Positions 1 through 64,000 of a stretch of DNA of 64,000 bases are shown here, one piece after another. A program made the position numbers and the translations under genes. Source of the DNA: Bacteroidota bacterium. GTDB taxonomy: Bacteria > Bacteroidota > Ignavibacteria > Palsa-1295. The stretch is from positions 310,001-374,000 of the forward strand of contig JAFDZW010000005.1 in NCBI GenBank assembly GCA_018266755.1. The letters are read 5' to 3'. Each line of letters starts with the position of its first letter. The stretch's first letter is position 1. The notes beneath the pieces are model-generated. The model was not told the origin of the DNA. It saw nothing but the letters and a program-made list of their open reading frames with translations, and did no database searches.

Positions 1-167
1 TTCGGAACTTCGATCAACGTATCCTTTGAACCAGCTTTATCAGATACATACTTCAGAAAAAGCATCACCAGTACGTAATCCTTATACTGGCTGGCATCCA
101 TCCCGCCGCGTAATGCATCACAACTCGCCCAGAGAGAACTGTATAATTCAGACTTCTTGATTGCCAT
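1..167 (-). CDS. hsdM: Type I restriction-modification DNA methyltransferase subunit HsdM, N-terminal 55 residues (runs off the window)
   Basis: Reading leftwards from an ATG at 167, the frame stays open to the window edge. It begins [13 protein letters not shown] and continues with [14 protein letters not shown] and LFLKYVSDK. These are the hallmark N-terminal helical-domain motifs of HsdM, the N6-adenine methyltransferase subunit of type I systems. Known role of the family: it methylates adenine in a bipartite site together with HsdS, and joins HsdR to form the restriction complex. The catalytic NPPF-type motif would lie outside the window, as would hsdS and hsdR if they follow in the usual order. 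The gene is transcribed away from the nuclease genes on its right and is separated from them by about 340 bp. The family call is firm. Whether the gene is intact cannot be judged. Confidence 0.85.
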
Positions 168-508
168 AAACTGACTTCAATTGACATTGACCGCGCCACA
201 AGTACAAAACGTGCTCAGAAACGATGTAGCAGCCACGTTTCAATCCGGCTACTCAATGCGCATGTGTACAAAAATAGTCAATTGATCAGGCTAACAGTTT
301 GATCTGTGGAGAACAACGGTCTTCAAAGGATACCGGGTATGCAGGTTCATCGCTTTAACCATATCTCGTCGGTGCGAATTACAGCTTCGCGTCCAATCCC
401 AGTGACTTGTCAACAGGCCAGAAGTTCTATGTGACTATTGAAAAGGCTTCAGCGAAAATGAAATCGCTGGGAATGCCGTTATAACTGTTGCCGGATTCGC
501 AGATACGT
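168..508. other. Intergenic stretch with no supported gene
   Basis: This 341-bp gap lies between the start of hsdM and the end of the GIY-YIG gene. It should hold the hsdM promoter, but I can point to no clear box. On the plus strand a 40-codon open stretch at 359-481 (GANYSFASNP, GQKFYVTIEK) reads like ordinary protein sequence. It has no start codon and a stop just upstream, so it may be a gene remnant. Confidence 0.4.
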
Positions 509-976
509 TCAGGCTGTCGAGGTGGCTTTGTCGTGCTGGTAATAGCGCTCCGCACCAACCCAAGATCCACCCTTCTTATTGAGCTTGGGTTCGGATACCG
601 AGATGGCAATTGCTTCTAAGTGATTGAGAATTGTATCAAGATTCTCATTGACGGTCTGCGGAGCGTCTTTCAGTGTATTGGAGCTATTAACTATTCGGAC
701 TCCGAACCATGAGAAATAGCGCCAGCGATTCTGCAGATCATCATCCAAATGCTGCTTCAGGCGCGAAAACAGCTTCTGTGTCTGTGAACCGACCTGTCCT
801 ACGTAGACAAGATTGAAAGATGGGTCATATAGGGCATAGATTGCGGCTTGTTCTCGAAAGTCGACTGGGTGTAACTTATCTCCATCAAGGTACCCTTTCA
901 AAGATCCAATTTTGTTCTGCCAACCCCAGTCGACTTTCTGGATGTCCCAAAATAGTCCGTAATTGCGAATTATCAT
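509..976 (-). CDS. GIY-YIG family nuclease, 155 aa
   Basis: The protein carries a complete-looking GIY-YIG core: AIY at residues 45-47, YVG at 58-60, an Arg at 72 and His at 76 on the following helix, a Glu at 121 (LEAIAI), and an Asn in PKLNKK near 133. These match the tyrosine, arginine and metal-binding glutamate positions of the family, which cuts DNA with one divalent metal. The fold sits in the middle of a short protein with about 40 extra N-terminal residues of unknown role. The gene lies 37 bp downstream of the Mrr-type gene on the same strand, so the two are probably co-transcribed. With hsdM further left this suggests a restriction or repair role. The target is unknown. The start ATG at 976 is the first in frame. 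Confidence 0.75.
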   Translation of the reverse strand: MIIRNYGLFWDIQKVDWGWQNKIGSLKGYLDGDKLHPVDFREQAAIYALYDPSFNLVYVGQVGSQTQKLFSRLKQHLDDDLQNRWRYFSWFGVRIVNSSNTLKDAPQTVNENLDTILNHLEAIAISVSEPKLNKKGGSWVGAERYYQHDKATSTA

Positions 977-1013
977 GATGCTCAGTATTGTGGTAAATGC
1001 AATTGATCAGTGG

Positions 1014-1931
1014 TCACTCTTCCCCAAAATAGTCACCGTCGATCTTCTTAAGCTCGTACTTCTGCTGAGGAACAACGCCGACATTGTACTCGATCATCAA
1101 TTGAGCGAGTTGCTTGCCATCAATAAGAACGATCTTAGTATCATTCCGCGGCGCATATTCGACCGCAGTATCTGCAAAACGGCTTGTCGTAATGAATATG
1201 CCTTTCTTTGCTCCTTGACCAGCCAATGCTCCTACAAATCGTTGAATTTCAGGACGACCTACGGTAGATTCCGGTTTCCACCGTTTTGCCTGAATGTATA
1301 TGGCATCCAAGCCCAATTTGTCTTCTTTAATGATTCCGTCAATGCCTTCATCATTTGTCTTGCCGATTGCTCTTCCTGCATCACCAATAGAACCACCGTA
1401 GCCCATTGCAACGACCAGTTCGACGACCAAATGCTCAAAGGCTTCCGGAGTTATAGACAGAACTCGACTTAAAAGTTCTTGAGCCAGAGAGTCATTTATT
1501 GCTTGATATGCCGATTCAAGCTGCTCTACGGGCGTTCTTAGAGTTTCAGTCTCGTCCGAAAGGATTGCGTGATTCGGTTCGCCTTTCTTGGCAGTTTCGA
1601 ACTCGACGAACTCTGGGAATTGTCGCAAGAACTTGACATTGATTTGGTCTTTGTGCGTTTCCAAAATGTTCTTTCCACGCGGCGTAATGACGACAACTGA
1701 CCGACGTGGCCGATTAACAAGTCCAGCTTTCTTGAGAAAGGTTATCGCCCATCCTATTCGGTTATCAAAAACAAATTGCTTCCCACTGGGAAGAAGGATG
1801 GCTCGGTCATCGCTTGATATGTTCAGTTTTGCAGCGACCAAATCCCGAATCTCCCGGAAAGAGTATTCTCTTCCATCGGATAGTTGATCAAGAACTGGCG
1901 ACATTACTGCTTGGAAATCTGGTAGAGCCAT
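1014..1931 (-). CDS. mrr: Mrr-type restriction endonuclease, 305 aa
   Basis: The N-terminal about 100 residues form a winged-helix domain of Mrr_N type (REIRDLVAAKL, RIGWAITFLKKAGL, ITPRGK). The C-terminal domain from about residue 155 starts with EAFEHLVVELVVAMGYGG and contains the Mrr PD-(D/E)XK variant site, with Asp198 (DEGIDGII) and QAK at 214-216. It is followed by FITTSRF and VLIDGKQLAQLM, which are typical Mrr strand and helix signatures. Family members cut DNA carrying foreign methylation, or serve in other type IV-like restriction. Length matches the usual 300 residues and both domains are intact. It is followed by the GIY-YIG gene after 82 bp from its start context to that gene, and is transcribed divergently from the secreted protein at 2042. 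Enzyme class is firm; modification specificity is not readable. Confidence 0.9.
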   Translation of the reverse strand: MALPDFQAVMSPVLDQLSDGREYSFREIRDLVAAKLNISSDDRAILLPSGKQFVFDNRIGWAITFLKKAGLVNRPRRSVVVITPRGKNILETHKDQINVKFLRQFPEFVEFETAKKGEPNHAILSDETETLRTPVEQLESAYQAINDSLAQELLSRVLSITPEAFEHLVVELVVAMGYGGSIGDAGRAIGKTNDEGIDGIIKEDKLGLDAIYIQAKRWKPESTVGRPEIQRFVGALAGQGAKKGIFITTSRFADTAVEYAPRNDTKIVLIDGKQLAQLMIEYNVGVVPQQKYELKKIDGDYFGEE

Positions 1932-2041
1932 ACATTATTAAGTCCTTGAGATATTCAAAAATACTATTATCCGCGACAATCTCAGCAGAAACCGTCTACG
2001 ATTCGTATATTTGACCATTACATAGCATATCCATCTCTTCC

Positions 2042-2638
2042 ATGTTTTCGAGATACATTAGCAGAATCTTCTCGTGTGCACTCCCGGCATTGATTGCAGC
2101 GAACCTCTCATCGTGCACCACGGCTCAGCCGACGACTACGCCACCGACCGTGGATACAGACTGTGGCGTTGAGAGATGGGCTGTAAAAACCCTGTCCGAT
2201 GTCGACACAACAACAATCGACTTTTCCAAGATTGACACAAGCTCGATTCGGGCTGAATACGCATGGACAAAGCCTACGAGTCCATCTGCACGATTGGATC
2301 TGGAGAAGCATGTTGTCTCAATTACGGCACATCTCGTTTCATACGTCAAAGAAGATGATGGCGATATTCATTTGGTGTTGCAGGACGATTCAGGTCTGAC
2401 AATGATCGGTGAAATTCCTTCTCCTACTTGCGCTTCAGTGATCCATACTTCGCATGTAGACGAATACTCGACTGCCGTTCAATGGATCAAAACAAATGTC
2501 GGGAATCCGACTACGTCGTTCAAAGATGCAGAAAGGATCGTCACGGTGACCGGGGTTCGGTTCTTTGACTTCATTCACAATCAGCGGGGGGTCGCGGACA
2601 ATGGTGTTGAGATCCATCCGGTGTTGAGTATTAGGTAG
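2042..2638 (+). CDS. Secreted lipoprotein of unknown function, paralogue of the protein at 3923-4498 (198 aa)
   Basis: A hydrophobic N-terminus ends in LSSC, a lipobox-like site at residue 25, so the product is probably an outer- or inner-membrane lipoprotein. The mature part opens with CGVERWAVKT and has the block DIHLVLQDDSG, TMIGEIPSPTC, then GVRFFDFIHNQ and NGVEIHPVLSI at the end. The same four blocks occur in the protein encoded at 3923-4498, so the two are paralogues. I remember similar blocks in small exported proteins of unknown function in other bacteria but cannot name a characterised member. It is the only plus-strand gene in this part of the window and converges with the PLD-like gene, 16 bp away. 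Function not assigned. Confidence 0.7.
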   Translation: MFSRYISRIFSCALPALIAANLSSCTTAQPTTTPPTVDTDCGVERWAVKTLSDVDTTTIDFSKIDTSSIRAEYAWTKPTSPSARLDLEKHVVSITAHLVSYVKEDDGDIHLVLQDDSGLTMIGEIPSPTCASVIHTSHVDEYSTAVQWIKTNVGNPTTSFKDAERIVTVTGVRFFDFIHNQRGVADNGVEIHPVLSIR

Positions 2639-2654
2639 AAGAGACCGTGAATGG

Positions 2655-3854
2655 TTAGTAGATAGTCGGCAAGAATTCTCCCGACCGGGCAACGGTTGGA
2701 CTTCTCCCTGACACCCATGATTCTGGGTCAATATCGCTCTTGGGCAGGCCATCAATGAATTGTTGACTTATCCTGCCATGCTTACCAATCCGCTGTTGTA
2801 GTTGCCGCTCCACAACTGTTGCTGCTTGATGGGTAAGCCGTACGTATGGCTGCTGACGGAAAGACATGTGAACCGCAATATTCCTTTCGCCAGCATCGAA
2901 TCTTTCGCTTGTTGTTACGAAACTCCTGTAGTCCAAGTCTTTCATCAGATCCGATAGTCTGTAACAATCTGCCATTGTCCCTTTTTGGAAAACAGGGTTC
3001 CTAAAACGCAGGTAAGCTTCCCATTTGCGCTTCCACTCACGCTCTTGCCTTTCTCTCAGGGTAGCCCAATCACGGTCATCATTGAACTCAATGGCTATTG
3101 CTTTTCCGAAAATAGCTACATCGTGCGGTTTACGCGTCAGCCGTCCAAGAAAAATTACGTCACCCTCATTAATCTGCAACGGTCTTTTCGACCGTGAAAA
3201 GCCACATGCATAATGACAGAGTGCTCTGTCCACCTCCTCCTCGATTGTGAATGTATCGTCTACACGATCACGTGCATCACCAAAGAATTTCAAGTAGTAT
3301 GAAGTTGTAGTACGAATGTTAGACACGTTCGCACCATAATCGTGAAAGTCGGTCGGTGGTTGTGCAACAATCGGTGGCTTCGCGTCCAATTCTGATTGCC
3401 ATTCTGCGCACCGAAGAACGCTAAGCGGCATGCCAGCAATAGACTGCAAGTATCGGAAGTAGAGGAGCAAGTCATGAATTGTACTTGGATCAGACGTATA
3501 GATACCGCATTCAAAGTTGTTCGAGAGTCCGTTTTCGGTCAGATTAGCGGATGTCACGATTGCTGCTCTATCATCGAACAGATACACTTTACTGTGAAGC
3601 CCTTGTACACCGAAAATTTTTGCCCCTTGAACTGTCGCTTCCTTTAGCGCATCCAAATTTGATACCCCCGTTGCAAAGTCCTTCAAACTAAATCGGGTAA
3701 TTAGCTCAATCTTCGAGTAGTCGCAAGTCGCACCTACTTCGCTGAGAATACCAGCGCCGATAAATGGAGAAATGATCTTGAGATGCTTGGTCTTCCGTAG
3801 TTCTTCTTGGAAGAATGGCTTCCAATTTCTCTCGTATAGTGTGATTATCTTCAT
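2655..3854 (-). CDS. Phospholipase D-like nuclease-domain protein, 399 aa
   Basis: The first about 150 residues are a PLD-fold domain. LKIISPFIGAGIL forms the opening strand, and LHSKVYLFDD holds the HxK pair (His87, Lys89). It is followed by AAIVTSANLT with Ser102 and Asn104, then NNFECGI. Only one HxK copy is visible, so an active enzyme would need to dimerise, as in the BfiI/Nuc group. The remaining 250 residues are basic and aromatic-rich (EREWKRKWEAYLRF) and match nothing I recognise. PLD-fold proteins of this size are common in restriction and other phage-defence loci as DNA or RNA nucleases, and this gene sits three genes from mrr. It lies between two paralogous secreted-protein genes. 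The domain call is firm, the substrate unknown. Confidence 0.7.
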   Translation of the reverse strand: MKIITLYERNWKPFFQEELRKTKHLKIISPFIGAGILSEVGATCDYSKIELITRFSLKDFATGVSNLDALKEATVQGAKIFGVQGLHSKVYLFDDRAAIVTSANLTENGLSNNFECGIYTSDPSTIHDLLLYFRYLQSIAGMPLSVLRCAEWQSELDAKPPIVAQPPTDFHDYGANVSNIRTTTSYYLKFFGDARDRVDDTFTIEEEVDRALCHYACGFSRSKRPLQINEGDVIFLGRLTRKPHDVAIFGKAIAIEFNDDRDWATLRERQEREWKRKWEAYLRFRNPVFQKGTMADCYRLSDLMKDLDYRSFVTTSERFDAGERNIAVHMSFRQQPYVRLTHQAATVVERQLQQRIGKHGRISQQFIDGLPKSDIDPESWVSGRSPTVARSGEFLPTIY

Positions 3855-3922
3855 CGCGGTTGTTTGACTATGTTGGATAGATTATCTGACGGACGGACGA
3901 TCCTTTTATAAGATCGTGGCTT

Positions 3923-4498
3923 TCACTCTATCCCCACCACAGGATGAATCTCCCGTCCATTTGTCGAATGTCCTGTGCCGTGATTCATCTTCTCCCAAAA
4001 GCCGATACCCCAGATCGTAATCTTCATCGGCTTCACTTTCACAATCGCGCCGGGTTCACCGTACACTTTCTTCAACACTTCACGAGCTTGCCGATATTTT
4101 GGCGCAAGCTTTGTATTTGACAACTCCTTGCAGTCAGGATCAGGAATCTCCGCGATCATTGTCTTACCTGTTTTCGGATCTTTGATAACGAGATGATAAT
4201 CGTTGTCGTCTTCCTTGCCCAATTCCACCAAAGTGCAGGTGATTTTGTACAGCTGTGATTCGTCCTGCTGCCGCGCAAGCGTTTTCCAACCTTTGTCGAA
4301 TCCTCGTTCAAGACCGATCTGGTCAGCAATCGAGGACTTGACAGCTTTCCAGTTGATTTGTTTCGCTATGGGATCGCGGATTGTCTTTATGCGCCAACGG
4401 TCAATTCCACATTCCTGAGCATTAACTGATCCAGCAATTGAAAGGATTATTAGCGCCAATATTGGAAGAATTGGCAATGATGTGATCTTCGTGTTCAT
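3923..4498 (-). CDS. Exported protein of unknown function, paralogue of the 2042-2638 product (191 aa)
   Basis: A standard signal peptide (ILALIILSIAGSVNAQ) is followed by CGIDRWRIKT. The body repeats the signature of its paralogue: DYHLVIKDPKTG, TMIAEIPDPDC, GIGFWEK and NGREIHPVVGI. It lacks the lipobox of its partner, so it is probably periplasmic or secreted. It is upstream of the PLD-like gene on the same strand with a 68-bp gap and may be co-transcribed with it. The two paralogues share the family blocks but differ in the middle, so duplication is not recent. Nothing in the sequence shows a catalytic site. Confidence 0.65.
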   Translation of the reverse strand: MNTKITSLPILPILALIILSIAGSVNAQECGIDRWRIKTIRDPIAKQINWKAVKSSIADQIGLERGFDKGWKTLARQQDESQLYKITCTLVELGKEDDNDYHLVIKDPKTGKTMIAEIPDPDCKELSNTKLAPKYRQAREVLKKVYGEPGAIVKVKPMKITIWGIGFWEKMNHGTGHSTNGREIHPVVGIE

Positions 4499-4702
4499 GT
4501 CTTTGGCAATAGTTTATGAATACTGGTCCAATGGATGACAGGACCGTCAGCAAATATACAGAATCCGACCGGGTTTGTCAATGGTCGGGTTCAATTCAGC
4601 TGTCCTTCGAAAAGAGGTTTTCTCAAATTCGTCTCTTGGGAGGATGGATCAACCATACTCGATTCGTGGAATCCATGTCGAAGGCCGACCGTCATACATG
4701 AG

Positions 4703-6826
4703 CTATTGATCGGCATACGTCCATTCACAAAAACTCATCGCTGCGGGATCGAGGACTTGAAATTTGACATACTCTGAAAGTTCTATTACAATCGCCTGCC
4801 GTTCTTTCAAGATTTCGGACTCGGCTTCCTCTTTCGACATACTTTCGAAGGACGGCAGCTTTTCGACTGAAGTCCGAGCGGCTTCCTCGCTCGTTTCGAT
4901 AATTTTGACTTCTAATCTGTCCTTGTACCCACCATCGACAAGGTTCCTGTTCATCATGAACGCAGCGACGAAGTCGGCAACCAAGAACTGCCCGACCAAG
5001 ACAGGTCCTCTAATGCCCACAATAGGAATCTCTTCATAATAGCCATAGATCGGATTTATTCCGATGTTATCACCAGAGAAACTTACTTCCATTCCGGCAT
5101 CTTCGAGATAACTCAGGTTCTGTGATAGGTCAATTAAGTTCATCATGATCAAGGAAGGAACATGCTTGCTTGCTCTGAGCGTCGCGACTTTTTCGATTAG
5201 CTTTGTGGTCACCTGTTCTAACGAATCTACGACCAGATGCTCCTTGTACTGTTGACATGCTCCAACAAAGGCATGGTCTACCCGTATTGCCAGATCATAG
5301 GCGGGTTGCGAAGAGAACATCGCTATCCCATAGTTATCCGAAAACATTCGTCTCCCTACTCCATTTATTCGTGCGACACCCACAATTTGCGGCAGCGGTT
5401 TTTCCTGTCGCGGCACGTCTGACGTTCTGCTAAAGTGTTCAAACACCGATTCAATAGACGACATGTCTTCCCAATGTGTACCCGTATCCTGAATGAAGTG
5501 TGCTAATTTCTGTGGGGATATAGGTTCATTGACCACCGCCCTGCTTAACGATGTTTTATACCGCGTGATGAGCTTCTGAAACAAAGAGTCGAGTGCTTCA
5601 ACTCTCGTTTCTAAACTCATTGGATCAGAAGCGCTTCCAAGCACTATAGGAAACCATCTTTCAGGACTTGCACGAATCTTGGCAATGGCCGGAGCCGCGT
5701 ACATATAGATGTACTCATATGTCGGCAGATTCATGAATTGCTCAGGATTGCTATTGACCACTGCCGGGAGTCGCATCATTCGGAGAAGACTCCCGATTAT
5801 CAACCATGAAGATGCCGACGGATACATTTCTGTGACCATTTCCCTGCTCACACGAGATTTCCACACCCAATCGTTGAGATCGAAAAGGCCTTCATTCTGA
5901 TTAAAGAGATACAGAAGTCGTATCATTTCGTTGGCCATCGACCCTTGATTTTGGTAGAAAAGGATTTGATGCATTTCTGCCACGGTTGCAGCTTCGAAAG
6001 TGGAGCCAAATTCCGAATCTTCAAGGTAGTGATAGCACAACCATGACCAGAGAATGTTCTTACAAAGTGATGCCAACCAGTAAGTCTGGATTACATCGGC
6101 ATCGAGAAGGGCGAATTCTATTCGCTCGTTTTCTGACGGCAGCCTCTGATTGAAACCGCTGATTGTGGCATTGATTCTTTTGGCGATCTCTTCGTCACTG
6201 TTGGCCGTCTTTATTATCTCAACTCTATTTGCGACCTTGAGCAGGCCACGAGGATTGTTAAGCTCCAAACAAGCTTTCGCCATATCAAGCATCATCTGAA
6301 GAATCGTTTGCGATAATTCATAGTCACTCTCTTGAATGGGTCCAAATCGATCATTGGTCAGCTGTCGGTAGCCATTTGGCTCAAACAATCCAACGCACTC
6401 TTTCAAATGGAGACTCAACACGTCAGGGACAAATTGCACAAACTCAGGGTAGGGATTCGCATTCTTAACAAACCAGCTTGGAATGTCACGCAACTCAAAC
6501 AGCATTCTTGGATCGCGACGTGTCAAGGATTCAAGCAGGATCTGCCGGAAGCCGAATATCATCCGCAAGCAGAAATCCGTGGTCCGGTTCTGCACAGCGG
6601 ATTGCATGGTTAGGTAGAGTGTCCGGGGAAAGTACTTGAAGAAGGGAGAATAGCCAGTTTCGCGATAGATGCGAGAGAAAGCATCGAACAGTTGTACGCA
6701 TAGGGTGACATCATCCTGCGAAGCGGAGCGAATCAAAGCCGAACTAAAGCTTTCTGCAGCCGCCGTAATCTTACTCTGACTCTGGGTCTTTAGTGGCTTG
6801 AAGAAGCGTGATAAGTCCTGAAACAT
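4703..6826 (-). CDS. Large orphan protein, about 707 aa, overlapping the upstream membrane-protein gene
   Basis: I do not recognise this protein. It is helix-rich with no predicted membrane segment (for example ICKNILWSWLCYHYLED and MNLPTYEYIYMYAAPAIAKI). A more strand-rich C-terminal part (IPIVGIRGPVLVGQFLVADF) is followed by an acidic helix with repeated Glu. An ATG at 6826 (MFQDLSRFFKPL) is the best start. The frame is open upstream to 6862, but that part lies inside the preceding gene. The two reading frames overlap by 56 bp, in a -/+1 relation, so the pair is translationally linked or was once a single protein split by a frameshift. Context: it lies between secreted-protein genes and a DUF3800 cluster in the accessory region. 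Function unknown. Confidence 0.6.
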   Translation of the reverse strand: MFQDLSRFFKPLKTQSQSKITAAAESFSSALIRSASQDDVTLCVQLFDAFSRIYRETGYSPFFKYFPRTLYLTMQSAVQNRTTDFCLRMIFGFRQILLESLTRRDPRMLFELRDIPSWFVKNANPYPEFVQFVPDVLSLHLKECVGLFEPNGYRQLTNDRFGPIQESDYELSQTILQMMLDMAKACLELNNPRGLLKVANRVEIIKTANSDEEIAKRINATISGFNQRLPSENERIEFALLDADVIQTYWLASLCKNILWSWLCYHYLEDSEFGSTFEAATVAEMHQILFYQNQGSMANEMIRLLYLFNQNEGLFDLNDWVWKSRVSREMVTEMYPSASSWLIIGSLLRMMRLPAVVNSNPEQFMNLPTYEYIYMYAAPAIAKIRASPERWFPIVLGSASDPMSLETRVEALDSLFQKLITRYKTSLSRAVVNEPISPQKLAHFIQDTGTHWEDMSSIESVFEHFSRTSDVPRQEKPLPQIVGVARINGVGRRMFSDNYGIAMFSSQPAYDLAIRVDHAFVGACQQYKEHLVVDSLEQVTTKLIEKVATLRASKHVPSLIMMNLIDLSQNLSYLEDAGMEVSFSGDNIGINPIYGYYEEIPIVGIRGPVLVGQFLVADFVAAFMMNRNLVDGGYKDRLEVKIIETSEEAARTSVEKLPSFESMSKEEAESEILKERQAIVIELSEYVKFQVLDPAAMSFCEWTYADQ

Positions 6827-7340
6827 ACACGTTAAAGATATATTGGTCGTTCGCAATAACAAATATTCTCACAAATAGAAACACGATTGATGCTGTCTCG
6901 CAAATTGTCATCCAAGCTGAAGCGATGTACATCGTATCGGACGAAAAGCAGGTCAGAGCAAAAGACGACTGTTGTATCATGCTTAGCAATTGAAAGCCAA
7001 TTAGCACAGCTGATTGGAAACCAATAACAGGAAATATGAATGACTCTTCAAGCATGTATGGGATCGGATTAGCAATTATCTTTAACGCTTTGGTTGGACT
7101 GCTCTGCAACAGCGCGAGGATAACCGCAACGATGCCGAACATGCCCACGAGGAACGCCACCGACCAACCCACAACAGTCGTCACCTTGTCAGCGGCATCG
7201 GGTGTATAACTCTTGTACAATGCATACTGATGCCAATCGATACTTGCAAGCACAATGACGAACAGCGAAACGGCGAATACAAAGCTAAGTCCGCGTGGCC
7301 CTTTCAGAAATTGTTTGAAGAGTTGCATGATGAATGACAT
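6771..7340 (-). CDS. Four-helix membrane protein of unknown function, 189 aa
   Basis: Four hydrophobic segments are visible at about residues 17-34, 56-77, 100-120 and 140-162. The N-terminus is basic (KQFLKGPRG) and the tail polar (QATKDPESE), which suggests both termini are cytoplasmic. The gene precedes and overlaps the large soluble protein encoded to 4703. A membrane anchor plus a cytoplasmic multi-helical effector is a common layout in anti-phage gene pairs, but here it is inference from arrangement only. No family is recognised. Confidence 0.6.
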   Translation of the reverse strand: MSFIMQLFKQFLKGPRGLSFVFAVSLFVIVLASIDWHQYALYKSYTPDAADKVTTVVGWSVAFLVGMFGIVAVILALLQSSPTKALKIIANPIPYMLEESFIFPVIGFQSAVLIGFQLLSMIQQSSFALTCFSSDTMYIASAWMTICETASIVFLFVRIFVIANDQYIFNVYVSGLITLLQATKDPESE

Positions 7341-7400
7341 TCAAATGAGCAGATCCTTTGGCAAATATACGGCTTTCTAATGCTATATCGAGCGCCCCGA

Positions 7401-7580
7401 TCAGTTCAATTGACCTTCGAACAGTAGCCGCCTAAACTCCTCATTTTGAAGCAGCAATTCCATCGTGCTTTGTATATACCATTCCTGCTCATCTTCGGAA
7501 AGAAGTGCAAAATCAACGACGTGTTCGATGCAGTATTGCAGCGCTTTCTGCCTGACAATGTCGGGTGTTAATAGACTCAT
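7401..7580 (-). CDS. Small acidic protein, 59 aa
   Basis: Starting at the ATG at 7580 (MSLLTPDIVRQKAL) the product is a short, probably all-helical protein rich in Glu and Leu (EDEQEWYIQSTMELLLQNEEF). The frame is open further upstream to 7667, but that would run into the end of the DUF3800 gene. The start chosen lies 28 bp after that gene's stop. It is the last gene of a three-gene set (9171 to 7401). Small acidic helical proteins next to a nuclease-fold gene can be antitoxins or regulators, but no motif shows this here. Confidence 0.5.
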   Translation of the reverse strand: MSLLTPDIVRQKALQYCIEHVVDFALLSEDEQEWYIQSTMELLLQNEEFRRLLFEGQLN

Positions 7581-7608
7581 GGTCGGATATAGCTCGATGT
7601 GTTGGATT

Positions 7609-8499
7609 TCAGGAAAACAGGTTCTCTTGCCCATGTCCCTTCTCATCAAACACGAGTTCTCGATCAAGATAATAGGCTGAGCTACCTCGATACAATTCGT
7701 TCTCCAGATCGGTGTGGCTCAGTTTCTTCCGAGGAAAGAACGACACCATGAATTTGCGAGAATGGCCGTAACTACTTTTATGATTCCACGGCGACCGAAG
7801 CATGCGCTTCACAAGTGGATACATTGTACGTCCAAGTTCAACCTTATGGTCTTGGTGTGATGTATAATCCAAACACTGAGAAGTCCCGGCAAGAAGCAGG
7901 TCTGTTAGTTGGATCAAGTGCGAATTGTCAGATTGTGACTTTCGGTGATCCGAGTCGATGAATGTGATCTCTTGACACTCAAATGCAATATCCGGTTGAT
8001 TCCTGTCAATGTGATACGGGACGTGCCACGAAAAATATTCATGACTCTCAATATTTGCATTATCATGATATATGTCTTTGACGACCTTTAGCGCTTGCTT
8101 ATCGAACGCAATATGTAGCAAGCCGACGATAGTTGCCCGAAATAGCCGATTATACATATTGTCAAATTCCTTATCGCCAAATGCATCAGTATTGATATTC
8201 GACTGATTGATGCCGAGAATGCTGAAGTACACCGAACGTTCTATCGCATCCTTGAAAACGACTTCTTTAAGCCATGACTTTGCCAGCCGCATTTTGTCAT
8301 TGCTTGTCAGCTTCTTGCCATGAAGTTCTCCATGATAGTGTATTAGCTCCCGGTGATGGTGCAAGCGCTTCAGTAATGACTGCTTCTTTACAGAAGGAAC
8401 AGCAAGGATGCCGATATATGACCAGCGTTCTCCTGTTGTTGAACAGGTCACGTTCTTGATCTCATCAGCAAATAGCTCCAGTTCGATTCTTGAAGGCAT
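7609..8499 (-). CDS. DUF3800-family protein (RNase H-like fold), 296 aa
   Basis: The layout matches DUF3800. An opening strand carries two acidic residues (FADEI, Asp12-Glu13, where most members have DES). ELHGKKL follows near residue 58. The C-terminal half has FIDSDHRK (Asp182, Asp184) and SHLIQLTDLLLAG, with Asp200 as the last conserved acid. Acidic residues at these spots are expected to bind metal in an RNase H-like fold, and members are often found in defence islands and next to abortive-infection genes. The usual glycine after DES is absent (DEIKN), so this is a divergent member. It follows the winged-helix-like gene by 33 bp and precedes the 59-aa gene by 28 bp, so a three-gene operon is likely. 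Confidence 0.65.
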   Translation of the reverse strand: MPSRIELELFADEIKNVTCSTTGERWSYIGILAVPSVKKQSLLKRLHHHRELIHYHGELHGKKLTSNDKMRLAKSWLKEVVFKDAIERSVYFSILGINQSNINTDAFGDKEFDNMYNRLFRATIVGLLHIAFDKQALKVVKDIYHDNANIESHEYFSWHVPYHIDRNQPDIAFECQEITFIDSDHRKSQSDNSHLIQLTDLLLAGTSQCLDYTSHQDHKVELGRTMYPLVKRMLRSPWNHKSSYGHSRKFMVSFFPRKKLSHTDLENELYRGSSAYYLDRELVFDEKGHGQENLFS

Positions 8500-8532
8500 C
8501 CTGATCGAGCAAGGAAATGTTGACTGAGCGTC

Positions 8533-9171
8533 TTAATGCGAAAACACCTTCGTCCCGGCTTCATTTCTGACAGATCCCTTCAATGCTTTGCGCCGTTCAT
8601 GCGCATCAGATCCAAAATCCTTCAATCCCCACGCCATGATCGAAGGTTTGGCGTTATACATGATCAAATCCTGATCGACCCGACTGAGCGCGATTGAGAA
8701 TGTTCGTTCTGGTGAATCGCCATTGAATGCCGGGATCAGTTCATGCTTGCGCAAATATTTGTAAATGTCTTTTGCCTTTTTGTACTCATCATCTTGAGCA
8801 ATATAGTCTCGAATCTCTTCAATGACTGAATCCGTAAGAATTTCTGATTTGCGCTTGATGAATGCTTTCTTCTTCTTTGTCTTTTCGGCAACAACTTTGG
8901 CAGCCTTGCCGATCTGAACGCCCGTAAGCGAATCGACAGATCTTTTACCCGTTAAGATCTCGTCGATGAGCGTTAGACGCTTTCTCATCATATACAATTT
9001 CGGCGACAACTTTTCCCATGTGTCAATTGCAGAATTCAACTGAGCGAGTTCTTCATGGACTGCTTCACCTGTTGAATCATATTTCTTCACAAGTTCTGTC
9101 GTCGATTCAACGAGATTGTTCAATTGATCTGTCGACACTTCTGCAGGAGCTTTCCCATTCTGATCATTCAT
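8533..9171 (-). CDS. Coiled-coil protein with possible C-terminal winged helix, 212 aa
   Basis: Residues about 10-75 form a predicted coiled coil (LVESTTELVKKYDS, EELAQLNSAIDTWEKL). A Lys-rich linker (EKTKKKKAFIKRK) leads to a C-terminal stretch KAKDIYKYLRKHEL, then RTFSIALSRVDQDL and AWGLKDFG. This has the spacing of a HARE- or winged-helix-type DNA-binding domain, but the match is only by shape. The start ATG at 9171 has AGGA seven bases upstream. It leads the DUF3800 and 59-aa genes. A DNA- or nucleoprotein-binding partner for the DUF3800 protein is a reasonable guess, not a demonstrated role. Confidence 0.5.
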   Translation of the reverse strand: MNDQNGKAPAEVSTDQLNNLVESTTELVKKYDSTGEAVHEELAQLNSAIDTWEKLSPKLYMMRKRLTLIDEILTGKRSVDSLTGVQIGKAAKVVAEKTKKKKAFIKRKSEILTDSVIEEIRDYIAQDDEYKKAKDIYKYLRKHELIPAFNGDSPERTFSIALSRVDQDLIMYNAKPSIMAWGLKDFGSDAHERRKALKGSVRNEAGTKVFSH

Positions 9172-9177
9172 TTTCAA

Positions 9178-9645
9178 TTCCTATTCGTAAGAGATGTGCT
9201 GCGATATTGTAAAACCCTTGATCACTGTTGCCGGATCTGATCGACTTGATATTCCGGCAAAGAACATGCTCCATTTGCGGCAACAATCTGGTTCTGCTGG
9301 AGCACATGCTTGATTACCAATCCATGCCCGAATCCGAATGTTCCCCGGCGCTTGATCACGCGATCAATCTGGTCCGGCCAGACATCCATTCCCTTCCATT
9401 TTCACCGTTTGTGTCGATTTTTGAGCGAATTTTGGCCATATATTCGATAATTGCCGTTTCCGGGCTGTTTTCGATGTTTTGTGTCGTAGCCATATTCTTC
9501 TTCATTTTGCCCTTTATTTTCGCGTTATAGGGGGTTTCCTTTTGATTTGCGGGGCTTTGTTTGAGCGGACGGCTCGTGATGGGGTTCGGGATGGAAAGGC
9601 TGGGAAAGGAAGCCTTACAGAGTTCCTCGGTCAACCGTCGATGCA
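9178..9645. other. Non-coding stretch with several inverted repeats
   Basis: No convincing gene is present in this about 470-bp gap. Instead, three short inverted repeats sit close together. TTGCCGGA (9228-9235) pairs with TCCGGCAA (9253-9260). TGCTCCA (9267-9273) pairs with TGGAGCA (9298-9304). TTGATC (9352-9357) pairs with GATCAA (9362-9367). They could form a folded leader or regulatory RNA. A plus-strand open frame at 9228-9530 crosses these arms and ends in a hydrophobic run; its composition does not look coding. Confidence 0.4.
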
Positions 9646-9669
9646 CGGCTGGCTTCTGTATGCCAGCCG
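9646..9669. terminator. Hairpin after the TrlF-like gene
   Basis: CGGCTGGC (9646-9653) is followed after eight bases by GCCAGCCG (9662-9669), a perfect 8-bp stem just past the stop of the gene read leftwards. No T-run follows on either strand, so it is either a weak terminator or an mRNA 3' stabiliser. Confidence 0.4.
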
Positions 9670-9682
9670 CGTGTCGTTGCGT

Positions 9683-12676
9683 TTACCGATAGTATTTGCT
9701 GTCCCGATTATCGAACGCAGGTAGTGTACCCTCCAAGATATTTATGATACGTGAATTCATTTCCTGATCTTCTATTGAAGCAGAATAGTAACTGACCTGA
9801 TTGTCATGTTCCTTGTCAATGTTCATGTGAATAATCTGATCAGCATCACAGACGATAGCAAGATTCGGATTGTGGGTCACCATGAAGATCTGTCGTCTCT
9901 CTTTGATCTGCTTAATGAAGTGAACGAGTAAGTGATATATGCTCTCATTATCCAGATTCTCCTCCGGTTGATCTATGACCAGAGGAATGTCCGACTTATC
10001 CAATATGAGATAGAAGATCAGCAACAGCGCACCACGTTCACCGGGTGACAACTCTTGTAGAGACTTGCTGCCAAGTTTAAGGCTAAATGTCGGAGTCAGA
10101 TAGTCAAAATGAAAAATGAAGGAATAGATGTCCTCAATCGACTTTCCCTTCTTTAGCTGTTGGCCAACATCCATAATCTCATTTCCGCCACCGGATGTGT
10201 TAACCTGCAAAGCGTCAATAAGTCGATTTGCAAAGGATAGAACTTCGGCCTTTTCATCGAAGTGAACTCGCTCACACATGTCGGAGAGCACTTTGTATCC
10301 TTCATTGGTTGAAGCGAATGTGCCTTTTCTATTTTGGACTATGAAACCAAAGAAGTCATCGACGAAACGACCAATGGAAAGCGATACATCAACCCTGACA
10401 TCATATCGCTGAGACAAGTCCTTATTGGATGCGATAAAAGCTGACACTGGATCAAAAAGCTCACGGCGTATCTGCACAAGCAGCGACTTTTTGTCCAAGA
10501 GCAAGCCAGCGTACTTGTCTCGCTCCTGTCTTTTCGAAGCGAGTTCGCTTGGCAAAGTTTTCGAAAGATACTCCAATTGTGCTGACAAATAATGAATGGT
10601 GTCTTCGGTTTCGGTATCCCCTTCGATGGCCTTGACTTGAATCTCCCAAGCTCTTACCGAATTGAGATACTTTTGTTGCTCAAGTGCAGGACGATCAAGT
10701 TCTTCTTGACCGCGTTGATAATCAGCTTTTGCCGCTGCGAGTTGCGCAGGCAGACTTCTTATACTTGCATCCTCCGGCGATGTTGGACTCAATAGCTTAT
10801 CACAGTCGGCGATGGTAGCCACATAACCCGCAATCGCCGTTTCAATCAGGTCGAGACTCAGACTATAGGTGAACACATCGCTTATACTGATGCCGTGCTT
10901 ATTGAGAAGTTGGACATGCTGTTCGTCTTGGGATGTTATGCCGTGAAGATATTCATCCACGCTCTTGAAATGTTCGCTGACTTTCCGAAGTTCGCTCAAG
11001 TTGATGTGGGCAACTGATCGTTCCTTCTTGGTATTCGATGTCAGTTGCTCAATCGATGCGATCTGTGTCTGCAGCGTTTCGAGTTTTGCTGTAAGTGTTG
11101 GATCAATTGTGCCCGTTTCCTCCAGCAACGGTTTAGTTGGCTTGACGAGCGCTGCCAATTCCGATTTCTTTACGGCCAGTCTATTTTCGAGATTGGCTTT
11201 GTGGTCCTTCGATGCCTTTGCTTCAAGGGCGATAATATCTCGGTTGATTCTGGTAATATCGGTCTGGATGCGCAATATGTCTGCCTCCACCACGCTACTT
11301 CGGTATGTGATGAGATCGTCGAGAGTGCTCTTGCCTTCTCTTCGTTCCACTGGCATGTGTGAGTATATGATCTGCTTCAACTCACGTTCGAAGTCACTTG
11401 AATCAACGTCCGAACAGAGACTCTCCAAGAAATTCTGTGGAATGTAGCGTATCCGTTCAACCATCCTGCGATCAGGCGTTTGGTTGAGCACGGCTGTTGA
11501 TTCCGCACCATCACCCCAACGAACAGTCGCGGAATAACTTTCTGACAGGTTTTCCGGTTTGGGTCGTTTGAACTTATTCTTGGTGAGAAAGGAAAATGCT
11601 TCCGGATCTTGGTGCGTGTTCCCGCATAGTCCCAAAATGTCCGTGATCGCACTCTTACCACTTCCCTTATTACCGATAATCGCTACAAGTGACGTATTGA
11701 AATCAATCGTTAGATCGTCAAACCAGCGCTTTCCGATGTGACTGTCTGCAGCTGAGAGCGACAAGGACATGACAAATTTTGTCGGATGTGCTCGTTCCCG
11801 TAGCAACAACTCTGGTGTCACACCAATAAATACGCGATCAGGCTCGATCACAACTTGTCGGAGACCGTTGAATGTGGTGTCCGCTTTGATCCAGCAATAT
11901 CTGTCACTCGGTTCTGAATTCCGATCTTGTAGTTTGCCAAACGGGTATTGATTGCTGTGCGCATCCGATCCTTTAATGCATGGCTTTCGCACTTTAATAA
12001 GCTCCCTGATATTCTCTGCACTATAATCCTCATGTTCCCACTTAAAGAACCTAATTTGCTTCTCATTCCCTGAACCAAGAATGTGAGCCTTGAGGATCAG
12101 ACTCAACTTGAAGAAGTTGTCATTCGGGTCAATGTCGTCAATTCCGCCGTACTCGTCATAAGGAAGCCAGATCAACGCATGTTCATCGAGTAGTTTCAGG
12201 TCGGCAAGCGTTCTTACTACCGCTTCGATGTCAAAGGTTAGTTTATTGAGAATCTCACTATTGTTGGCTGTTGCCAGTTCTGCACCAAGCAGCGTGGATT
12301 TACCATCCTTCCCAAAACAGGGCAGTGAATTCAGCCAATTCTCTATCTTCGGAAAGAGCAGTGGATCGTTGTCGAGTATGACGTGAAAATTTACGAATGG
12401 CCCAGACGGCAACTGATGTCCATCTTTTCCCTTGCGATTGGCAACGATGTTGTGCATTCTGAACTCAACAACCGGGAACAGAACCTTTCCAACAATACCT
12501 CCACGATCCATGATTGATTTATAGCCGCTCAAAGTGCAGTAGTCATTGATCCCAATCACGTCAGCATCGCAAGACTTTGCATTCGTGATGAACTCGTCGA
12601 AGTTTCCACCATATGAAGCTGGCGTGTGAACGTGCAAATCCCATTTGCGCCAAACTGACCCAATCGTTCCATTCAT
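9683..12676 (-). CDS. TrlF-like PHP-domain/SMC-type ATPase, about 997 aa
   Basis: The N-terminus is a PHP phosphoesterase domain: WDLHVHTPASY, DVIGINDYCTLSGY, and KGSDAHSN further on give the HxH, Asp and DxH metal ligands. A Walker A (GNKGSGKSA) starts near residue 335. A long coiled-coil insert follows, and the second half of the ATPase head has an ABC-type signature (LSPGERGALLL), Walker B (LVIDQPEENLD) and a switch His (MVTHNPN). This PHP-SMC layout is the one catalogued as the TrlF family. Such proteins resemble RecN/OLD-like ATPases and occur in defence islands. The frame extends to a TTG at 12715, but the ATG at 12676 fits the usual start just before the PHP domain. It follows a 158-aa gene closely, so both likely form one unit. 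Confidence 0.8.
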   Translation of the reverse strand: MNGTIGSVWRKWDLHVHTPASYGGNFDEFITNAKSCDADVIGINDYCTLSGYKSIMDRGGIVGKVLFPVVEFRMHNIVANRKGKDGHQLPSGPFVNFHVILDNDPLLFPKIENWLNSLPCFGKDGKSTLLGAELATANNSEILNKLTFDIEAVVRTLADLKLLDEHALIWLPYDEYGGIDDIDPNDNFFKLSLILKAHILGSGNEKQIRFFKWEHEDYSAENIRELIKVRKPCIKGSDAHSNQYPFGKLQDRNSEPSDRYCWIKADTTFNGLRQVVIEPDRVFIGVTPELLLRERAHPTKFVMSLSLSAADSHIGKRWFDDLTIDFNTSLVAIIGNKGSGKSAITDILGLCGNTHQDPEAFSFLTKNKFKRPKPENLSESYSATVRWGDGAESTAVLNQTPDRRMVERIRYIPQNFLESLCSDVDSSDFERELKQIIYSHMPVERREGKSTLDDLITYRSSVVEADILRIQTDITRINRDIIALEAKASKDHKANLENRLAVKKSELAALVKPTKPLLEETGTIDPTLTAKLETLQTQIASIEQLTSNTKKERSVAHINLSELRKVSEHFKSVDEYLHGITSQDEQHVQLLNKHGISISDVFTYSLSLDLIETAIAGYVATIADCDKLLSPTSPEDASIRSLPAQLAAAKADYQRGQEELDRPALEQQKYLNSVRAWEIQVKAIEGDTETEDTIHYLSAQLEYLSKTLPSELASKRQERDKYAGLLLDKKSLLVQIRRELFDPVSAFIASNKDLSQRYDVRVDVSLSIGRFVDDFFGFIVQNRKGTFASTNEGYKVLSDMCERVHFDEKAEVLSFANRLIDALQVNTSGGGNEIMDVGQQLKKGKSIEDIYSFIFHFDYLTPTFSLKLGSKSLQELSPGERGALLLIFYLILDKSDIPLVIDQPEENLDNESIYHLLVHFIKQIKERRQIFMVTHNPNLAIVCDADQIIHMNIDKEHDNQVSYYSASIEDQEMNSRIINILEGTLPAFDNRDSKYYR

Positions 12677-12715
12677 ATTCAAGAAGATGTTGCTTTGCCA
12701 AAGACCTACATCCAA

Positions 12716-13192
12716 CTAAGCAATGTCGTGAAAGGATTCACTTTCTCCCCAATCTTTCCTCAATCCATCTTTCTCTGATAGCCTGATCGAATGCCCGGCC
12801 TTTCGCTTTAAGCAGTCAGTCAGCGGATATGCCGTAATCGCCCAAGAATTGTGGTACAAGAAGATACTGCAAACTTCATACTTGCCTTTCACGTCCCCAC
12901 CCTTCACTTCTACGATCTCTCCCGCCGAATATGGGCACAACAACTCTGCCGCCTGATTCTCCAACTTCAACGCGTCCGCATCAAGACCAGCAGCTTTTGA
13001 TCTCAATTTGTCAGCCATTCCGATCTTGACCTTCGCGTCAATATAGCCGTCCATCCCAAGCTGCGTTAGGAACTGGTTGATCTCATATTTTGCAAAGGCG
13101 ACTTCATCATCATTTGCGAATACTTGGACGAATATTGCTCGATCAGTTGGATCGCATTGAATGCGAATTACGATGCCATCATCAGATCCCAT
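12716..13192 (-). CDS. Small protein of unknown function upstream of the TrlF-like ATPase, about 158 aa
   Basis: I do not recognise this protein. It starts MGSDDGIVIRIQCD and is strand-rich at first. A helical middle (MADKLRSKAAGLDADALKLENQA) leads to a C-terminal part, EIVEVKGGDVKGKYEV, that looks like a small beta barrel of KOW/SH3 kind. The stop codon lies directly in front of the ATPase frame, so translation is probably coupled. The fixed pairing makes it a candidate partner or regulator of the PHP-SMC protein. The frame is open to a TTG at 13228, but the ATG at 13192 is preferred. Confidence 0.5.
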   Translation of the reverse strand: MGSDDGIVIRIQCDPTDRAIFVQVFANDDEVAFAKYEINQFLTQLGMDGYIDAKVKIGMADKLRSKAAGLDADALKLENQAAELLCPYSAGEIVEVKGGDVKGKYEVCSIFLYHNSWAITAYPLTDCLKRKAGHSIRLSEKDGLRKDWGESESFHDIA

Positions 13193-13393
13193 TTCAATTC
13201 TTTGCACAGCTATATAGGTGCTTATCAATGCATGGAGTAATATATGCTAATCTCGGTGGAGGCTTTGCAGACTCTTGACGCAAAGAATGAACAGGCGGCG
13301 TAAGACCAAATCTGCAACTTTCGTAACTTGTCCTGAGACTTTTTGAAGGTTCAATCGTATATTAAGGTTTAACTTCAACACTATTGCAATTCT

Positions 13394-13810
13394 ATGAACA
13401 TCATCATCGCATTACAGGCAAAAGCAAATCAAGGCAAATCGACAACGATCTCACTTTTAAGGCCAATGATGGCTCGGCTTGGGTACGCTGAAATTTTCTT
13501 CCAAAGTCACGGAAAGGATTTTATTGCAGTATTCGAACACCCGGTAACAAAGCATCGTATTGGAATCACATCTGCAGGCGATACTCTTGATTTGGTAACG
13601 AAGAGATTGACCGAGCTAATCGCTCACGGCTGCAGTATATGTGTCTGTGCTGCTCGAACGTCTGGTGGCACGGTGGAAGCTATCGAGAACCTTTCAGGCT
13701 ACGCCCATATGTATGTTCCCAAAACATCGGCAGTCACCGAGGAAGAACAGGATGCCGCTAACGACCATGATGCAGAAACCTTACTCCGAGAGATTGAAAA
13801 GCGGATCTGA
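13394..13810 (+). CDS. Small P-loop NTPase-like protein, 138 aa
   Basis: The N-terminal IIIALQAKANQGKSTT contains a Walker A (ANQGKSTT) in the position seen in small ATP-binding proteins of the ParA, KTI12 or kinase type. A later strand with ICVCAARTSGGTVEAI could carry the rest of the nucleotide site, but no clear Walker B Asp is visible. The tail is acidic (EEEQDAANDHD). At 138 residues it is short for a complete P-loop fold. It faces the TrlF unit divergently, with a 200-bp promoter region between them, and is followed by the membrane-anchored protein at 13947. No family assigned. Confidence 0.5.
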   Translation: MNIIIALQAKANQGKSTTISLLRPMMARLGYAEIFFQSHGKDFIAVFEHPVTKHRIGITSAGDTLDLVTKRLTELIAHGCSICVCAARTSGGTVEAIENLSGYAHMYVPKTSAVTEEEQDAANDHDAETLLREIEKRI

Positions 13811-13946
13811 TTCGATCACACAAAATGTCGATTGAGCCAGAAACGCACAACCTTTTGCGTATTTAGAGAGTTGAGGAAAGCGCCGTTTATCGGTGCTGTT
13901 TTTATCACATTAGGTATTTTCGTCATCCTTTACTTTAGCAGATCCT

Positions 13947-15089
13947 ATGGCAGCATTCATATTTTTCTTGACAGCCGGACTGGCACTCCTGTTGGCGTAT
14001 ATAGGGCAGCAAAAGAAGAAACAGCAACAACAGAATACGGCTACCAATAGCATCCCAAAGTCGACTCCGCCAACTATCCAGCCTATCAAGACAACCCAGA
14101 TAGCATCTTCGGAACCAGTCGCAACACCTGATCTTCCCTTCACGGTAACATTCGGTGGGTTTCAAGAGGTTGAGCCAATGGTTGAAGCGGTTGGGCTAAA
14201 CGAGTGGAAGATCACTTCTCCATACAATAAATCATTCACACTATACAACGCTCCAAAAGACGCAATCGAGGAGTTGATGGTACATCTGAAAAACAGAATG
14301 GGATCATGGCGAGAAAGAACTGTCCCCATTGAGATGATCATCCACAAGACTGACCTGCGCTGCCGAGAGATTGATGCTTTCCTCGCTCAATGTCACAAAG
14401 AACTGACCGAGCTTAAAGAACGCAGGATGAAAGAGCCTGATTGGAAGGAACTAAGCGAACTCGACAGAGAAGATGAAATTGACGGGATCGAGAGTGAGTA
14501 TTTTGACCATCTAATTTTGAAGCCGAGCGCAGTTCTTGATACTCTGTATGCTACAAGAGATAGCAAATCTGATTCCGACGAGGAATTGATCAAGTTCTAT
14601 GGAATCGAAACAATTACACCGTACCTGCGGTCACGTGCTGGAGACGTAGAGCAGATCCCTGCATCGCACTATCTAAGAAATGATTACGAATTGTTGGTTA
14701 AGAAAGGGTTGGCCCGGAAAGGAAAGGATATTCCACTTCAAGATATTTTGCCAACACTCACACTCAAGGAAATGAATGCTATTGCCGATACTCTTGCACC
14801 AAAGCCGTTTGGCCGAAAGCAGAAGGCTATCGACTTCCTGATGCAGCAGCCCAATTTGTTCGATCTTCTCAATCGGTCGATTAGCTTCAACTCACTTTTT
14901 CAAACGCTGCCGCTTGATCCGAAATTTGCCCAGATTAATCTCGATGACATCTCTGACTCTTGGCGGTTTGACAGTGAACTTGCCACAGCAATAATTTCCG
15001 CATTTGATCGGTCAGAGATGCTTTACGTTGATGACTGGAAAAAGCAAGACGCAGAAGAGTGGAGAAAAAAGCGAGGGTTGCCTGTTTAA
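13947..15089 (+). CDS. Membrane-anchored protein of unknown function, 380 aa
   Basis: A single hydrophobic segment at residues 3-19 (FIFFLTAGLALLLAYI) anchors the protein, followed by a Lys/Gln-rich linker (QQKKKQQQQ) and a Pro/Thr-rich stretch. The cytoplasmic part from about residue 60 is mixed. A charged helical block (ELTELKERRMKE, KELSELDREDEID) is followed by LLVKKGLARKGKDIPL and LTLKEMNAIADTL, which have the helix-extended-helix feel of a SAP- or HeH-like motif. The start ATG at 13947 places the hydrophobic segment at the N-terminus. It lies 136 bp after the P-loop gene and 53 bp before the 15143 gene, on the same strand. Function unknown. Confidence 0.5.
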   Translation: MAAFIFFLTAGLALLLAYIGQQKKKQQQQNTATNSIPKSTPPTIQPIKTTQIASSEPVATPDLPFTVTFGGFQEVEPMVEAVGLNEWKITSPYNKSFTLYNAPKDAIEELMVHLKNRMGSWRERTVPIEMIIHKTDLRCREIDAFLAQCHKELTELKERRMKEPDWKELSELDREDEIDGIESEYFDHLILKPSAVLDTLYATRDSKSDSDEELIKFYGIETITPYLRSRAGDVEQIPASHYLRNDYELLVKKGLARKGKDIPLQDILPTLTLKEMNAIADTLAPKPFGRKQKAIDFLMQQPNLFDLLNRSISFNSLFQTLPLDPKFAQINLDDISDSWRFDSELATAIISAFDRSEMLYVDDWKKQDAEEWRKKRGLPV

Positions 15090-15142
15090 CGGTTGCAATA
15101 TCAACAAGCACATAACACTGAAACCATTCGTATCTTTGCCTA

Positions 15143-15646
15143 ATGACAACAAGACTTCTGATAACACTAATCGGGCTTTTCTTCTTTCAGCAGAAGAATG
15201 AGAATGTCAATGGGTGGTACAAATCTACTTGGGGCATAGATCGAGATAGTATCAGCAAGCTATTCCCCGAAGCCACAACTCCGCAACATCGAGACAATGT
15301 GGACGGTATTTATACATCTCTGGAAATGAGAGATTATGATATAGCAGGATATAAATTTACGGTTGCATTCCGAATGGATGCGAAAACAAAATCTCTTATC
15401 TGTGTCAGAATGACGTATCTCGCAGAATATCCGGGGCTTGTGTTTGACAAATTCAACGAAATGCTAACAAGCAAATATGGTTCTCCAAGTTCTAAAGAGG
15501 ATAACCACTCCTACGGAATTGATAAAATACGAATTTGGTCTCTGGCAAAGACTACTATTAAGTTAGAATATGAAAACAACAGTTTGCTGCAATGTGTCGT
15601 CGTTCATTATAATATGAAGCGAGATAGTGAGTCGTCGAAATTTTAA
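15143..15646 (+). CDS. Exported protein of unknown function, 167 aa
   Basis: A short hydrophobic start (LLITLIGLFFF) is followed by a mature domain beginning NGWYKSTWGIDRDSISKLFP. The alternating strand pattern (YKFTVAFRMDAKTKSLICVRMTY, FDKFNEMLTSKYGSP, IRIWSLAKTTIKLEYE) is typical of small periplasmic alpha-beta sensor-like domains in Bacteroidota, in which a ligand or substrate site is not obvious. It ends the plus-strand set of three (13394 to 15646). I cannot name a family. Confidence 0.5.
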   Translation: MTTRLLITLIGLFFFQQKNENVNGWYKSTWGIDRDSISKLFPEATTPQHRDNVDGIYTSLEMRDYDIAGYKFTVAFRMDAKTKSLICVRMTYLAEYPGLVFDKFNEMLTSKYGSPSSKEDNHSYGIDKIRIWSLAKTTIKLEYENNSLLQCVVVHYNMKRDSESSKF

Positions 15647-15807
15647 CCCTTACTGATACAGCAACTCCGCTACATCTTCCACCTTCCGCTAATGCTCTTC
15701 AATTCCTCCCATAGCGGGTGAACGGCGTAGCGTTTGAAGAATCCTTACGATGTTACATTGCATAAAGTAGAATACAATTGCTTCCGCAGCCTTTTCTTCG
15801 GTTGCCA

Positions 15808-16410
15808 TTATCGTGTTGCCGAGAGCAGCCAGTTTTTAAGTTCGCTTGCTTGTGAATCTGTCATCGTCCTCCCCTTCCGGGAAATCACATCAATGGGCAT
15901 TTGGGCATTCGGCTTCCTAAAGACCCGATTCAGTACCGTTTGGAAAGAAGGCGCAAGCTTCTTGATCTGACGCGTTGTAAGATACATGCTATCACTAACG
16001 TCGCCGATCATATAGGTTTTCTTAATCCTGTCGAAATCGTATAAGTGAACACCTCCGTCGTGCACGTTGTATGCTCCCGCTGCGTCAACGATGATATTTC
16101 CATTCGGATTCTTTCTACCCATACGTTTGCTTCGAAGACCGCCTTCGGCATACGCTTGCTCGTGCGTAGTCTTTCTTTCGATCCTCATATATCCGTAGAT
16201 CATCTGTGGGAGATTCTTCGGATGTGCCGGAAGGACAAAGAAGACGTACTCACCAACACCCCGGTTCTTCCGAATATCACTTCTACAGATTCCCCATGTT
16301 GGTGGTTGCGTGTAGAAATGCGGATCATTGTCGATAAACTCGTCAACAATCGCACATCCCTTTCGAACAACCGTCTCATACACGCCTGAGATGTAGATAT
16401 ATCCTGCCAT
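15808..16410 (-). CDS. Possible PUA-like (EVE/Nmad-type) protein, 200 aa
   Basis: The order of motifs resembles PUA-fold readers of modified bases. A short opening strand (GYIYISGVYE) is followed by DPHF, PPTWGICRSDIRKN, then GVGEYVFFVLP, and YGYMRIERKTTHEQAY. Conserved Trp, Arg and Gly in these positions are what I associate with the Nmad (nucleotide-modification-associated) and EVE-like families, but I cannot confirm it from sequence alone. The C-terminal quarter is basic. The gene follows the PD-(D/E)XK nuclease gene by 49 bp on the same strand. Such a pairing would suit a modification-dependent restriction module. Confidence 0.4.
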   Translation of the reverse strand: MAGYIYISGVYETVVRKGCAIVDEFIDNDPHFYTQPPTWGICRSDIRKNRGVGEYVFFVLPAHPKNLPQMIYGYMRIERKTTHEQAYAEGGLRSKRMGRKNPNGNIIVDAAGAYNVHDGGVHLYDFDRIKKTYMIGDVSDSMYLTTRQIKKLAPSFQTVLNRVFRKPNAQMPIDVISRKGRTMTDSQASELKNWLLSATR

Positions 16411-16459
16411 ACTGCCTTCCTCAATATGTGTTATATTTGATGCGCAACGTTCGTAGAGA

Positions 16460-17719
16460 CTATGATTTCATTGTGTCGGCTTTTGGCAAATGAAATAGGA
16501 TCAGCGCCATACTGACTTCCTTATCCTTGTCCTGATCCAGATGCAGTCGATAGTTGATCCAGCTTTCGCTCGGTCGATCAACTTCGCGTAGAAAATTGGG
16601 ATGAGACTTTACCGCTGCGTCTGCCTTCTTAATGATCTCAGAGAAGCCTGCTTCTCTGACAAAGACAATCATCGCAGTCTTCGTATCTCGCCAAGTCAAG
16701 TATCGCAGCAGCTGTGGAATATCCGTCTCTCTTAGACGTTTCTCTCCTCCCCACACTTTGCATTCTGCGACAAAGACATTGTGACTTTCGTACTTCACCA
16801 GAATATCGGTCTTCCCATGTCGGTTGAAAGCTTCGCCTACAATCGGCAGTTCAAACCGCATCTCCAAGAATAGCATGAGCATATCTCGGACATCCTCTTC
16901 GCCTTTGTTACTATAAATCGACGGCAGACGTTCAAATCCCAATCCGACATCATGAATCGTGTTGAGAATCTCATTGTAGATTCCTTCCGAAAGCGAAGGC
17001 TCAGGTGCAGTCGATGTCTTGCGTGGCACCTGAACCACGATTAGCTTTTGTCTCGGTGTAATCGGAGCGACTGCGAACGTTCTTGGAATATCATTGCGCT
17101 TCTTCAATGGAATCGTCAATGCGGATCGCAGCTTCCCGGTTCGTTCTGCCTTCTGCTTCCGTTCGTTTAGTGCTTGAGCGATTCTCTCCCGTAAGCTACT
17201 ATTGAACTTGTTCCATTCACTAAGTTCATACTCGTACTCCGCTTTGAATCTATTGATCGTGCCATGAAGGCTCTTATTGAGTTCTTGAGGATCTTCATTG
17301 TCGTACCAACAAATCCGTTCAAACCACACATCACGCTGATCGTACTCAATATCCGTTCGTAATCCGAGCGAAATATGAGTCTTGTACCTGAAGAGCTTAG
17401 AATCGCCTTCATAGGGGAAGTGCACTTCAATACATGTCTTTCGCACTGTTTCATGATTTGAATCGAAGGCTCTCGCCCTGACGAATGCGTCGGGGTGCAG
17501 GGAAAGACTTATGTCCTTCTCTGTTTCTTCCCGGTATACATTCTCAAAATCAATTCGAATCACTTTCAAGGCGTATCTGTCATGGAAGGATTGAGTCATT
17601 TGTTCAATATTCATCTCCAATGCACGAGCTTCCGACAATTGCTCGATTTCCTTCATTGCCGAGCGTGTGAGTGATTCGGTAAGATCACCAAATTCGTTGC
17701 CAGTGAAAGCGGTTATCAT
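16460..17719 (-). CDS. PD-(D/E)XK superfamily nuclease-domain protein, 419 aa
   Basis: The C-terminal third is a restriction-endonuclease-like domain: GEEDVRDMLMLFLE (helix), GEAFNRHGKTDILV with Asp305, VAECKVW with Glu319 and Lys321, then LRYLTWRDTKTAMIVFV. This gives a clear D-x13-ExK site and the usual strand and helix order. The N-terminal 250 residues are charged and helical with several long strands and match nothing I know. It probably senses the target. It is the first gene of a two-gene set with the putative PUA-like protein. Nuclease fold is well supported; the target (DNA, modified DNA or RNA) is not known. Confidence 0.65.
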   Translation of the reverse strand: MITAFTGNEFGDLTESLTRSAMKEIEQLSEARALEMNIEQMTQSFHDRYALKVIRIDFENVYREETEKDISLSLHPDAFVRARAFDSNHETVRKTCIEVHFPYEGDSKLFRYKTHISLGLRTDIEYDQRDVWFERICWYDNEDPQELNKSLHGTINRFKAEYEYELSEWNKFNSSLRERIAQALNERKQKAERTGKLRSALTIPLKKRNDIPRTFAVAPITPRQKLIVVQVPRKTSTAPEPSLSEGIYNEILNTIHDVGLGFERLPSIYSNKGEEDVRDMLMLFLEMRFELPIVGEAFNRHGKTDILVKYESHNVFVAECKVWGGEKRLRETDIPQLLRYLTWRDTKTAMIVFVREAGFSEIIKKADAAVKSHPNFLREVDRPSESWINYRLHLDQDKDKEVSMALILFHLPKADTMKS

Positions 17720-17966
17720 TTGTCTGTTAATTCATAATGTGAATGTGTTTGCGGACGGGTCCATCGTAGCTAATGAATGCACACCATCTGTCACTATGCT
17801 ATACAAACATCAAATCGTCGTTGACTGCTTTCTATGCTGATCAATATTTGAATATTTATTGTGCTACTTACAGCTTCACAGGAATGGTGCTCCTGCCCCG
17901 TCTCAATAATATATGCAATTCCTGCTCGATCCATTTCAGAAACCATTCGGCAATCTTTGGACAAAT

Positions 17967-17998
17967 GAAAAAGGCCGGAGTTGTTGGCTCCGGCCTTT
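17967..17998 (-). terminator. Rho-independent terminator of the 1.6-kb-residue T9SS protein gene
   Basis: On the minus strand a stem AAAGGCCGGAG/CTCCGGCCTTT with a seven-base loop is followed by TTTTTC. It starts about 30 bp after the stop codon at 18029. Confidence 0.8.
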
Positions 17999-18028
17999 CC
18001 ATACTCGAATTACTGATCAGGATCTGAA

Positions 18029-21000
18029 CTACTTGATCAGTTCGATCTTGCGAGTAGCAACTCCCATGCCGCTTTGAACACGGACGTAGTAGGAGCCAGA
18101 CGTCAACTGATCGGCTGACAGCTGGTACGTATACTTGTCAGTGGTTGCAAGAGCATTTGTCAACTCCATAACTTTTCTTCCGAGCGCGTCGAATAGTGTG
18201 ACGTTCAGTGGCGCATCCTTCTCAACGGTGACAGAGACGGTTGTTGAGGAAGTGAATGGATTCGGTACAATTGTAACGAGTGGATCCTTTCGTTCAACAA
18301 CTGTCGATGTTGGCTGCGAAATTGTCTTATAGCTCGGCGCGTCTGGAGCAATCATGTCCAAATAATCACCGTCCATCACGACGCAGTTGTTGACGCTGAA
18401 CGAATCGGCGACATTCCCACGTGAAGCTTCAATGCTCATGTACACAAGTCCGACGGGGGCGCTTGATACATAGTATGAACCGTGTGTGCTTCCTCCAACG
18501 GCGATTGATTGTGTAACTCCATAGCGCTTAGACAGATTTACCGAGTCGAGAACAGCCACGAGAGCATTTGTACCGTTACTTCTCAGTAGTATTCTCACCT
18601 TCGCAAAATCATTCGAATCTGCAAGCGATGCAGCTATCGCCGAAGTATCCCCGGCTGTATACGTGCCGACCTGAAAATAGCGGTCATAGGAAAGAGTATC
18701 GCCTGCTGACAATGCAAATAATTCCGAATTGTACCGATTGTCATCCCAGCCTATCGGCGATGAGACATCTACTGTATTAGATGACAGAGCAAGGTCGCTC
18801 ATGCCAACTGCCGTTTGACTACTATCATGCTTGATCACAATTGAACTCATGCTTCCGCCTACTACGCCTTTGCAATATAGATTCGGGATGAGACTGATCC
18901 TAAACTGCGGCAGCTTCGTTTGTGACACAGGTGCAAGCGGAAAATCGTACTGGCTGATCTTTGCGACTGAACCTGCCTTATCAGTAATTTCCCGATAAAG
19001 CACTGGCCTTGGAATGTCATTTCGTCGATGATACATTGCCATCGCAGGTTCGAGCGATGGCTCGATCATCTTGAACGTCTCCCAGCCGTGTTGCAATGGA
19101 GTACCGCCAGTCGAATCATTTCGTCCCCATTGGGCAAACCCGAATACTCCTGAGATGGAATCATGCCACATAAACCTTCTCCATATCGAACCCCATGCTC
19201 CATTGTCATCGAAGTACACACTATCGCTCATCATTGCCACATTTGGGAACAAATGGGCCGAATAACCTATGCCAGCCGGAAGCGTATCTCGAACAACAAC
19301 GAATTTGATAGCCGACCCCAACCAGCCATTCAAAGGGTCTCGTTCTCGTTCAACAGCTGACTGCTTCTGAATTGTCACTCCACCGCGAATGAACTGAGGT
19401 TCGCTCTCTTCCCAGATCACACCTGCTCGACCATGCTTGTCTACCGTGATTTGTGGGAAATGATCATTATCACAGCCTGTATTCGCAATGAAATTCGAGA
19501 TGTTCTTGATCGCTGATTTTGTTATTGATCCACTGCCATAGACGGCGTTCATGTAGAAAATATCAGCGGATCCCCACCCTGTATATTCTTCCCATGCCAG
19601 ATGCACCGTATCCAATGGCGTATGTGTAGCCAATGAAATGAATTTTGGTTCGCCGGAAGATGTGGCTGCAAAAGTTGTGCTTGCCAATTTGCTACCAGAA
19701 GTATTTACAAGTGTCAGCTGACCACCGAGCGATGGATGTCTCCATGAGATCCAGAACGTGTTGGTGCTATTATTAGCTGGAACAATCGCTGGTGCAGCTT
19801 CAAATGGAATATCAGATCCTGAATTATGCACTGTAAACGAGTCCAGTCTCACTGCCGGAATAAATGCATACGGCAGCGTATTCGTGGTCTGGGTGTGATA
19901 AATAACAATTGTATCATTATGACCACTATGAGTATCATAGTGCGTCACAGCATACACGAGACCGATCTTGTTGTTCGGCTTGTTGTAGGCGATTGCGGGT
20001 GTCGAGCATAAGCCTGAGCCATCAATAATCGTATCTACTGGTGACGCGACAGAGCGTTTGGAAATACCGCTCGGTGTTTCGACCGGGTAGCTGACCACGA
20101 TCTTTCCAGAACGTTGATACGTCGTTAAGAAGCGAGTGGTGCTCGTGTCCGTTTCAACCGCAGCAATGTGTCTGGCATTGTTGTATGTGTTTGTTGCCAT
20201 TTGCCCAAGTTGCAGACCAATCGCTGGCGCGATGCGGAAAAGCTTTCCTTGACCGGGTTTAACTGTGAAGGAGAATGTGTCATGGGCAGAGATCGTTGTA
20301 TCATGCACTTGCCCTGATACATCTGTGACACGCCAATCAGATACAGATGCAAACGCCTTACCAAATTTGGTCGAATCAACAATGAACGAGATCGTACGGT
20401 AGTCTGTAGTAAGCGTATCGAGAGGATCACACCAGAGTCGCCGATTCAGTAGTGTTATGTATGTCGCCGTCGAGTCGGAAGGAAGTTTGCTAATTCCAAT
20501 ATCAACGTATGTCTCCGCATCTGAATCAACTGATCCCGTCAGTGTCGCAGAACGAACGTTCCTGATTGGAAGTATCGCAAGATTTGTCGGAGTCGAATCA
20601 CGCATATGCCATGATAATGCGCCCTTCCAACTTAGTCCGGCAAGTGTGTGCACAATAGGAGCAAGTTCTTCATTGATAATCGACCTGAAGGTTGGATACA
20701 TCTCTTTAAAACCGGGAGGAAGCTCAGTATAGCGATAGGTGTTACAATACCACGCTCCCGTTGAATCGGCAGAGTGCCGAATGTAAATCGAGTCGGAACC
20801 AGCAAGCTTGATGTCGCACTGCTGGATTGTGATACACGTCCTGTCTTGCGATCTAACTAAACTATCTCTACCGCCAAAGCCAGTGGTGTCGAATATTATT
20901 CCATTTTGGATTTGGCGATCATCGTACGCAATGTTCACTACATACCCCTTCATACCGTGCTGAACGCCGCTCCAAAATTGATAATCCGCTTCTGCAGCAG

Positions 21001-22903
21001 TTGTAGCTCGGTTGATCCAAATCGGGTCAAACATCGAGTCCTCGCAGTAGACGTTTGTACCAGCATGCCGATTCAGATACGGGACGACAACTCGCCGATT
21101 GTAAAGTGAATCAACATTCGTATCCGCTTTGGCTGCGGCGAGAACGTGAGCATCCCAATCGCTTTTGCCTTGTGTCTTCCAATAGGCTCTCACCGAATCA
21201 TATACAAGACCGTACAGTACAGAATCTCCCGAATGAAGTGCATCGTCGGTTGCCCATCGACGGATCGTCCATCGGAACGGATTTGCTTGTGCCATTAGAA
21301 GGTATGGTTGTGGATGTTGCACATCGTACAGGTAGCAAGCCTGACTTCGGTTAAACTGCGTCTGTGCATCTCCGCGTCCGCCCCCGAACATGTCTGAATT
21401 GTAACCGATAATGTCGTTCTGCCAATGATACGTGTAGCTTGTGTAGTCATTCATAATTGAGATGCCCTTAAGAAATGGCTTTACAGTATCCCCTGCAGGA
21501 GCGAATGGAAAAGGCATTGGTGTTGATGGATAGCTCTGGGATGACTGATAGGCCCAATACCGTTTAGGATAACCACTGCTGGTCGTATCCCACGCCGTTC
21601 TCCAACCCTCCCCTGTGAATGGAGTCCATTCATGCCAAAGATTTGCCGGATAGATATTCGTGCCATTAGAATATTCCATTTGGTCATGCATAACTCGTTG
21701 CAATAGCTCGTAGGAGATCGGTGCAAGAACATTGGCTCTCGGTGCATGAAGTCGCACACATTGATCATTCAAATACGACCAAGCATGAAATGCCTTTACG
21801 TCAATTTCATTGCCGACCGTCCAAGATGCAATTGAATCGTTATTTAGATAGTGTAGGAGATGGTATATTGGAAAATATAGCTGAGACTCGGCAGCACGAG
21901 TAAGAAGACGTTGACCTACCCAATCCCGAATTCGTAACAGTCGAACGTAGATTGGCAACTTGTGAAAAGTGCGAACGCGAACATCTACTGAAGGTGGTCT
22001 ACCAAAGTCTCCAACATCTCTTCCGTCCTCGTAGTAGCTCCGGACATTCAGGATTCGCTTCTGAATTTTGTAATTATGACTTTGCTGTCCCGTCCACTTG
22101 GCAAGGTATTCAGCTGTGATGAAATGTCCAGCCGCTTGAGTGCTTGCGATGGATAACGTCCGGTATTTGGCCTTCGTTATCGTATCGGCAACTATTAGCA
22201 CATAGCCTGTATCACTCGCCTTCCTTATCCAATACTCAACCGAATATAGAGCGTCATTGTCTCCAACCGATGACGTATCCGTCGGAGCAAAATAATAAAC
22301 CAGTTCGTATGAATAGCTTCCTACGTGTGTTGGATTGAGAACTGGTTGACCCCATCCGCCCGGAGTATAGGGATCAATCGTCGCGTCGGCGTTCACGCCC
22401 AGAACACCAGAAAGATCACTCAAGATATATTGACCTGAAGGTATTCCTGCGGTGTCCACAAACCATTCCGGATCTGACGGTGAAATCAAGCTCCCAGCCT
22501 TATTCTTCCATCCGTACGTGTACTCACTTGTCTTGTCGCTCGTTCCGGGCAGGTACACACGAACGTCTACGCCGTATGCTGCAGAAAGCAGGATGGAGTA
22601 TGGTGCGACTAATACGGGCGCATGTGTCGTGTCATAGTAGAATGGATCGGCGACATGGTAGCTCGTGTCATCAATTGGTTGCGATTGCAATGTGAATTTG
22701 ACTGCCGAATCGCTTCCTGCGAATCCCCACCAATTGAAGTTCATACCAAGCATGTGCTGGAGCGTATCTGCCACAGGGTATCTCAATCCTCCGACTGGAA
22801 AGATCGAGTATGGGCAAATGGCTTTCAATGAATCAGGATTCTGCGCAAACGCTGTTGAGGTCAACGCGCAAAATAGAAGCACAAGTAATATGCGAGTTTT
22901 CAT
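18029..22903 (-). CDS. Large secreted protein with T9SS type A sorting domain and possible glycosidase-like region, about 1624 aa
   Basis: A signal peptide (KTRILLVLLFCALTSTAFAQ) opens the protein. The last about 85 residues are a type A C-terminal sorting domain (VTIVPNPFTSSTTVSV, LFDALGRKV, SGSYYVRV), which directs export by the T9SS and attachment to, or release from, the outer surface. Near residue 366 is SWTVGNEID, the acid/base Asn-Glu seen in clan A glycoside hydrolases, with FTGEGWRT and other aromatic stretches after it. The middle holds repeat-like segments with frequent HLAWEEYT- and KPNNKIGLVYAVTHYDT-type motifs, as in BNR/beta-propeller repeats. The start ATG at 22903 is chosen to begin at the signal peptide. 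The next gene upstream is another T9SS protein. Confidence 0.75.
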   Translation of the reverse strand: MKTRILLVLLFCALTSTAFAQNPDSLKAICPYSIFPVGGLRYPVADTLQHMLGMNFNWWGFAGSDSAVKFTLQSQPIDDTSYHVADPFYYDTTHAPVLVAPYSILLSAAYGVDVRVYLPGTSDKTSEYTYGWKNKAGSLISPSDPEWFVDTAGIPSGQYILSDLSGVLGVNADATIDPYTPGGWGQPVLNPTHVGSYSYELVYYFAPTDTSSVGDNDALYSVEYWIRKASDTGYVLIVADTITKAKYRTLSIASTQAAGHFITAEYLAKWTGQQSHNYKIQKRILNVRSYYEDGRDVGDFGRPPSVDVRVRTFHKLPIYVRLLRIRDWVGQRLLTRAAESQLYFPIYHLLHYLNNDSIASWTVGNEIDVKAFHAWSYLNDQCVRLHAPRANVLAPISYELLQRVMHDQMEYSNGTNIYPANLWHEWTPFTGEGWRTAWDTTSSGYPKRYWAYQSSQSYPSTPMPFPFAPAGDTVKPFLKGISIMNDYTSYTYHWQNDIIGYNSDMFGGGRGDAQTQFNRSQACYLYDVQHPQPYLLMAQANPFRWTIRRWATDDALHSGDSVLYGLVYDSVRAYWKTQGKSDWDAHVLAAAKADTNVDSLYNRRVVVPYLNRHAGTNVYCEDSMFDPIWINRATTAAEADYQFWSGVQHGMKGYVVNIAYDDRQIQNGIIFDTTGFGGRDSLVRSQDRTCITIQQCDIKLAGSDSIYIRHSADSTGAWYCNTYRYTELPPGFKEMYPTFRSIINEELAPIVHTLAGLSWKGALSWHMRDSTPTNLAILPIRNVRSATLTGSVDSDAETYVDIGISKLPSDSTATYITLLNRRLWCDPLDTLTTDYRTISFIVDSTKFGKAFASVSDWRVTDVSGQVHDTTISAHDTFSFTVKPGQGKLFRIAPAIGLQLGQMATNTYNNARHIAAVETDTSTTRFLTTYQRSGKIVVSYPVETPSGISKRSVASPVDTIIDGSGLCSTPAIAYNKPNNKIGLVYAVTHYDTHSGHNDTIVIYHTQTTNTLPYAFIPAVRLDSFTVHNSGSDIPFEAAPAIVPANNSTNTFWISWRHPSLGGQLTLVNTSGSKLASTTFAATSSGEPKFISLATHTPLDTVHLAWEEYTGWGSADIFYMNAVYGSGSITKSAIKNISNFIANTGCDNDHFPQITVDKHGRAGVIWEESEPQFIRGGVTIQKQSAVERERDPLNGWLGSAIKFVVVRDTLPAGIGYSAHLFPNVAMMSDSVYFDDNGAWGSIWRRFMWHDSISGVFGFAQWGRNDSTGGTPLQHGWETFKMIEPSLEPAMAMYHRRNDIPRPVLYREITDKAGSVAKISQYDFPLAPVSQTKLPQFRISLIPNLYCKGVVGGSMSSIVIKHDSSQTAVGMSDLALSSNTVDVSSPIGWDDNRYNSELFALSAGDTLSYDRYFQVGTYTAGDTSAIAASLADSNDFAKVRILLRSNGTNALVAVLDSVNLSKRYGVTQSIAVGGSTHGSYYVSSAPVGLVYMSIEASRGNVADSFSVNNCVVMDGDYLDMIAPDAPSYKTISQPTSTVVERKDPLVTIVPNPFTSSTTVSVTVEKDAPLNVTLFDALGRKVMELTNALATTDKYTYQLSADQLTSGSYYVRVQSGMGVATRKIELIK

Positions 22904-22948
22904 ACGATACTCCAATTGTACTGTTGATGGATACGGTTGTTGTTGATG

Positions 22949-24562
22949 TCAATGATGAACAATGAACTTGGTCGATACTTGGAAGCCGTTTATTTCAAGC
23001 CGAACAACATACGTCCCGGTCGGCCATCCTTCGGTATTAAAATAGGCAATATCGTGATTTCCGTCCAGTATAACCGCTCTCTTTGCGACGCTATTTCCAA
23101 GCAGGTTAAAGACAGTCAGCGTACCGTCTCCACTGATCGACGTGCTAATGTTACATCTGCTAAACTTGTCTGCCAGCGACGGCGACATTACCACTGTGTT
23201 CTGTTCGGGACTTCTCCATAGCACTGATCCATCCATAGCAGGATTCGTCCGATGAGGAATGGTTTCGCAATTTCGCGATACAAGCAGGTCAAGATCCTGA
23301 TGGTTTGCATTTGCATCAAGGAAATCATTCACCAGACATACAGTTCGTCCGCTCGTGTTGATGGTATGCAGCGTATCTATGTTGCCCAGACCGTTACACT
23401 CGATTTTGATGGAAGCATCAAAGAGACTATCAAGCGCTTTTCCACCAGCATAAAAGAATATGTAGTTTGCTGATATACCACCAGCCGATTGGGAAGTAGT
23501 GACTGCCAGATACGGAACGCCGCTTCCGGAAAGATCACCAACTGCTCTCATTTGCAGACCAAAATCTGGGTTAAGAAAGCCGTAGTTTCCGAAGTCGGTT
23601 AGACGCGGCGACTTGATCGTGTAGAAGGCGTTTTCTGGTGAAAGTGCGACAGTTCCAAAGCTTTCATCACCCTTGAAGATATAGAGTCTTAGTCCATCGG
23701 AAACAATCAGATCGGTCACTCCATCTCCGGTAATGTCTGTAGCATACATACTCTTAACTACGATGCCACCATTCGCGCTATCGGAGATTAGTTTAATCGG
23801 ATTATCGTGTAAGTGATGGTTTGCCATGTTAACCATGTACGTCCGCGGCCCATCCGTGAACAGCACCGAAGACTCATGGACTGACCTGAACTCACCTGTG
23901 ACCATAGTCCACATTGCATAAAGTGACGGCTTATCAAGGACAAGAGAATCATTTGCAAACATGAATGGCATTGATCCGAACTCTTTACTGCCTGTGTAAC
24001 GCAAAATGAAATTATGCAGGCCATCCGAACCTTGAGATAAGAGGTCAGTGAATGACACCTGATCGAAATGGACGGCACCAATAAATCTCTGAAGACTACC
24101 ATGAAACGCAAGACGTGACGAGTACGACGAGCCAAAGTGCATGCTCGAATTAACTCCCAGATATACTGCATTAAAGAGAGCATCAATAATATCGCCAATC
24201 CCATCCCCATTAAAATCTCCGAACAACACTGGGTTACAGCCGACTGCGCAACCGATACACGGTGCAGGACTTGAGTCAAGAATCAAATCACCTCCGTACC
24301 GGATTGTCGCAGAATCAGAGTTTCCCTTGATTATGAAGTCCTCCCACTGATCACTATTCTGCCTTCCGATGTTCAAGAATCCAGACAAGTCATTTCCGAC
24401 AGCGATTGTATCCATGCTGCCGCTCAAATCAATCGCATTCGGATCTGCAGCGCCTTGAGCAGATAGCTTTGGCACAATAACGAACAAGAACCCGATGACC
24501 AAGAGAACTCTCATAAAACAATAAGACACCTTTGTCGTCGATATGGCGCAATGTTTTTTCAT
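22949..24562 (-). CDS. Secreted FG-GAP/VCBS-repeat protein with T9SS sorting domain, 537 aa
   Basis: A signal peptide (VLLVIGFLFVIVPKLSAQG) precedes a body with calcium-loop repeats of FG-GAP/VCBS type, such as DFNGDGIGDIIDA, DITGDGVTDLIVSD and GDLSGSGVPYLAV. These normally build a seven-bladed beta-propeller that binds calcium and ligands at the cell surface. The end (LTVFNLLGNSV, WPTGTYVVRLEI, KFIVHH) is a T9SS-type C-terminal domain. Two starts are possible: 24562, giving a 16-residue n-region, or 24514 (MRVLL). It is transcribed with the 18029 gene, about 45 bp upstream of it. Both are likely cell-surface or released proteins of the same export system. Confidence 0.75.
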   Translation of the reverse strand: MKKHCAISTTKVSYCFMRVLLVIGFLFVIVPKLSAQGAADPNAIDLSGSMDTIAVGNDLSGFLNIGRQNSDQWEDFIIKGNSDSATIRYGGDLILDSSPAPCIGCAVGCNPVLFGDFNGDGIGDIIDALFNAVYLGVNSSMHFGSSYSSRLAFHGSLQRFIGAVHFDQVSFTDLLSQGSDGLHNFILRYTGSKEFGSMPFMFANDSLVLDKPSLYAMWTMVTGEFRSVHESSVLFTDGPRTYMVNMANHHLHDNPIKLISDSANGGIVVKSMYATDITGDGVTDLIVSDGLRLYIFKGDESFGTVALSPENAFYTIKSPRLTDFGNYGFLNPDFGLQMRAVGDLSGSGVPYLAVTTSQSAGGISANYIFFYAGGKALDSLFDASIKIECNGLGNIDTLHTINTSGRTVCLVNDFLDANANHQDLDLLVSRNCETIPHRTNPAMDGSVLWRSPEQNTVVMSPSLADKFSRCNISTSISGDGTLTVFNLLGNSVAKRAVILDGNHDIAYFNTEGWPTGTYVVRLEINGFQVSTKFIVHH

Positions 24563-24759
24563 TCTGTGTCAGGTCAATCCTTCATGACCCATTTTCAAAC
24601 ACGCTAAGCCAGCAAATATTGCATCAAATTGATGTCAATTCAACCTCTTCTCTCGCACAATTCTCTCCTGCGATGTTGACGCATTGTGGCCGGAATGGGT
24701 TACTATTTCTGCAATCATTGCCAATGATGAGTAAGAGCCAAATGCTACTGTCATTCCCA

Positions 24760-26985
24760 TCACTCAATGATCGAGAACGATGCCGTCTCAACGCCATTGT
24801 CAGTATCAACGCTCATTGTGTATTTTCCGGGCGGCAGGTCCGGCAATGTGATCAATTGATCTTCTCCTGCCTTCCCATCGCACTGTTGTGACAATACTTT
24901 GCCACCATCACCGTTGCAGACAATCACATTCGTGATCACATCGGCGCAGCGAACACATAAGATCTTCTGATCGCCATTCTTCTCAATGAACAATGTTACC
25001 TTCCTGTTCGCGCTTGTTTCTGCTTCATATAGTTTCTCATCTTTGTCCGTTGAACGAAAGAGACCGCTAATAATATATTGTGCAGCATAGATCAATGCGT
25101 ATGCTGGCTGATGCATGACAAGCTTAACAAAGCCAAAGCCGAAAGCGAACATAACTCCGAAGACAAGGGCACTCATCCCAGATTCCCATAGCTCAGACTC
25201 TCTGAATTCCTTTCTGAACAACGCGACCGCACCAACTCGCCAGTTCGAAGGGTCTGCCTGAATTGTCCCAAATCTGTCTGAGAACCAGAACATCAGGAAG
25301 CTACCGCTGAACATGGACGCAACAAGTTGATCATTCCCTTCTGAACGCCCTGCTGCGTAGGAATAGAACAGATACTCGATGAGCAAAACGGAGCTAAGCA
25401 GATAAAGAAGATGAATCTTCAAGCTATGTGCCGAGAACTTCCGATCAGGCGAGTAGTATGGTGAGATGCTTAACGCATTCGAAACAAATATTGCATACTG
25501 CGCCACACAGAACACCATGAAGACAAGACTGATCCAGCTGGCGCTCTTCACAGCCGGACTCAGGAGCCAGAAATCAAAGAAGCCATGACAAAGTGCTGCA
25601 AGAAGAAGACCGCCCAAGAACCCATATCGAATCCGCGACTTTCCTTTGTACCTTGAAAGAATGATCCCGTATGCGACAATTGAAGAGAAGAACATATGGC
25701 CGAACACACTGATCAATGCCCTGCCATGAACAATGTTGATAGCATCTCTTTCAAAATACATCAAGTTCTCCACGAATGCAAATCCAAGCGCGGAAACCGA
25801 AGCATATATGATGAAGTCGATTGGTTCAGCTATTTCATCCTTGAATAAGAGCAAGCCGATCAATAATGGCAGGATCTTTACACTTTCCTCGATCAGTCCT
25901 ATCCCAAAAACACAGTAAAGAGCATCTGTCAGGATATTCGAGTGATAGTTACTTCCGATGAGATGACTGAGATAATCGTACAATGGAAAGGCGATGATCG
26001 AGCAAAGCATACCCAATACACACGTACCGATCAAATACCGCCATTTTTCGGATCCATACAGATCAATATCACGAAGATAGACAAGCCATGCTATTAGGAT
26101 CAGTAATGCTGCAATAAAACCCTGCCAATTCAAATTGACCTCCAATGTCCTGAACAGTCCGTTGATATACCCAATGAAGTCATTCGTATTGAAATATGCA
26201 AGCCTGAAAACTTCTGAAGGGCAATATTGAAGCATTCGAGGATCATGGCTCAGAACCTTTACGACTTCCTCCCACTGATCAGTAAGGACCAAGCATTTAA
26301 GCAGATTGCTTGCAGCGCCGGGAAGATTGCCATTCAATGCTATTTCATTCCGGAAGAACGTTTCGGCTCGTCGTATCGAATCTGCGTTAGCTGTTTCATG
26401 TGACATCGCTATACCCAGATACACATGACCAATGGAATTGTTGAGATATTTGAGCGACCTATTTTTGACGCTGGCGAACGCGGCAAGTGCTTCTGGGTAA
26501 TGCTTCAAATGGCTTTGAATCAATCCTAAGCAATAGAACCCGATGTCGGCTTGGCCTTGATCAGATCTCCTCGACCATTGGTAATAGTGTTGCGTGAGTG
26601 AATCATCATTCCGATAGGTTACTTTCTTTGAATCATCATCCTTGACTTCATCCGGCATTGACATATGTGAATCAATTAGCCAGAAATGATTGTCGATATT
26701 CAGCGAATCTCCAGTTCGTAAGTCGTCAAGGATCGCAAGAGCATGGCTCGGCCAATTGTGATCGTCGTAATATTTGGCTTGTTCGAGCCTGCTGAGATGA
26801 TCAAGTGATGCTGGACGTATAAAGAAGACGTTGACAACGACGACAGCTGCAACTAATGCAGTGAAGATAGCCAGTATTGGTCTGCGAAAGTACCAGTGCT
26901 TTTCATCTGTCTGCTCGATGAAGATGCCTTTCAGCCGTTGCAGTAGGTCTTCAGTTGCAGGATCTTTAGCTTCTGTTTCAGGCAT
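24760..26985 (-). CDS. prsW: PrsW-family glutamic intramembrane protease with N-terminal TPR-like region, 741 aa
   Basis: The C-terminal half is a PrsW-type membrane domain: EESVK (Glu366-Glu367, Lys370), ENLMY (Glu406, Tyr410), GHMFFS (His430), and HGFFDF (His467, Asp471) lie on successive transmembrane helices. Known PrsW proteins cleave membrane-bound substrates such as anti-sigma factors. A first membrane segment is at about 38-57. Residues 60-280 between it and the next are soluble and helical with TPR-like pairs (YCLGLIQSHLKHYPEALAAF, GHVYLGIAMSHETAN). The last about 100 residues are cytoplasmic or periplasmic beta-rich (LFIEKNGDQKILCV, MSVDTDNGVETASF). A TPR-like insert is not part of the short PrsW I know. 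It ends a five-gene operon. Confidence 0.75.
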   Translation of the reverse strand: MPETEAKDPATEDLLQRLKGIFIEQTDEKHWYFRRPILAIFTALVAAVVVVNVFFIRPASLDHLSRLEQAKYYDDHNWPSHALAILDDLRTGDSLNIDNHFWLIDSHMSMPDEVKDDDSKKVTYRNDDSLTQHYYQWSRRSDQGQADIGFYCLGLIQSHLKHYPEALAAFASVKNRSLKYLNNSIGHVYLGIAMSHETANADSIRRAETFFRNEIALNGNLPGAASNLLKCLVLTDQWEEVVKVLSHDPRMLQYCPSEVFRLAYFNTNDFIGYINGLFRTLEVNLNWQGFIAALLILIAWLVYLRDIDLYGSEKWRYLIGTCVLGMLCSIIAFPLYDYLSHLIGSNYHSNILTDALYCVFGIGLIEESVKILPLLIGLLLFKDEIAEPIDFIIYASVSALGFAFVENLMYFERDAINIVHGRALISVFGHMFFSSIVAYGIILSRYKGKSRIRYGFLGGLLLAALCHGFFDFWLLSPAVKSASWISLVFMVFCVAQYAIFVSNALSISPYYSPDRKFSAHSLKIHLLYLLSSVLLIEYLFYSYAAGRSEGNDQLVASMFSGSFLMFWFSDRFGTIQADPSNWRVGAVALFRKEFRESELWESGMSALVFGVMFAFGFGFVKLVMHQPAYALIYAAQYIISGLFRSTDKDEKLYEAETSANRKVTLFIEKNGDQKILCVRCADVITNVIVCNGDGGKVLSQQCDGKAGEDQLITLPDLPPGKYTMSVDTDNGVETASFSIIE

Positions 26986-27000
26986 GATGTTAATCGACGA

Positions 27001-27435
27001 CTACTTCTTAATGGATGTCCCGGTCGTATTTCCGTGTTTGTCCTTGTGAACGATAGTGTTGCCATTGACAACGTCTCTCCCAGTTGCATTGCCATGAGCA
27101 TCTTTGTATATGACCTCGTTTCCCTGTCTGGTAGCGCTGCCTATTGCATTGCCGTTCTGATCCTTGTATATGGTGATATTCTTCTGTTGAACAGCCGATC
27201 CTGTGGTGTTGCCGTGACTATCCCTATAAGTTGTCCGATCATTCCTATTCTCCTCATAGCCGATTGTATTTCCGTGCCGATCCTTATTCACCGTCATATT
27301 CCCTTTTTGCTGCGACGTACCAACAGAATTGCCGTGAGCATCTTTGTGCGTTGTCGTGACGGTTTTTTGACCGAATGCACAAGGAGCGCTTGTGACGACT
27401 GCTAAGACGAGCAAAGAGTACAGTAGTGTTTTCAT
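27001..27435 (-). CDS. Exported repeat protein with six 20-residue repeats, 144 aa
   Basis: A signal peptide (LLYSLLVLAVVTSAPCAFG) is followed by about six copies of a 20-residue unit with the pattern T-x-x-KD-x-HGN-x-x-G, for example NKDRHGNTIG, YKDQNGNAIG and HKDKHGNTTG. The repeat also shows at DNA level as an about 60-bp period. The repeating KD...HGN...G gives a fibrous or solenoid surface, possibly metal- or polysaccharide-binding, but no family is certain. Its ATG overlaps the stop of the DUF4116-like gene by four bases (ATGA), so translation is coupled. PrsW follows after 15 bp. The repeats look intact, with no frameshift. Confidence 0.6.
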   Translation of the reverse strand: MKTLLYSLLVLAVVTSAPCAFGQKTVTTTHKDAHGNSVGTSQQKGNMTVNKDRHGNTIGYEENRNDRTTYRDSHGNTTGSAVQQKNITIYKDQNGNAIGSATRQGNEVIYKDAHGNATGRDVVNGNTIVHKDKHGNTTGTSIKK

Positions 27436-27641
27436 GATCGGTGGTTAGTATGATGATCGCGTTCGACCGCTGCTTTTTGCACAGATTGGAAAGGGTTACT
27501 TATGAACTGAATCGTCTCCGGGTCATTGTTGACAGCCAGCAGTTGAAGATCTTCCGTTTGATTAGCGATGTCTTTGATCGACATCGGATCTCCATCGACT
27601 GCCTTAAGATCAGCGATTGATACTCGGAGTATGTCGCTCAT
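27432..27641 (-). CDS. DUF4116-like small protein, 69 aa
   Basis: The product has no signal peptide and contains LQLLAVNNDPETIQFISNP followed by SVQKAAVERD, which recalls the helical repeat of DUF4116 proteins (a hydrophobic pair, an Ala-Val, then a short Asn-rich turn). The match is partial, so this is a tentative call. The coding region ends inside the ATG of the 144-aa repeat protein, and the gene before it ends ten bases upstream. It is thus the third of the five tightly packed genes of the PrsW operon. No catalytic residue is visible. Confidence 0.45.
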   Translation of the reverse strand: MSDILRVSIADLKAVDGDPMSIKDIANQTEDLQLLAVNNDPETIQFISNPFQSVQKAAVERDHHTNHRS

Positions 27642-27650
27642 TGAATCCGT

Positions 27651-28049
27651 TTACTTTCCTTCTTGGGAATCGTCATCGTCCAGATGATATGCAAGATTCA
27701 TTGCTTCCTGCCGTTGAAGGAGAAATGCGCTGATATGCGTGTTCGTTTGAATATTGTTAACAGATGATAGCAGAGCGCCAATACCTATTAGCGTCAGTGC
27801 ATTCACGAGCAAGAGAGCGGCGACCATTGCAGTCAACATTCCGAAACCAAGTGATTGCGCTCCAGTTTGCCCGGCGAATAGCTGGTAGATCAAGTACGCC
27901 GAAAACAACGCAACTACAAGACCAACAGCTGAAAGGATCACACTGTACGCCGACCCGATAATTCGCTGAACTTGCGCTTCTCGAAAGTCACCAACTGATG
28001 GACCGCGTTTCTTGGAAGCAGTATTGTTTTCCGGTAGAGTCATAGTCAT
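27651..28049 (-). CDS. Two-helix membrane protein of unknown function, 132 aa
   Basis: Two hydrophobic segments (about 38-58, VILSAVGLVVALFSAYLIYQL, and about 71-95, GMLTAMVAALLLVNALTLIGIG) are framed by polar ends. The C-terminus is acidic (LDDDDSQEGK). AAGGA lies just upstream of the first ATG at 28049, and a second ATG two codons later gives better spacing. It is the second gene of the PrsW operon, between the OB-fold lipoprotein and the DUF4116-like peptide. It could be a PrsW substrate or partner by context only. Confidence 0.5.
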   Translation of the reverse strand: MTMTLPENNTASKKRGPSVGDFREAQVQRIIGSAYSVILSAVGLVVALFSAYLIYQLFAGQTGAQSLGFGMLTAMVAALLLVNALTLIGIGALLSSVNNIQTNTHISAFLLQRQEAMNLAYHLDDDDSQEGK

Positions 28050-28083
28050 ATTCCTTCTTTACGTGGTTATTCATGATCGCCCG

Positions 28084-28716
28084 TCAGTCCATCTTCTTGC
28101 CGACCGACGCAGTGATTACTGCCGCTGGTGCTTTCGCTGACTTGATGTGATAAACACCCATAAACTTTCCTGTGAAGGCTACATTGTCTCCTGCCTTAAG
28201 ATGTGTAAACGCAGGTATGGTTTTGTAAGATGTTCCATTTTGGCCGCACAAGAAGATAATCCCATCAGGAAACATATTGCCAACACAGACCATTATCCCA
28301 CTTTCGTCCTTTGTTTCCATTGGCTGACCTTTATCGTCACCTTTCACAGTCGCACTAAATGTATACTCTCTTCCTGCGAACATCTCCTCATTTTCGACCA
28401 TCTCGTTAAACCGCCTCATCTGCGTCATGACATCTGCTATGTAACCAAGCTTGGTCGCGGAGCCACTTTTCTCTTCCTTGCCATCAGTGATGCGTTTGAG
28501 CGAATCAACCTGCGCCTGAAGGACGGCCACAGCAGATTCTGCATTAGACTTATCCGGTGCAACCGCTGGTGGTGGAGTCATCATTGAATCGCTGCTCGGT
28601 CTCGTATCCACGGACTTCTGAGCAGTTGCCTTTCCTTCGTCAGTCTTACCGCAGCCGATGAATGTTGTGATACAGATCACAATGGCGATATACTTCAATT
28701 GATGTAGATGTGTCAT
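28084..28716 (-). CDS. OB-fold-like lipoprotein, about 210 aa
   Basis: The signal sequence ends in FIGC, a lipobox. A short coiled coil (ESAVAVLQAQVDSLKRI) follows. The C-terminal about 100 residues form five strands with turns, with ATVKGDDKG, GIMVCVGNM, TSYKTIPAF and HLKAGDNVAFTGKF, in the order seen in tRNA_anti-like OB-fold lipoproteins. The start ATG at 28716 replaces an upstream TTG. It is the first gene of the PrsW operon, reading away from the XRE regulator. Its promoter must lie in the 124-bp divergent region with the 19-bp dyad. Confidence 0.6.
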   Translation of the reverse strand: MTHLHQLKYIAIVICITTFIGCGKTDEGKATAQKSVDTRPSSDSMMTPPPAVAPDKSNAESAVAVLQAQVDSLKRITDGKEEKSGSATKLGYIADVMTQMRRFNEMVENEEMFAGREYTFSATVKGDDKGQPMETKDESGIMVCVGNMFPDGIIFLCGQNGTSYKTIPAFTHLKAGDNVAFTGKFMGVYHIKSAKAPAAVITASVGKKMD

Positions 28717-28787
28717 GATGATCAACGAATAGTAAATGATGCCGTCTTATGCCTGCAATTTTCAGTTCAAGCCAAGAAAATGTCATA

Positions 28788-28806
28788 TTTGATGTACTAC
28801 ATCAAA
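28788..28806. promoter_or_regulatory. Perfect 19-bp dyad, likely operator of the XRE regulator
   Basis: TTTGATGTA (28788-28796), one central base, then TACATCAAA (28798-28806) form a perfect palindrome. It sits 34 bp in front of the XRE gene's ATG and 72 bp in front of the divergent lipoprotein start, between the two. Such a spacing is what autoregulating XRE repressors use. Confidence 0.6.
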
Positions 28807-28840
28807 CCCTTTCAAACGAATATACGGCATATTTGCGTCG

Positions 28841-29050
28841 ATGGACGCAAGGAAAATCATAGGGATCAACATTCGGCGATTCAGGAAGGAAATCGACTGG
28901 ACTCAAGAGAAACTTGCGGTCAGACTTAAAGTCTCAAACGAATTCATCAGTAGGCTCGAACACGGTACTGAATATCCAAGCATTAGGCTGTTGGAGCAAA
29001 TGGCAAAGCTCGTTGATCACAAACTTTTCGAGTTCTTCATCGAACATTGA
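28841..29050 (+). CDS. XRE-family transcriptional regulator, 69 aa
   Basis: The whole protein is one HTH_3 domain: IGINIRRFRKEIDWTQEKLAVRLKV, then SNEFISRLEHGTEYPSIRLLEQMAKL. The recognition helix is ISRLEHG and the domain is complete at 69 residues, the usual size of a stand-alone lambda-repressor-like regulator. It probably represses its own gene and perhaps the divergent PrsW operon through the 19-bp dyad in the gap. No effector domain is present. Confidence 0.85.
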   Translation: MDARKIIGINIRRFRKEIDWTQEKLAVRLKVSNEFISRLEHGTEYPSIRLLEQMAKLVDHKLFEFFIEH

Positions 29051-29056
29051 AGCAAT

Positions 29057-29103
29057 AAAAAAACCGGCCAGCAACCATCTCTGATCACCGACCGGGCTTT
29101 ATT
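29057..29103. terminator. Possible weak bidirectional terminator
   Basis: Between the convergent XRE and 29117 genes an A-run is followed by CCGGCC and, about 25 bases on, GACCGGGC and a T-run. The arms pair imperfectly, so this is tentative. Confidence 0.35.
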
Positions 29104-29116
29104 TGTGAGACCACTC

Positions 29117-29623
29117 TTAGTTTACCGAGAATCCGGGCATTTCATCAAAATAATCATCCTCGTCGTCTTCGATAACAATCTCGTAGCTATTTGCTCTAAT
29201 CTCTTCTGCTTCTGCCTTTGTATCAAGGCCGAACACCGACTCGATATACCCTTCGATTACACCTACTGAACCGGGCACAATCAATCGAATATCCTGAATC
29301 TTCCAAGTATGATCTGAGGATCGGGCAATCTTCAGATACGCCTGTTGACCGCGATCTTCTTTGTCATTTGGGTCAAAGAGGATTATTTCGAGTCTACCAT
29401 GATCCCTGCAGTCGGATAGATGACACGTTATGATGTCATAGTGCAAGCCTTTGTTCAGAAATTCCAGCAAGATCCATTCTGCATTAGGCAACTTCACGAT
29501 TTCGTCTGCAAAATACCTACTCATGTCGACATGATAAGGATTTTGTGAATAGCTGCTCAACAATTGTTCTAAGAGCATTGCCGGACTAATAATGCGAGTA
29601 AACGTATTTGTATTCGTCTTCAT
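29117..29623 (-). CDS. Small orphan protein, about 168 aa
   Basis: A mixed alpha-beta protein with no signal peptide. It opens MKTNTNTFTRIISPAML and has a strand-turn-strand block (GRLEIILFDPND, QAYLKIARSSDHTWKIQDIRL). The end is strongly acidic (VIEDDEDDYFDE). The chosen ATG at 29623 has GGAGA seven bases upstream. The frame before it is open to 29653. It is the last of three similar-sized genes read leftwards (30775, 30236, 29623). None is recognised. They lie between the PrsW operon and the replication module and may be cargo of that element. Confidence 0.45.
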   Translation of the reverse strand: MKTNTNTFTRIISPAMLLEQLLSSYSQNPYHVDMSRYFADEIVKLPNAEWILLEFLNKGLHYDIITCHLSDCRDHGRLEIILFDPNDKEDRGQQAYLKIARSSDHTWKIQDIRLIVPGSVGVIEGYIESVFGLDTKAEAEEIRANSYEIVIEDDEDDYFDEMPGFSVN

Positions 29624-29792
29624 ATTTGGTCTCCGTATATGATGATTTCTCAATATTGATCAGCACCGTGCCGATCTTCATTATAACTATTACCATATTT
29701 CGTTTTTACCAAAATATTCTGAGACCATTTTACACTATTACGATCATCGAGCGAACGGTATTAGGTGATATTGATACGATCCGGAATCACTC

Positions 29793-30236
29793 TCACGATT
29801 CATCACTTAATGTCTTCGCTCGTGGCACAACGGCAAGCACAAACCGATCATTCTCTTTTGCAAGTCGCAGTGTGACTGCATAATCTTCTCCGTCATTCGG
29901 GCGAACCTGACATTCGACGGTTGCTACCTTGTTCCGAATCTTTGCCGACAACAATTTGACATAATCATTCGCGAGGATCGTAAGACTCTTTCTCAGATCT
30001 TGTTCGGACAGCTCATTGCTGGATAGGTATTTGAGAGCAATCAATGCGTTCGTTTCGTCCTCTGAATCCAGAATTGCTCCGGCTTCAGATAAGCGAAATA
30101 GTCGTATTGCAGTGTCCCTGATTGAATCGACAATGGCATCATCTATTGGCGATGATTTTTGCCCGGTCACAAAGTTGACATGAATTACATTGGTTGAGTT
30201 GTTTTCGGTAATGTTGGTAGATTGCTCTGTGGGCAT
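29793..30236 (-). CDS. Small orphan protein, 147 aa
   Basis: An unstructured, Asn/Thr-rich N-terminus (TEQSTNITENNSTN) is followed by a helical and strand-rich remainder (IRDTAIRLFRLSEAG, RKSLTILANDYVKLL, DYAVTLRLAKENDRFVLAVV). The ATG at 30236 is the only reasonable start. Lies 29 bp after the 30266 gene's stop. No known domain. Confidence 0.45.
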   Translation of the reverse strand: MPTEQSTNITENNSTNVIHVNFVTGQKSSPIDDAIVDSIRDTAIRLFRLSEAGAILDSEDETNALIALKYLSSNELSEQDLRKSLTILANDYVKLLSAKIRNKVATVECQVRPNDGEDYAVTLRLAKENDRFVLAVVPRAKTLSDES

Positions 30237-30265
30237 AATGGTTGTGAGTGAAGTTGAAAATGTGT

Positions 30266-30775
30266 TTAGGTATTGTCTGCGATTGTAAGCATCGTTACTA
30301 AGAGATCGACATTGTCGAGGACGTTTACAGTCCTGAACTTGCCCTTCTCATTTTGCTGCATTAAGAAGCATATCGTATCACTTCTGCCATCATCGGAGAT
30401 CTGGACGATTGCATGGTTTTTGTAGGCTACGATATTGAGCGGCACGGAATCGCGAATGCCCTTGACTTTTGTAAGATATCCAAGAATTGCGGATGTTGCC
30501 GCACCCGGAACAAAGAAGTCTTGCGCCTGCTCGATGAGATCCGGGATTGCTGCTGGATCGTCGTTCACAGCCGACGCGATTGATAAGATCTGTTCGATGG
30601 GGTATAGGAGCAACTCCTCGATGGTCTGATGACGAATATTTGTACCATAATGGCGCTTGCCTTGCGAATCCGTCGACACAAGAGTCGTTGGCTGCTCGAA
30701 TATGGGTATCCGGTCGATGTTTAGCTCTTTGAGTACAATCATATTCTGCTTCGGTCTAAATGTGTGCTTGTCCAT
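30266..30775 (-). CDS. Small orphan protein, 169 aa
   Basis: The product begins MDKHTFRPKQNMIVLKEL and has repeating amphipathic helices (TIEELLLYPIEQILSIASA, AAIPDLIEQAQDFF) and strands (PLNIVAYKNHAIVQIS, TVNVLDNVDLLVTML). No signal peptide or membrane segment is present. It is the first gene of the three-gene set and follows the second RHH gene by 73 bp on the same strand. No family can be given. Confidence 0.45.
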   Translation of the reverse strand: MDKHTFRPKQNMIVLKELNIDRIPIFEQPTTLVSTDSQGKRHYGTNIRHQTIEELLLYPIEQILSIASAVNDDPAAIPDLIEQAQDFFVPGAATSAILGYLTKVKGIRDSVPLNIVAYKNHAIVQISDDGRSDTICFLMQQNEKGKFRTVNVLDNVDLLVTMLTIADNT

Positions 30776-30848
30776 TCATCATCCTATTATAAATCAGCTG
30801 GTACGATGATAGCGTTCACTTCTGCTTGCATCATGATCTGCATCTGCT

Positions 30849-31088
30849 TCATTCGTTTGGATTGTTTGGCAATGCCTTTTCAGTTGTTGTCGGGTCGTGG
30901 AAGTCGTTTGCACGGATGATTGAATCAATTATCATTTCCGATCTCGTGTATTTCAGCAATTTGTCTTCAGTGCTATTTGCGATGACTGTCTTTGCTATGC
31001 TTTTATCAATAGCGGCAACCAACCATCCCGGACAATGGAAGGATATGTGCTGCGCTTTTGGTAATGTTGATACAATGGTCTGTTCCAT
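30849..31088 (-). CDS. Ribbon-helix-helix-like DNA-binding protein, 79 aa (paralogue of the 33921 gene)
   Basis: The middle reads FHCPGWLVAAIDKSI, then LLKYTRSEMIIDSII, a short beta strand followed by two helices as in RHH proteins. The stretch YTR-x-x-(I/L) and the following helix recur in the product of 33921-34133. AGGAG lies eight bases before the ATG at 31088. It lies between the primase-helicase terminator and the orphan-gene set. A dimer would bind a short palindrome. Such proteins are typical repressors of copy number or partition on plasmids. Confidence 0.55.
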   Translation of the reverse strand: MEQTIVSTLPKAQHISFHCPGWLVAAIDKSIAKTVIANSTEDKLLKYTRSEMIIDSIIRANDFHDPTTTEKALPNNPNE

Positions 31089-31192
31089 ACGACTTACTCC
31101 TAATGAATGTTGAATGATGATATTGATAAATACCGCAATAAATGCGATGGTGTCACTTTGTCATGATTTTCATGGAGGATAGTGAAAAAGGA

Positions 31193-31235
31193 ATCGGCTG
31201 CAATAGTCCGGTGGAAGACTACCAGCAGCCGATTG
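31193..31235 (-). terminator. Terminator of the primase-helicase gene
   Basis: AATCGGCTGC (31193-31202) pairs with GCAGCCGATT (31226-31235), loop 23 bases. On the minus strand the stem is followed by CCTTTTTC. It begins about 20 bp after the stop at 31256. Confidence 0.65.
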
Positions 31236-31255
31236 TTAGGGATAAAGGGTCTACT

Positions 31256-33127
31256 TTAGTTGAGCGAAGGCTGTGAAGTCCCGATTGAGAGTGGATCTGT
31301 TTGCAAAGCATTCGGCTTCTTTTTCAAGACTGGTTCAGAGTCTTCACTAAAACGCATCGTCTTCCGGTTCATCATGAATGGTACGTCGCCTTTGCCACCT
31401 TTGCGGTTCTTCGTGATTGTAATCGTAACGTTTACCATTTCTGGACTCTTCACTTCGCGTTCATCATCCTGCCATATTGACAGCATGAAATCAGCTGCTT
31501 CTGCTATGCTTCCCGAATCACGGCTACTGTTAATATCTGGCCGTTCGTTATCTGCCTTACTTTTGTTTATCTGCGTCAAGAATATGATCGGCACATCCAG
31601 CTGTTTGGCGAGATCCTTGATGCTTCTGGCAGCACTCGATACGCGTTCGTAAAGATTATTCCCCACGCCCTGTACGAGTCCAAGATAGTCGATTACGACC
31701 AGCCCGGTCTTTTTTTGGTATATTGATTGTTCGGCGAATTCGATGTATTGTCGAATCTTGTCGATTGTCAAGCCACTTTTCTCAATCGTATATAGATTCG
31801 GCAACTTTGAGAATATCATCTTTGCCAGTTCTGGTATCCCGTCAGTGCTTTCGATGAAGGATTGTTCCACCGTCGCACCCTGCAATTCAAGTTCAATCTG
31901 AATCGCACGTTCCACGACACTAACTATCGGCATTTCCATCGAGAAGAACAAGACTGGCTGACCTGTCGCCTTTGCATAGTTATGCGCGAAATTCTGCGCT
32001 CCCGCAGATTTGCCGCCACCAGCTTTGCCTTGTACTACTAATACTTCTCCGGGAGCAATGCCACGTAGTTTGCTGTCAAGAATCGGATAGCCCGTCATAA
32101 CCTTACGTTCGCTAATCCGCTGAGAATACTGCCAGTACTTTTCCACTGCTTCCTGTATGCTGTAAATATCCTCGCTCAGATCACCTTTTGACACATCTGC
32201 GTATCGCGCATAGGCTTTTTCAACGACTCCAATCAATTCTTGTTCTGACATTGGCGGTTCGTTGTGTTTATTCCACATTCGCAAAATAGCTTCGGCTTCA
32301 AATTCCTTCATCCCACGCTGAATCAAGGTTCCGCACAATTGCATTGCCGAGCGATTTCGTGCTCCGTCAGATACTCCTCGGAGTAACTCTTCAAAGTTCG
32401 CCTTCGGAGATCGGCGCTCTGTGCTTTCTTCTTGTACTTTCGACTTCACCGTGAAGTCATGCTTTGACCACTTTTGGTACAAATCAACGAGCGTTGGAAG
32501 CTCTTTACACTCATACGCAGGGAAGACAAAATCAAGTCTTGGCGATGCTGCAAGCTTTCTGATCGCTTCAGTATCCAGCGATTTCAGTTCAATATATGAC
32601 AAGGGAATCTTGAACAAACCTGACTTGCTATTTTTCGTATTCGGTAAGCGCAATAGACTTGTTGTCGAATAAATGGAGTCATCCATGTAGGTAAATGTGC
32701 CTGCAATATCATCAACGATTCCTGCTGCTATCTGTGAGAAATTATACCGTGGCGTAATCGCTCCGAATAGCTCAATTGGTAAAAACACGTGAAATCCTTT
32801 GCACCCGGAATAATAGATGCGCAGGCAGTTTGGATCAATGCCAAAATGTGCATCGAGATACATGCAGAACTTAATCGTTTCCTCCTGCACTGCTCGTAAA
32901 TTATCCTTGCAATCAAAATCAAATGGCAAAGCATGAGCAGTGTGTTTACCTGCATACGCCTTCACCGATCCGGTTCGATTAACCCAGAAGCTGAAATCTT
33001 CATCAAAATCAAATACTGACCGATAGCAATCCGTACGACCAACTGGCATTTGCACCGACTCACAGTTGACGACCGTATTACGATTTTGCACTCCACCAAT
33101 TACTAACTCACAATAACTGTACTTCAT
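31256..33127 (-). CDS. Replicative primase-helicase (AEP primase, PriCT, DnaB), 623 aa
   Basis: The N-terminal about 200 residues carry the archaeo-eukaryotic primase (AEP) motifs: DFDC (Asp70, Asp72), SGCKGFHVFLP at 107-117, and a later Asp149-Asp150 with RLPNTKNSKSG and FKIPL. A PriCT-1-like helical linker follows (NRSAMQLCGTLIQRGM, EAILRMWNKHN). From about residue 340 the DnaB-type RecA domain has Walker A GKAGGGKS at 367-374, Walker B VVIDYLGL, then IFLTQINK and SRDSGSIAEAADFMLSI. This fusion primes and unwinds in one polypeptide. It is a hallmark of plasmid, phage and satellite replication, and needs no host DnaG. It lies 54 bp after the initiator gene. Confidence 0.85.
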   Translation of the reverse strand: MKYSYCELVIGGVQNRNTVVNCESVQMPVGRTDCYRSVFDFDEDFSFWVNRTGSVKAYAGKHTAHALPFDFDCKDNLRAVQEETIKFCMYLDAHFGIDPNCLRIYYSGCKGFHVFLPIELFGAITPRYNFSQIAAGIVDDIAGTFTYMDDSIYSTTSLLRLPNTKNSKSGLFKIPLSYIELKSLDTEAIRKLAASPRLDFVFPAYECKELPTLVDLYQKWSKHDFTVKSKVQEESTERRSPKANFEELLRGVSDGARNRSAMQLCGTLIQRGMKEFEAEAILRMWNKHNEPPMSEQELIGVVEKAYARYADVSKGDLSEDIYSIQEAVEKYWQYSQRISERKVMTGYPILDSKLRGIAPGEVLVVQGKAGGGKSAGAQNFAHNYAKATGQPVLFFSMEMPIVSVVERAIQIELELQGATVEQSFIESTDGIPELAKMIFSKLPNLYTIEKSGLTIDKIRQYIEFAEQSIYQKKTGLVVIDYLGLVQGVGNNLYERVSSAARSIKDLAKQLDVPIIFLTQINKSKADNERPDINSSRDSGSIAEAADFMLSIWQDDEREVKSPEMVNVTITITKNRKGGKGDVPFMMNRKTMRFSEDSEPVLKKKPNALQTDPLSIGTSQPSLN

Positions 33128-33160
33128 ATTTCATTGTCCTTTCATATTGTTCATTCTCAG

Positions 33161-33179
33161 CTGTAATACTGTATTACAG
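33161..33179. promoter_or_regulatory. Perfect dyad CTGTAATA/TATTACAG in the initiator-helicase gap
   Basis: CTGTAATA (33161-33168), then CTG, then TATTACAG (33172-33179) form a perfect 8-bp palindrome with a three-base centre, in the 53-bp gap between the initiator stop and the primase-helicase start. The core GTATTAC recurs at 33075, 33807 and 34164 on the plus strand, so this could be an RHH operator or an iteron-like origin site. Confidence 0.5.
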
Positions 33180-33180
33180 A

Positions 33181-33921
33181 CTACACTCTATTATCGACCC
33201 ATGCTTCTTCGCCTGCAGTCAGATATTGGATTGGTTGCTTCTCGACCTGCGGTTGTTTGGGTGTCAACTTCGACAACCATCTATCCACGAAACCAATAAT
33301 ATCTTTCGGCTTTTTTTTCGGGTTGTCGTTGATCCACTTTGTCATCTTCTCGGACTCCGCTTGGAGCACGTCCGGTCCGATTTGATACTCGACCATTAGC
33401 CGACTCGATTCGGCTTTCGAAATCGAAAGCTGGCCGGATCGGAAACTCGCGGCGGCATTATCTGCATTTTGATCCATAGAAGGGAATGCAGAAGCTTTCT
33501 TTACTTTCTTTATTTTCTTTATATGGGGAGCGTTTTCACTCACTGTCGAGGGAGCAGATTCACTCACTCCAGAGGGAGCTGATTCGCTCACAGGGAGCAA
33601 TTTCACTCCCACCCATTGATTGTAGTCCTTGTTTAATCCGAGATGTCGGGCACTGTTTGCCGTGGGCGGTCGGACCTCTACGAGAATCCGCATTTGAATC
33701 AGTTCGCGCACATCTCGACGGACTTGCGTTGGATGCAATCCCGTCCGTTTCGAAAGGAAGTCATAACTCATTTGATGATCGGACTTCTGAAAACCATATG
33801 TACACCGTATTACAGCAAGGATAATGCGCCATTTACCGCCGGAAATATCGAGATATTGAAATCTGTCCAGCAACTCGTTCGCTATCCGGGTATATCCATC
33901 TTCCAATTGCGGCGAAGCCAT
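33181..33921 (-). CDS. Phage replication protein O-like initiator, 246 aa
   Basis: The N-terminal about 100 residues match phage_rep_O: MASPQLEDGYTRIANELLDRF, GGKWRIILAVIRCTYGF, and TGLHPTQVRRDVRELI. This is a winged-helix domain that recognises origin iterons in lambdoid-like phages and some plasmids. The middle has an Ser/Glu-rich linker with SESAPSGVSESAP, and the C-terminus is basic and helical (KMTKWINDNPKKK), where the helicase loader or helicase would dock. GGAGG lies just upstream of the ATG at 33921, which shares one base with the stop of the RHH gene (TAATG). The primase-helicase follows it. Confidence 0.8.
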   Translation of the reverse strand: MASPQLEDGYTRIANELLDRFQYLDISGGKWRIILAVIRCTYGFQKSDHQMSYDFLSKRTGLHPTQVRRDVRELIQMRILVEVRPPTANSARHLGLNKDYNQWVGVKLLPVSESAPSGVSESAPSTVSENAPHIKKIKKVKKASAFPSMDQNADNAAASFRSGQLSISKAESSRLMVEYQIGPDVLQAESEKMTKWINDNPKKKPKDIIGFVDRWLSKLTPKQPQVEKQPIQYLTAGEEAWVDNRV

Positions 33922-34133
33922 TATTGTACCTCCGCCTTCTCTTGCTGATAGCCGTAATATTTCTTGATCGCTTCAAGGATCAGATCCGTGCGGGTATACT
34001 TGTAAATTCTTCCCCGACTGCTATGCTCGTAGACAATCTCGGCGACCTTGCGATCAATAAACTCTTTCAAATCTTGATCACAACGGAATGATGTGATCGG
34101 CTTCTCTAATTGTTGATTGTACTTCTCTTCCAT
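33921..34133 (-). CDS. Ribbon-helix-helix-like small DNA-binding protein, 70 aa
   Basis: KPITSFRCDQDLKEFIDRKV gives a beta strand and first helix, and GRIYKYTRTDLILEAI the second half with the YTR signature. This fits an RHH fold, as in plasmid CopG or Arc-type repressors. The stop overlaps the initiator start by one base (TAATG), so it is coupled to the replication protein and heads the module. A paralogue is encoded at 30849-31088. Plus-strand DNA starting just 20 bp further may hold its operator. Confidence 0.55.
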   Translation of the reverse strand: MEEKYNQQLEKPITSFRCDQDLKEFIDRKVAEIVYEHSSRGRIYKYTRTDLILEAIKKYYGYQQEKAEVQ

Positions 34134-34153
34134 TTGTGCACCTGTATTTCACC

Positions 34154-34520
34154 ATGTATTATTGTATTACGGTTTATGTAAGTATCGGCAATTTGGAGAA
34201 GAATACAGAATCATTTGCGGCAGCCGGAGAAGCTGTGCTGGAAGGCCATTATCAAAACGACAAAAGCTTCCGATTCGGCATTATTTACCAATTGACGTAC
34301 GAACGCATCCAAGCCCTTGAAAAAGAGTGCTTGTGATTTATCGTACTGACGTTGGTAAAAAAATGCTTCGAAAAGGAAGCTCGACCAAACAATCAGTTTT
34401 GTGTTCGAACCGGAGCAAAAAAAGAGTACAACAACTCCGATTCATCTTGACCTGATCACGAATGATCTTGTCACTGCAATGAACGCAAAATGCGAATCAA
34501 TTGCATATGTAAAACATTGA
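34154..34520 (+). pseudogene. Decayed or frameshifted small gene
   Basis: Three consecutive frame segments on the plus strand all look coding and together would give one about 120-residue protein. The first (from ATG 34154) reads SIGNLEKNTES and QLTYERIQALEKECL and stops at 34336. The next (from about 34329) reads VIYRTDVGKK and runs past a seven-A run at 34357-34363. After it the -1 frame continues ASKRKLDQTISFVFEPEQK and NDLVTAMNAKCES and stops at 34520. Two frame changes are needed, the second at the A-run. It may be a pseudogene, a recoded gene, or assembly error. The likely product is not known. Confidence 0.4.
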
Positions 34521-34683
34521 ATGATACCTGTGCCGTTCCGCATATGAGTGCATCGGCTGCAAATTGCAAAGGTCTACAACCGTTGTGCCACAAGGCTTTC
34601 AGCGTATCATGAAAAATAGTGAAAGAATTCTTCCAATCAAGTGACACAACTTTGTAATCCCTATATTATTGTTAGGTGGTCGC

Positions 34684-34893
34684 ATGATGTATCCACACCC
34701 ACTGTTGAAGATACTTTCCTATCACATCAAATGGGAAGCTGATCTTGAAGAAGTTTACACGAATGCAAGTGGTCTGGACACAACACCAATCATCCTTCGT
34801 CTTTCGATAGGACGCTCCGTTCTGAGAAGAAACCGCTTATATCAGCTAATGTTCGGGGGACATGTTGAAGCGGAATTACAAATTCGACGCTGA
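34684..34893 (+). CDS. Small orphan protein, about 69 aa
   Basis: An AGGTGG sequence lies six bases before the ATG at 34684, a good start. The product (MMYPHPLLKILSYH, LEEVYTNASG, SVLRRNRLYQLMFGG) is basic with short helices. A clear terminator starts three bases after the stop, which supports a real transcribed gene. The gene stands at the right end of the accessory block. No family recognised. Confidence 0.45.
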   Translation: MMYPHPLLKILSYHIKWEADLEEVYTNASGLDTTPIILRLSIGRSVLRRNRLYQLMFGGHVEAELQIRR

Positions 34894-34895
34894 AG

Positions 34896-34929
34896 AAGGA
34901 TCCGTGCGCTCTTCCAAAGGATCCTTTTT
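34896..34929 (+). terminator. Terminator of the 34684 gene
   Basis: AAGGATCC (34896-34903) and GGATCCTT (34919-34926) form a stem with a 15-base loop, followed by TTT on the plus strand. It marks the right edge of the accessory genes. Confidence 0.65.
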
Positions 34930-35149
34930 GCATATCTCGTTCAATTCACTCAAATCCCGCAATTCTGCCTGAAATTGGTTCGATAATAGTGTCGTCAAGG
35001 CTACTACCAACCTCGGGCATTCCGCCCTGTTTTCCCAGCCATTTCAAACGATAATATTGCTACACAGGATACTGTGCATAGCCCGCATTGAATCATGCTC
35101 TACGTTGCTGTGCAGTTACGGTCAGGCACCTAAATTCTCAAAGGGAAGC
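34930..35149. other. Intergenic stretch at the accessory/chromosome boundary
   Basis: About 220 bp between the terminator and the cytochrome-like gene has no supported gene. No tRNA, integrase gene or repeated att-like core is visible here. Confidence 0.4.
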
Positions 35150-35581
35150 TCAGTCGTTGGGAGCGCCCCTGCTGATCCAGCTTCGGATCGCGTCGATTTC
35201 GTTCTGGGGCAATTTATCGAGTCGTTGCGGCATACGGTCTCCTTCTCCGGACGCAGGATTCGTTATCTTGATATAGAGGAAGCTCGAATCCGGCTTTCCG
35301 GGGACAACGAGTGCCCGATACTTCTCGATCGCAACGCTATTTTGTAGCTCATGGGTCATTAGGCTTTTATAGGCACTATCGGCAGAAAGATCGAGTAATG
35401 CCGATGGGAAATCGCCCGCATGGCACCCACTCACTCCGCATGTCGGGGTGATAAGCCGCTTCTGGATGTCCGAAAACTTATCGCTGAGCACCGGCTCGGA
35501 CGGAGAACTTTGGCTGCAACTTTGAAACACAAGCGATCCGATCAATAATAGTGCTGTGCTTGCCCCAAAAAGAAACTTCAC
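35150..35581 (-). CDS. Cytochrome c-like lipoprotein, 143 aa
   Basis: A lipobox (VFQSC) ends the signal peptide. The mature domain has TCGVSGCHAG, a CX4CH variant of the heme-binding motif. LDLSADSAYKSL, GDRMPQRLDKLP (a candidate Met ligand) and EIDAIRSWISRGAP follow, as in the small planctomycete-type c-type cytochrome domains. Heme attachment at CX4CH is less usual than CX2CH, so function needs care. It follows the ASPIC protein by 9 bp and is the last of the three genes read from 38711. It could pass electrons to or from the copper enzyme of the operon, by context. Confidence 0.6.
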   Translation of the reverse strand: MKFLFGASTALLLIGSLVFQSCSQSSPSEPVLSDKFSDIQKRLITPTCGVSGCHAGDFPSALLDLSADSAYKSLMTHELQNSVAIEKYRALVVPGKPDSSFLYIKITNPASGEGDRMPQRLDKLPQNEIDAIRSWISRGAPND

Positions 35582-35590
35582 TGGTACTCC

Positions 35591-37552
35591 TTACTCCTTT
35601 ATGAATACTGTTGTTGCCACTACGTCGGATCCGTAAAATCTGATCGAATATGTTCCGCTCGCAAAGGAGGATGTTTCGAGACGAAGCTCGTCTGTGACAA
35701 CTTCTCCTGTCGCGACGCGCTGCCCGAGCAGATTCATCACCTCGTAGCGACTCACACCGAATGGCAGACCGCCGAATGTTACCGAAGATGCAGCGGGCTG
35801 TGGGTACACAGTAATGTTCGATGCAGGACGATCCGTGCGGCGAACCGAGCGAACCAACTGCAGCGGCTCGTGTGCGACCATGCCGGTGCTCGAGCTATCC
35901 ATTTTCTCTTCAAAGGTGATCAATTGATCGGCAGGAATACTGTAGTAGCGATCGATCTGACGATGCCGATTTTTGTCGGCAGGCCAATAAACGATGATCG
36001 AATCCGCTTCGGTGCTGGTCCCGAGCCCAATGTGTTGGGTGAGTGTACTCATCGAGGTAAATCCGCCACCGGTGCTTACCTGTCGCGAATGCACGATACC
36101 ATGTTCCCACACGTCGATGATCGTCCCGATGCCTTCTTTCGCCGTCCGCATCGCTTTTACCTTGATCTCAAGGACGTGACCGGGGTGCGCAGTAATCGAC
36201 GGTGTTACATTATGAAAGAGGCGGAAGTCGCGCGAGGCAAATCCGGCGACCTGATTCTCAGCCCCATAGAGGATATCCGGGAATCCGTCTTTGTCATAGT
36301 CGATCATCGCACCACCGCGCGCGCGCAGATCCATGTACCGATGGTCGACAAACGCAGAGTCAGTATAGTCTATGAACGTACCTCCGACATTTCTGATGAA
36401 CTCACTGGTATCCGGGTCGAGCGTCAACCACGGCGAAAGCGCCTTCTCGAATCCGTGTACGATAAAGGCATCTTCCCAACCGTCGTTGTCATAATCATAG
36501 AAAAGCGGGGTCCAACTCACGGTCATGTAGTCCGGATTACCCCGGTTGCGGCCATTGGGGGCGTTCACTTGCGCAGACACATTCTCGAAGTGATCCCCCA
36601 TGTTCTGCATCAGATATTCTTCGCCGATATTGGTCTCGTAGAAATCGAATTTACCGTCGCGGTTAAAATCGTTCGGTGCGATGCCCATGCAAAAGAGCTT
36701 GTTCTTCATGTTGATCGAATCCGTCACATCGACGAACGTCGCTGTTCCGGTCTCCATCAGCATATTCTTATAGACCGCATTCGGAAGCAGCGCAACACCG
36801 AAATCGTTACCAACCAACAGATCCAAATCGCCATCGCGGTCATAATCGAAGAAGAGCGCAATGTTCCCACAGCCTGTATCGCCGTCAATATGGAACGCAC
36901 CGGCACTTTCGGCAAATGTGCCATTGCCATGGTTCACATAGAAGTAGTCCTTGAACCCTTTGTGTGCATAGCCAGTCGGCGCATTCCCTGTGGGCTGGTC
37001 GAAGCGGTACTCCTCGATCCATCGGGCGACAAAGATGTCATTATCGCCATCGCCGTCAAAGTCCCCGAAGCTCGCAGCGTTCGATTCGTTGAGACTTAGT
37101 GTGGTGATTAGTTGTGCTTTTTTTGTCGCATCTTCGAATTTCCCGCCACCAAGATTGTGCAGCAGAAAATCGTGGCGTTCGCAGCAGACGTAGATGTCGG
37201 TCAGTCCATCGTTATCATAGTCTAACGCACAGCCCCCACGAGTATAGCTATTCGTGTTGAACTTATTCTTGAAGTTAGAATCTGCGACATCGGTAAACGT
37301 CCCATCGTGGTTATTATGCCAAAGATGGTCCGGCGACGTTCCACCGACAGTGTAGATATCGTCCCAGCCGTCGTTATCGTAGTCGAACACGACAGGACCA
37401 GGGCCAATCTCGGAAGGCTGTGAACTCGAGGCTTTGAGCCCGGACTTCAGCGTAGCCTCTTCGAAACGATATTGGGCCGATGCAAGCATCGGCCCAACCA
37501 GTATACATACGAGCACAAAGGTCGCACTACGAATCGGGGAAGATTTCGTCAT
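35591..37552 (-). CDS. CRTAC/ASPIC-type VCBS-repeat secreted protein with T9SS sorting domain, 653 aa
   Basis: A signal peptide (LVCILVGPMLASAQ) precedes many FG-GAP/VCBS repeats with calcium loops: DYDNDGWDDIYT, DYDNDGLTDIYV, DFDGDGDNDIFV, DYDRDGDLDLLVG and DYDKDGFPDILYG. Near residue 500 there is an ASPIC/UnbV domain (HIGLGTSTEADSIIVYWP). The end is a T9SS type A domain (VYPQPAASSVTF, MNLLGQRVA, GTYSIRFYG). It is probably a calcium-bound beta-propeller on the cell surface. It sits between the copper-monooxygenase-like gene (25 bp) and the cytochrome-like gene, so the three form one operon. Role unknown. Confidence 0.8.
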   Translation of the reverse strand: MTKSSPIRSATFVLVCILVGPMLASAQYRFEEATLKSGLKASSSQPSEIGPGPVVFDYDNDGWDDIYTVGGTSPDHLWHNNHDGTFTDVADSNFKNKFNTNSYTRGGCALDYDNDGLTDIYVCCERHDFLLHNLGGGKFEDATKKAQLITTLSLNESNAASFGDFDGDGDNDIFVARWIEEYRFDQPTGNAPTGYAHKGFKDYFYVNHGNGTFAESAGAFHIDGDTGCGNIALFFDYDRDGDLDLLVGNDFGVALLPNAVYKNMLMETGTATFVDVTDSINMKNKLFCMGIAPNDFNRDGKFDFYETNIGEEYLMQNMGDHFENVSAQVNAPNGRNRGNPDYMTVSWTPLFYDYDNDGWEDAFIVHGFEKALSPWLTLDPDTSEFIRNVGGTFIDYTDSAFVDHRYMDLRARGGAMIDYDKDGFPDILYGAENQVAGFASRDFRLFHNVTPSITAHPGHVLEIKVKAMRTAKEGIGTIIDVWEHGIVHSRQVSTGGGFTSMSTLTQHIGLGTSTEADSIIVYWPADKNRHRQIDRYYSIPADQLITFEEKMDSSSTGMVAHEPLQLVRSVRRTDRPASNITVYPQPAASSVTFGGLPFGVSRYEVMNLLGQRVATGEVVTDELRLETSSFASGTYSIRFYGSDVVATTVFIKE

Positions 37553-37577
37553 GTTTTTACCTCATTCAAATAATCCG

Positions 37578-38711
37578 CTAATCGTTGTCATCACGGACAG
37601 TCTTTCCATTATTCCATGCGGGAACAAACCAAGCAAAGAGATTATCATGTTCCTGGTATAAGACATGCCCGCCAAAGTTTACAGCTGTATCGGATGGATT
37701 GTAAAAGACGGCAGTATACCGTAGTGTCTCTCCTGTATCCAGTTTGATCGGCTTGTCATAAGAAACGAACGGAGGCTCATTCCATGTAGAATTTACATAA
37801 ATTTTGGGTATGACAGGAATCGAGTCGTAACCTTTCAACTGGCCGAACTCATCAAACTTCTGTCGAACGACATCTACGAAGAAACTCTTTCCGTGAGCGT
37901 GGTAATGTCCCGTCATACCGAGAATATAGATAGGCCGAGGAAGGTCGACGGGGAAAACGCAGTTCTTCGGATATGCATAATCCGTTGAATGCGGCGGAAT
38001 CTGGAGATGTACGTAGCGCCCAACATACATCGAGGCTGGAATAATATCCGCCGACTTCGCAAAATAGAGATTGATATAAATCTTACCCTTACCATTTGGC
38101 GTAGTCTGCACGTCCGCATTTACATAATGATTCTCGATAATCATGTTCTGATGCGGCTCAAGCCGCACAACAGTCTGCTTACCACGCAGATTTTCCGGTG
38201 TACTCGTGTCGGTAGGAAGTGTTGCAAGATTCCAGTTGAGGTGATCAACCTGAGCCTCAACCATCATGTCCGAGTTATTCCAGACTGTCGTCACATAAAA
38301 CGACATCTGTTTATCGGCCATCACCGTGTCGATCTTGCCATCATGGGTAAACATCATCCGGTGTTTTGTCACCGGGGTAGTATCGCCGAATTGCCCCTGT
38401 TGAAACTTCAGGTCGGTCTTGAAGCAATTCATATGATGACTCCCCTTATTCATCGCGATCTCAATATGATCGACATAAATAGGGACATCGTTCGGAAGTT
38501 GGAAATAAAAATCTCCTTGAATCTCTTTGCCATAGGGGACAGCAAATGTGTCGACCATAATCTGGATTCCCTCTCCCGGTGCGGGCGGCTGAAGGACTAC
38601 GTTTCCATCGGAATCATACGAAAGATGATCCACCGTCGTTTCCGTCGAACTCTTACAACCCCATACATAGAACACGGCTGCCAGCACAGCCACAATGCGG
38701 AATGATTTCAT
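37578..38711 (-). CDS. Copper type II ascorbate-dependent monooxygenase-like lipoprotein, 377 aa
   Basis: The signal peptide ends in VWGC, a lipobox. The body has the order of the peptidylglycine hydroxylating monooxygenase (PHM) fold: GSHHMNCFKT, RMMFTHDG, IENHYVN and GMTGHYHAHGKSF. These hold the His clusters that bind the two copper sites in the known enzymes. Several expected Met and His residues cannot be checked by eye, so it could also be a non-enzymatic relative. The gene leads the ASPIC and cytochrome-like genes, which suggests a surface redox function in one operon. Confidence 0.6.
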   Translation of the reverse strand: MKSFRIVAVLAAVFYVWGCKSSTETTVDHLSYDSDGNVVLQPPAPGEGIQIMVDTFAVPYGKEIQGDFYFQLPNDVPIYVDHIEIAMNKGSHHMNCFKTDLKFQQGQFGDTTPVTKHRMMFTHDGKIDTVMADKQMSFYVTTVWNNSDMMVEAQVDHLNWNLATLPTDTSTPENLRGKQTVVRLEPHQNMIIENHYVNADVQTTPNGKGKIYINLYFAKSADIIPASMYVGRYVHLQIPPHSTDYAYPKNCVFPVDLPRPIYILGMTGHYHAHGKSFFVDVVRQKFDEFGQLKGYDSIPVIPKIYVNSTWNEPPFVSYDKPIKLDTGETLRYTAVFYNPSDTAVNFGGHVLYQEHDNLFAWFVPAWNNGKTVRDDND

Positions 38712-38820
38712 AGTGAGTGGTAATAGTGGAAATAGTGCACTCTTAATAGAGACACTATTGGAACCCCCAAGGTTACAACACCACTACCGAAATTCTTCTG
38801 CCTTTCAATTATTTTCCTCT

Positions 38821-40179
38821 TCAGCGCGAATACGTTACCGTGTACCGGACCTTATGCTCCGATCTGGCCTTAACCGGGACGTGAAATACGATCTGATTCG
38901 CAGACTTTTTCTCGTAATCGTCGGACCAAACGGTAATAGTCCAATTCGGGCTAAGGTTTTCATAGACATCGACGATTACATCTTCGTCCTTCCGATTCTT
39001 CAAATTGATCTCTGCGGACTCGGTCGATGTGTGTGGGCCGGTCTCTCTCGATTCTGTCACGGTGCGTTCGCCGATCAGGTCGAAGGCATTGCCGGCCTTG
39101 ACCGTGACCTCCTCGTCGCGTGGAGTGTGCTGGATGCGGTCCTCACCGGCAAGTTCGACAGCGCCATCCTTGTCGCGTTTCATTATCCTGACGGTCCCCA
39201 TCGGCAGCGCCATCCCCATCCCATTTTCCTTCGTGTTCTTGAACTTGATCGAGACTTCTACATTTCGTCCGCCATAGTATGAATACACCTTCTGCGCTTT
39301 GACCCCCTCTGCAATTAGAAGCGAAATCTGCTTGACTTCATTATTTGCGATCGTCGTTTTCCTGCCCAGATCGTACAAGTGATACTCGAAGAAATTGCGC
39401 TCTTCTATATCGTCGGTCGTAATGTTACTATAGCGCAGCGAATTCTCTCTTGCTTTGCTATACACCGGTGCCACCGCCCGATTGATCGAGCCCGCGACCA
39501 CTTTCAAATGTGCGTCGGGATACGATGTGCCGCTATGATTCTCAATACTCACCCACCCTGACAGGTCCAGACTCTTCTCATCCTCGGCAAGGGTGGCGAT
39601 ATACTCGGCATGCCAACTGATTCCGCCCGTCTGATACGATACTTCCAAGGGTTCTCTGGTATGCTCCGAGCCGGAATTCATCAACCACACCAATGTCGGT
39701 CGGGTGATCAATCCTTCAGGAAGCATCGGGACGGATATCTGCTGCGCACCGCCGGTCAGCATCACGATTCCCTTGTCGGTCTGGAGTGTGAGCTGACCGC
39801 CGTCAGCGGCCAGCAATTTCCCTTCGGTCACATTCTTCTTGTCGTCGGTGACGCTGATATGCTTATCGATATAGCGGTCGAGCAGCGCCGACTGGTTGAC
39901 AAGATCGTATTCGAAATTCTGTTCGAGCACACTAATGGCGCCCGGATGCGACGGCGAGACGACACGCACGCTTGTCGGGTCGATCTGCGCCGAGACGTCT
40001 CGTAGCGAAATCGTGCTTTGTCCTTTCGCGATATCCACGAGTCGGACATCTCGCACGACAGCCAGGTTCGAGTTATACACTGTCAGGTTAAGCTCCTGAC
40101 GTGCAGGCTCGGCAGGTGCTTGGGCAAAAGCAGCGCAAGCGCATGCCGTGAGCGCGATAGTAAACAGGGTACGCTTCAT
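38821..40179 (-). CDS. DUF4139 domain-containing exported protein, about 452 aa
   Basis: Signal peptide MKRTLFTIALTACACAAFAQ. The mature protein starts ELNLTVYNSNLAVVRDVR, continues VLEQNFEYDLVN, and has GISWHAEYIATLAEDEKSLDLSGWVSI in the middle and SIKFKNTKENGMGMALPMG. These are typical of DUF4139, which is built of beta-sandwiches and is found in secreted proteins of Gram-negative bacteria. No catalytic residues are known. The start at 40179 is chosen for the signal peptide, but an ATG at 40197 is close. It is transcribed alone, with the clc gene ending about 97 bp upstream. Confidence 0.75.
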   Translation of the reverse strand: MKRTLFTIALTACACAAFAQAPAEPARQELNLTVYNSNLAVVRDVRLVDIAKGQSTISLRDVSAQIDPTSVRVVSPSHPGAISVLEQNFEYDLVNQSALLDRYIDKHISVTDDKKNVTEGKLLAADGGQLTLQTDKGIVMLTGGAQQISVPMLPEGLITRPTLVWLMNSGSEHTREPLEVSYQTGGISWHAEYIATLAEDEKSLDLSGWVSIENHSGTSYPDAHLKVVAGSINRAVAPVYSKARENSLRYSNITTDDIEERNFFEYHLYDLGRKTTIANNEVKQISLLIAEGVKAQKVYSYYGGRNVEVSIKFKNTKENGMGMALPMGTVRIMKRDKDGAVELAGEDRIQHTPRDEEVTVKAGNAFDLIGERTVTESRETGPHTSTESAEINLKNRKDEDVIVDVYENLSPNWTITVWSDDYEKKSANQIVFHVPVKARSEHKVRYTVTYSR

Positions 40180-40276
40180 AGATGAATATGGCTTCATGGA
40201 GCAATCGTCGAATGCAAAATAACATTCGATGCGGGTATGACTATAAAAATCGTGCCAATTCCCTCGCTCTATGATG

Positions 40277-41611
40277 TCAATCTTTTGTCTCGAGTGGGTT
40301 GAACGATGGAGCGGACCGAATTTTGCCCACGACAAAAACGGAAAGGACGGTAGCAAACAGTAACGGAAGCAAGATCTCGAAATTTTGTGTCGCCTCGGTA
40401 AGTAGCACTGCCGCGGTTAGCGGTATTCGCCACGTCCCCGCAAGCACTGCGGCTGCGCAAGCCACAGCAAGCAGCCCCGGAGCAAGCGCCGGCATGAACC
40501 CGGCACACAACAGCGATACTGCCAATCCCCACATCGCCCCGGCTTTAATCGATGGCGCAAACGTCCCGCCGGATCCGCCGCTCGAGAGAGTCACCGCGTT
40601 TGAGATCGGCTTGACAAGAAACGACGCCAATGCGATCGCAAGCCCATATCTTCCGGCGATTGCATCACTCACTGGACGGTAGGACATTTCCAACATGGTT
40701 GGCAACGCTGTTGCGATGCATCCTGCGGCAAGTCCGCCGATCATCGGGCGCAATACCTTCGGCAACTTGGCTGCCCCAATCGAAAACCATCGATGGATCG
40801 CATGGTAACTACGCAGATAGTAATACGAGACGAAACCGCAGCTTAAGCCGACGAGTCCGATAAACACGTATCCTTCGGGACTCGGAGCAATAAATCCACT
40901 AAAGTCGATGACCGTTTGGTCGGCAATGAGCAGCCGTCTGACCGCAGTGGAAAGGACAGAAGCGACAACGACGGAGATGAACGGCCCCATTACGATCTCT
41001 CCGTAGATCGCCTCCACAGCAAAGATGATGCCGGCAAGTGGCGCGTTGAAAATACCGCTGATCGCCGCCGCCGCGCCCGCCGCACAGAGTGTCCGAAGTG
41101 CATCGGGTTTCAATTTCGCGAGCTGTCCGAGCGCCGAACCGACGCTGGAGCCAAGCAGGATCACCGGTCCTTCTTTTCCACCGCCACCGCCAGATCCGAT
41201 TGTCAGAGCTGCCCCTACGACTGCTTTGAGCGAACTAATCCAATGCATTTTTCCCGCACGCTCTTTGATCGCCACCACCAGACCATGCATCCCTTCCTCG
41301 TGACCATGCTTGAAGATCGTTTGGCCAAGTATGCCGACGCCCAACCCGCCAAGAGCGGTAAGCAACGGAAATAGAAATCGTCCACCCGGTAGAGAGGCGG
41401 TAGCAGAAAGAAAGAGCGAGCCGAAACCATCCTCGGCAGTCCGCATTACAAGTCGGAACAAGACAACGCACAGGCCAACACTCACGCCAAGCGCGATCGA
41501 AACTCCAAGCAAACCATAGGAGGTATGCCGGTAGCCCGCCACAGAGCGCACGACGTCGCCTGCAAACGTCTCGCTGCGTTTTTTTCTTTCTGCGTTATGT
41601 ATTTCCTTCAT
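40277..41611 (-). CDS. ClC-family chloride channel/transporter, 444 aa
   Basis: Multiple hydrophobic helices with the signature GSGGGGGKEGPVILLGSS (Glu147 is the gating glutamate position), then GIFNAPLAGIIFAVE and later SSGGSGGTFAPSIKAGA identify a ClC protein. The family conducts chloride or exchanges it for protons; a glutamate at this site fits an exchanger-like or gated type. The inner proton glutamate is not certain by eye. No C-terminal CBS pair is present, so it is the short type. It begins 12 bp after the stop of ispE, so both are likely one transcript. Confidence 0.85.
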   Translation of the reverse strand: MKEIHNAERKKRSETFAGDVVRSVAGYRHTSYGLLGVSIALGVSVGLCVVLFRLVMRTAEDGFGSLFLSATASLPGGRFLFPLLTALGGLGVGILGQTIFKHGHEEGMHGLVVAIKERAGKMHWISSLKAVVGAALTIGSGGGGGKEGPVILLGSSVGSALGQLAKLKPDALRTLCAAGAAAAISGIFNAPLAGIIFAVEAIYGEIVMGPFISVVVASVLSTAVRRLLIADQTVIDFSGFIAPSPEGYVFIGLVGLSCGFVSYYYLRSYHAIHRWFSIGAAKLPKVLRPMIGGLAAGCIATALPTMLEMSYRPVSDAIAGRYGLAIALASFLVKPISNAVTLSSGGSGGTFAPSIKAGAMWGLAVSLLCAGFMPALAPGLLAVACAAAVLAGTWRIPLTAAVLLTEATQNFEILLPLLFATVLSVFVVGKIRSAPSFNPLETKD

Positions 41612-41623
41612 TCCGTATAAGAA

Positions 41624-42481
41624 TCATCCCACTGGCAAGCCCGGATTGAGATAGACCGCTCGCGTTGGGTCGGCCCGTTGTTGGGCGACTGCGGTCTCTG
41701 CGTCGGCGATGCTCGAATAGATCGCAAAAAAGGCGCTTCCACTTCCGCTTATTCGTACGAACAGTGCGCCAGATCGCTCCAGGTCATCGCGTAATGTCTC
41801 CAATTGCGGAGCAATGGAAAGCGCAATCGGCTCAAAATCGTTTCGGAGCCCATATTTCCATTCTGCAATCGGTTGACGAAGTACTGCGACGAGTTCTGTC
41901 GCGTTCGATCGTTCACCGATTTCATCAAGCCGACGATATGCCTCGGCGGTGTTGATAGATATTTCAAGCGGTTTTACGAGTACGATCGGATTTGCGAGTA
42001 CGAACTCAATCGGCGTGAGTATGTCCCCAATCCCTCCAGCCAATGCCATTCGAGACTCGAGAAGAAAAAACGGGACATCAGCTCCGAGAGACCCTGCAAT
42101 GTTGAATTGAGTCTCCGTAGGAATCGGAGCGACCAGATCCGAAAAGATTTTGATTGCTAAAGCAGCATTTGCCGAGCCGCCGCCAAGTCCGGCTCCGACC
42201 GGGACCCGTTTCTGCAGACTGATCGAGAGCCCCGGCATTTGCTCTCCCATCACCTCAGCACAGGCTCTGATTGCTCGCGTCACCAGATTGCTGTTGTCGG
42301 ACGGTACAGAACTACCTTCTACTCGAAGCGAGTATCTGTCGGAGAGATCGACCTCGAATCTATCGAACGGCTCGTCTAACCGATAGAAAATGGTGTTGAG
42401 GTCGTGATACCCATCGGGCCGACGGCCAAGCACCTCAAGCCCGAGGTTAATCTTGCAGTATGAGTAGTATGTTCGGCTCAT
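41624..42481 (-). CDS. ispE: 4-diphosphocytidyl-2-C-methyl-D-erythritol kinase, 285 aa
   Basis: A GHMP kinase with KINLGLEVLGRRPDGYHDL near residue 10 and the ATP-binding loop PVGAGLGGGSANA at about 93-107. The later ISGSGSAFFAI is the third GHMP motif. IspE phosphorylates CDP-methylerythritol in the MEP pathway to isopentenyl diphosphate, needed for carotenoids, quinones and the phytyl or farnesyl tails of chlorophylls. Its length of 285 is normal. It leads clc on the same strand. The start ATG is at 42481. Confidence 0.93.
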   Translation of the reverse strand: MSRTYYSYCKINLGLEVLGRRPDGYHDLNTIFYRLDEPFDRFEVDLSDRYSLRVEGSSVPSDNSNLVTRAIRACAEVMGEQMPGLSISLQKRVPVGAGLGGGSANAALAIKIFSDLVAPIPTETQFNIAGSLGADVPFFLLESRMALAGGIGDILTPIEFVLANPIVLVKPLEISINTAEAYRRLDEIGERSNATELVAVLRQPIAEWKYGLRNDFEPIALSIAPQLETLRDDLERSGALFVRISGSGSAFFAIYSSIADAETAVAQQRADPTRAVYLNPGLPVG

Positions 42482-42620
42482 CCAACGACGACGTATTTAG
42501 ATAGAAGTGTTTTAAATCACCCCGATGCGTTGTGACATTCTGTCCTTTCACTGTAGCGCCTTAAACCGGGACACATTAGAGCATTGGGGTAGCGCCTCTC
42601 ATTAAACGGTTTACGAAGTA

Positions 42621-42703
42621 GTCATTCTGAGCGAAGCGAAGAATCCCTTGATGAAACGCAGTAAGGCTCCGCCAAAGCAATTCTTCGCTTCGCTCAGAAT
42701 GAC
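42621..42703. repeat. Perfect 24-bp inverted repeat, REP/MITE-like
   Basis: GTCATTCTGAGCGAAGCGAA (42621-42640, then GAAT) is repeated in reverse at 42680-42703, with 35 bp between. The arms pair perfectly over 24 bp, and the core GAGCGAAGCGAAG is itself semi-palindromic. No open frame spans it, no T-run follows and it lies between divergent genes, so it is not a plain terminator. It resembles the extragenic palindromic repeats scattered through many bacterial genomes. Confidence 0.7.
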
Positions 42704-42873
42704 AATACGAATACAGTCTAACACGGTGCCACTACCAGCATCAGCCCGAGAAAACGTTTACCGGAAGTTACTTGTTCTGATACCGTTGCAAAATTGTAGC
42801 ATTGTCAGTCCTCGAAAATACTTTAGAATACTATCGGTAATTCTAATTATACAAATTAGAAAGGGCATCCATC

Positions 42874-44280
42874 GTGAAAGAGAATATTGTTGAAGTCCGT
42901 GCCAGCTCGGAAGTACGTCACGAGTTGCAGAATCGGGGCAGTAAATCGGTGCGTATATCCGCCGACCGCGTCCACGAGACGCTCGGAAAGCACATGCTTG
43001 TTGACGGGTTCGACCTGGTGGTCGACCTTCGCAAATCCCAAGGAAATTTCATTCATGACGCCCGAACCGGCAAGCGCTTCCTCGACTTCTTTACCTTCTT
43101 TGCGAGTTGCCCCGTAGGGATGAACCATCCGAGCATGGAAGAGGAAGAGTTCAAGACTCGCCTCCTCTCTGCCGCGATGAACAAGCCCTCGAGCTCCGAT
43201 GCATACACGGTCGAGATGGCGGAATTTGTCGAAACGTTCAGCCAGGTTGCAATCCCAGAGTACCTTCCCCACCTATTCCTGATCGAGGGCGGCGGCGCGG
43301 CGGTGGAAAACGCTCTGAAGGTTGCATTCGACTGGAAAGTCCGGAAGAATTTTCTCAAAGGCTATACGCAGGAGCGTGGTCACATGATCATGCATTTCCG
43401 CTACGCATTCCATGGCCGTAACGGTTACGCCCTCTCGCTGACGAATACCGACCCGACCAAGACACTCTATTTCCCGAAGTTCAAAGAATGGCCAAGGATC
43501 GACTCGCCGTTCCTCACCTTTCCGCTTAATGAAGAGAACCTCGCCAAAGCTGCCGAAGCGGAGGAGAAGTCGCTCAAGCAGATGAAAGAGGCCTTCATGA
43601 ACTATCCCGACCAAATCGCGGCGATCATCATCGAACCGATCCAGGGCGAGGGCGGAGATAATTATTTCAGCGAGAATTTCCACCGGACATTGCGTCGGCT
43701 TGCCGATGAAAACGATGCGTTGCTTATTTATGATGAGGTTCAGACAGGCATTGGCCTCACCGGAAAGATGTGGGCGCACCAACACTATGTCCAGCCCGAC
43801 ATCATGACCTTCGGAAAAAAGATGCAAGTCTGCGGCCTGCTTGCCTCACGTCGCATCGATGAGGTGCATGATAATGTCTTTCTGAAGTCGAGTCGTATTA
43901 ACTCGACCTGGGGCGGCAATCTCGTCGACATGGTTCGTGCGCAGAAATACTTGGAGATCATCCGTGACGAGAATCTCGTCGAGAATGCGCACAGCCAAGG
44001 TGAGTATATGCTTGGTCAGGTGCAATCACTGGCCGAAGAATTTCCGACCGTCATTGCGAACCCTCGCGGCAAAGGGCTGATGATCGCCTTTACACTTGCC
44101 GAGGCCCAGATGCGCGACGCATTGCGTCAAAAATGTTACGACGAAGGGCTGATTCTGATCGGCTGCGGCGACCGTTCGATCCGATTCCGGCCTGCGCTCA
44201 ATATTTCCCGCGAAGAGATCGATATGGGGATTACGGTCATTCGCGAACAAATCAAGGAGCTATCGCTTCGAGAATTTTAA
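42874..44280 (+). CDS. lat: L-lysine 6-transaminase, 468 aa
   Basis: A class III PLP aminotransferase with GKRFLDFFTFFASCPVGMNHP near the start, GGGAAVENALKVAFDWK, the phosphate-binding FRYAFHGRNGY, YDEVQTGIGLTG, and the Schiff-base Lys at 315 (TFGKKMQVCG). Together these match the L-lysine epsilon-aminotransferase group rather than ornithine or GABA enzymes. It converts lysine and 2-oxoglutarate to a semialdehyde (which cyclises) and glutamate. The start GTG at 42874 has an AGAAAGGG-type site eight bases upstream. It is followed by tryptophan dioxygenase after 57 bp. Both are amino-acid catabolic genes. Confidence 0.85.
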   Translation: MKENIVEVRASSEVRHELQNRGSKSVRISADRVHETLGKHMLVDGFDLVVDLRKSQGNFIHDARTGKRFLDFFTFFASCPVGMNHPSMEEEEFKTRLLSAAMNKPSSSDAYTVEMAEFVETFSQVAIPEYLPHLFLIEGGGAAVENALKVAFDWKVRKNFLKGYTQERGHMIMHFRYAFHGRNGYALSLTNTDPTKTLYFPKFKEWPRIDSPFLTFPLNEENLAKAAEAEEKSLKQMKEAFMNYPDQIAAIIIEPIQGEGGDNYFSENFHRTLRRLADENDALLIYDEVQTGIGLTGKMWAHQHYVQPDIMTFGKKMQVCGLLASRRIDEVHDNVFLKSSRINSTWGGNLVDMVRAQKYLEIIRDENLVENAHSQGEYMLGQVQSLAEEFPTVIANPRGKGLMIAFTLAEAQMRDALRQKCYDEGLILIGCGDRSIRFRPALNISREEIDMGITVIREQIKELSLREF

Positions 44281-44337
44281 CTCACTGCTCACCACCCCTG
44301 GGGCTGTACCCACAACCATACGCTCATTACCGTACGA

Positions 44338-45291
44338 ATGTCACAACCGAACAGTACCGACGCTGCTCTGGCACAAGTAGTCGCTCGCTATGGCGACCGT
44401 GCCGCCGATTATCTTGAAGGAATCGCAATCCGTCGGGAGATCACCTACGACGACTACATCCAGACCGACACACTGCTTTCGCTGCAAAAGCCGCTGACCG
44501 ATTATCACGACGAGCTCACGTTTTTGATGTATCATCAGCAGACCGAGCTATGGTTTCGGCTTGCGTTGCACGAGATGGAAGCGGGGATCGGGGCGTTGCT
44601 GAAGTCGCCCGCCGATATTGCATACGGGATTCAAGCTGCAAGCCGCACCAATCGTATTCTCGGCTTTCTCACGCAGAGTTTTGACATACTCATCGACGGA
44701 CTCGACACCGAAGAATTTCTGATCTTCCGAAAGGCCTTCGGATCGTCCAGCGGTTTCCAATCCGCACAGTTCCGCGCGATCGAGATCGTCGCCGGTCTTG
44801 AACGCAAGCAAAAAGGTGAAGACAAAACGTTCTACTGGGAGCGAGCAGCACGTAATCTCGAAACCGGCGAACCGACGCTGACGCTTGTCAAGTTCAAAGA
44901 GAAGCATTTGGCCTGGCTCAATGATATGTACGAAAAGCGCGAGCCGTATTCCTTCCGTATGGCATTTGAACGCGCCGTACGCGCAGCCTCCGGTATCACC
45001 GACCTACAATCTCTTTATGCTGCAACGCTCAACGGTGACCTCGGCGGCGATATTCGGACCCTCGCGCACGAATTACTCGCACTCGACCAGTCGATCATCG
45101 ATTGGAAGAAATCACATTTGCGTGCCGCTGCCAAACACATGGTCAAAGCGCCGCGCGGCACCGGAGATACGAATTGGGCTGAGTACCTCGCCCGTTCGAT
45201 CCAGGAGGAGCACTACTTCCCCGAGCTTGTCAAAGCGAACGAGGAGTTTGCAGAGGCAGAAGCCGAGATTCCGACGTTAGGTGATGCCTAA
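44338..45291 (+). CDS. kynA: Tryptophan 2,3-dioxygenase, 317 aa
   Basis: Hallmark motifs are present: TYDDYIQTDTLLSLQKPLTD, then HDELTFLMYHQQTELWFRL, which includes the substrate-base His and Arg region, and GTGDTNWAEYL for the carboxylate-binding loop. The enzyme is a heme protein that opens the indole ring of tryptophan to give N-formylkynurenine, the first step of the kynurenine path. Length fits. It lies 57 bp after the lysine transaminase gene and is closed by a strong shared terminator. No other kynurenine gene is visible in the window. Confidence 0.9.
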   Translation: MSQPNSTDAALAQVVARYGDRAADYLEGIAIRREITYDDYIQTDTLLSLQKPLTDYHDELTFLMYHQQTELWFRLALHEMEAGIGALLKSPADIAYGIQAASRTNRILGFLTQSFDILIDGLDTEEFLIFRKAFGSSSGFQSAQFRAIEIVAGLERKQKGEDKTFYWERAARNLETGEPTLTLVKFKEKHLAWLNDMYEKREPYSFRMAFERAVRAASGITDLQSLYAATLNGDLGGDIRTLAHELLALDQSIIDWKKSHLRAAAKHMVKAPRGTGDTNWAEYLARSIQEEHYFPELVKANEEFAEAEAEIPTLGDA

Positions 45292-45323
45292 CGCCTGACC
45301 TTCGTTCTTGGGCAACAGGTATT

Positions 45324-45376
45324 GAAAATCCCGTTCGGTGTGTCGAGAATATCCAGACATACCGAACGGGATTTTC
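45324..45376. terminator. Strong bidirectional terminator (kynA / guaB)
   Basis: GAAAATCCCGTTCGGT (45324-45339) and ACCGAACGGGATTTTC (45361-45376) form a perfect 16-bp stem with a 21-base loop. A-run and T-run flanks serve both converging genes, kynA (plus) and guaB (minus). Confidence 0.8.
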
Positions 45377-45395
45377 GCTTTGAAATACACCGATA

Positions 45396-46919
45396 TTACA
45401 AATGATAATTCGGTGCCTCTTTTGTGATCGTTACATCGTGCGGATGCGACTCTCGCAAGCTTGCAGGTGAGATACGCACGAACTTCCCTTTTGCCTGAAG
45501 CTCCTGAATGGTGGCAGAACCGGTGTAGCCCATTGCCGCTTTCAGTCCGCCCGCCATCTGATAAATGATCTCGGAGAGCGACCCCTTGAACGGTACACGT
45601 CCTTCGATTCCTTCCGGCACCATCTTTGCGAGTCCCTCTTCTACATCCTGGAAATAGCGATCAGCCGACCCTTGCGCCATTGCGGAAAGCGAACCCATTC
45701 CTCGATAAGTCTTATATGCTCGGCCCTCGAGAAACATCTTTTCGCCAGGCGATTCTTCCGTTCCGGCAAAGAGGTTGCCGATCATAACCGTTGACGCACC
45801 GCCGGCGATGGCCTTCGGGATATCGCCTGTTTGCTTGATGCCGCCATCGGCAATGATCGGGACACCTTTTTTCGCCCCAACAACGGATGCCAGCATCACG
45901 GCAGAAAGCTGAGGTACACCAACTCCGGCTACAATACGGGTCGTGCAAATCGACCCGGGACCGACACCAACCTTCACGGCGTCCACACCGGCGTCGATCA
46001 GTGCGAGCGCTCCCTCGCCGGTTGCGACATTTCCGGCAACGACATCAATCTGCTTGAATGTCTTGCGGACGCGCTTGACCATCTCGATCACGCCTCGTGT
46101 ATGACCATGGGCGGTGTCAACGATAACAACATCCAAGTTTGAGGCCACGAGCGCAGCTACACGATCGAGCGTATCCGCCGAGATACCAACAGCGGCACCG
46201 CAAACTAGCCTACCCGCAGAGTCTTTTGCCGCATTAGGATAGCGCTTTTTCTTCTGAATATCCTTAAACGTAATCAGTCCGCGTAATTTTCCGGACCGAT
46301 CAACGACGGGAAGCTTTTCGATCTTGTTCGACTGCAATATTCTCTCGGCCTTTTCGAGCGTTGTTCCAACTGGAGCAATGACAAGATTTTCCTTCGTCAT
46401 GATGTCCTCGATCCGCTTGTCACGATTCGTCTCGAAGCGGATATCGCGGTTGGTAAGCATCCCAACCAGGCGCTCCTCCTCGTCAATCACCGGAATACCC
46501 GAAATGCTGTATTTCTCCATCAGTAATACCGCATCGCGGAGTGTATGGCCTTTCTTGAGGGTGATCGGGTGCTGGATCATCCCGCTTTCGCTGCGTTTGA
46601 CCCGATCGACTTCTTCCGCCTGACGCTGAATAGAAAGATTCTTGTGGATAATGCCGATTCCCCCCTCACGGGCCATTGCGATCGCCATTGCCGACTCGGT
46701 CACCGTATCCATCGCGCTTGAGACAAACGGCGAATAGAGACGAATATTGCGGGTAAACTGGGTCGATATATCTACTTCGCGCGGGAGTACTTCGCTATAG
46801 TTCGGTACGAGTAACACATCATCGTATGTGATGCCGTCGCCGTAGGGAAACTTCGATTGCAGGTCGAGCGGAAGTGAGGATTTGGAAACAGAAAGGCGGG
46901 TTGTTGCGGTCTTTGCCAT
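45396..46919 (-). CDS. guaB: Inosine-5'-monophosphate dehydrogenase, 507 aa
   Basis: The N-terminal part ([19 protein letters not shown]) and the CBS pair inserted at about 112-225 ([37 protein letters not shown]) precede the barrel. The catalytic Cys325 is in [11 protein letters not shown], and the flap area has [11 protein letters not shown]. The enzyme oxidises IMP to XMP with NAD+, the committed step of guanine nucleotide synthesis. Length and motifs are standard. It is transcribed leftwards and ends at the bidirectional terminator. Confidence 0.95.
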
Positions 46920-46999
46920 GAAAAACTCCTGAGTGATACAGTTGTTCTTCGCTGGTAAAACAACAAACGTTCGCCGCTGGTTTCGCCTGCTTCTTCTTG

Positions 47000-49117
47000 T
47001 TACTCTCGGATCAGAACGATCGTTGCGGTTGCCGTGCTCCCACCGACCCGTAACCGAATGACGTACTCACCCGTCGCAGCCGCTGATGCATTCCAATCTA
47101 TCGTATGCCGGCCCGCAGCAAGTATTTCATCGGTCAGTGTCGCGACGACCAAGCCGTACATATTGACAACATCAATTGTGACGTTCGATGGTGTCGGCAG
47201 ATCGAACGATACCACGCATCGGTCGCTGGCCGGGTTCGGGTAAATATTCAGACCGAGGCTATTTGCCACGACCCCGGAAGCGATTCCTGCATTGCCCACT
47301 GGGAGGTCGCTGATCTTTCGCCGCCACAAGCCGTAGCTCGTCGAGGCATAGACATACCCGTCGTAGAGCGCAAAGTTGAACACGTTTCTGTCCTCGAGAC
47401 CTTCGTTAAATTGCGACCAACTCGCACCGGAATCGAGAGAAACGAAGACACCACCAGAACCGCCGGCGAGCATACGATTCTTTTCCGTAACGAACGCCCG
47501 AATACTGCCGAAGATCATAGTAAGACCGGTGGCAGGTAATAGTTGCCATGTCACCCCGCTATCATGTGAAACAGAAACCGTTACATTCGCCGTCATCGTA
47601 TCCGTAGAGGCTGCGTAGAAATCTTTCCCCCAAGCATAGAGTGCAGACGCCATCAAGTTCGGTGCAGTGCGATGCCACGAATTGCCAAGGTCTGACGATG
47701 CAAAGATCCCGCCATATCCCGTTGCGGCAATCAGCGCATCGCCGTTCGAACAAAGCAACTGCGCATCGCTATAAAGACTAGTACCGAGCATGTAGGAGAA
47801 GCCATTGTCCCGCTCCGCCCAGTTCACACCCTTGTCACTACTCATCCAGATACCACCGGTATATACTGTTCCGCACAGGACATTCGAGCCCTGCGGTGTT
47901 AACGAGTACACCATTCCTGTCTGATTCGGAGCCTGAGAAGTAGGATTCCACGTCAATCCATCGTCATCGGATCGAAAGACCCCTTTGCTATCTGCGGCGG
48001 CGTACACACTGCCGTTTAGGTTTAGTAGGTCGTGAATTGTCGTGTTCGACGCAAGACCGTTTCCACTGCCAACCCAATGATAGCCGCTGTCATCGCTACG
48101 AAACATCGACACACTGCCTTGAGCATAGACGCCCGCCAACAACCGATTCCCGATCGAAAGCAAATGTGCCATCGGCGGAGGTGCCTGCTCGAACATATAA
48201 ATACCGTTGTTCGAGAGCTCCCAGCTCGCGCCGAGATCGGTCGAACGATGAATACCTTGATAATCTCCGACGAGCGTCACATCTCCGATAGCCGTTGCCG
48301 CGATCATCGAATACAAGCTGGTCACGGTCCAATGCGATCCATTGTCAACAGTACGAAATACACCGGATTGATTTCCGAGGGCTAGCACAACATTCTCGGT
48401 CGCACAGACCTTGGTCACGACCGAGCAACCTCCCACGATGCCACTATCGACAACCGTCCATGATGCTCCGTGATCGGTGGAACGCCGAACGTCTGTGTTT
48501 CCGAACGTGCAGGTGTACAACGAACCACCCACTGCAGACACGTTGAACCGGTTAGAATCTATCGTTACCCACGGAGTCGTCACACTGCTTCGCCGATATA
48601 CATATCCCCGACCAGAACACGCGAACAAATCGGTCCCTACCACAGCCAGCGATCCTATCCACCAGTCGCCGTTCAAGCCGTTTGTAATAGCACTCCAGCT
48701 TTCCCCAAGATTTGCCGATCGCTTCACACCAAGTCCGTTCGTGGTTGCATAGAGTTCTGTGTCAATGACGGCGAGGGCGGTAATGCCCGGTATCGCTTCC
48801 GTCCCTGCAAGCTTGGCCCAGTGTGTGCCGTCATCATCCGAACGAAATATGCCATTTCCTGCAGTCCCTGCGAAGATATGGTTACCGATCACAGCAACCG
48901 CCATGACGGAATCGTCAATGCGGGACTCGCGCCAAGTTTTCCCTGAATCAGCCGAGGTGATGACACCGGCGCCGATCGTCCCGGCAAACGTAAGCGAGCC
49001 CTTCGTGGCAAAAGACGTTACCACCCCTCCGGTCGGACCGATCCGTTCCCATTGGGCATTCGCTACAGATGCAACAGAAATAGCACAAACGATGCATGCA
49101 ACAAGGACATGTTTCAT
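47000..49117 (-). CDS. Secreted BNR/sortilin-like repeat protein with T9SS sorting domain, 705 aa
   Basis: A signal peptide ([18 protein letters not shown]) precedes many repeats with DxG-x-(S/T)-W Asp-box motifs: [44 protein letters not shown] and [11 protein letters not shown]. These are the BNR/Asp-box signature of beta-propellers in glycan-binding and photosystem-assembly-like proteins. The end is a T9SS type A domain ([38 protein letters not shown]). It is probably surface-exposed. The start ATG is at 49117. No enzymatic residue is visible. Confidence 0.8.
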
Positions 49118-49162
49118 AGAGGTATAACGATCGATTGTGATGGGAAACCTAACGATGAAGGG

Positions 49163-50665
49163 TCACTCCGCAGGCTCAGACTCGTCCTGCTTCGGACTTG
49201 CTACAATATTCTCGATTTCATAGAATGATGTCTCGGATCCGAGACCGGGGAATTCGGTATCGAACGACGTGCGCTTGGCGGGGTCCTGCTTAAATGCGAC
49301 AAGCAACTCCACTGCCGCTTCCAGCGTGTCGCCGTTGCAATAGAGCGCTTTGGCACGAAGATAATGTGCATCGGCCCATTCCGGCTCCAGATGCGCGGCC
49401 TGTTCGAACGCTGCGGCAGCATCGGCGAATTCGCGCTCGTCGAGGAGTGTCACGCCGTAATCGTACCACGCCTCGAAGTCATCCGGCGCAAGTTCGAGAA
49501 CCATCTTGTATGCGAGGATCGCATCGCTGCGACGGCCAAGATTGTAGAGTGCATCCGCTTTGGCATACCACAACTCCGAGTTCTTGGAGTTGATGGCAAG
49601 CGCCGCGTCATAGTCTTCGAGTGCTTTGCGGGGATGATCGAGCGCGTCGTAGCAACTGCCGCGGCCGAAGTAGCTCTCGGAATGCTTTGGGTCGAACTTG
49701 ATCGCTTGCGAGAAGCAACGGATCGCATCGCGCCAGCGCTGCAACTCTTCGTACGCATTGCCGAGATTATGCCATGCGCTTACATCTTCGGCATCATGTT
49801 TGAGACACTCTTTGTAGGAATCGATGGCCTCGTTTAGCTTCCCGAGATTTGCATACGCATTCCCCCGGTTATACCATGCTGAACCGAACGTGTCTTTGAT
49901 CGCCAGGGCCATGTCATAGCATGAAATCGCTTTATTAAAGCTTCCCATGCGGTTATAGACGATGCCAAGGTTATACCAGCAATTATGGTTATAGGGATCG
50001 AGATCCAGATGCGCCTCGTATGCGGCGATCGCTTTGTCAAAATCGTCAAGCGAGTCGTAGCAGAACCCGAGCTCGTAGAGAGCGTCCTTCGTATATTCTT
50101 CTTTCGAACTGAGATACTGGAAAATCGAAATGGCTTCTTTGAAGCGGTCGGCCTTTTCCAGACAGATCGCCTTGCTGAACAGCGCTTCGTCGTTCGTCGG
50201 ATCGACATTGAGGGCACGATCGAACGCGACAAGAGCGTCTTCTGTGTTGCCGAGAGCCTCTTGTACTACCCCGTAATTCATGGAGAGCTCCGGGTCGGTC
50301 GGATCGAGGGCAAGGCCTTTTTCATATGACGTTGCAGCCTCTTCAAATTGGCCGTGATGGGCTTCGAGCATACCGCGACGCGACCATGCCTGGGCGCTGA
50401 ACGGCGCGTACTCGGTTAGCAATTTGGAGTAATGAAGCGCTTCTTCGAACTTCTCGTTCTCTATGCAGTAGTCAACGAGTTCTTCGAGAATATCCGGGTT
50501 GAGGAATGCACGGGGTTTGGGGTCCTTTTCCGAACGCTTTTCCTCGCGATAGCGGGTTATCTCTTCCTCAAAATAGCGACGGCGATCTTCTCGACCTTCC
50601 TTTTCCCCTTCGGGCGAATCGTCATCGTCAAATGCAAACGGATCGTAGTCGTCGTAGATGTCCAT
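49163..50665 (-). CDS. TPR repeat protein, 500 aa
   Basis: After an acidic N-terminus (DIYDDYDPFAFDDDDS) the protein is built of about 11 tetratricopeptide repeats, with units such as AWSRRGMLEAHHGQFEEAA, CWYNLGIVYNRMGSFNKAI, AWYNRGNAYANLGKLNEAI and AWHNLGNAYEELQRWRDAI. TPR arrays mediate protein-protein contacts. No signal peptide or membrane segment is present, so it is cytoplasmic. Transcribed leftwards from near the AT-rich region. The next gene downstream is the BNR protein, with 45 bp between. Confidence 0.85.
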   Translation of the reverse strand: MDIYDDYDPFAFDDDDSPEGEKEGREDRRRYFEEEITRYREEKRSEKDPKPRAFLNPDILEELVDYCIENEKFEEALHYSKLLTEYAPFSAQAWSRRGMLEAHHGQFEEAATSYEKGLALDPTDPELSMNYGVVQEALGNTEDALVAFDRALNVDPTNDEALFSKAICLEKADRFKEAISIFQYLSSKEEYTKDALYELGFCYDSLDDFDKAIAAYEAHLDLDPYNHNCWYNLGIVYNRMGSFNKAISCYDMALAIKDTFGSAWYNRGNAYANLGKLNEAIDSYKECLKHDAEDVSAWHNLGNAYEELQRWRDAIRCFSQAIKFDPKHSESYFGRGSCYDALDHPRKALEDYDAALAINSKNSELWYAKADALYNLGRRSDAILAYKMVLELAPDDFEAWYDYGVTLLDEREFADAAAAFEQAAHLEPEWADAHYLRAKALYCNGDTLEAAVELLVAFKQDPAKRTSFDTEFPGLGSETSFYEIENIVASPKQDESEPAE

Positions 50666-50671
50666 GTCTAG

Positions 50672-51037
50672 CTCTCTATATAAAGCAACACGGTACTCCT
50701 CCCCCTCGTTTCACATGATTCCCACATGTTATGAACACAAAAATAGCATATGTTTGGGGGAATTGTATCTCTATTTTACAGAAATAATTTACTTTAATTA
50801 AATATTTATAATTTATTGCTTTATAATAACTTATCAACAATCATTTGACTGCAAAATATACAAAAGTCGATGCATGCTCCTCTCAGAGAGCAAAATTAGC
50901 ATTGTCGATAACCTGTGGGCAATTAAAACGATAGCGGTGTGGGACTATTAACTCGCTTGGTTTAGTTCGATCAACAGCGCCTTACAAGCTCAAAATGGAA
51001 CGACTACGTTACTCCCTCCTGTTGTACGCACTCGTTT
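50672..51037. other. AT-rich intergenic region with DnaA-box-like motifs
   Basis: Between the TPR gene and tRNA-Pro a strongly AT-rich segment (about 50756-50850) is followed by TTATCAACA at 50831-50839 and, inverted, TGTCGATAA at 50903-50911. Each differs from the DnaA box TTATCCACA at one base. No gene is present. It may only be an upstream promoter region for the rightward tRNA and leftward TPR gene. Confidence 0.4.
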
Positions 51038-51111
51038 CGGCGTGTAGCGCAGCCTGGTAGCGCACCACTTTGGGGTAGTGGGGGTCGTGGGTTCAAATCC
51101 CGCCACGCCGA
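51038..51111 (+). tRNA. tRNA-Pro (anticodon GGG)
   Basis: A full cloverleaf can be drawn: acceptor CGGCGTG/CACGCCG, D-arm GCGC/GCGC, anticodon stem CCACT/AGTGG with loop TTGGGGT (GGG at the anticodon), T-arm GTGGG/CCCGC with TTCAAAT, and discriminator A. CCA is not encoded. Confidence 0.93.
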
Positions 51112-51210
51112 CAAATAGTCAGTAACGAGTGTACTGTAGGTTTGTACGTTGGCTCGTTCTGTAGGGGCTCTTTCGGTCGTCATCGTCGCTTCCCCTCGCC
51201 TTTTGAAAGT

Positions 51211-52173
51211 TTGTTACTCGAACCCACTTCATCCGGCATCTACTGCTCACAAGGCGATTTTTACATCGACCCGGTTTCCCCTGTTTCCAGAGCGATCATT
51301 ACACATGCCCATACTGACCACGCTCGGCCGGGCATGAAGTCGTACCTGACGTCGGTCTCCGGTGAGCCACTGGTACGCGCACGGGTAGGAATGCGAGCTT
51401 CGATCGAACCTCTCTCATTCGGCACACAGATCATGATCGGAGACGTGAAGGTGAGTTTGCATCCGGCCGGGCATATCCTTGGTTCTGCTCAAGTGAGAGT
51501 CGAGCACAATGGCGAGGTTTGGGTGGTCAGCGGCGACTACAAGCTTGAGCCTGACCCAACCTGCGAGCCGTTCGAGCCTGTCCCCTGCCATACGTTCATC
51601 ACTGAATCTACCTTTGGGCGTCCCAACTACAAGTGGAAGCCACAACGCGAAATATTCAATCGCATGAACGACTGGTGGAGCATGAACAAGACGTGGGGCA
51701 TGGCGAGCCTTGTCGGTGCCTACTCGCTCGGGAAAGCACAACGAGTGCTTGCAGGGCTCGACCCAGAGATTGGTCCGATCTATATTTACCCAACGATCGA
51801 GACGTACCTCCCGGCCTACCGGCGCGCCGGTGTCACCTTCCCACAGTTGCAGTTATTCGAACCTGAGCGTGTACACGAGATCGTTAACGAAGGGGCGCTG
51901 ATCGTTGCGCCGCCGAATATCAGAACATTGTTTACAGGCATCGAAGCGAGTAAGATATCGACGGGATTTGCCTCCGGGTGGATGTCCAGAGGCGGAAAAC
52001 ACAGCACCGTATATGACATTGGCTTCCCGCTGTCCGATCATGCCGATTGGAACGGCCTGCTTCACGCAATCGAAGCCACCGGTGCAGCGCGCGTCTTTGC
52101 CATGCACGGGTTCACGAAGACATTGACCGAGCATTTACGCACACTTGGCTACGAGGCGCATGAATGGCATTAA
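51211..52173 (+). CDS. Ligase-associated DNA exonuclease (metallo-beta-lactamase fold), about 320 aa
   Basis: The product begins LLEPTSSGIYCSQGDFYID, and has THAHTDHARPG for the HxHxDH metal motif, HPAGHILGSAQVRV, VSGDYK and FPLSDHADWNGL. This is the MBL/beta-CASP-like exonuclease family that accompanies ATP-dependent DNA ligases in many bacteria. The usual partner ligase gene is not in the window. A TTG at 51211 fits the normal start of the family, but the frame is open to 51142. Lies about 100 bp after tRNA-Pro. Confidence 0.82.
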   Translation: MLLEPTSSGIYCSQGDFYIDPVSPVSRAIITHAHTDHARPGMKSYLTSVSGEPLVRARVGMRASIEPLSFGTQIMIGDVKVSLHPAGHILGSAQVRVEHNGEVWVVSGDYKLEPDPTCEPFEPVPCHTFITESTFGRPNYKWKPQREIFNRMNDWWSMNKTWGMASLVGAYSLGKAQRVLAGLDPEIGPIYIYPTIETYLPAYRRAGVTFPQLQLFEPERVHEIVNEGALIVAPPNIRTLFTGIEASKISTGFASGWMSRGGKHSTVYDIGFPLSDHADWNGLLHAIEATGAARVFAMHGFTKTLTEHLRTLGYEAHEWH

Positions 52174-52305
52174 GCCATGGGGGTGGTTCATGAGAATGCG
52201 CCAATAAGATTCATGATGCTCCCCATCGCCAGAGAACATCCCCGCCGCTGGGAACAGATGCACCCGAAAAGCACTTAGAAAGCATATAGATCATTCGATA
52301 CGATC

Positions 52306-52557
52306 ATGGATAATCTTCAGTTGCTGATCACACTCGGAACTGAGTTCGAGGCACAGATCATTAAAGCAAAACTTGCCGAAGCCGGTATTGAAAGCCTTAT
52401 GCAGGTTGCCGATACCGACAACATGGTGCCGGCTTTGGATTATAGTCGGGGGGTCGGCATCTACGTCGAAGAAGCCGATTATGATGTTGCTCGTTCGATG
52501 ATCGATTCCGGCGAAGACGACCTCGATGACGACATGGAGATCGGCGTCGGCGACTGA
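52306..52557 (+). CDS. DUF2007-like small protein, 83 aa
   Basis: The short protein has LITLGTEFEAQIIKAKLAEAGI, then GIYVEEADYDVARSMI and an acidic tail (SGEDDLDDD). This matches the DUF2007 fold (putative signal-transducing protein), a small alpha-beta domain that may bind nucleotides or proteins. No catalytic residue is known. It lies between the exonuclease and mdh genes on the same strand. Confidence 0.7.
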   Translation: MDNLQLLITLGTEFEAQIIKAKLAEAGIESLMQVADTDNMVPALDYSRGVGIYVEEADYDVARSMIDSGEDDLDDDMEIGVGD

Positions 52558-52665
52558 GTGCGAAATGGCAGTTGTGAAGCGTACATGGTGAAGAAGTCAA
52601 CCGACTTCTTCTGTTGATTCGTCATTGATTCCTCCCGAACCAGCCTCAGCCAATCTTCGTTTTAG

Positions 52666-53655
<990 letters not shown>

Positions 53656-53676
53656 TAGGGGCATCGAATACTCTAC

Positions 53677-53704
53677 AAAAGGCGGCCGTTGTGCCGCCTT
53701 TTCT
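53677..53704 (+). terminator. Terminator of mdh
   Basis: AAAAGGCGGC (53677-53686) pairs with GCCGCCTTTT (53693-53702) with a six-base loop, ending in a T-run on the plus strand. Confidence 0.85.
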
Positions 53705-53774
53705 TTGCCCGATAGTAACTTTTACCAAAAAATGCAGTTGTAATAAGAGAGACCGAATATTTCTATCTGATATC

Positions 53775-54548
53775 ATGAAGACACGAATTCTCATCGCACT
53801 CGCAGCAGGGCTTCTCATCGCAGGCCTGCAATCCTGTAGTTCATCGTCAAGCCCTTCCGGTACCGATAATTCCTATACGCCGAAAACCGTGAAGTTCAAA
53901 CAAGGCTTTTCGGCGACCTATGATCTCTTTCTCACGGATACCACGAGTTCCGATCCAATCCTACAGGATTCAGCGCAACACAATGTTGTCGAAACCGTGT
54001 TGGATACCAATCGGTCTTACGGTGGCTACACGCATGTCACCAGCACGTACTTCGCGTCCTCTCCCGGGGATTCGAACTATTACTATCAGGATGCACAAGG
54101 AAATCTCTGGCGATACAACTATGGATTTAGCAGGTTGAATAGTTACTCGTTCCTGGTCGCGGCATTGGGCGGTCCTGTTGATGTGCATTGGGTACTTGTC
54201 GCGAAACCGGGTTCACCGGTTGGCACGACGTGGATTGCCAAGAACGACAGCGCTATCTTCCAGGCGTTAGGCAATGCAAAAATTTACCTGAAGGATGTCG
54301 CAACCACGATGGCAGATACCACCTTCACGATCGGCGGACAGTCGGTGCCGACGACACACGTCCAACATATGGTCACCGCTACTGATGCCTCGGGTGTTGC
54401 ATTCAAAGGCTCGATCGAGATTGACACTTATATTTCTACCGAGCTCGGAATCACGGTTGAGGACTTCTTCCATCACTCGACGATCGCCAGCCCGACATAT
54501 AATGCGAAAGCTCGTGGATCACTGAAGATCATGACATCGCATCAATGA
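53775..54548 (+). CDS. Lipoprotein of unknown function, 257 aa
   Basis: The signal peptide ends LQSC and is followed by a Ser-rich linker (SSSSSPSG). The mature part is strand-rich, with KTVKFKQGFSATYDLFL, SYGGYTHVTSTYFA and STELGITVEDFFHH, which has the look of a beta-sandwich secreted or outer-membrane-associated domain. No cofactor or active-site residue is visible. The ATG at 53775 is chosen to begin at the lipoprotein signal. It is a single gene, closed by a bidirectional terminator. Confidence 0.65.
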   Translation: MKTRILIALAAGLLIAGLQSCSSSSSPSGTDNSYTPKTVKFKQGFSATYDLFLTDTTSSDPILQDSAQHNVVETVLDTNRSYGGYTHVTSTYFASSPGDSNYYYQDAQGNLWRYNYGFSRLNSYSFLVAALGGPVDVHWVLVAKPGSPVGTTWIAKNDSAIFQALGNAKIYLKDVATTMADTTFTIGGQSVPTTHVQHMVTATDASGVAFKGSIEIDTYISTELGITVEDFFHHSTIASPTYNAKARGSLKIMTSHQ

Positions 54549-54565
54549 TTAGAATGAGCATTACA

Positions 54566-54596
54566 CAAAAAGAGCGGCTTCTGGCCGCTCTTTTCG
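54566..54596. terminator. Bidirectional terminator between the lipoprotein and the FAD-oxidase genes
   Basis: AAAAGAGCGGC (54567-54577) pairs with GCCGCTCTTTT (54584-54594) with a short loop and both A- and T-runs. It serves converging genes. Confidence 0.85.
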
Positions 54597-54602
54597 TTTG
54601 GA

Positions 54603-56024
54603 TCAATTTCCGAGCAATCGCCGAGAGAGATCGGTCTGAAGAATGTTCTCGGGGTCGAGTCGCTGCTTGAGACTCTTGAGTCGCTGGAGTGTCTCCGCAC
54701 CCAAGAACTGCTCCAAGTCATTCGGACGCAACGTTGCATCTTTAGCAAAGTAGAACTTCCCCCCAGCCCGCAGTACTTCTTCATTCATGTGGTGACAGAG
54801 ATCCCACAACAGTGCACGATTCTTCTCGGTCACCTTGTAGTCTAAAGCCATCGAATAACCGTCCACTGCATGTGACACCAAGAACCTGTCAGGTCTATGG
54901 CGCTTAAAAACAGCAAGGTACGGGATGATACCGGCCGCCTGGCTCATCTCGATCTGCTTCGTGAACACTGCTTCCGCGGACTCCTTCGGCAAAAAAGACT
55001 GATACTGTATAAGACCACCCTTGCCATACGACCTCTTCCAACCGGGGACATAATCAAGCAAGAAAGCGAACTCGGCATGCGACTGGTCATAGATCGGCTT
55101 TGCGATGAGCGGTAGCCGGCTCAACCAGTAACGGGTGGTATTGATAATCCGCATTCCAAGACGATTCGAAAACGGTCGCATAAGCAGCCACACGATCGAC
55201 TTCGGAATGAAACCGAGGATCGTATCGGGCAGGATCTGATTCTTCACCTGAAGCGTCTGCGATGGGAAATGATCCTCATCCGGCTTCAGATAGTTCGCCT
55301 GGTGAACGATCGAGCGGCCGAGCTTCTCTCCGGAAGTGAAGCAATCCGTCCAACCAACGAGATAATCGCTCTCAGGGATGTGCTTGTCAAAGATCTCGAA
55401 CTGCCCGTGCAGATTCTTGGACGTGTACGCTTTGACATGCAGGCGGCCGCTGTAGACCTTCTTCATCCGCATCGTCACCTTCGTGAAGCAGCCGAGGATA
55501 CCAAAGCTTGAGATAGCGGAGTAGAAGATCTCGGGGTTACCATCGGGCGTGGCTGTGATCAGTTCGCCGTTCGGGCAAAGAAAATCAAAGGAGAGGACGT
55601 GTTCACCGATCGGGCCAACTTTGAAATTGTTCTTGCCATGAATGTTCATCCCGAGCGCACCACCGATCGTCGGGTACATCGTCCCCGAAACCACCGGTGG
55701 CCACCAACCGTCTTCGATGATGTACTTCCAGAGTTGCTCGATCGTCACGCCCGGCTCCATCGTAATGATGCCGGACGCAGGATCCCATTCGAGGATCCGG
55801 TTCATTCGCGTGAGGTCGAGGACGATGTTCTCCGCGCCTGTTGCTCCGTCACCGTACGTTCGGCCGGAGCCACGAAGGGTGACTGCCCTACCGGTCTTGC
55901 GCGCAAGTTCGAAAACTTCGCGAATGCCATCGACTGACGTCGGCCGATAGACATAACCGAAGCTCGATACTGCTCCGCCCCAGCCGTCTACCTTCTCGAG
56001 ATGATCTACCGGTAGCAGCGCCAT
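54603..56024 (-). CDS. DprE1-like FAD-binding oxidase, about 473 aa
   Basis: The N-terminal FAD domain has RPTSVDGIREVFELARK, TLRGSGRTYGDGA, MEPGVTIEQLWKYI and GTMYPTIGGALGMNIHGKN, in the order of PCMH-type flavoproteins. The close relative is decaprenyl-phosphoryl-ribose oxidase DprE1, whose substrate in actinobacteria is a polyprenyl-phosphate sugar. Further blocks (FSYGKGGLIQYQSFLP-type, and FAKDATLRPNDLEQF) agree. The ATG at 56024 shares one base with the stop of the SDR gene before it (TAATG). Together they would oxidise and reduce a lipid-linked sugar to epimerise it. Sugar and lipid here are unknown. Confidence 0.75.
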   Translation of the reverse strand: MALLPVDHLEKVDGWGGAVSSFGYVYRPTSVDGIREVFELARKTGRAVTLRGSGRTYGDGATGAENIVLDLTRMNRILEWDPASGIITMEPGVTIEQLWKYIIEDGWWPPVVSGTMYPTIGGALGMNIHGKNNFKVGPIGEHVLSFDFLCPNGELITATPDGNPEIFYSAISSFGILGCFTKVTMRMKKVYSGRLHVKAYTSKNLHGQFEIFDKHIPESDYLVGWTDCFTSGEKLGRSIVHQANYLKPDEDHFPSQTLQVKNQILPDTILGFIPKSIVWLLMRPFSNRLGMRIINTTRYWLSRLPLIAKPIYDQSHAEFAFLLDYVPGWKRSYGKGGLIQYQSFLPKESAEAVFTKQIEMSQAAGIIPYLAVFKRHRPDRFLVSHAVDGYSMALDYKVTEKNRALLWDLCHHMNEEVLRAGGKFYFAKDATLRPNDLEQFLGAETLQRLKSLKQRLDPENILQTDLSRRLLGN

Positions 56025-56788
56025 TAGAAGGTGAGCCTGCGGAAAATAAAGGACGGAAGCGAATGGAGAATGAACGAGATCAGTCTCCAACGGGACGGAA
56101 TGTACTTCACGACGACACCGCGACGTGCAGCCTTGAGGGTTTGTCGTGCAACTTCATCGGCCGTCGTGAGCCACAACTTCGTCGGAGAGTTTTTGGACAT
56201 CGCCGTATCCACTACTCCTGGCTTGATGGTCGTAACACTCACACCCCGACGGGACAAACGATTCCTCAGCGATTCCAAATACGTCGAGAGTGCCGCTTTC
56301 GAGACGTTGTATGCCGGACTGCCGACTCGGCCTCGCTCGCCTGCGATCGAGGAGATGCCGACGATGCAGCCTTCCTCGAGCGAATGGAAGCGCTTGGCCG
56401 CTTCGTTGAGCCATGCCATCGCACCGAGGAGGTTGACGTCAACGATCGCCTTGTCAGTCTCGAACGTGTACTCATCCATCGCGACATAGGGCATCATACC
56501 CGCACCGTAGACGATGAGGTCAAGCCCGCCAAGATCCTTGGTGATACGCTGGAAGAGCTCCGGTACTTCGGCAAAGTTCGTTACGTCGTGTGCATAGGTG
56601 TGGAAGCGAGCGGCAGCACCTCCCTGCGTTGCGATCACCGAGGCAGCGGCAGCGACGCGCTTCATTGCATCCTCATTGCGCGACACGAGTGCCACCGAGA
56701 CGCCCTGACGGGCAAGCTCCATTACGAGTGCCTCGCCGATGCCCTGTGACGCCCCTACGACGATTGCGTGTTTCCAGCGTTTTTTCAT
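56024..56788 (-). CDS. DprE2-like short-chain dehydrogenase, 254 aa
   Basis: A short-chain dehydrogenase with GASQGIGEAL for NAD(P), a NLLGAMAWLNEA-type strand, SSIAGERG with the catalytic Ser, and SPAYNVSKAAL with Tyr-x-x-x-Lys. Length 254 equals DprE2, the keto-reductase that pairs with DprE1. It is coupled with the FAD-oxidase gene by a one-base TAATG overlap. The hydrophobic C-terminus (ILHSLPSFIFRRL) could associate with the membrane, as would be expected for a lipid-linked substrate. Confidence 0.8.
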   Translation of the reverse strand: MKKRWKHAIVVGASQGIGEALVMELARQGVSVALVSRNEDAMKRVAAAASVIATQGGAAARFHTYAHDVTNFAEVPELFQRITKDLGGLDLIVYGAGMMPYVAMDEYTFETDKAIVDVNLLGAMAWLNEAAKRFHSLEEGCIVGISSIAGERGRVGSPAYNVSKAALSTYLESLRNRLSRRGVSVTTIKPGVVDTAMSKNSPTKLWLTTADEVARQTLKAARRGVVVKYIPSRWRLISFILHSLPSFIFRRLTF

Positions 56789-56850
56789 CGCGCACTAAAA
56801 CAGCGTTTGGATTAAGGGGGTTGCGGGGAGAATTGGGCAATTAAGAATAC

Positions 56851-56880
56851 AAAAGACCCGGCCCACTGGCCGGGTCTTCT
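56851..56880 (-). terminator. Terminator of the dnaE-trxA unit
   Basis: AAAAGACCCGGCC (56851-56863) pairs with GGCCGGGTCTT (56868-56878), read leftwards from the trxA stop. On the minus strand the stem ends in TTTTG. Confidence 0.8.
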
Positions 56881-56904
56881 CTTACTCCTATCGGAGACGA
56901 TCGC

Positions 56905-57237
56905 TTAGTTCAGATGCGCGTTGAGCTTCTCAACCAGCTTCTGCTTGCCGACGGCGCCGATGATCATATCGACCGGCTTGCCGCCCTTGAAGATCATGAG
57001 CGTCGGCACCGAACGGATGCCGTAGTTCATCGAGATCTGCGGGTTTTCGTCCACATCGACCTTGCCGATGACGAAGCGACCGGCATATTCACCGGCGAGC
57101 TCTTCGACGATAGGGTCGATCATGCGGCACGGGCCGCACCAGGTTGCGCCAAAGTCTACCAAGACCGGCTTTTCGTTCTGCAGTACATCACGATCAAAAG
57201 TTGCATCCTCAAAATGAAGAGGGCCTGCGGTTGTCAT
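56905..57237 (-). CDS. trxA: Thioredoxin, 110 aa
   Basis: Classical thioredoxin: [19 protein letters not shown] with Cys34 and Cys37, the buried KVDVDENP, and cis-Pro in [15 protein letters not shown]. It reduces protein disulfides in the cytoplasm. Length is normal. It follows dnaE by 40 bp on the same strand and may share its transcript. A terminator lies 25 bp after the stop. Confidence 0.95.
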
Positions 57238-57277
57238 ACGTTTCGATTCCTTTCTATGAATTCGGTTTTAGAATGGT

Positions 57278-60200
57278 TTACGATCTGAAGAGCACGGTGT
57301 TTCGCCCGAAAGCGGACTCATACTCCGCTACCAACGCATCGTCGGCAGCTACGTTAAACGTCTCGGGTAGCTTGTAGTGATGTACTGCTGCCGTGTGCGG
57401 ATTTTCAACAGCGACGTATGCGCTGCGGTTTCCCTTGTGTTTGCCGATGATCGTCTTCACCTCATCGAGCAATTTCGCCGTCGGCTGCCCGCCTTCGGTC
57501 AGCTTGAATACCACCCCGCGAACCTGCTTCTTACGGACTTCCGGGATCGGCATCGCCTCCGATACCGTGATGCTCGCAGCATCGTTGATCGCGTTCTTGC
57601 GGACCTTGCCGCTGATGGCGATCGGTTGTTCATCCACTACAAAGTCTTTGTACTTTTCGTACGAATCGCCCCAGAAGACGAAATCGCACTTGCCCGAAAA
57701 GTCTTCGACGCTCACGATAGCGAAAGCCTTCCCTTCGCGGCTGAGCTTCTTTGTCACCCCAACTATGACGCCGAGCACGAACACGTCGTCGCCCTGCTTC
57801 ATGTCGCCGAGTTCGCTCAGCTTCACCGATGCGAAGCTCTGCGCGTCGATCCGGTACGGTTCAAGCGGATGCCCGCTGACGTAGAAACCGAGGATCGCCT
57901 TCTCTTTCGAAAGCAGATCGCGGTCGCTAAATACCGTCGTCGTGCTGGTTAGATGCGGCTCATGGGTCACAAGATTCTCACCGCCGCCAAAAAGATTATC
58001 CTGGCCCTGCGAGTTCATCTTCGAGGACACCGAGCCGTATTCGATCGCTTTTTCGATATTCGCGAACACATCAGAGCGGTACTGCGCGATCGAGGTACCG
58101 TCCGGCTTCGTCGAATCGAACGCCCCGGAGAGCGTCAGCGCTTCGATCGCACGCTTGTTCACGAGCTTCGAATCGATGCGATTCGTAAAATCAAAGATGG
58201 ACTTGTACGGGCCGTTCTTCAAGCGTTCGGCGACGATGGCTTGCGCCGCCTTTTCGCCCACGTTTTTACAGCCGGCCAGACCGAAGCGGATACCCTGCTC
58301 CGTCGGCGTGAACATAAGGAGACTTGAATTCACGTCCGGGGGCAGGGTCGGGATGCCGAAGCGCTTTCCCTCGTCGATGAGCTGCACGACGTAATCCGTC
58401 GAGTTCATCTCGTGCGTCATGTTCGCCGCGAGGAATTCGGCCGTGTAGTGCGCCTTTAGATACGCAGTCTGATATGCGACGAACGAGTACGCAACCGAGT
58501 GCGACTTGTTGAACGCGTAGCTCGCGAATTTGACGAGACGATCCCATATTTCGGAGGCAACCTTGTCGGGTACAGTCCGTTCTGCCGCACCTTTGATGAA
58601 GGTCGCCTTCATCGCTTCCATCTTCGCGAGGTCCTTCTTGCCCATTGCACGGCGGACCTCATCTGCTTTCGCGAGCGTGAAGCCTGCGAGGTCGCGCACG
58701 ACCTGCATCACCTGCTCCTGGAAGACGATGACTCCGTAAGTATCCTTCAGGATCGGCTCAAGCAACTGGTGATCGTATTCGATCTGCTTTTTGCCGTGCT
58801 TACGGTCGATGAAGTCGGGGATATTATCCATCGGCCCCGGCCGATAGAGCGCGTTCATCGAGGCCAGATCTTCCATGTTCTCCGGCTTGAGCGAACGCAT
58901 GTAGTTCTGCATCGGCGGAGAGTCGAACTGGAAGACGGCGAGCGTATCGCCTCTGCCGAAGAGCTCATACGTCTTCGGGTCGTCGAGCGGGATGGCGTTG
59001 ATATCGAGCTTGACCCCATGCTGCTGCTCGATGAGGGCAAGCGTCGTGTCGATGATCGAGAGCGTACGCAGCCCAAGGAAGTCCATCTTGAGAAGACCGG
59101 CGTCCTCGATGTCCTTCATCGAATACTGCGTGACCAAATCGTCTTCGTTCGGCGACTTGTAGAGCGGGACGAAGTTCGAAATGTCACCCGGCGCGATCAC
59201 GACACCGGCCGCATGCTTGCTCGATGCACGGGCAAAGCCTTCGAGCACGAGCGAGTTCTTGATCAGGTTTTCAAGCTTCTCTTTCCATTCGGTACGTGCA
59301 TACTTCGCTAGTACCGACTTCATCTCCGGCAGTTCGATCGCCTCTTTGAGCGGTGTGACCTTCCCCATCACGACCGGGATGCACTCCGTGAGTTCGCCGA
59401 TGATGTTCAGCGGTACGCCGAGCACGCGCCCGACATCTTTGAGAACGGCACGCGCCGAGAGCGTCGAGAACGTAATGATCTGCGCAACCGACTCGTTGCC
59501 GTACTTCTCTTTGACGTAGGAGATGACACGCTCGCGCTTGTCGTCCGAGAAGTCGATGTCGATATCGGGCATGCTCACTCGATCCGGGTTCAGGAATCGC
59601 TCGAAGAGCAGATTGTACTTGATCGGATCGACGTTCGTGATCCCGAGCGCATACGCAACAAGCGAGCCTGCTGCCGAACCACGGCCCGGACCGACACTCA
59701 CCCCACGATTGCGAGCCTCGGCGATGAAATCCTGGGTGATCAGGAAGTAGCCCGGATAGCCCATCTTCTTGATGACGCCGAGCTCGAACTCTGCACGCTC
59801 GCGTAGGTTTGAATCAAGCGTAGAGTACCGTCGGTCGAGGCCTTCCCACGTCAACTTTTCGAGGTACTCGTCAAGCGTCGAGACACCTGCGTTCTCCGGG
59901 ATCGGAAACACTGGCATCTTGAGATCTTTTGGCAACTCGAGATTGATCTTGTCCGCGATCGCAAGCGTGTTCTCGATCGCCCCGTCGTACTCCTTGAAGA
60001 GCTGCTGCATCTCCTTCGCCGAACGGAAGTAATTCTCGGCCGTGCCGTAGCGGAGCTTATTTACATCCGGCGGCGAATCTTTGTCGGCGTCCTTGATGTA
60101 AAGCAGCACGTTGTGCGGGACGGCATGCTCCGGGACGATGTAATGCGAGTCATTGGTGCACACGAGGTTTAGCCCAACCTCTCTCGCGAGTTTCGGCGCG

Positions 60201-60787
60201 GCCGCAAGTACCTTTTGCTCGGGATCGAGGTGATGATTCTGGATCTCGATATAGAAGTCGTTATCGAAGATATCCTTGTAGAGCGAGGCGACTTGCTTCG
60301 CTTTGTCGTACTCACCTGCGATCAGATACGGCGAGACCACCCCGCCGGCGCACGCCGAAAGCGCCACGAGGCCGTCGCGATGTTCGCGAAGCAGATCGAC
60401 GTCGATGCGCGGCTTGTAGTAGAATCCCTCCGTGTGCCCTTTCGTGACGAGCTTCATGAGGTTCTTGTAGCCCGTCAGGTCCTTCGCCAGGAGGATAAGG
60501 TGATGATAGAACTTCTTCTTGCCGGTCGGGTCGGTAAACGCTTCCCGCTCAAGGCGGGAGCCGTGCGAAAGGATATACATTTCGCAGCCGATGATCGGCT
60601 TCACCCCCTCCGCTTTGGCAGCTTTGTAGAATTCGTACGCGCCAAACATCACGCCGTGATCGGTCAGGGCGACCGCCGGCATCTCGAACTTCTTCGCCTG
60701 CTTGACAAGGTCCTTGACACTACAAGCACCGTCAAGCAACGAATAGTACGTGTGATTATGAAGATGGACGAAATCGGATTGGGGCAT
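57278..60787 (-). CDS. dnaE: DNA polymerase III alpha subunit, 1169 aa
   Basis: N-terminal PHP domain (FVHLHNHTYYSLLDGA, ALTDHGVMFGAYEF), polymerase core with the catalytic acids in VSMPDIDIDFSDD, GRGSAAGSLVAYALGI, and YRPGPMDNIPDFI. A helix-hairpin-helix and an OB domain follow near the C-terminus. It is the replicative polymerase subunit that extends DNA 5'-3'. Length is normal and the HHH/OB end is complete. The start ATG at 60787 leads directly into the PHP domain. It is followed by trxA. Confidence 0.97.
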   Translation of the reverse strand: MPQSDFVHLHNHTYYSLLDGACSVKDLVKQAKKFEMPAVALTDHGVMFGAYEFYKAAKAEGVKPIIGCEMYILSHGSRLEREAFTDPTGKKKFYHHLILLAKDLTGYKNLMKLVTKGHTEGFYYKPRIDVDLLREHRDGLVALSACAGGVVSPYLIAGEYDKAKQVASLYKDIFDNDFYIEIQNHHLDPEQKVLAAAPKLAREVGLNLVCTNDSHYIVPEHAVPHNVLLYIKDADKDSPPDVNKLRYGTAENYFRSAKEMQQLFKEYDGAIENTLAIADKINLELPKDLKMPVFPIPENAGVSTLDEYLEKLTWEGLDRRYSTLDSNLRERAEFELGVIKKMGYPGYFLITQDFIAEARNRGVSVGPGRGSAAGSLVAYALGITNVDPIKYNLLFERFLNPDRVSMPDIDIDFSDDKRERVISYVKEKYGNESVAQIITFSTLSARAVLKDVGRVLGVPLNIIGELTECIPVVMGKVTPLKEAIELPEMKSVLAKYARTEWKEKLENLIKNSLVLEGFARASSKHAAGVVIAPGDISNFVPLYKSPNEDDLVTQYSMKDIEDAGLLKMDFLGLRTLSIIDTTLALIEQQHGVKLDINAIPLDDPKTYELFGRGDTLAVFQFDSPPMQNYMRSLKPENMEDLASMNALYRPGPMDNIPDFIDRKHGKKQIEYDHQLLEPILKDTYGVIVFQEQVMQVVRDLAGFTLAKADEVRRAMGKKDLAKMEAMKATFIKGAAERTVPDKVASEIWDRLVKFASYAFNKSHSVAYSFVAYQTAYLKAHYTAEFLAANMTHEMNSTDYVVQLIDEGKRFGIPTLPPDVNSSLLMFTPTEQGIRFGLAGCKNVGEKAAQAIVAERLKNGPYKSIFDFTNRIDSKLVNKRAIEALTLSGAFDSTKPDGTSIAQYRSDVFANIEKAIEYGSVSSKMNSQGQDNLFGGGENLVTHEPHLTSTTTVFSDRDLLSKEKAILGFYVSGHPLEPYRIDAQSFASVKLSELGDMKQGDDVFVLGVIVGVTKKLSREGKAFAIVSVEDFSGKCDFVFWGDSYEKYKDFVVDEQPIAISGKVRKNAINDAASITVSEAMPIPEVRKKQVRGVVFKLTEGGQPTAKLLDEVKTIIGKHKGNRSAYVAVENPHTAAVHHYKLPETFNVAADDALVAEYESAFGRNTVLFRS

Positions 60788-60848
60788 ACAAGAGTTACAA
60801 AACGAATTGGGATCGAAGTGTTCGTAGAGTTATTAACAATTGCCAAAA

Positions 60849-61010
60849 TCACTGGAGGACCAGCACCCTTACCTCGCTCATCTCCTCCATCACAAAGCGG
60901 ACTCCCTCCCTGACGAAGCCGAAGTCATTTACGCCACTATACGGCATCGTGTCAATCCGGAAGGTATTGGTATCATTGATAATTAGGTCGACAAATTCAA
61001 GCATTTCATA
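60849..61010 (-). pseudogene. Remnant of an aldehyde dehydrogenase C-terminus
   Basis: About 54 codons, without a credible start, match the extreme C-terminus of NAD(P)-aldehyde dehydrogenases. LIINDTNTFRIDTMPYSGV stands for the usual INDS-x-TFR-x-D-x-MPYGGV and is followed by FGFVREGVRFVMEEMSEV. The catalytic Cys and Glu regions are absent and nothing on the upstream side continues the frame, so this is a decayed fragment. Substitutions at normally fixed glycines (YSGV, DFGF) also fit loss of function. Confidence 0.65.
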
Positions 61011-61105
61011 AAAAGCTTGACCTTGGTTCGGCAAGCTATGCTGAGGGTCGCATCCAAGCTATGCTACTCTTGAGTTGACGTAAGACAATACGGAGTGGCC
61101 ACCAA

Positions 61106-61136
61106 CAAAAAAGCGGCCTGGAGGCCGCTTTTATTC
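61106..61136 (-). terminator. Terminator of tRNA-Thr
   Basis: AAAAGCGGCC (61109-61118) and GGCCGCTTTT (61123-61132) form a stem with a four-base loop. On the minus strand, reading from the tRNA at 61142-61214, the second arm is followed by T. Confidence 0.8.
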
Positions 61137-61141
61137 TTCTG

Positions 61142-61214
61142 AGCCACCCACCGGACTTGAACCGGTGACCTGCTGATTACGAATCAGCTGCTCTACCAAC
61201 TGAGCTAGGGTGGC
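61142..61214 (-). tRNA. tRNA-Thr (anticodon CGT)
   Basis: On the minus strand the cloverleaf is acceptor GCCACCC/GGGTGGC, D-arm GCTC/GAGC, anticodon stem GCTGA/TCAGC with loop TTCGTAA (CGT), T-arm ACCGG/CCGGT with TTCAAGT. CCA is not encoded. Confidence 0.93.
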
Positions 61215-61356
61215 GAAATTGAGCCGTTAAAACGAGGGTAGGTCGGTTATGGGTTCCGCAGGAATATTGAAATTTGAGAGTTAGATGATGGGCGGAGTAG
61301 TCAGTAGTGAGTAGCCAGTAGTCAGGATGCACAGCCGATTTTACATTTGCCCGCGT

Positions 61357-61683
61357 TCAGGTGGCAGGCGGGTACCACACGATCTCGATCACGTTGCCGT
61401 TGGGGTCGGTGAAGTAAAAGGATTCGCTGCGGTCTCGGTGGAGTTTGACCGGCCGGTTGTGCTCGTCGGCGAGGCGCTGGAGTTCGTCGCGGGTCTCGAC
61501 GCGAAAGCAGATATGCGGCGGATGTTCGGAAGGCGTGACCAGGGCGATACGGGCGCCACAGACGCTCAAAAAGGCCCAGGAGTTGTCCTGGTACAGCACA
61601 TCGACATCGGCAAAATGCTGCAGGTAGAAGTCGATAGTCCCCGAAATATCGTTACATTCTGTTGCGACGTGGTCGAAGGTCAT
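61357..61683 (-). CDS. VOC/glyoxalase-fold protein, 108 aa
   Basis: The protein starts MTFDHVATECNDISGTIDFY and has two beta-alpha-beta-beta-beta modules, with ICFRVETRDEL and FYFTDPNGNVIEIVWY. The His near residue 5 and the late Glu are the usual metal ligands of the vicinal-oxygen-chelate fold. The family includes glyoxalases, dioxygenases and resistance proteins, so function is open. It converges on nothing, and lies between tRNA-Thr and the DUF4149-like gene. Confidence 0.8.
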   Translation of the reverse strand: MTFDHVATECNDISGTIDFYLQHFADVDVLYQDNSWAFLSVCGARIALVTPSEHPPHICFRVETRDELQRLADEHNRPVKLHRDRSESFYFTDPNGNVIEIVWYPPAT

Positions 61684-61786
61684 GGCTGTTTCCGTAATAT
61701 TGAACGTTCGTGATCGACTCAGTTAAAACAAACGGACAACTGGTTCGTATTGTTATACGTGCTCATCGCAAAACTACGACAAAAAG

Positions 61787-62281
61787 ATGATTCTGTCAAT
61801 CCTGAAGTCTTTGTCACTTGGCGTATGGTTGGGTTCTCTGTTGATGCTCGGCATTGCGGTTGCGGCGCCGATATTCCAGGAATTGCCCTCTCGAACACTG
61901 GCGGGGCATGTCAACGGGATCATTCTGTCCCGGATGAACCTGATCGAATGGGTCTGCGGAACGCTGGCCTTGGTGACCTCGATCGTGTTACTAATGGTCA
62001 ATTGGAACGGCGAATTCAGGATGCTTCGGATCGCCGAAACAGCGGTGCTATTCGTGACGGTGACCCTCCTATGGATCTACTCGACGCGGATCACCTCGAG
62101 AATGGATGAATTGAAACAGACGATTGGCGATTTCGACCACCCGAGAGAAGAAGTGACCTATGTCCAGGCCAAGGCCGAGTTCGACGATCTGCACAAACTC
62201 TACACCAAGCTCGTCGGTGCGAATATGATCCTCATCACATCGGCATTTGTACTGTCGATCGTCAATACCCGGCAAGGCTAG
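61787..62281 (+). CDS. DUF4149-like membrane protein, 164 aa
   Basis: Four hydrophobic segments (about 8-28, 52-70, 80-98, 138-158) with the motif WLGSLLMLGIAVAAPIFQEL at the start and FDDLHKLYTKLVGANMIL near the end. This fits DUF4149, a four-helix inner-membrane family with an N-terminal Trp-Gly and a late His. Function is unknown in the family. It stands alone on the plus strand and ends close to the zinc-ribbon gene (convergent). Confidence 0.6.
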   Translation: MILSILKSLSLGVWLGSLLMLGIAVAAPIFQELPSRTLAGHVNGIILSRMNLIEWVCGTLALVTSIVLLMVNWNGEFRMLRIAETAVLFVTVTLLWIYSTRITSRMDELKQTIGDFDHPREEVTYVQAKAEFDDLHKLYTKLVGANMILITSAFVLSIVNTRQG

Positions 62282-62283
62282 GC

Positions 62284-62457
62284 TCAGAGTTCGATCTTGA
62301 CCGTAAAATCACGGCCACAATTGGAGCACTTGTAGACCACAGTAATCCAATTGTTGAGTTCGTCATACATGAGCTCGTAAAGTTCTCCCCCACAATCTCT
62401 ATAAATGCATTTGGCAAGTTCGACGTCGTATTTGCGTTCTGGTAGTTGGTCATTCAT
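62284..62457 (-). CDS. Small zinc-ribbon protein, 57 aa, overlapping bchH
   Basis: The ATG at 62457 lies eight bases before the stop of bchH ends (ATGAATGA), so the gene is translationally coupled to it. The product MNDQLPERKYDVELAKC continues with CIYRDCGGELYE and KCSNCGRDF. The two pairs (Cys17, Cys22 and Cys44, Cys47) form a likely zinc ribbon. A protein of this size next to a chelatase subunit could be a metal-binding or RNA-binding accessory factor, but that is inference. Not a family I recognise. Confidence 0.6.
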   Translation of the reverse strand: MNDQLPERKYDVELAKCIYRDCGGELYELMYDELNNWITVVYKCSNCGRDFTVKIEL

Positions 62458-64000
62458 TGGCAATTCCCTCGATCATGTGTTCAACAGCGTTAGCAGCATC
62501 GTCAAGCTGCTGTAGCCGCTCGGCCGATGCATCCCAATATCCTCGGTCATGGGCCTCGAACAAACGCTGCGTCATAGCGTGGAACGAGTCAGGGTTGGCT
62601 CGGCGCATGCGTTGCTGCATTTGTTCGTCGGCAACAAAGGTATCATGGACCTCATCGTAAAACCACGACGGGACGGCATTGGCAGTGGCTGACCACCCGT
62701 AGTTATAATCCAGACGCTTCTTTATTTCCTCGACGCCTTCATATCCATGAGCGAGCATCGCCTCGTACCATTTCGGATTCAGCGTCTTGGTTCGGGCTTC
62801 GAGTTGCACGGTTTCCGGCAATGACCGCACAACGGGCGTTGCTGTCGTCGTGTCGGCAACATATGCCGCCGGCGCGGAGCCTCGTGTGACTGCTGCAAGA
62901 TTGGTCAGCCCTCCGAGATACTCGTAGTAATGGTCGACATCGGAAATCCCGATCTCGGACGAGTCCAGGTTCTGATAGGTCATGTCGATGTACGACGCAA
63001 GCGACTGCAGGACAGCCGTCGCAGCAGCCTCATCACGATGCTTCCCGAAACTGTATCCCTTGCGTTTGGCAAAGATGGATGCAAGATCGGATTGCTCGTT
63101 CCAGTTACCCGACATCACCATATAATCGACATTGGTCCCGTACGAACCGCTCGCGTTTGAAAACACTCGATAGGCCGATGCTTCGACATCGGTACCGCGG
63201 GACTGAAGCTCGAGCGTGTGTTTTCGGACAAAGTTTTGATCGATGGGCTCATCAAGTGTTGCGACAAGTCGGACGGCTGCATCGAGCATACCCATGTGAT
63301 GGGCGAACATATCACGGAAAATGCCGCTAACGGTCATGACGACGTCAATGCGTGGGCGCCCGAGTTGTTCGATGGGAATAACGTGCAGTCTGGTCATATT
63401 CCCAAGCGCATCGGGACGGGGTTCGACGCCAAGAAGATGGTAAGCTTGCGCGATGGCCTCGCCGCCGGTTTTGATATTATCGAGCCCCCACAACACAAGG
63501 CCGATACACTCCGGAAGCCTGCCATCATTATCACGGATCGCCCGATCGAGGAGCTGCTTAACCGTCGTAGCGGCCAATGTGATCGCAACCGGCGACGGCA
63601 TCGCAAGAGGGTTTAACGATGTAATATTCCGACCGACCGGTAATGCAGCAGGTACACGGAGCAAGTCACCTCCAGGCCCAGGTGGGGTATACTGGCCGCT
63701 CAGCGCCGCAACGAGAGGCCTGATTTCGTCGGATTCAACAAGGCGGTCAACGACATCCGACAGAAAACGAATGGATGTCGCGACTTCATCCCGGTTACCT
63801 TTTGTCGAGTTCGCCGCCCCAAGCGTTAGTGCGGCGTCACGACCATCGTCGAGCAGGGCTTCGATGATCTGCGGAGCAGTCGGCACAAGATCGTGTAGTG
63901 CGGCGATGCCTAATTCCGGGCGCTCGAACTTTGCCAGTTCTTCCAATAGATCCTGTTGTACAGCTCGCACCGGTGTTTGCCCGATAATACGCAATCCGAG
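62450..64000 (-). CDS. bchH: Magnesium chelatase subunit H (BchH/ChlH type), C-terminal 517 aa (runs off the window)
   Basis: The frame is open to the window edge and carries the C-terminal domain of the large chelatase subunit. Motifs include LVLWGLDNIKTGGEAIAQAY, RPRIDVVMTVSGIFRDMF, NFVRKHTLE, YRVFSNASGSYG, YQNLDSSEIGISDVDHYYEY, AYVADTTTA, RTKTLNPKWYEAMLAHGYEG and RGYWDAS. The NASGSYG, NLDSSEI and NPKWYE blocks separate it from cobaltochelatase CobN. BchH holds protoporphyrin IX while BchD and BchI supply ATP-driven magnesium insertion, the first committed step to (bacterio)chlorophyll. Its stop overlaps the start of the zinc-ribbon gene. The N-terminal half lies outside. Confidence 0.88.
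   Translation of the reverse strand, partial: LGLRIIGQTPVRAVQQDLLEELAKFERPELGIAALHDLVPTAPQIIEALLDDGRDAALTLGAANSTKGNRDEVATSIRFLSDVVDRLVESDEIRPLVAALSGQYTPPGPGGDLLRVPAALPVGRNITSLNPLAMPSPVAITLAATTVKQLLDRAIRDNDGRLPECIGLVLWGLDNIKTGGEAIAQAYHLLGVEPRPDALGNMTRLHVIPIEQLGRPRIDVVMTVSGIFRDMFAHHMGMLDAAVRLVATLDEPIDQNFVRKHTLELQSRGTDVEASAYRVFSNASGSYGTNVDYMVMSGNWNEQSDLASIFAKRKGYSFGKHRDEAAATAVLQSLASYIDMTYQNLDSSEIGISDVDHYYEYLGGLTNLAAVTRGSAPAAYVADTTTATPVVRSLPETVQLEARTKTLNPKWYEAMLAHGYEGVEEIKKRLDYNYGWSATANAVPSWFYDEVHDTFVADEQMQQRMRRANPDSFHAMTQRLFEAHDRGYWDASAERLQQLDDAANAVEHMIEGIANE

What the first reader, a model, noticed from the sequence alone, without database searches (positions are those of the whole stretch)
24760..28716. 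Five-gene operon ending in a TPR-PrsW protease and including a 20-residue-repeat exported protein
The genes overlap or lie within 40 bp of each other. A PrsW-type intramembrane protease with a soluble TPR-like insert is unusual. Its neighbours, a repeat-rich exported protein, a DUF4116-like peptide, a two-TM protein and an OB-fold lipoprotein, look like candidate substrates or sensors. An XRE regulator and dyad precede it. Together this may be an undescribed envelope stress or toxin-release system.
Basis: partly seen in the sequence, partly recalled or inferred. Interest (0 to 1): 0.6.

Follow-up and report, generated by a model that had tools for sequence, protein, structure and literature searches.

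The report
Orphan island-borne membrane protease gene cluster
A mobile stretch of DNA full of anti-virus genes also carries a five-gene cluster built around a membrane-embedded protease with unusual extra domains; the protease family is known, but this version and its partner genes were found in no other genome searched, so its role is still a guess.

Summary
Five same-strand ORFs lie 4 bp overlapping to 34 bp apart at 24760-28716 and all look coding. The last is a 741-aa protein with a complete PrsW core (Pfam E 6.7e-33; all four catalytic motifs). The soluble part is an N-terminal extension, not an insert; it is alpha-solenoid-like, but TPR identity is unproven. A perfect 9-bp dyad lies before a divergent XRE gene.

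The context changes the reading. The operon is cargo on a ~44.5-kb low-GC island inserted beside tRNA-Glu(CTC), with a serine recombinase, phage-type replication genes and many defence genes (type I R-M, Mrr, DrmC-like, PDC-S54). A relative has the empty site; another has a related recombinase at the same tRNA. No other genome of the family has any PrsW gene, and no neighbour gene was found elsewhere.

Best reading: a horizontally acquired signalling-type PrsW with envelope sensor domains, its likely substrate the co-transcribed two-TM protein (inferred). This is a new variant of a known family. Moderate to low interest.

The parts
24760..26985 (-). Gene E, 741 aa: N-terminal TM helix (37-55), helical domain (about 58-285, TPR-like, unproven), PrsW intramembrane protease core (313-494), further TM segments, C-terminal Ig-like domain (about 650-741)
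   Evidence: Pfam PF13367 E 6.7e-33; motif residues E366 E367 K370, E406, H430, H467 invariant in 12 sequences; model and fold matches
27001..27435 (-). Gene D, 144 aa exported protein, signal peptide plus six 20-residue repeats
   Evidence: ORF and repeats; coding score; no homologue in 60 relatives
27432..27641 (-). Gene C, 69 aa, DUF4116-like helical-repeat peptide, 4-bp ATGA overlap with D
   Evidence: PHROG 5925 E 1.8e-9; Pfam DUF4116 17.1 bits, below cut-off; phage relatives 39-47% identity
27651..28049 (-). Gene B, 132 aa, two TM segments (36-54, 76-94), no family; candidate protease substrate (inference)
   Evidence: hydropathy; no homologue in 148 phylum genomes or viral contigs
28084..28716 (-). 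Gene A, 210 aa putative lipoprotein (FIGC lipobox); OB fold not confirmed
   Evidence: ORF; no Pfam or PDB match; only weak N-terminal matches in 296 genomes
28788..28806 (.). Perfect 9-bp inverted repeat TTTGATGTA-C-TACATCAAA, candidate XRE operator between the divergent genes
28841..29050 (+). Divergent XRE/HTH_3 regulator, 69 aa
   Evidence: HTH_3 E 7e-10
29064..29095 (-). Terminator-like stem (14 pairs) plus T run between XRE and the convergent gene block 29117-33921; sets the operon apart as its own unit
   Evidence: total count not above chance; this is the strongest stem
31256..33127 (-). Island backbone: primase/DnaB-like helicase
   Evidence: DnaB_C 2.2e-43, phrog_19 8.4e-64
33181..33921 (-). 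Island backbone: phage O-like replication initiator
   Evidence: PF04492 3.3e-19
1..35100 (.). Part of the ~44.5-kb island inside the window (left end is about 9.4 kb upstream, at tRNA-Glu); right end approximate
   Evidence: GC 45% vs 53%; empty site in a relative

Best explanation
A horizontally acquired cargo operon on a tRNA-Glu-integrated, serine-recombinase island. SHOWN by sequence: E is a PrsW-type intramembrane protease with all catalytic motifs, extended by a soluble N-terminal helical domain and a C-terminal Ig-like domain; it is the last gene of a compact unit with a putative lipoprotein, a two-TM protein, a small DUF4116-like protein and an exported repeat protein. A divergent XRE gene with a dyad sits in front. 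INFERRED: by the positive-inside rule E has N-in topology, which puts the helical domain in the periplasm. There it, with the exported or lipoprotein partners A and D, senses an envelope condition or recruits a client, and the PrsW core then cuts a TM helix; B is the most likely dedicated client and C a cytosolic binder. The XRE protein represses the unit through the dyad. It works like the 'signalling' PrsW fusions already described (PilZ, cNMP, FHA, Zn-ribbon), not like the toxin-releasing PrsW proteins.
For: PrsW core and invariant motifs. Fold matches of the C-terminal domain: DUF3244 3d33 Z 9.5, rmsd 2.9, 88 aligned; RemA CTD 8gl6 Z 9.1, rmsd 2.1, 74 aligned. Helical-pair N-terminal domain whose best matches are alpha-solenoids, low confidence. 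Compact operon with ATGA overlap and coding scores. XRE and dyad. Island: GC step, Resolvase/Recombinase protein beside tRNA-Glu, empty site in relative G002, related recombinase at the same tRNA in G006, no PrsW in 12 other genomes of the family. Precedent for signalling PrsW fusions: PMC3482391, PMC12943098.
Against: No conserved partner genes, so co-function rests on co-transcription alone, itself inferred from spacing. No anti-sigma or other known PrsW substrate in the operon. Topology, sensing and substrate are untested. The N-terminal model is of low confidence (mean pLDDT 54). Recently acquired cargo may have little selected function.
Confidence: 0.45

Rival explanations
1. Anti-phage or abortive-infection module: E senses phage-induced envelope damage and cleaves B (or frees a pore-like fragment), stopping growth; the repeat and DUF4116-like proteins are recognition parts.
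For: It lies in an island with type I R-M, Mrr (mREase_IV 1.1e-85), DrmC-like PLD protein (6.2e-62), PDC-S54 (1.4e-114) and a PHP-AAA-type ATPase. DUF4116-like repeats are also found in phages. An XRE-controlled unit with a membrane protein is common in such cargo (general knowledge).
Against: None of the five proteins matches any PADLOC model. No paper held links PrsW to phage defence. Association by neighbourhood only.
Confidence: 0.2
2. Classical site-1 protease of regulated intramembrane proteolysis acting on an anti-sigma factor elsewhere in the genome (envelope stress, as PrsW/RsiW of B. subtilis).
For: PrsW core with all motifs.
Against: NCBIfam PrsW equivalog score 60 bits, far below the 225 cut-off; no sigma/anti-sigma gene in the operon; every other genome of the family searched lacks PrsW, so no circuit native to the family depends on it.
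Confidence: 0.15
3. PrsW-type export and release of a toxin.
For: PrsW domains head some polymorphic toxins (PMC3482391); D is a repeat protein.
Against: In those toxins PrsW is N-terminal and the toxin C-terminal; here PrsW is central and the C-terminus is an Ig-like domain. No toxin or immunity domain in the operon.
Confidence: 0.05
4. Chance assembly of unrelated cargo genes that merely share a transcript.
For: No gene pair is conserved in any searched genome.
Against: Tight spacing, ATGA overlap, and four of five products predicted for membrane or export.
Confidence: 0.15

Closest known systems
PrsW family (PF13367; NCBIfam 'glutamic-type intramembrane protease'), prototype B. subtilis PrsW/YpdC
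   Same: Core domain with EExxK, FxxxE, H and HxxxD/N motifs
   Different: N-terminal helical and C-terminal Ig-like extensions; no anti-sigma partner; far below the equivalog cut-off
Signalling PrsW fusions (PilZ, cNMP-binding, FHA, Zn-ribbon; e.g. Leptospira LIC_20173, PMC12943098; PMC3482391)
   Same: PrsW core joined to soluble domains that may sense a signal
   Different: Here the partner domains are alpha-solenoid-like and Ig-like and probably face the envelope
PrsW-dependent polymorphic toxins (PMC3482391)
   Same: PrsW in a multi-domain protein
   Different: No C-terminal toxin, no immunity gene, PrsW not at the N-terminus
tRNA-integrated defence islands with serine recombinase
   Same: tRNA target, recombinase, phage-like replication genes, R-M and other defence cargo, empty site in relatives
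   Different: Carries the orphan PrsW operon; no clear long direct repeat found

Membership tests
PrsW-protease family (PF13367) | Score above Pfam's curated cut-off | tested here: met
   114.3 bits vs 23.5
PrsW-protease family (PF13367) | Four motifs EExxK, FxxxE, H, HxxxD/N (as listed in PMC12943098) | tested here: met
   E366 E367 K370, F402/E406, H430, H467 invariant in 12-sequence alignment, D471 present in E
PrsW equivalog (NF033739, anti-sigma site-1 protease) | Score above the 225-bit cut-off | tested here: not met
   60.1 bits
PrsW/anti-sigma RIP system | Partner sigma/anti-sigma genes in the unit | tested here: not met
   No such Pfam match among the five genes
Signalling PrsW fusion | Soluble regulatory domain fused to the core | tested here: inconclusive
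   Soluble domains are present but neither is shown to sense anything
TPR protein | Recognisable 34-residue repeats | tested here: inconclusive
   One window 147-180, 10 of 2000 shuffles reach its score; no TPR HMM hit; alpha-solenoid fold matches only at Z 5-7
PrsW-dependent polymorphic toxin | N-terminal PrsW followed by a C-terminal toxin domain | tested here: not met
   PrsW at 313-494 of 741; C-terminus Ig-like
Known anti-phage defence system | Match to a PADLOC model in any of the five proteins | tested here: not met
   No match at E 0.01
tRNA-integrated genomic island | tRNA at one end, recombinase next to it, base-composition step, empty site in a relative | tested here: met
tRNA-integrated genomic island | Flanking direct repeat (usual, not obligatory; serine recombinases may leave only a very short one) | tested here: inconclusive
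   Best exact match between the ends only 11-12 bp, chance level; no repeat of the tRNA 3' end

The most novel reading that the evidence does not exclude
The operon is an undescribed membrane-protease defence module: an envelope-facing PrsW sensor that cuts a dedicated two-TM partner on infection or envelope attack, spreading as cargo of defence islands.
Probability: 0.12. Interest if true: 0.7.

Novelty: new variant of a known kind. Interest (0 to 1): 0.32.

Why it matters
If the operon does couple envelope sensing to intramembrane cleavage of a dedicated partner, it would be a self-contained PrsW circuit with sensor, protease and client in one transcript, on a mobile defence island. PrsW substrates are hardly known outside sigma-factor control. 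If it does nothing of the kind, it remains an example of how little of the cargo of such islands is understood.

Tried and rejected
Conserved operon: searches with E (101 and 395 genomes; genome contigs by E alone; by a PrsW alignment, 80 best loci), A (296 genomes), B (148) and D (61) found no second operon; viral contigs gave nothing for E, A, B, D or the helicase. Limits: the genome contigs alignment scan used one peptide pattern F[ND]EP[FYI]DGI and kept 80 loci, of which one (L077, 486 aa, Myxococcales) had a sizeable extension, so absence elsewhere is not proven. C was searched only in phages and by families. Insert reading: rejected, the helical domain precedes the PrsW core. OB fold of A: no support, not excluded. 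PDB sequence search with E found no solved relative. att repeats: none found. The structure model of E is weak outside the core and C-terminal domain (mean pLDDT 58.8).

Full report
Observation. The five minus-strand ORFs are present at the stated coordinates with a 34-bp gap (A/B), a 9-bp gap (B/C), a 4-bp ATGA overlap (C/D) and a 15-bp gap (D/E). Codon-usage scores support each as coding in its own frame, at the level of other island genes. E carries the PrsW-protease domain (6.7e-33, residues 313-494). The divergent XRE gene (HTH_3, 7e-10) and a perfect 9-bp inverted repeat at 28788-28806 lie upstream. A strong terminator-like stem at 29064-29095 separates this unit from the block 29117-33921 (the overall count of such sites is not above chance).

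Domain anatomy of E. An alignment with 11 PrsW proteins from other genomes of the phylum keeps E366, E367, K370, E406, H430 and H467 invariant, and E has D471. These are the four motifs given for the family (PMC12943098). The N-terminal TM helix (37-55) is preceded by a basic stretch, so N-in topology and a periplasmic soluble domain are inferred. That domain is predicted as helical pairs both in the full model (mean pLDDT 58.8) and alone (54.3). Structural comparisons return mostly alpha-solenoid proteins at Z 5-7, which for repeats may be a common arrangement. One window, 147-180, has a TPR-like pattern (10 of 2000 shuffles reach it), but an HMM of TPRs from another protein of the same window does not hit. 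'TPR-like' is thus plausible and unproven. The C-terminal 90 residues are better modelled (pLDDT mostly 64-85) and match DUF3244 (Z 9.5, 2.9 A, 88 residues) and the T9SS C-terminal domain of RemA (Z 9.1, 2.1 A, 74 residues).

How unusual. In 395 genomes of the phylum 82 have PrsW genes; E's reading frame of 746 codons is the longest, the next being 553, 492 and 486 and most 230-370. None of 12 other genomes of the same family has any PrsW gene. The best relatives share only the core, mostly at 25-34% identity.

Neighbours. A, B and D have no convincing homologue in the genomes searched; D's repeat resembles part of a Nostoc plasmid methyltransferase at 35.6%. C resembles DUF4116-like repeats, also found in phages, modelled as alpha-solenoid in PMC8078820.

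Setting. The window's first 35 kb is about 45% GC against about 53% beyond. The low-GC stretch begins about 9.4 kb upstream of the window, at a tRNA-Glu(CTC) gene. Next to it lies a Resolvase/Recombinase-family integrase, whose reading frame runs into the tRNA. In relative G002 the flanking genes (arginase, OmpA-family, tRNA-Glu, lipoprotein, FG-GAP protein) are adjacent with about 50 bp between tRNA and lipoprotein gene: the empty site. In relative G006 a recombinase with 32% identity sits at the same tRNA. The island is thus about 44.5 kb. Its content includes HsdR/S/M, Mrr, a DrmC-like PLD protein, PDC-S54 and a PHP-AAA-type ATPase, a phage O-like initiator and a primase-helicase. No flanking direct repeat was found.

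Interpretation. Zhang, Aravind and colleagues separate PrsW proteins that release C-terminal toxins from those fused to signalling domains (PMC3482391). E's layout, with a central PrsW and soluble domains on both sides and no recognisable toxin, fits the second class better. The most likely mechanism is envelope sensing or client recruitment by the soluble domains and exported partners, followed by intramembrane cleavage, with B as the prime client. Only the protease identity and gene layout are shown; sensing, client and control are inferred. Defence function is suggested by the setting alone and was not supported by any model or paper.

Verdict. A real, compact operon, not described in the sources searched, with an unusual PrsW protein, acquired on a mobile defence island; not a conserved envelope stress or toxin-release system on present evidence.

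Noticed in passing
window 1-35100 plus L040 10585-20000: A ~44.5-kb island at tRNA-Glu(CTC) with a serine recombinase whose reading frame runs antisense into the tRNA (C-terminus ...ARTGIEPVSRP); empty site in G002 and a related recombinase at the same tRNA in G006: an integration hotspot.
   Followed up: yes
window 16460-17719: 419-aa protein matching the candidate defence model PDC-S54 over its full length (1.4e-114).
   Followed up: partly
window 2655-3854: PLD-family protein matching the DISARM component DrmC (6.2e-62) with no other DISARM gene noted nearby.
   Followed up: no
window 9683-12715: 1010-aa PHP-like plus AAA/SMC ATPase (weak Ppl match 1.6e-19), a candidate defence gene.
   Followed up: no
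window 31256-33921: Phage O-like replication initiator next to a primase/DnaB-like helicase without structural phage genes noted: the island may replicate as an element or phage satellite.
   Followed up: partly
window 2042-2638 and 3923-4498: Two related exported proteins (CGVERW.. / CGIDRW.. start, NGxEIHPV end) flank the DrmC-like gene in opposite orientation.
   Followed up: no
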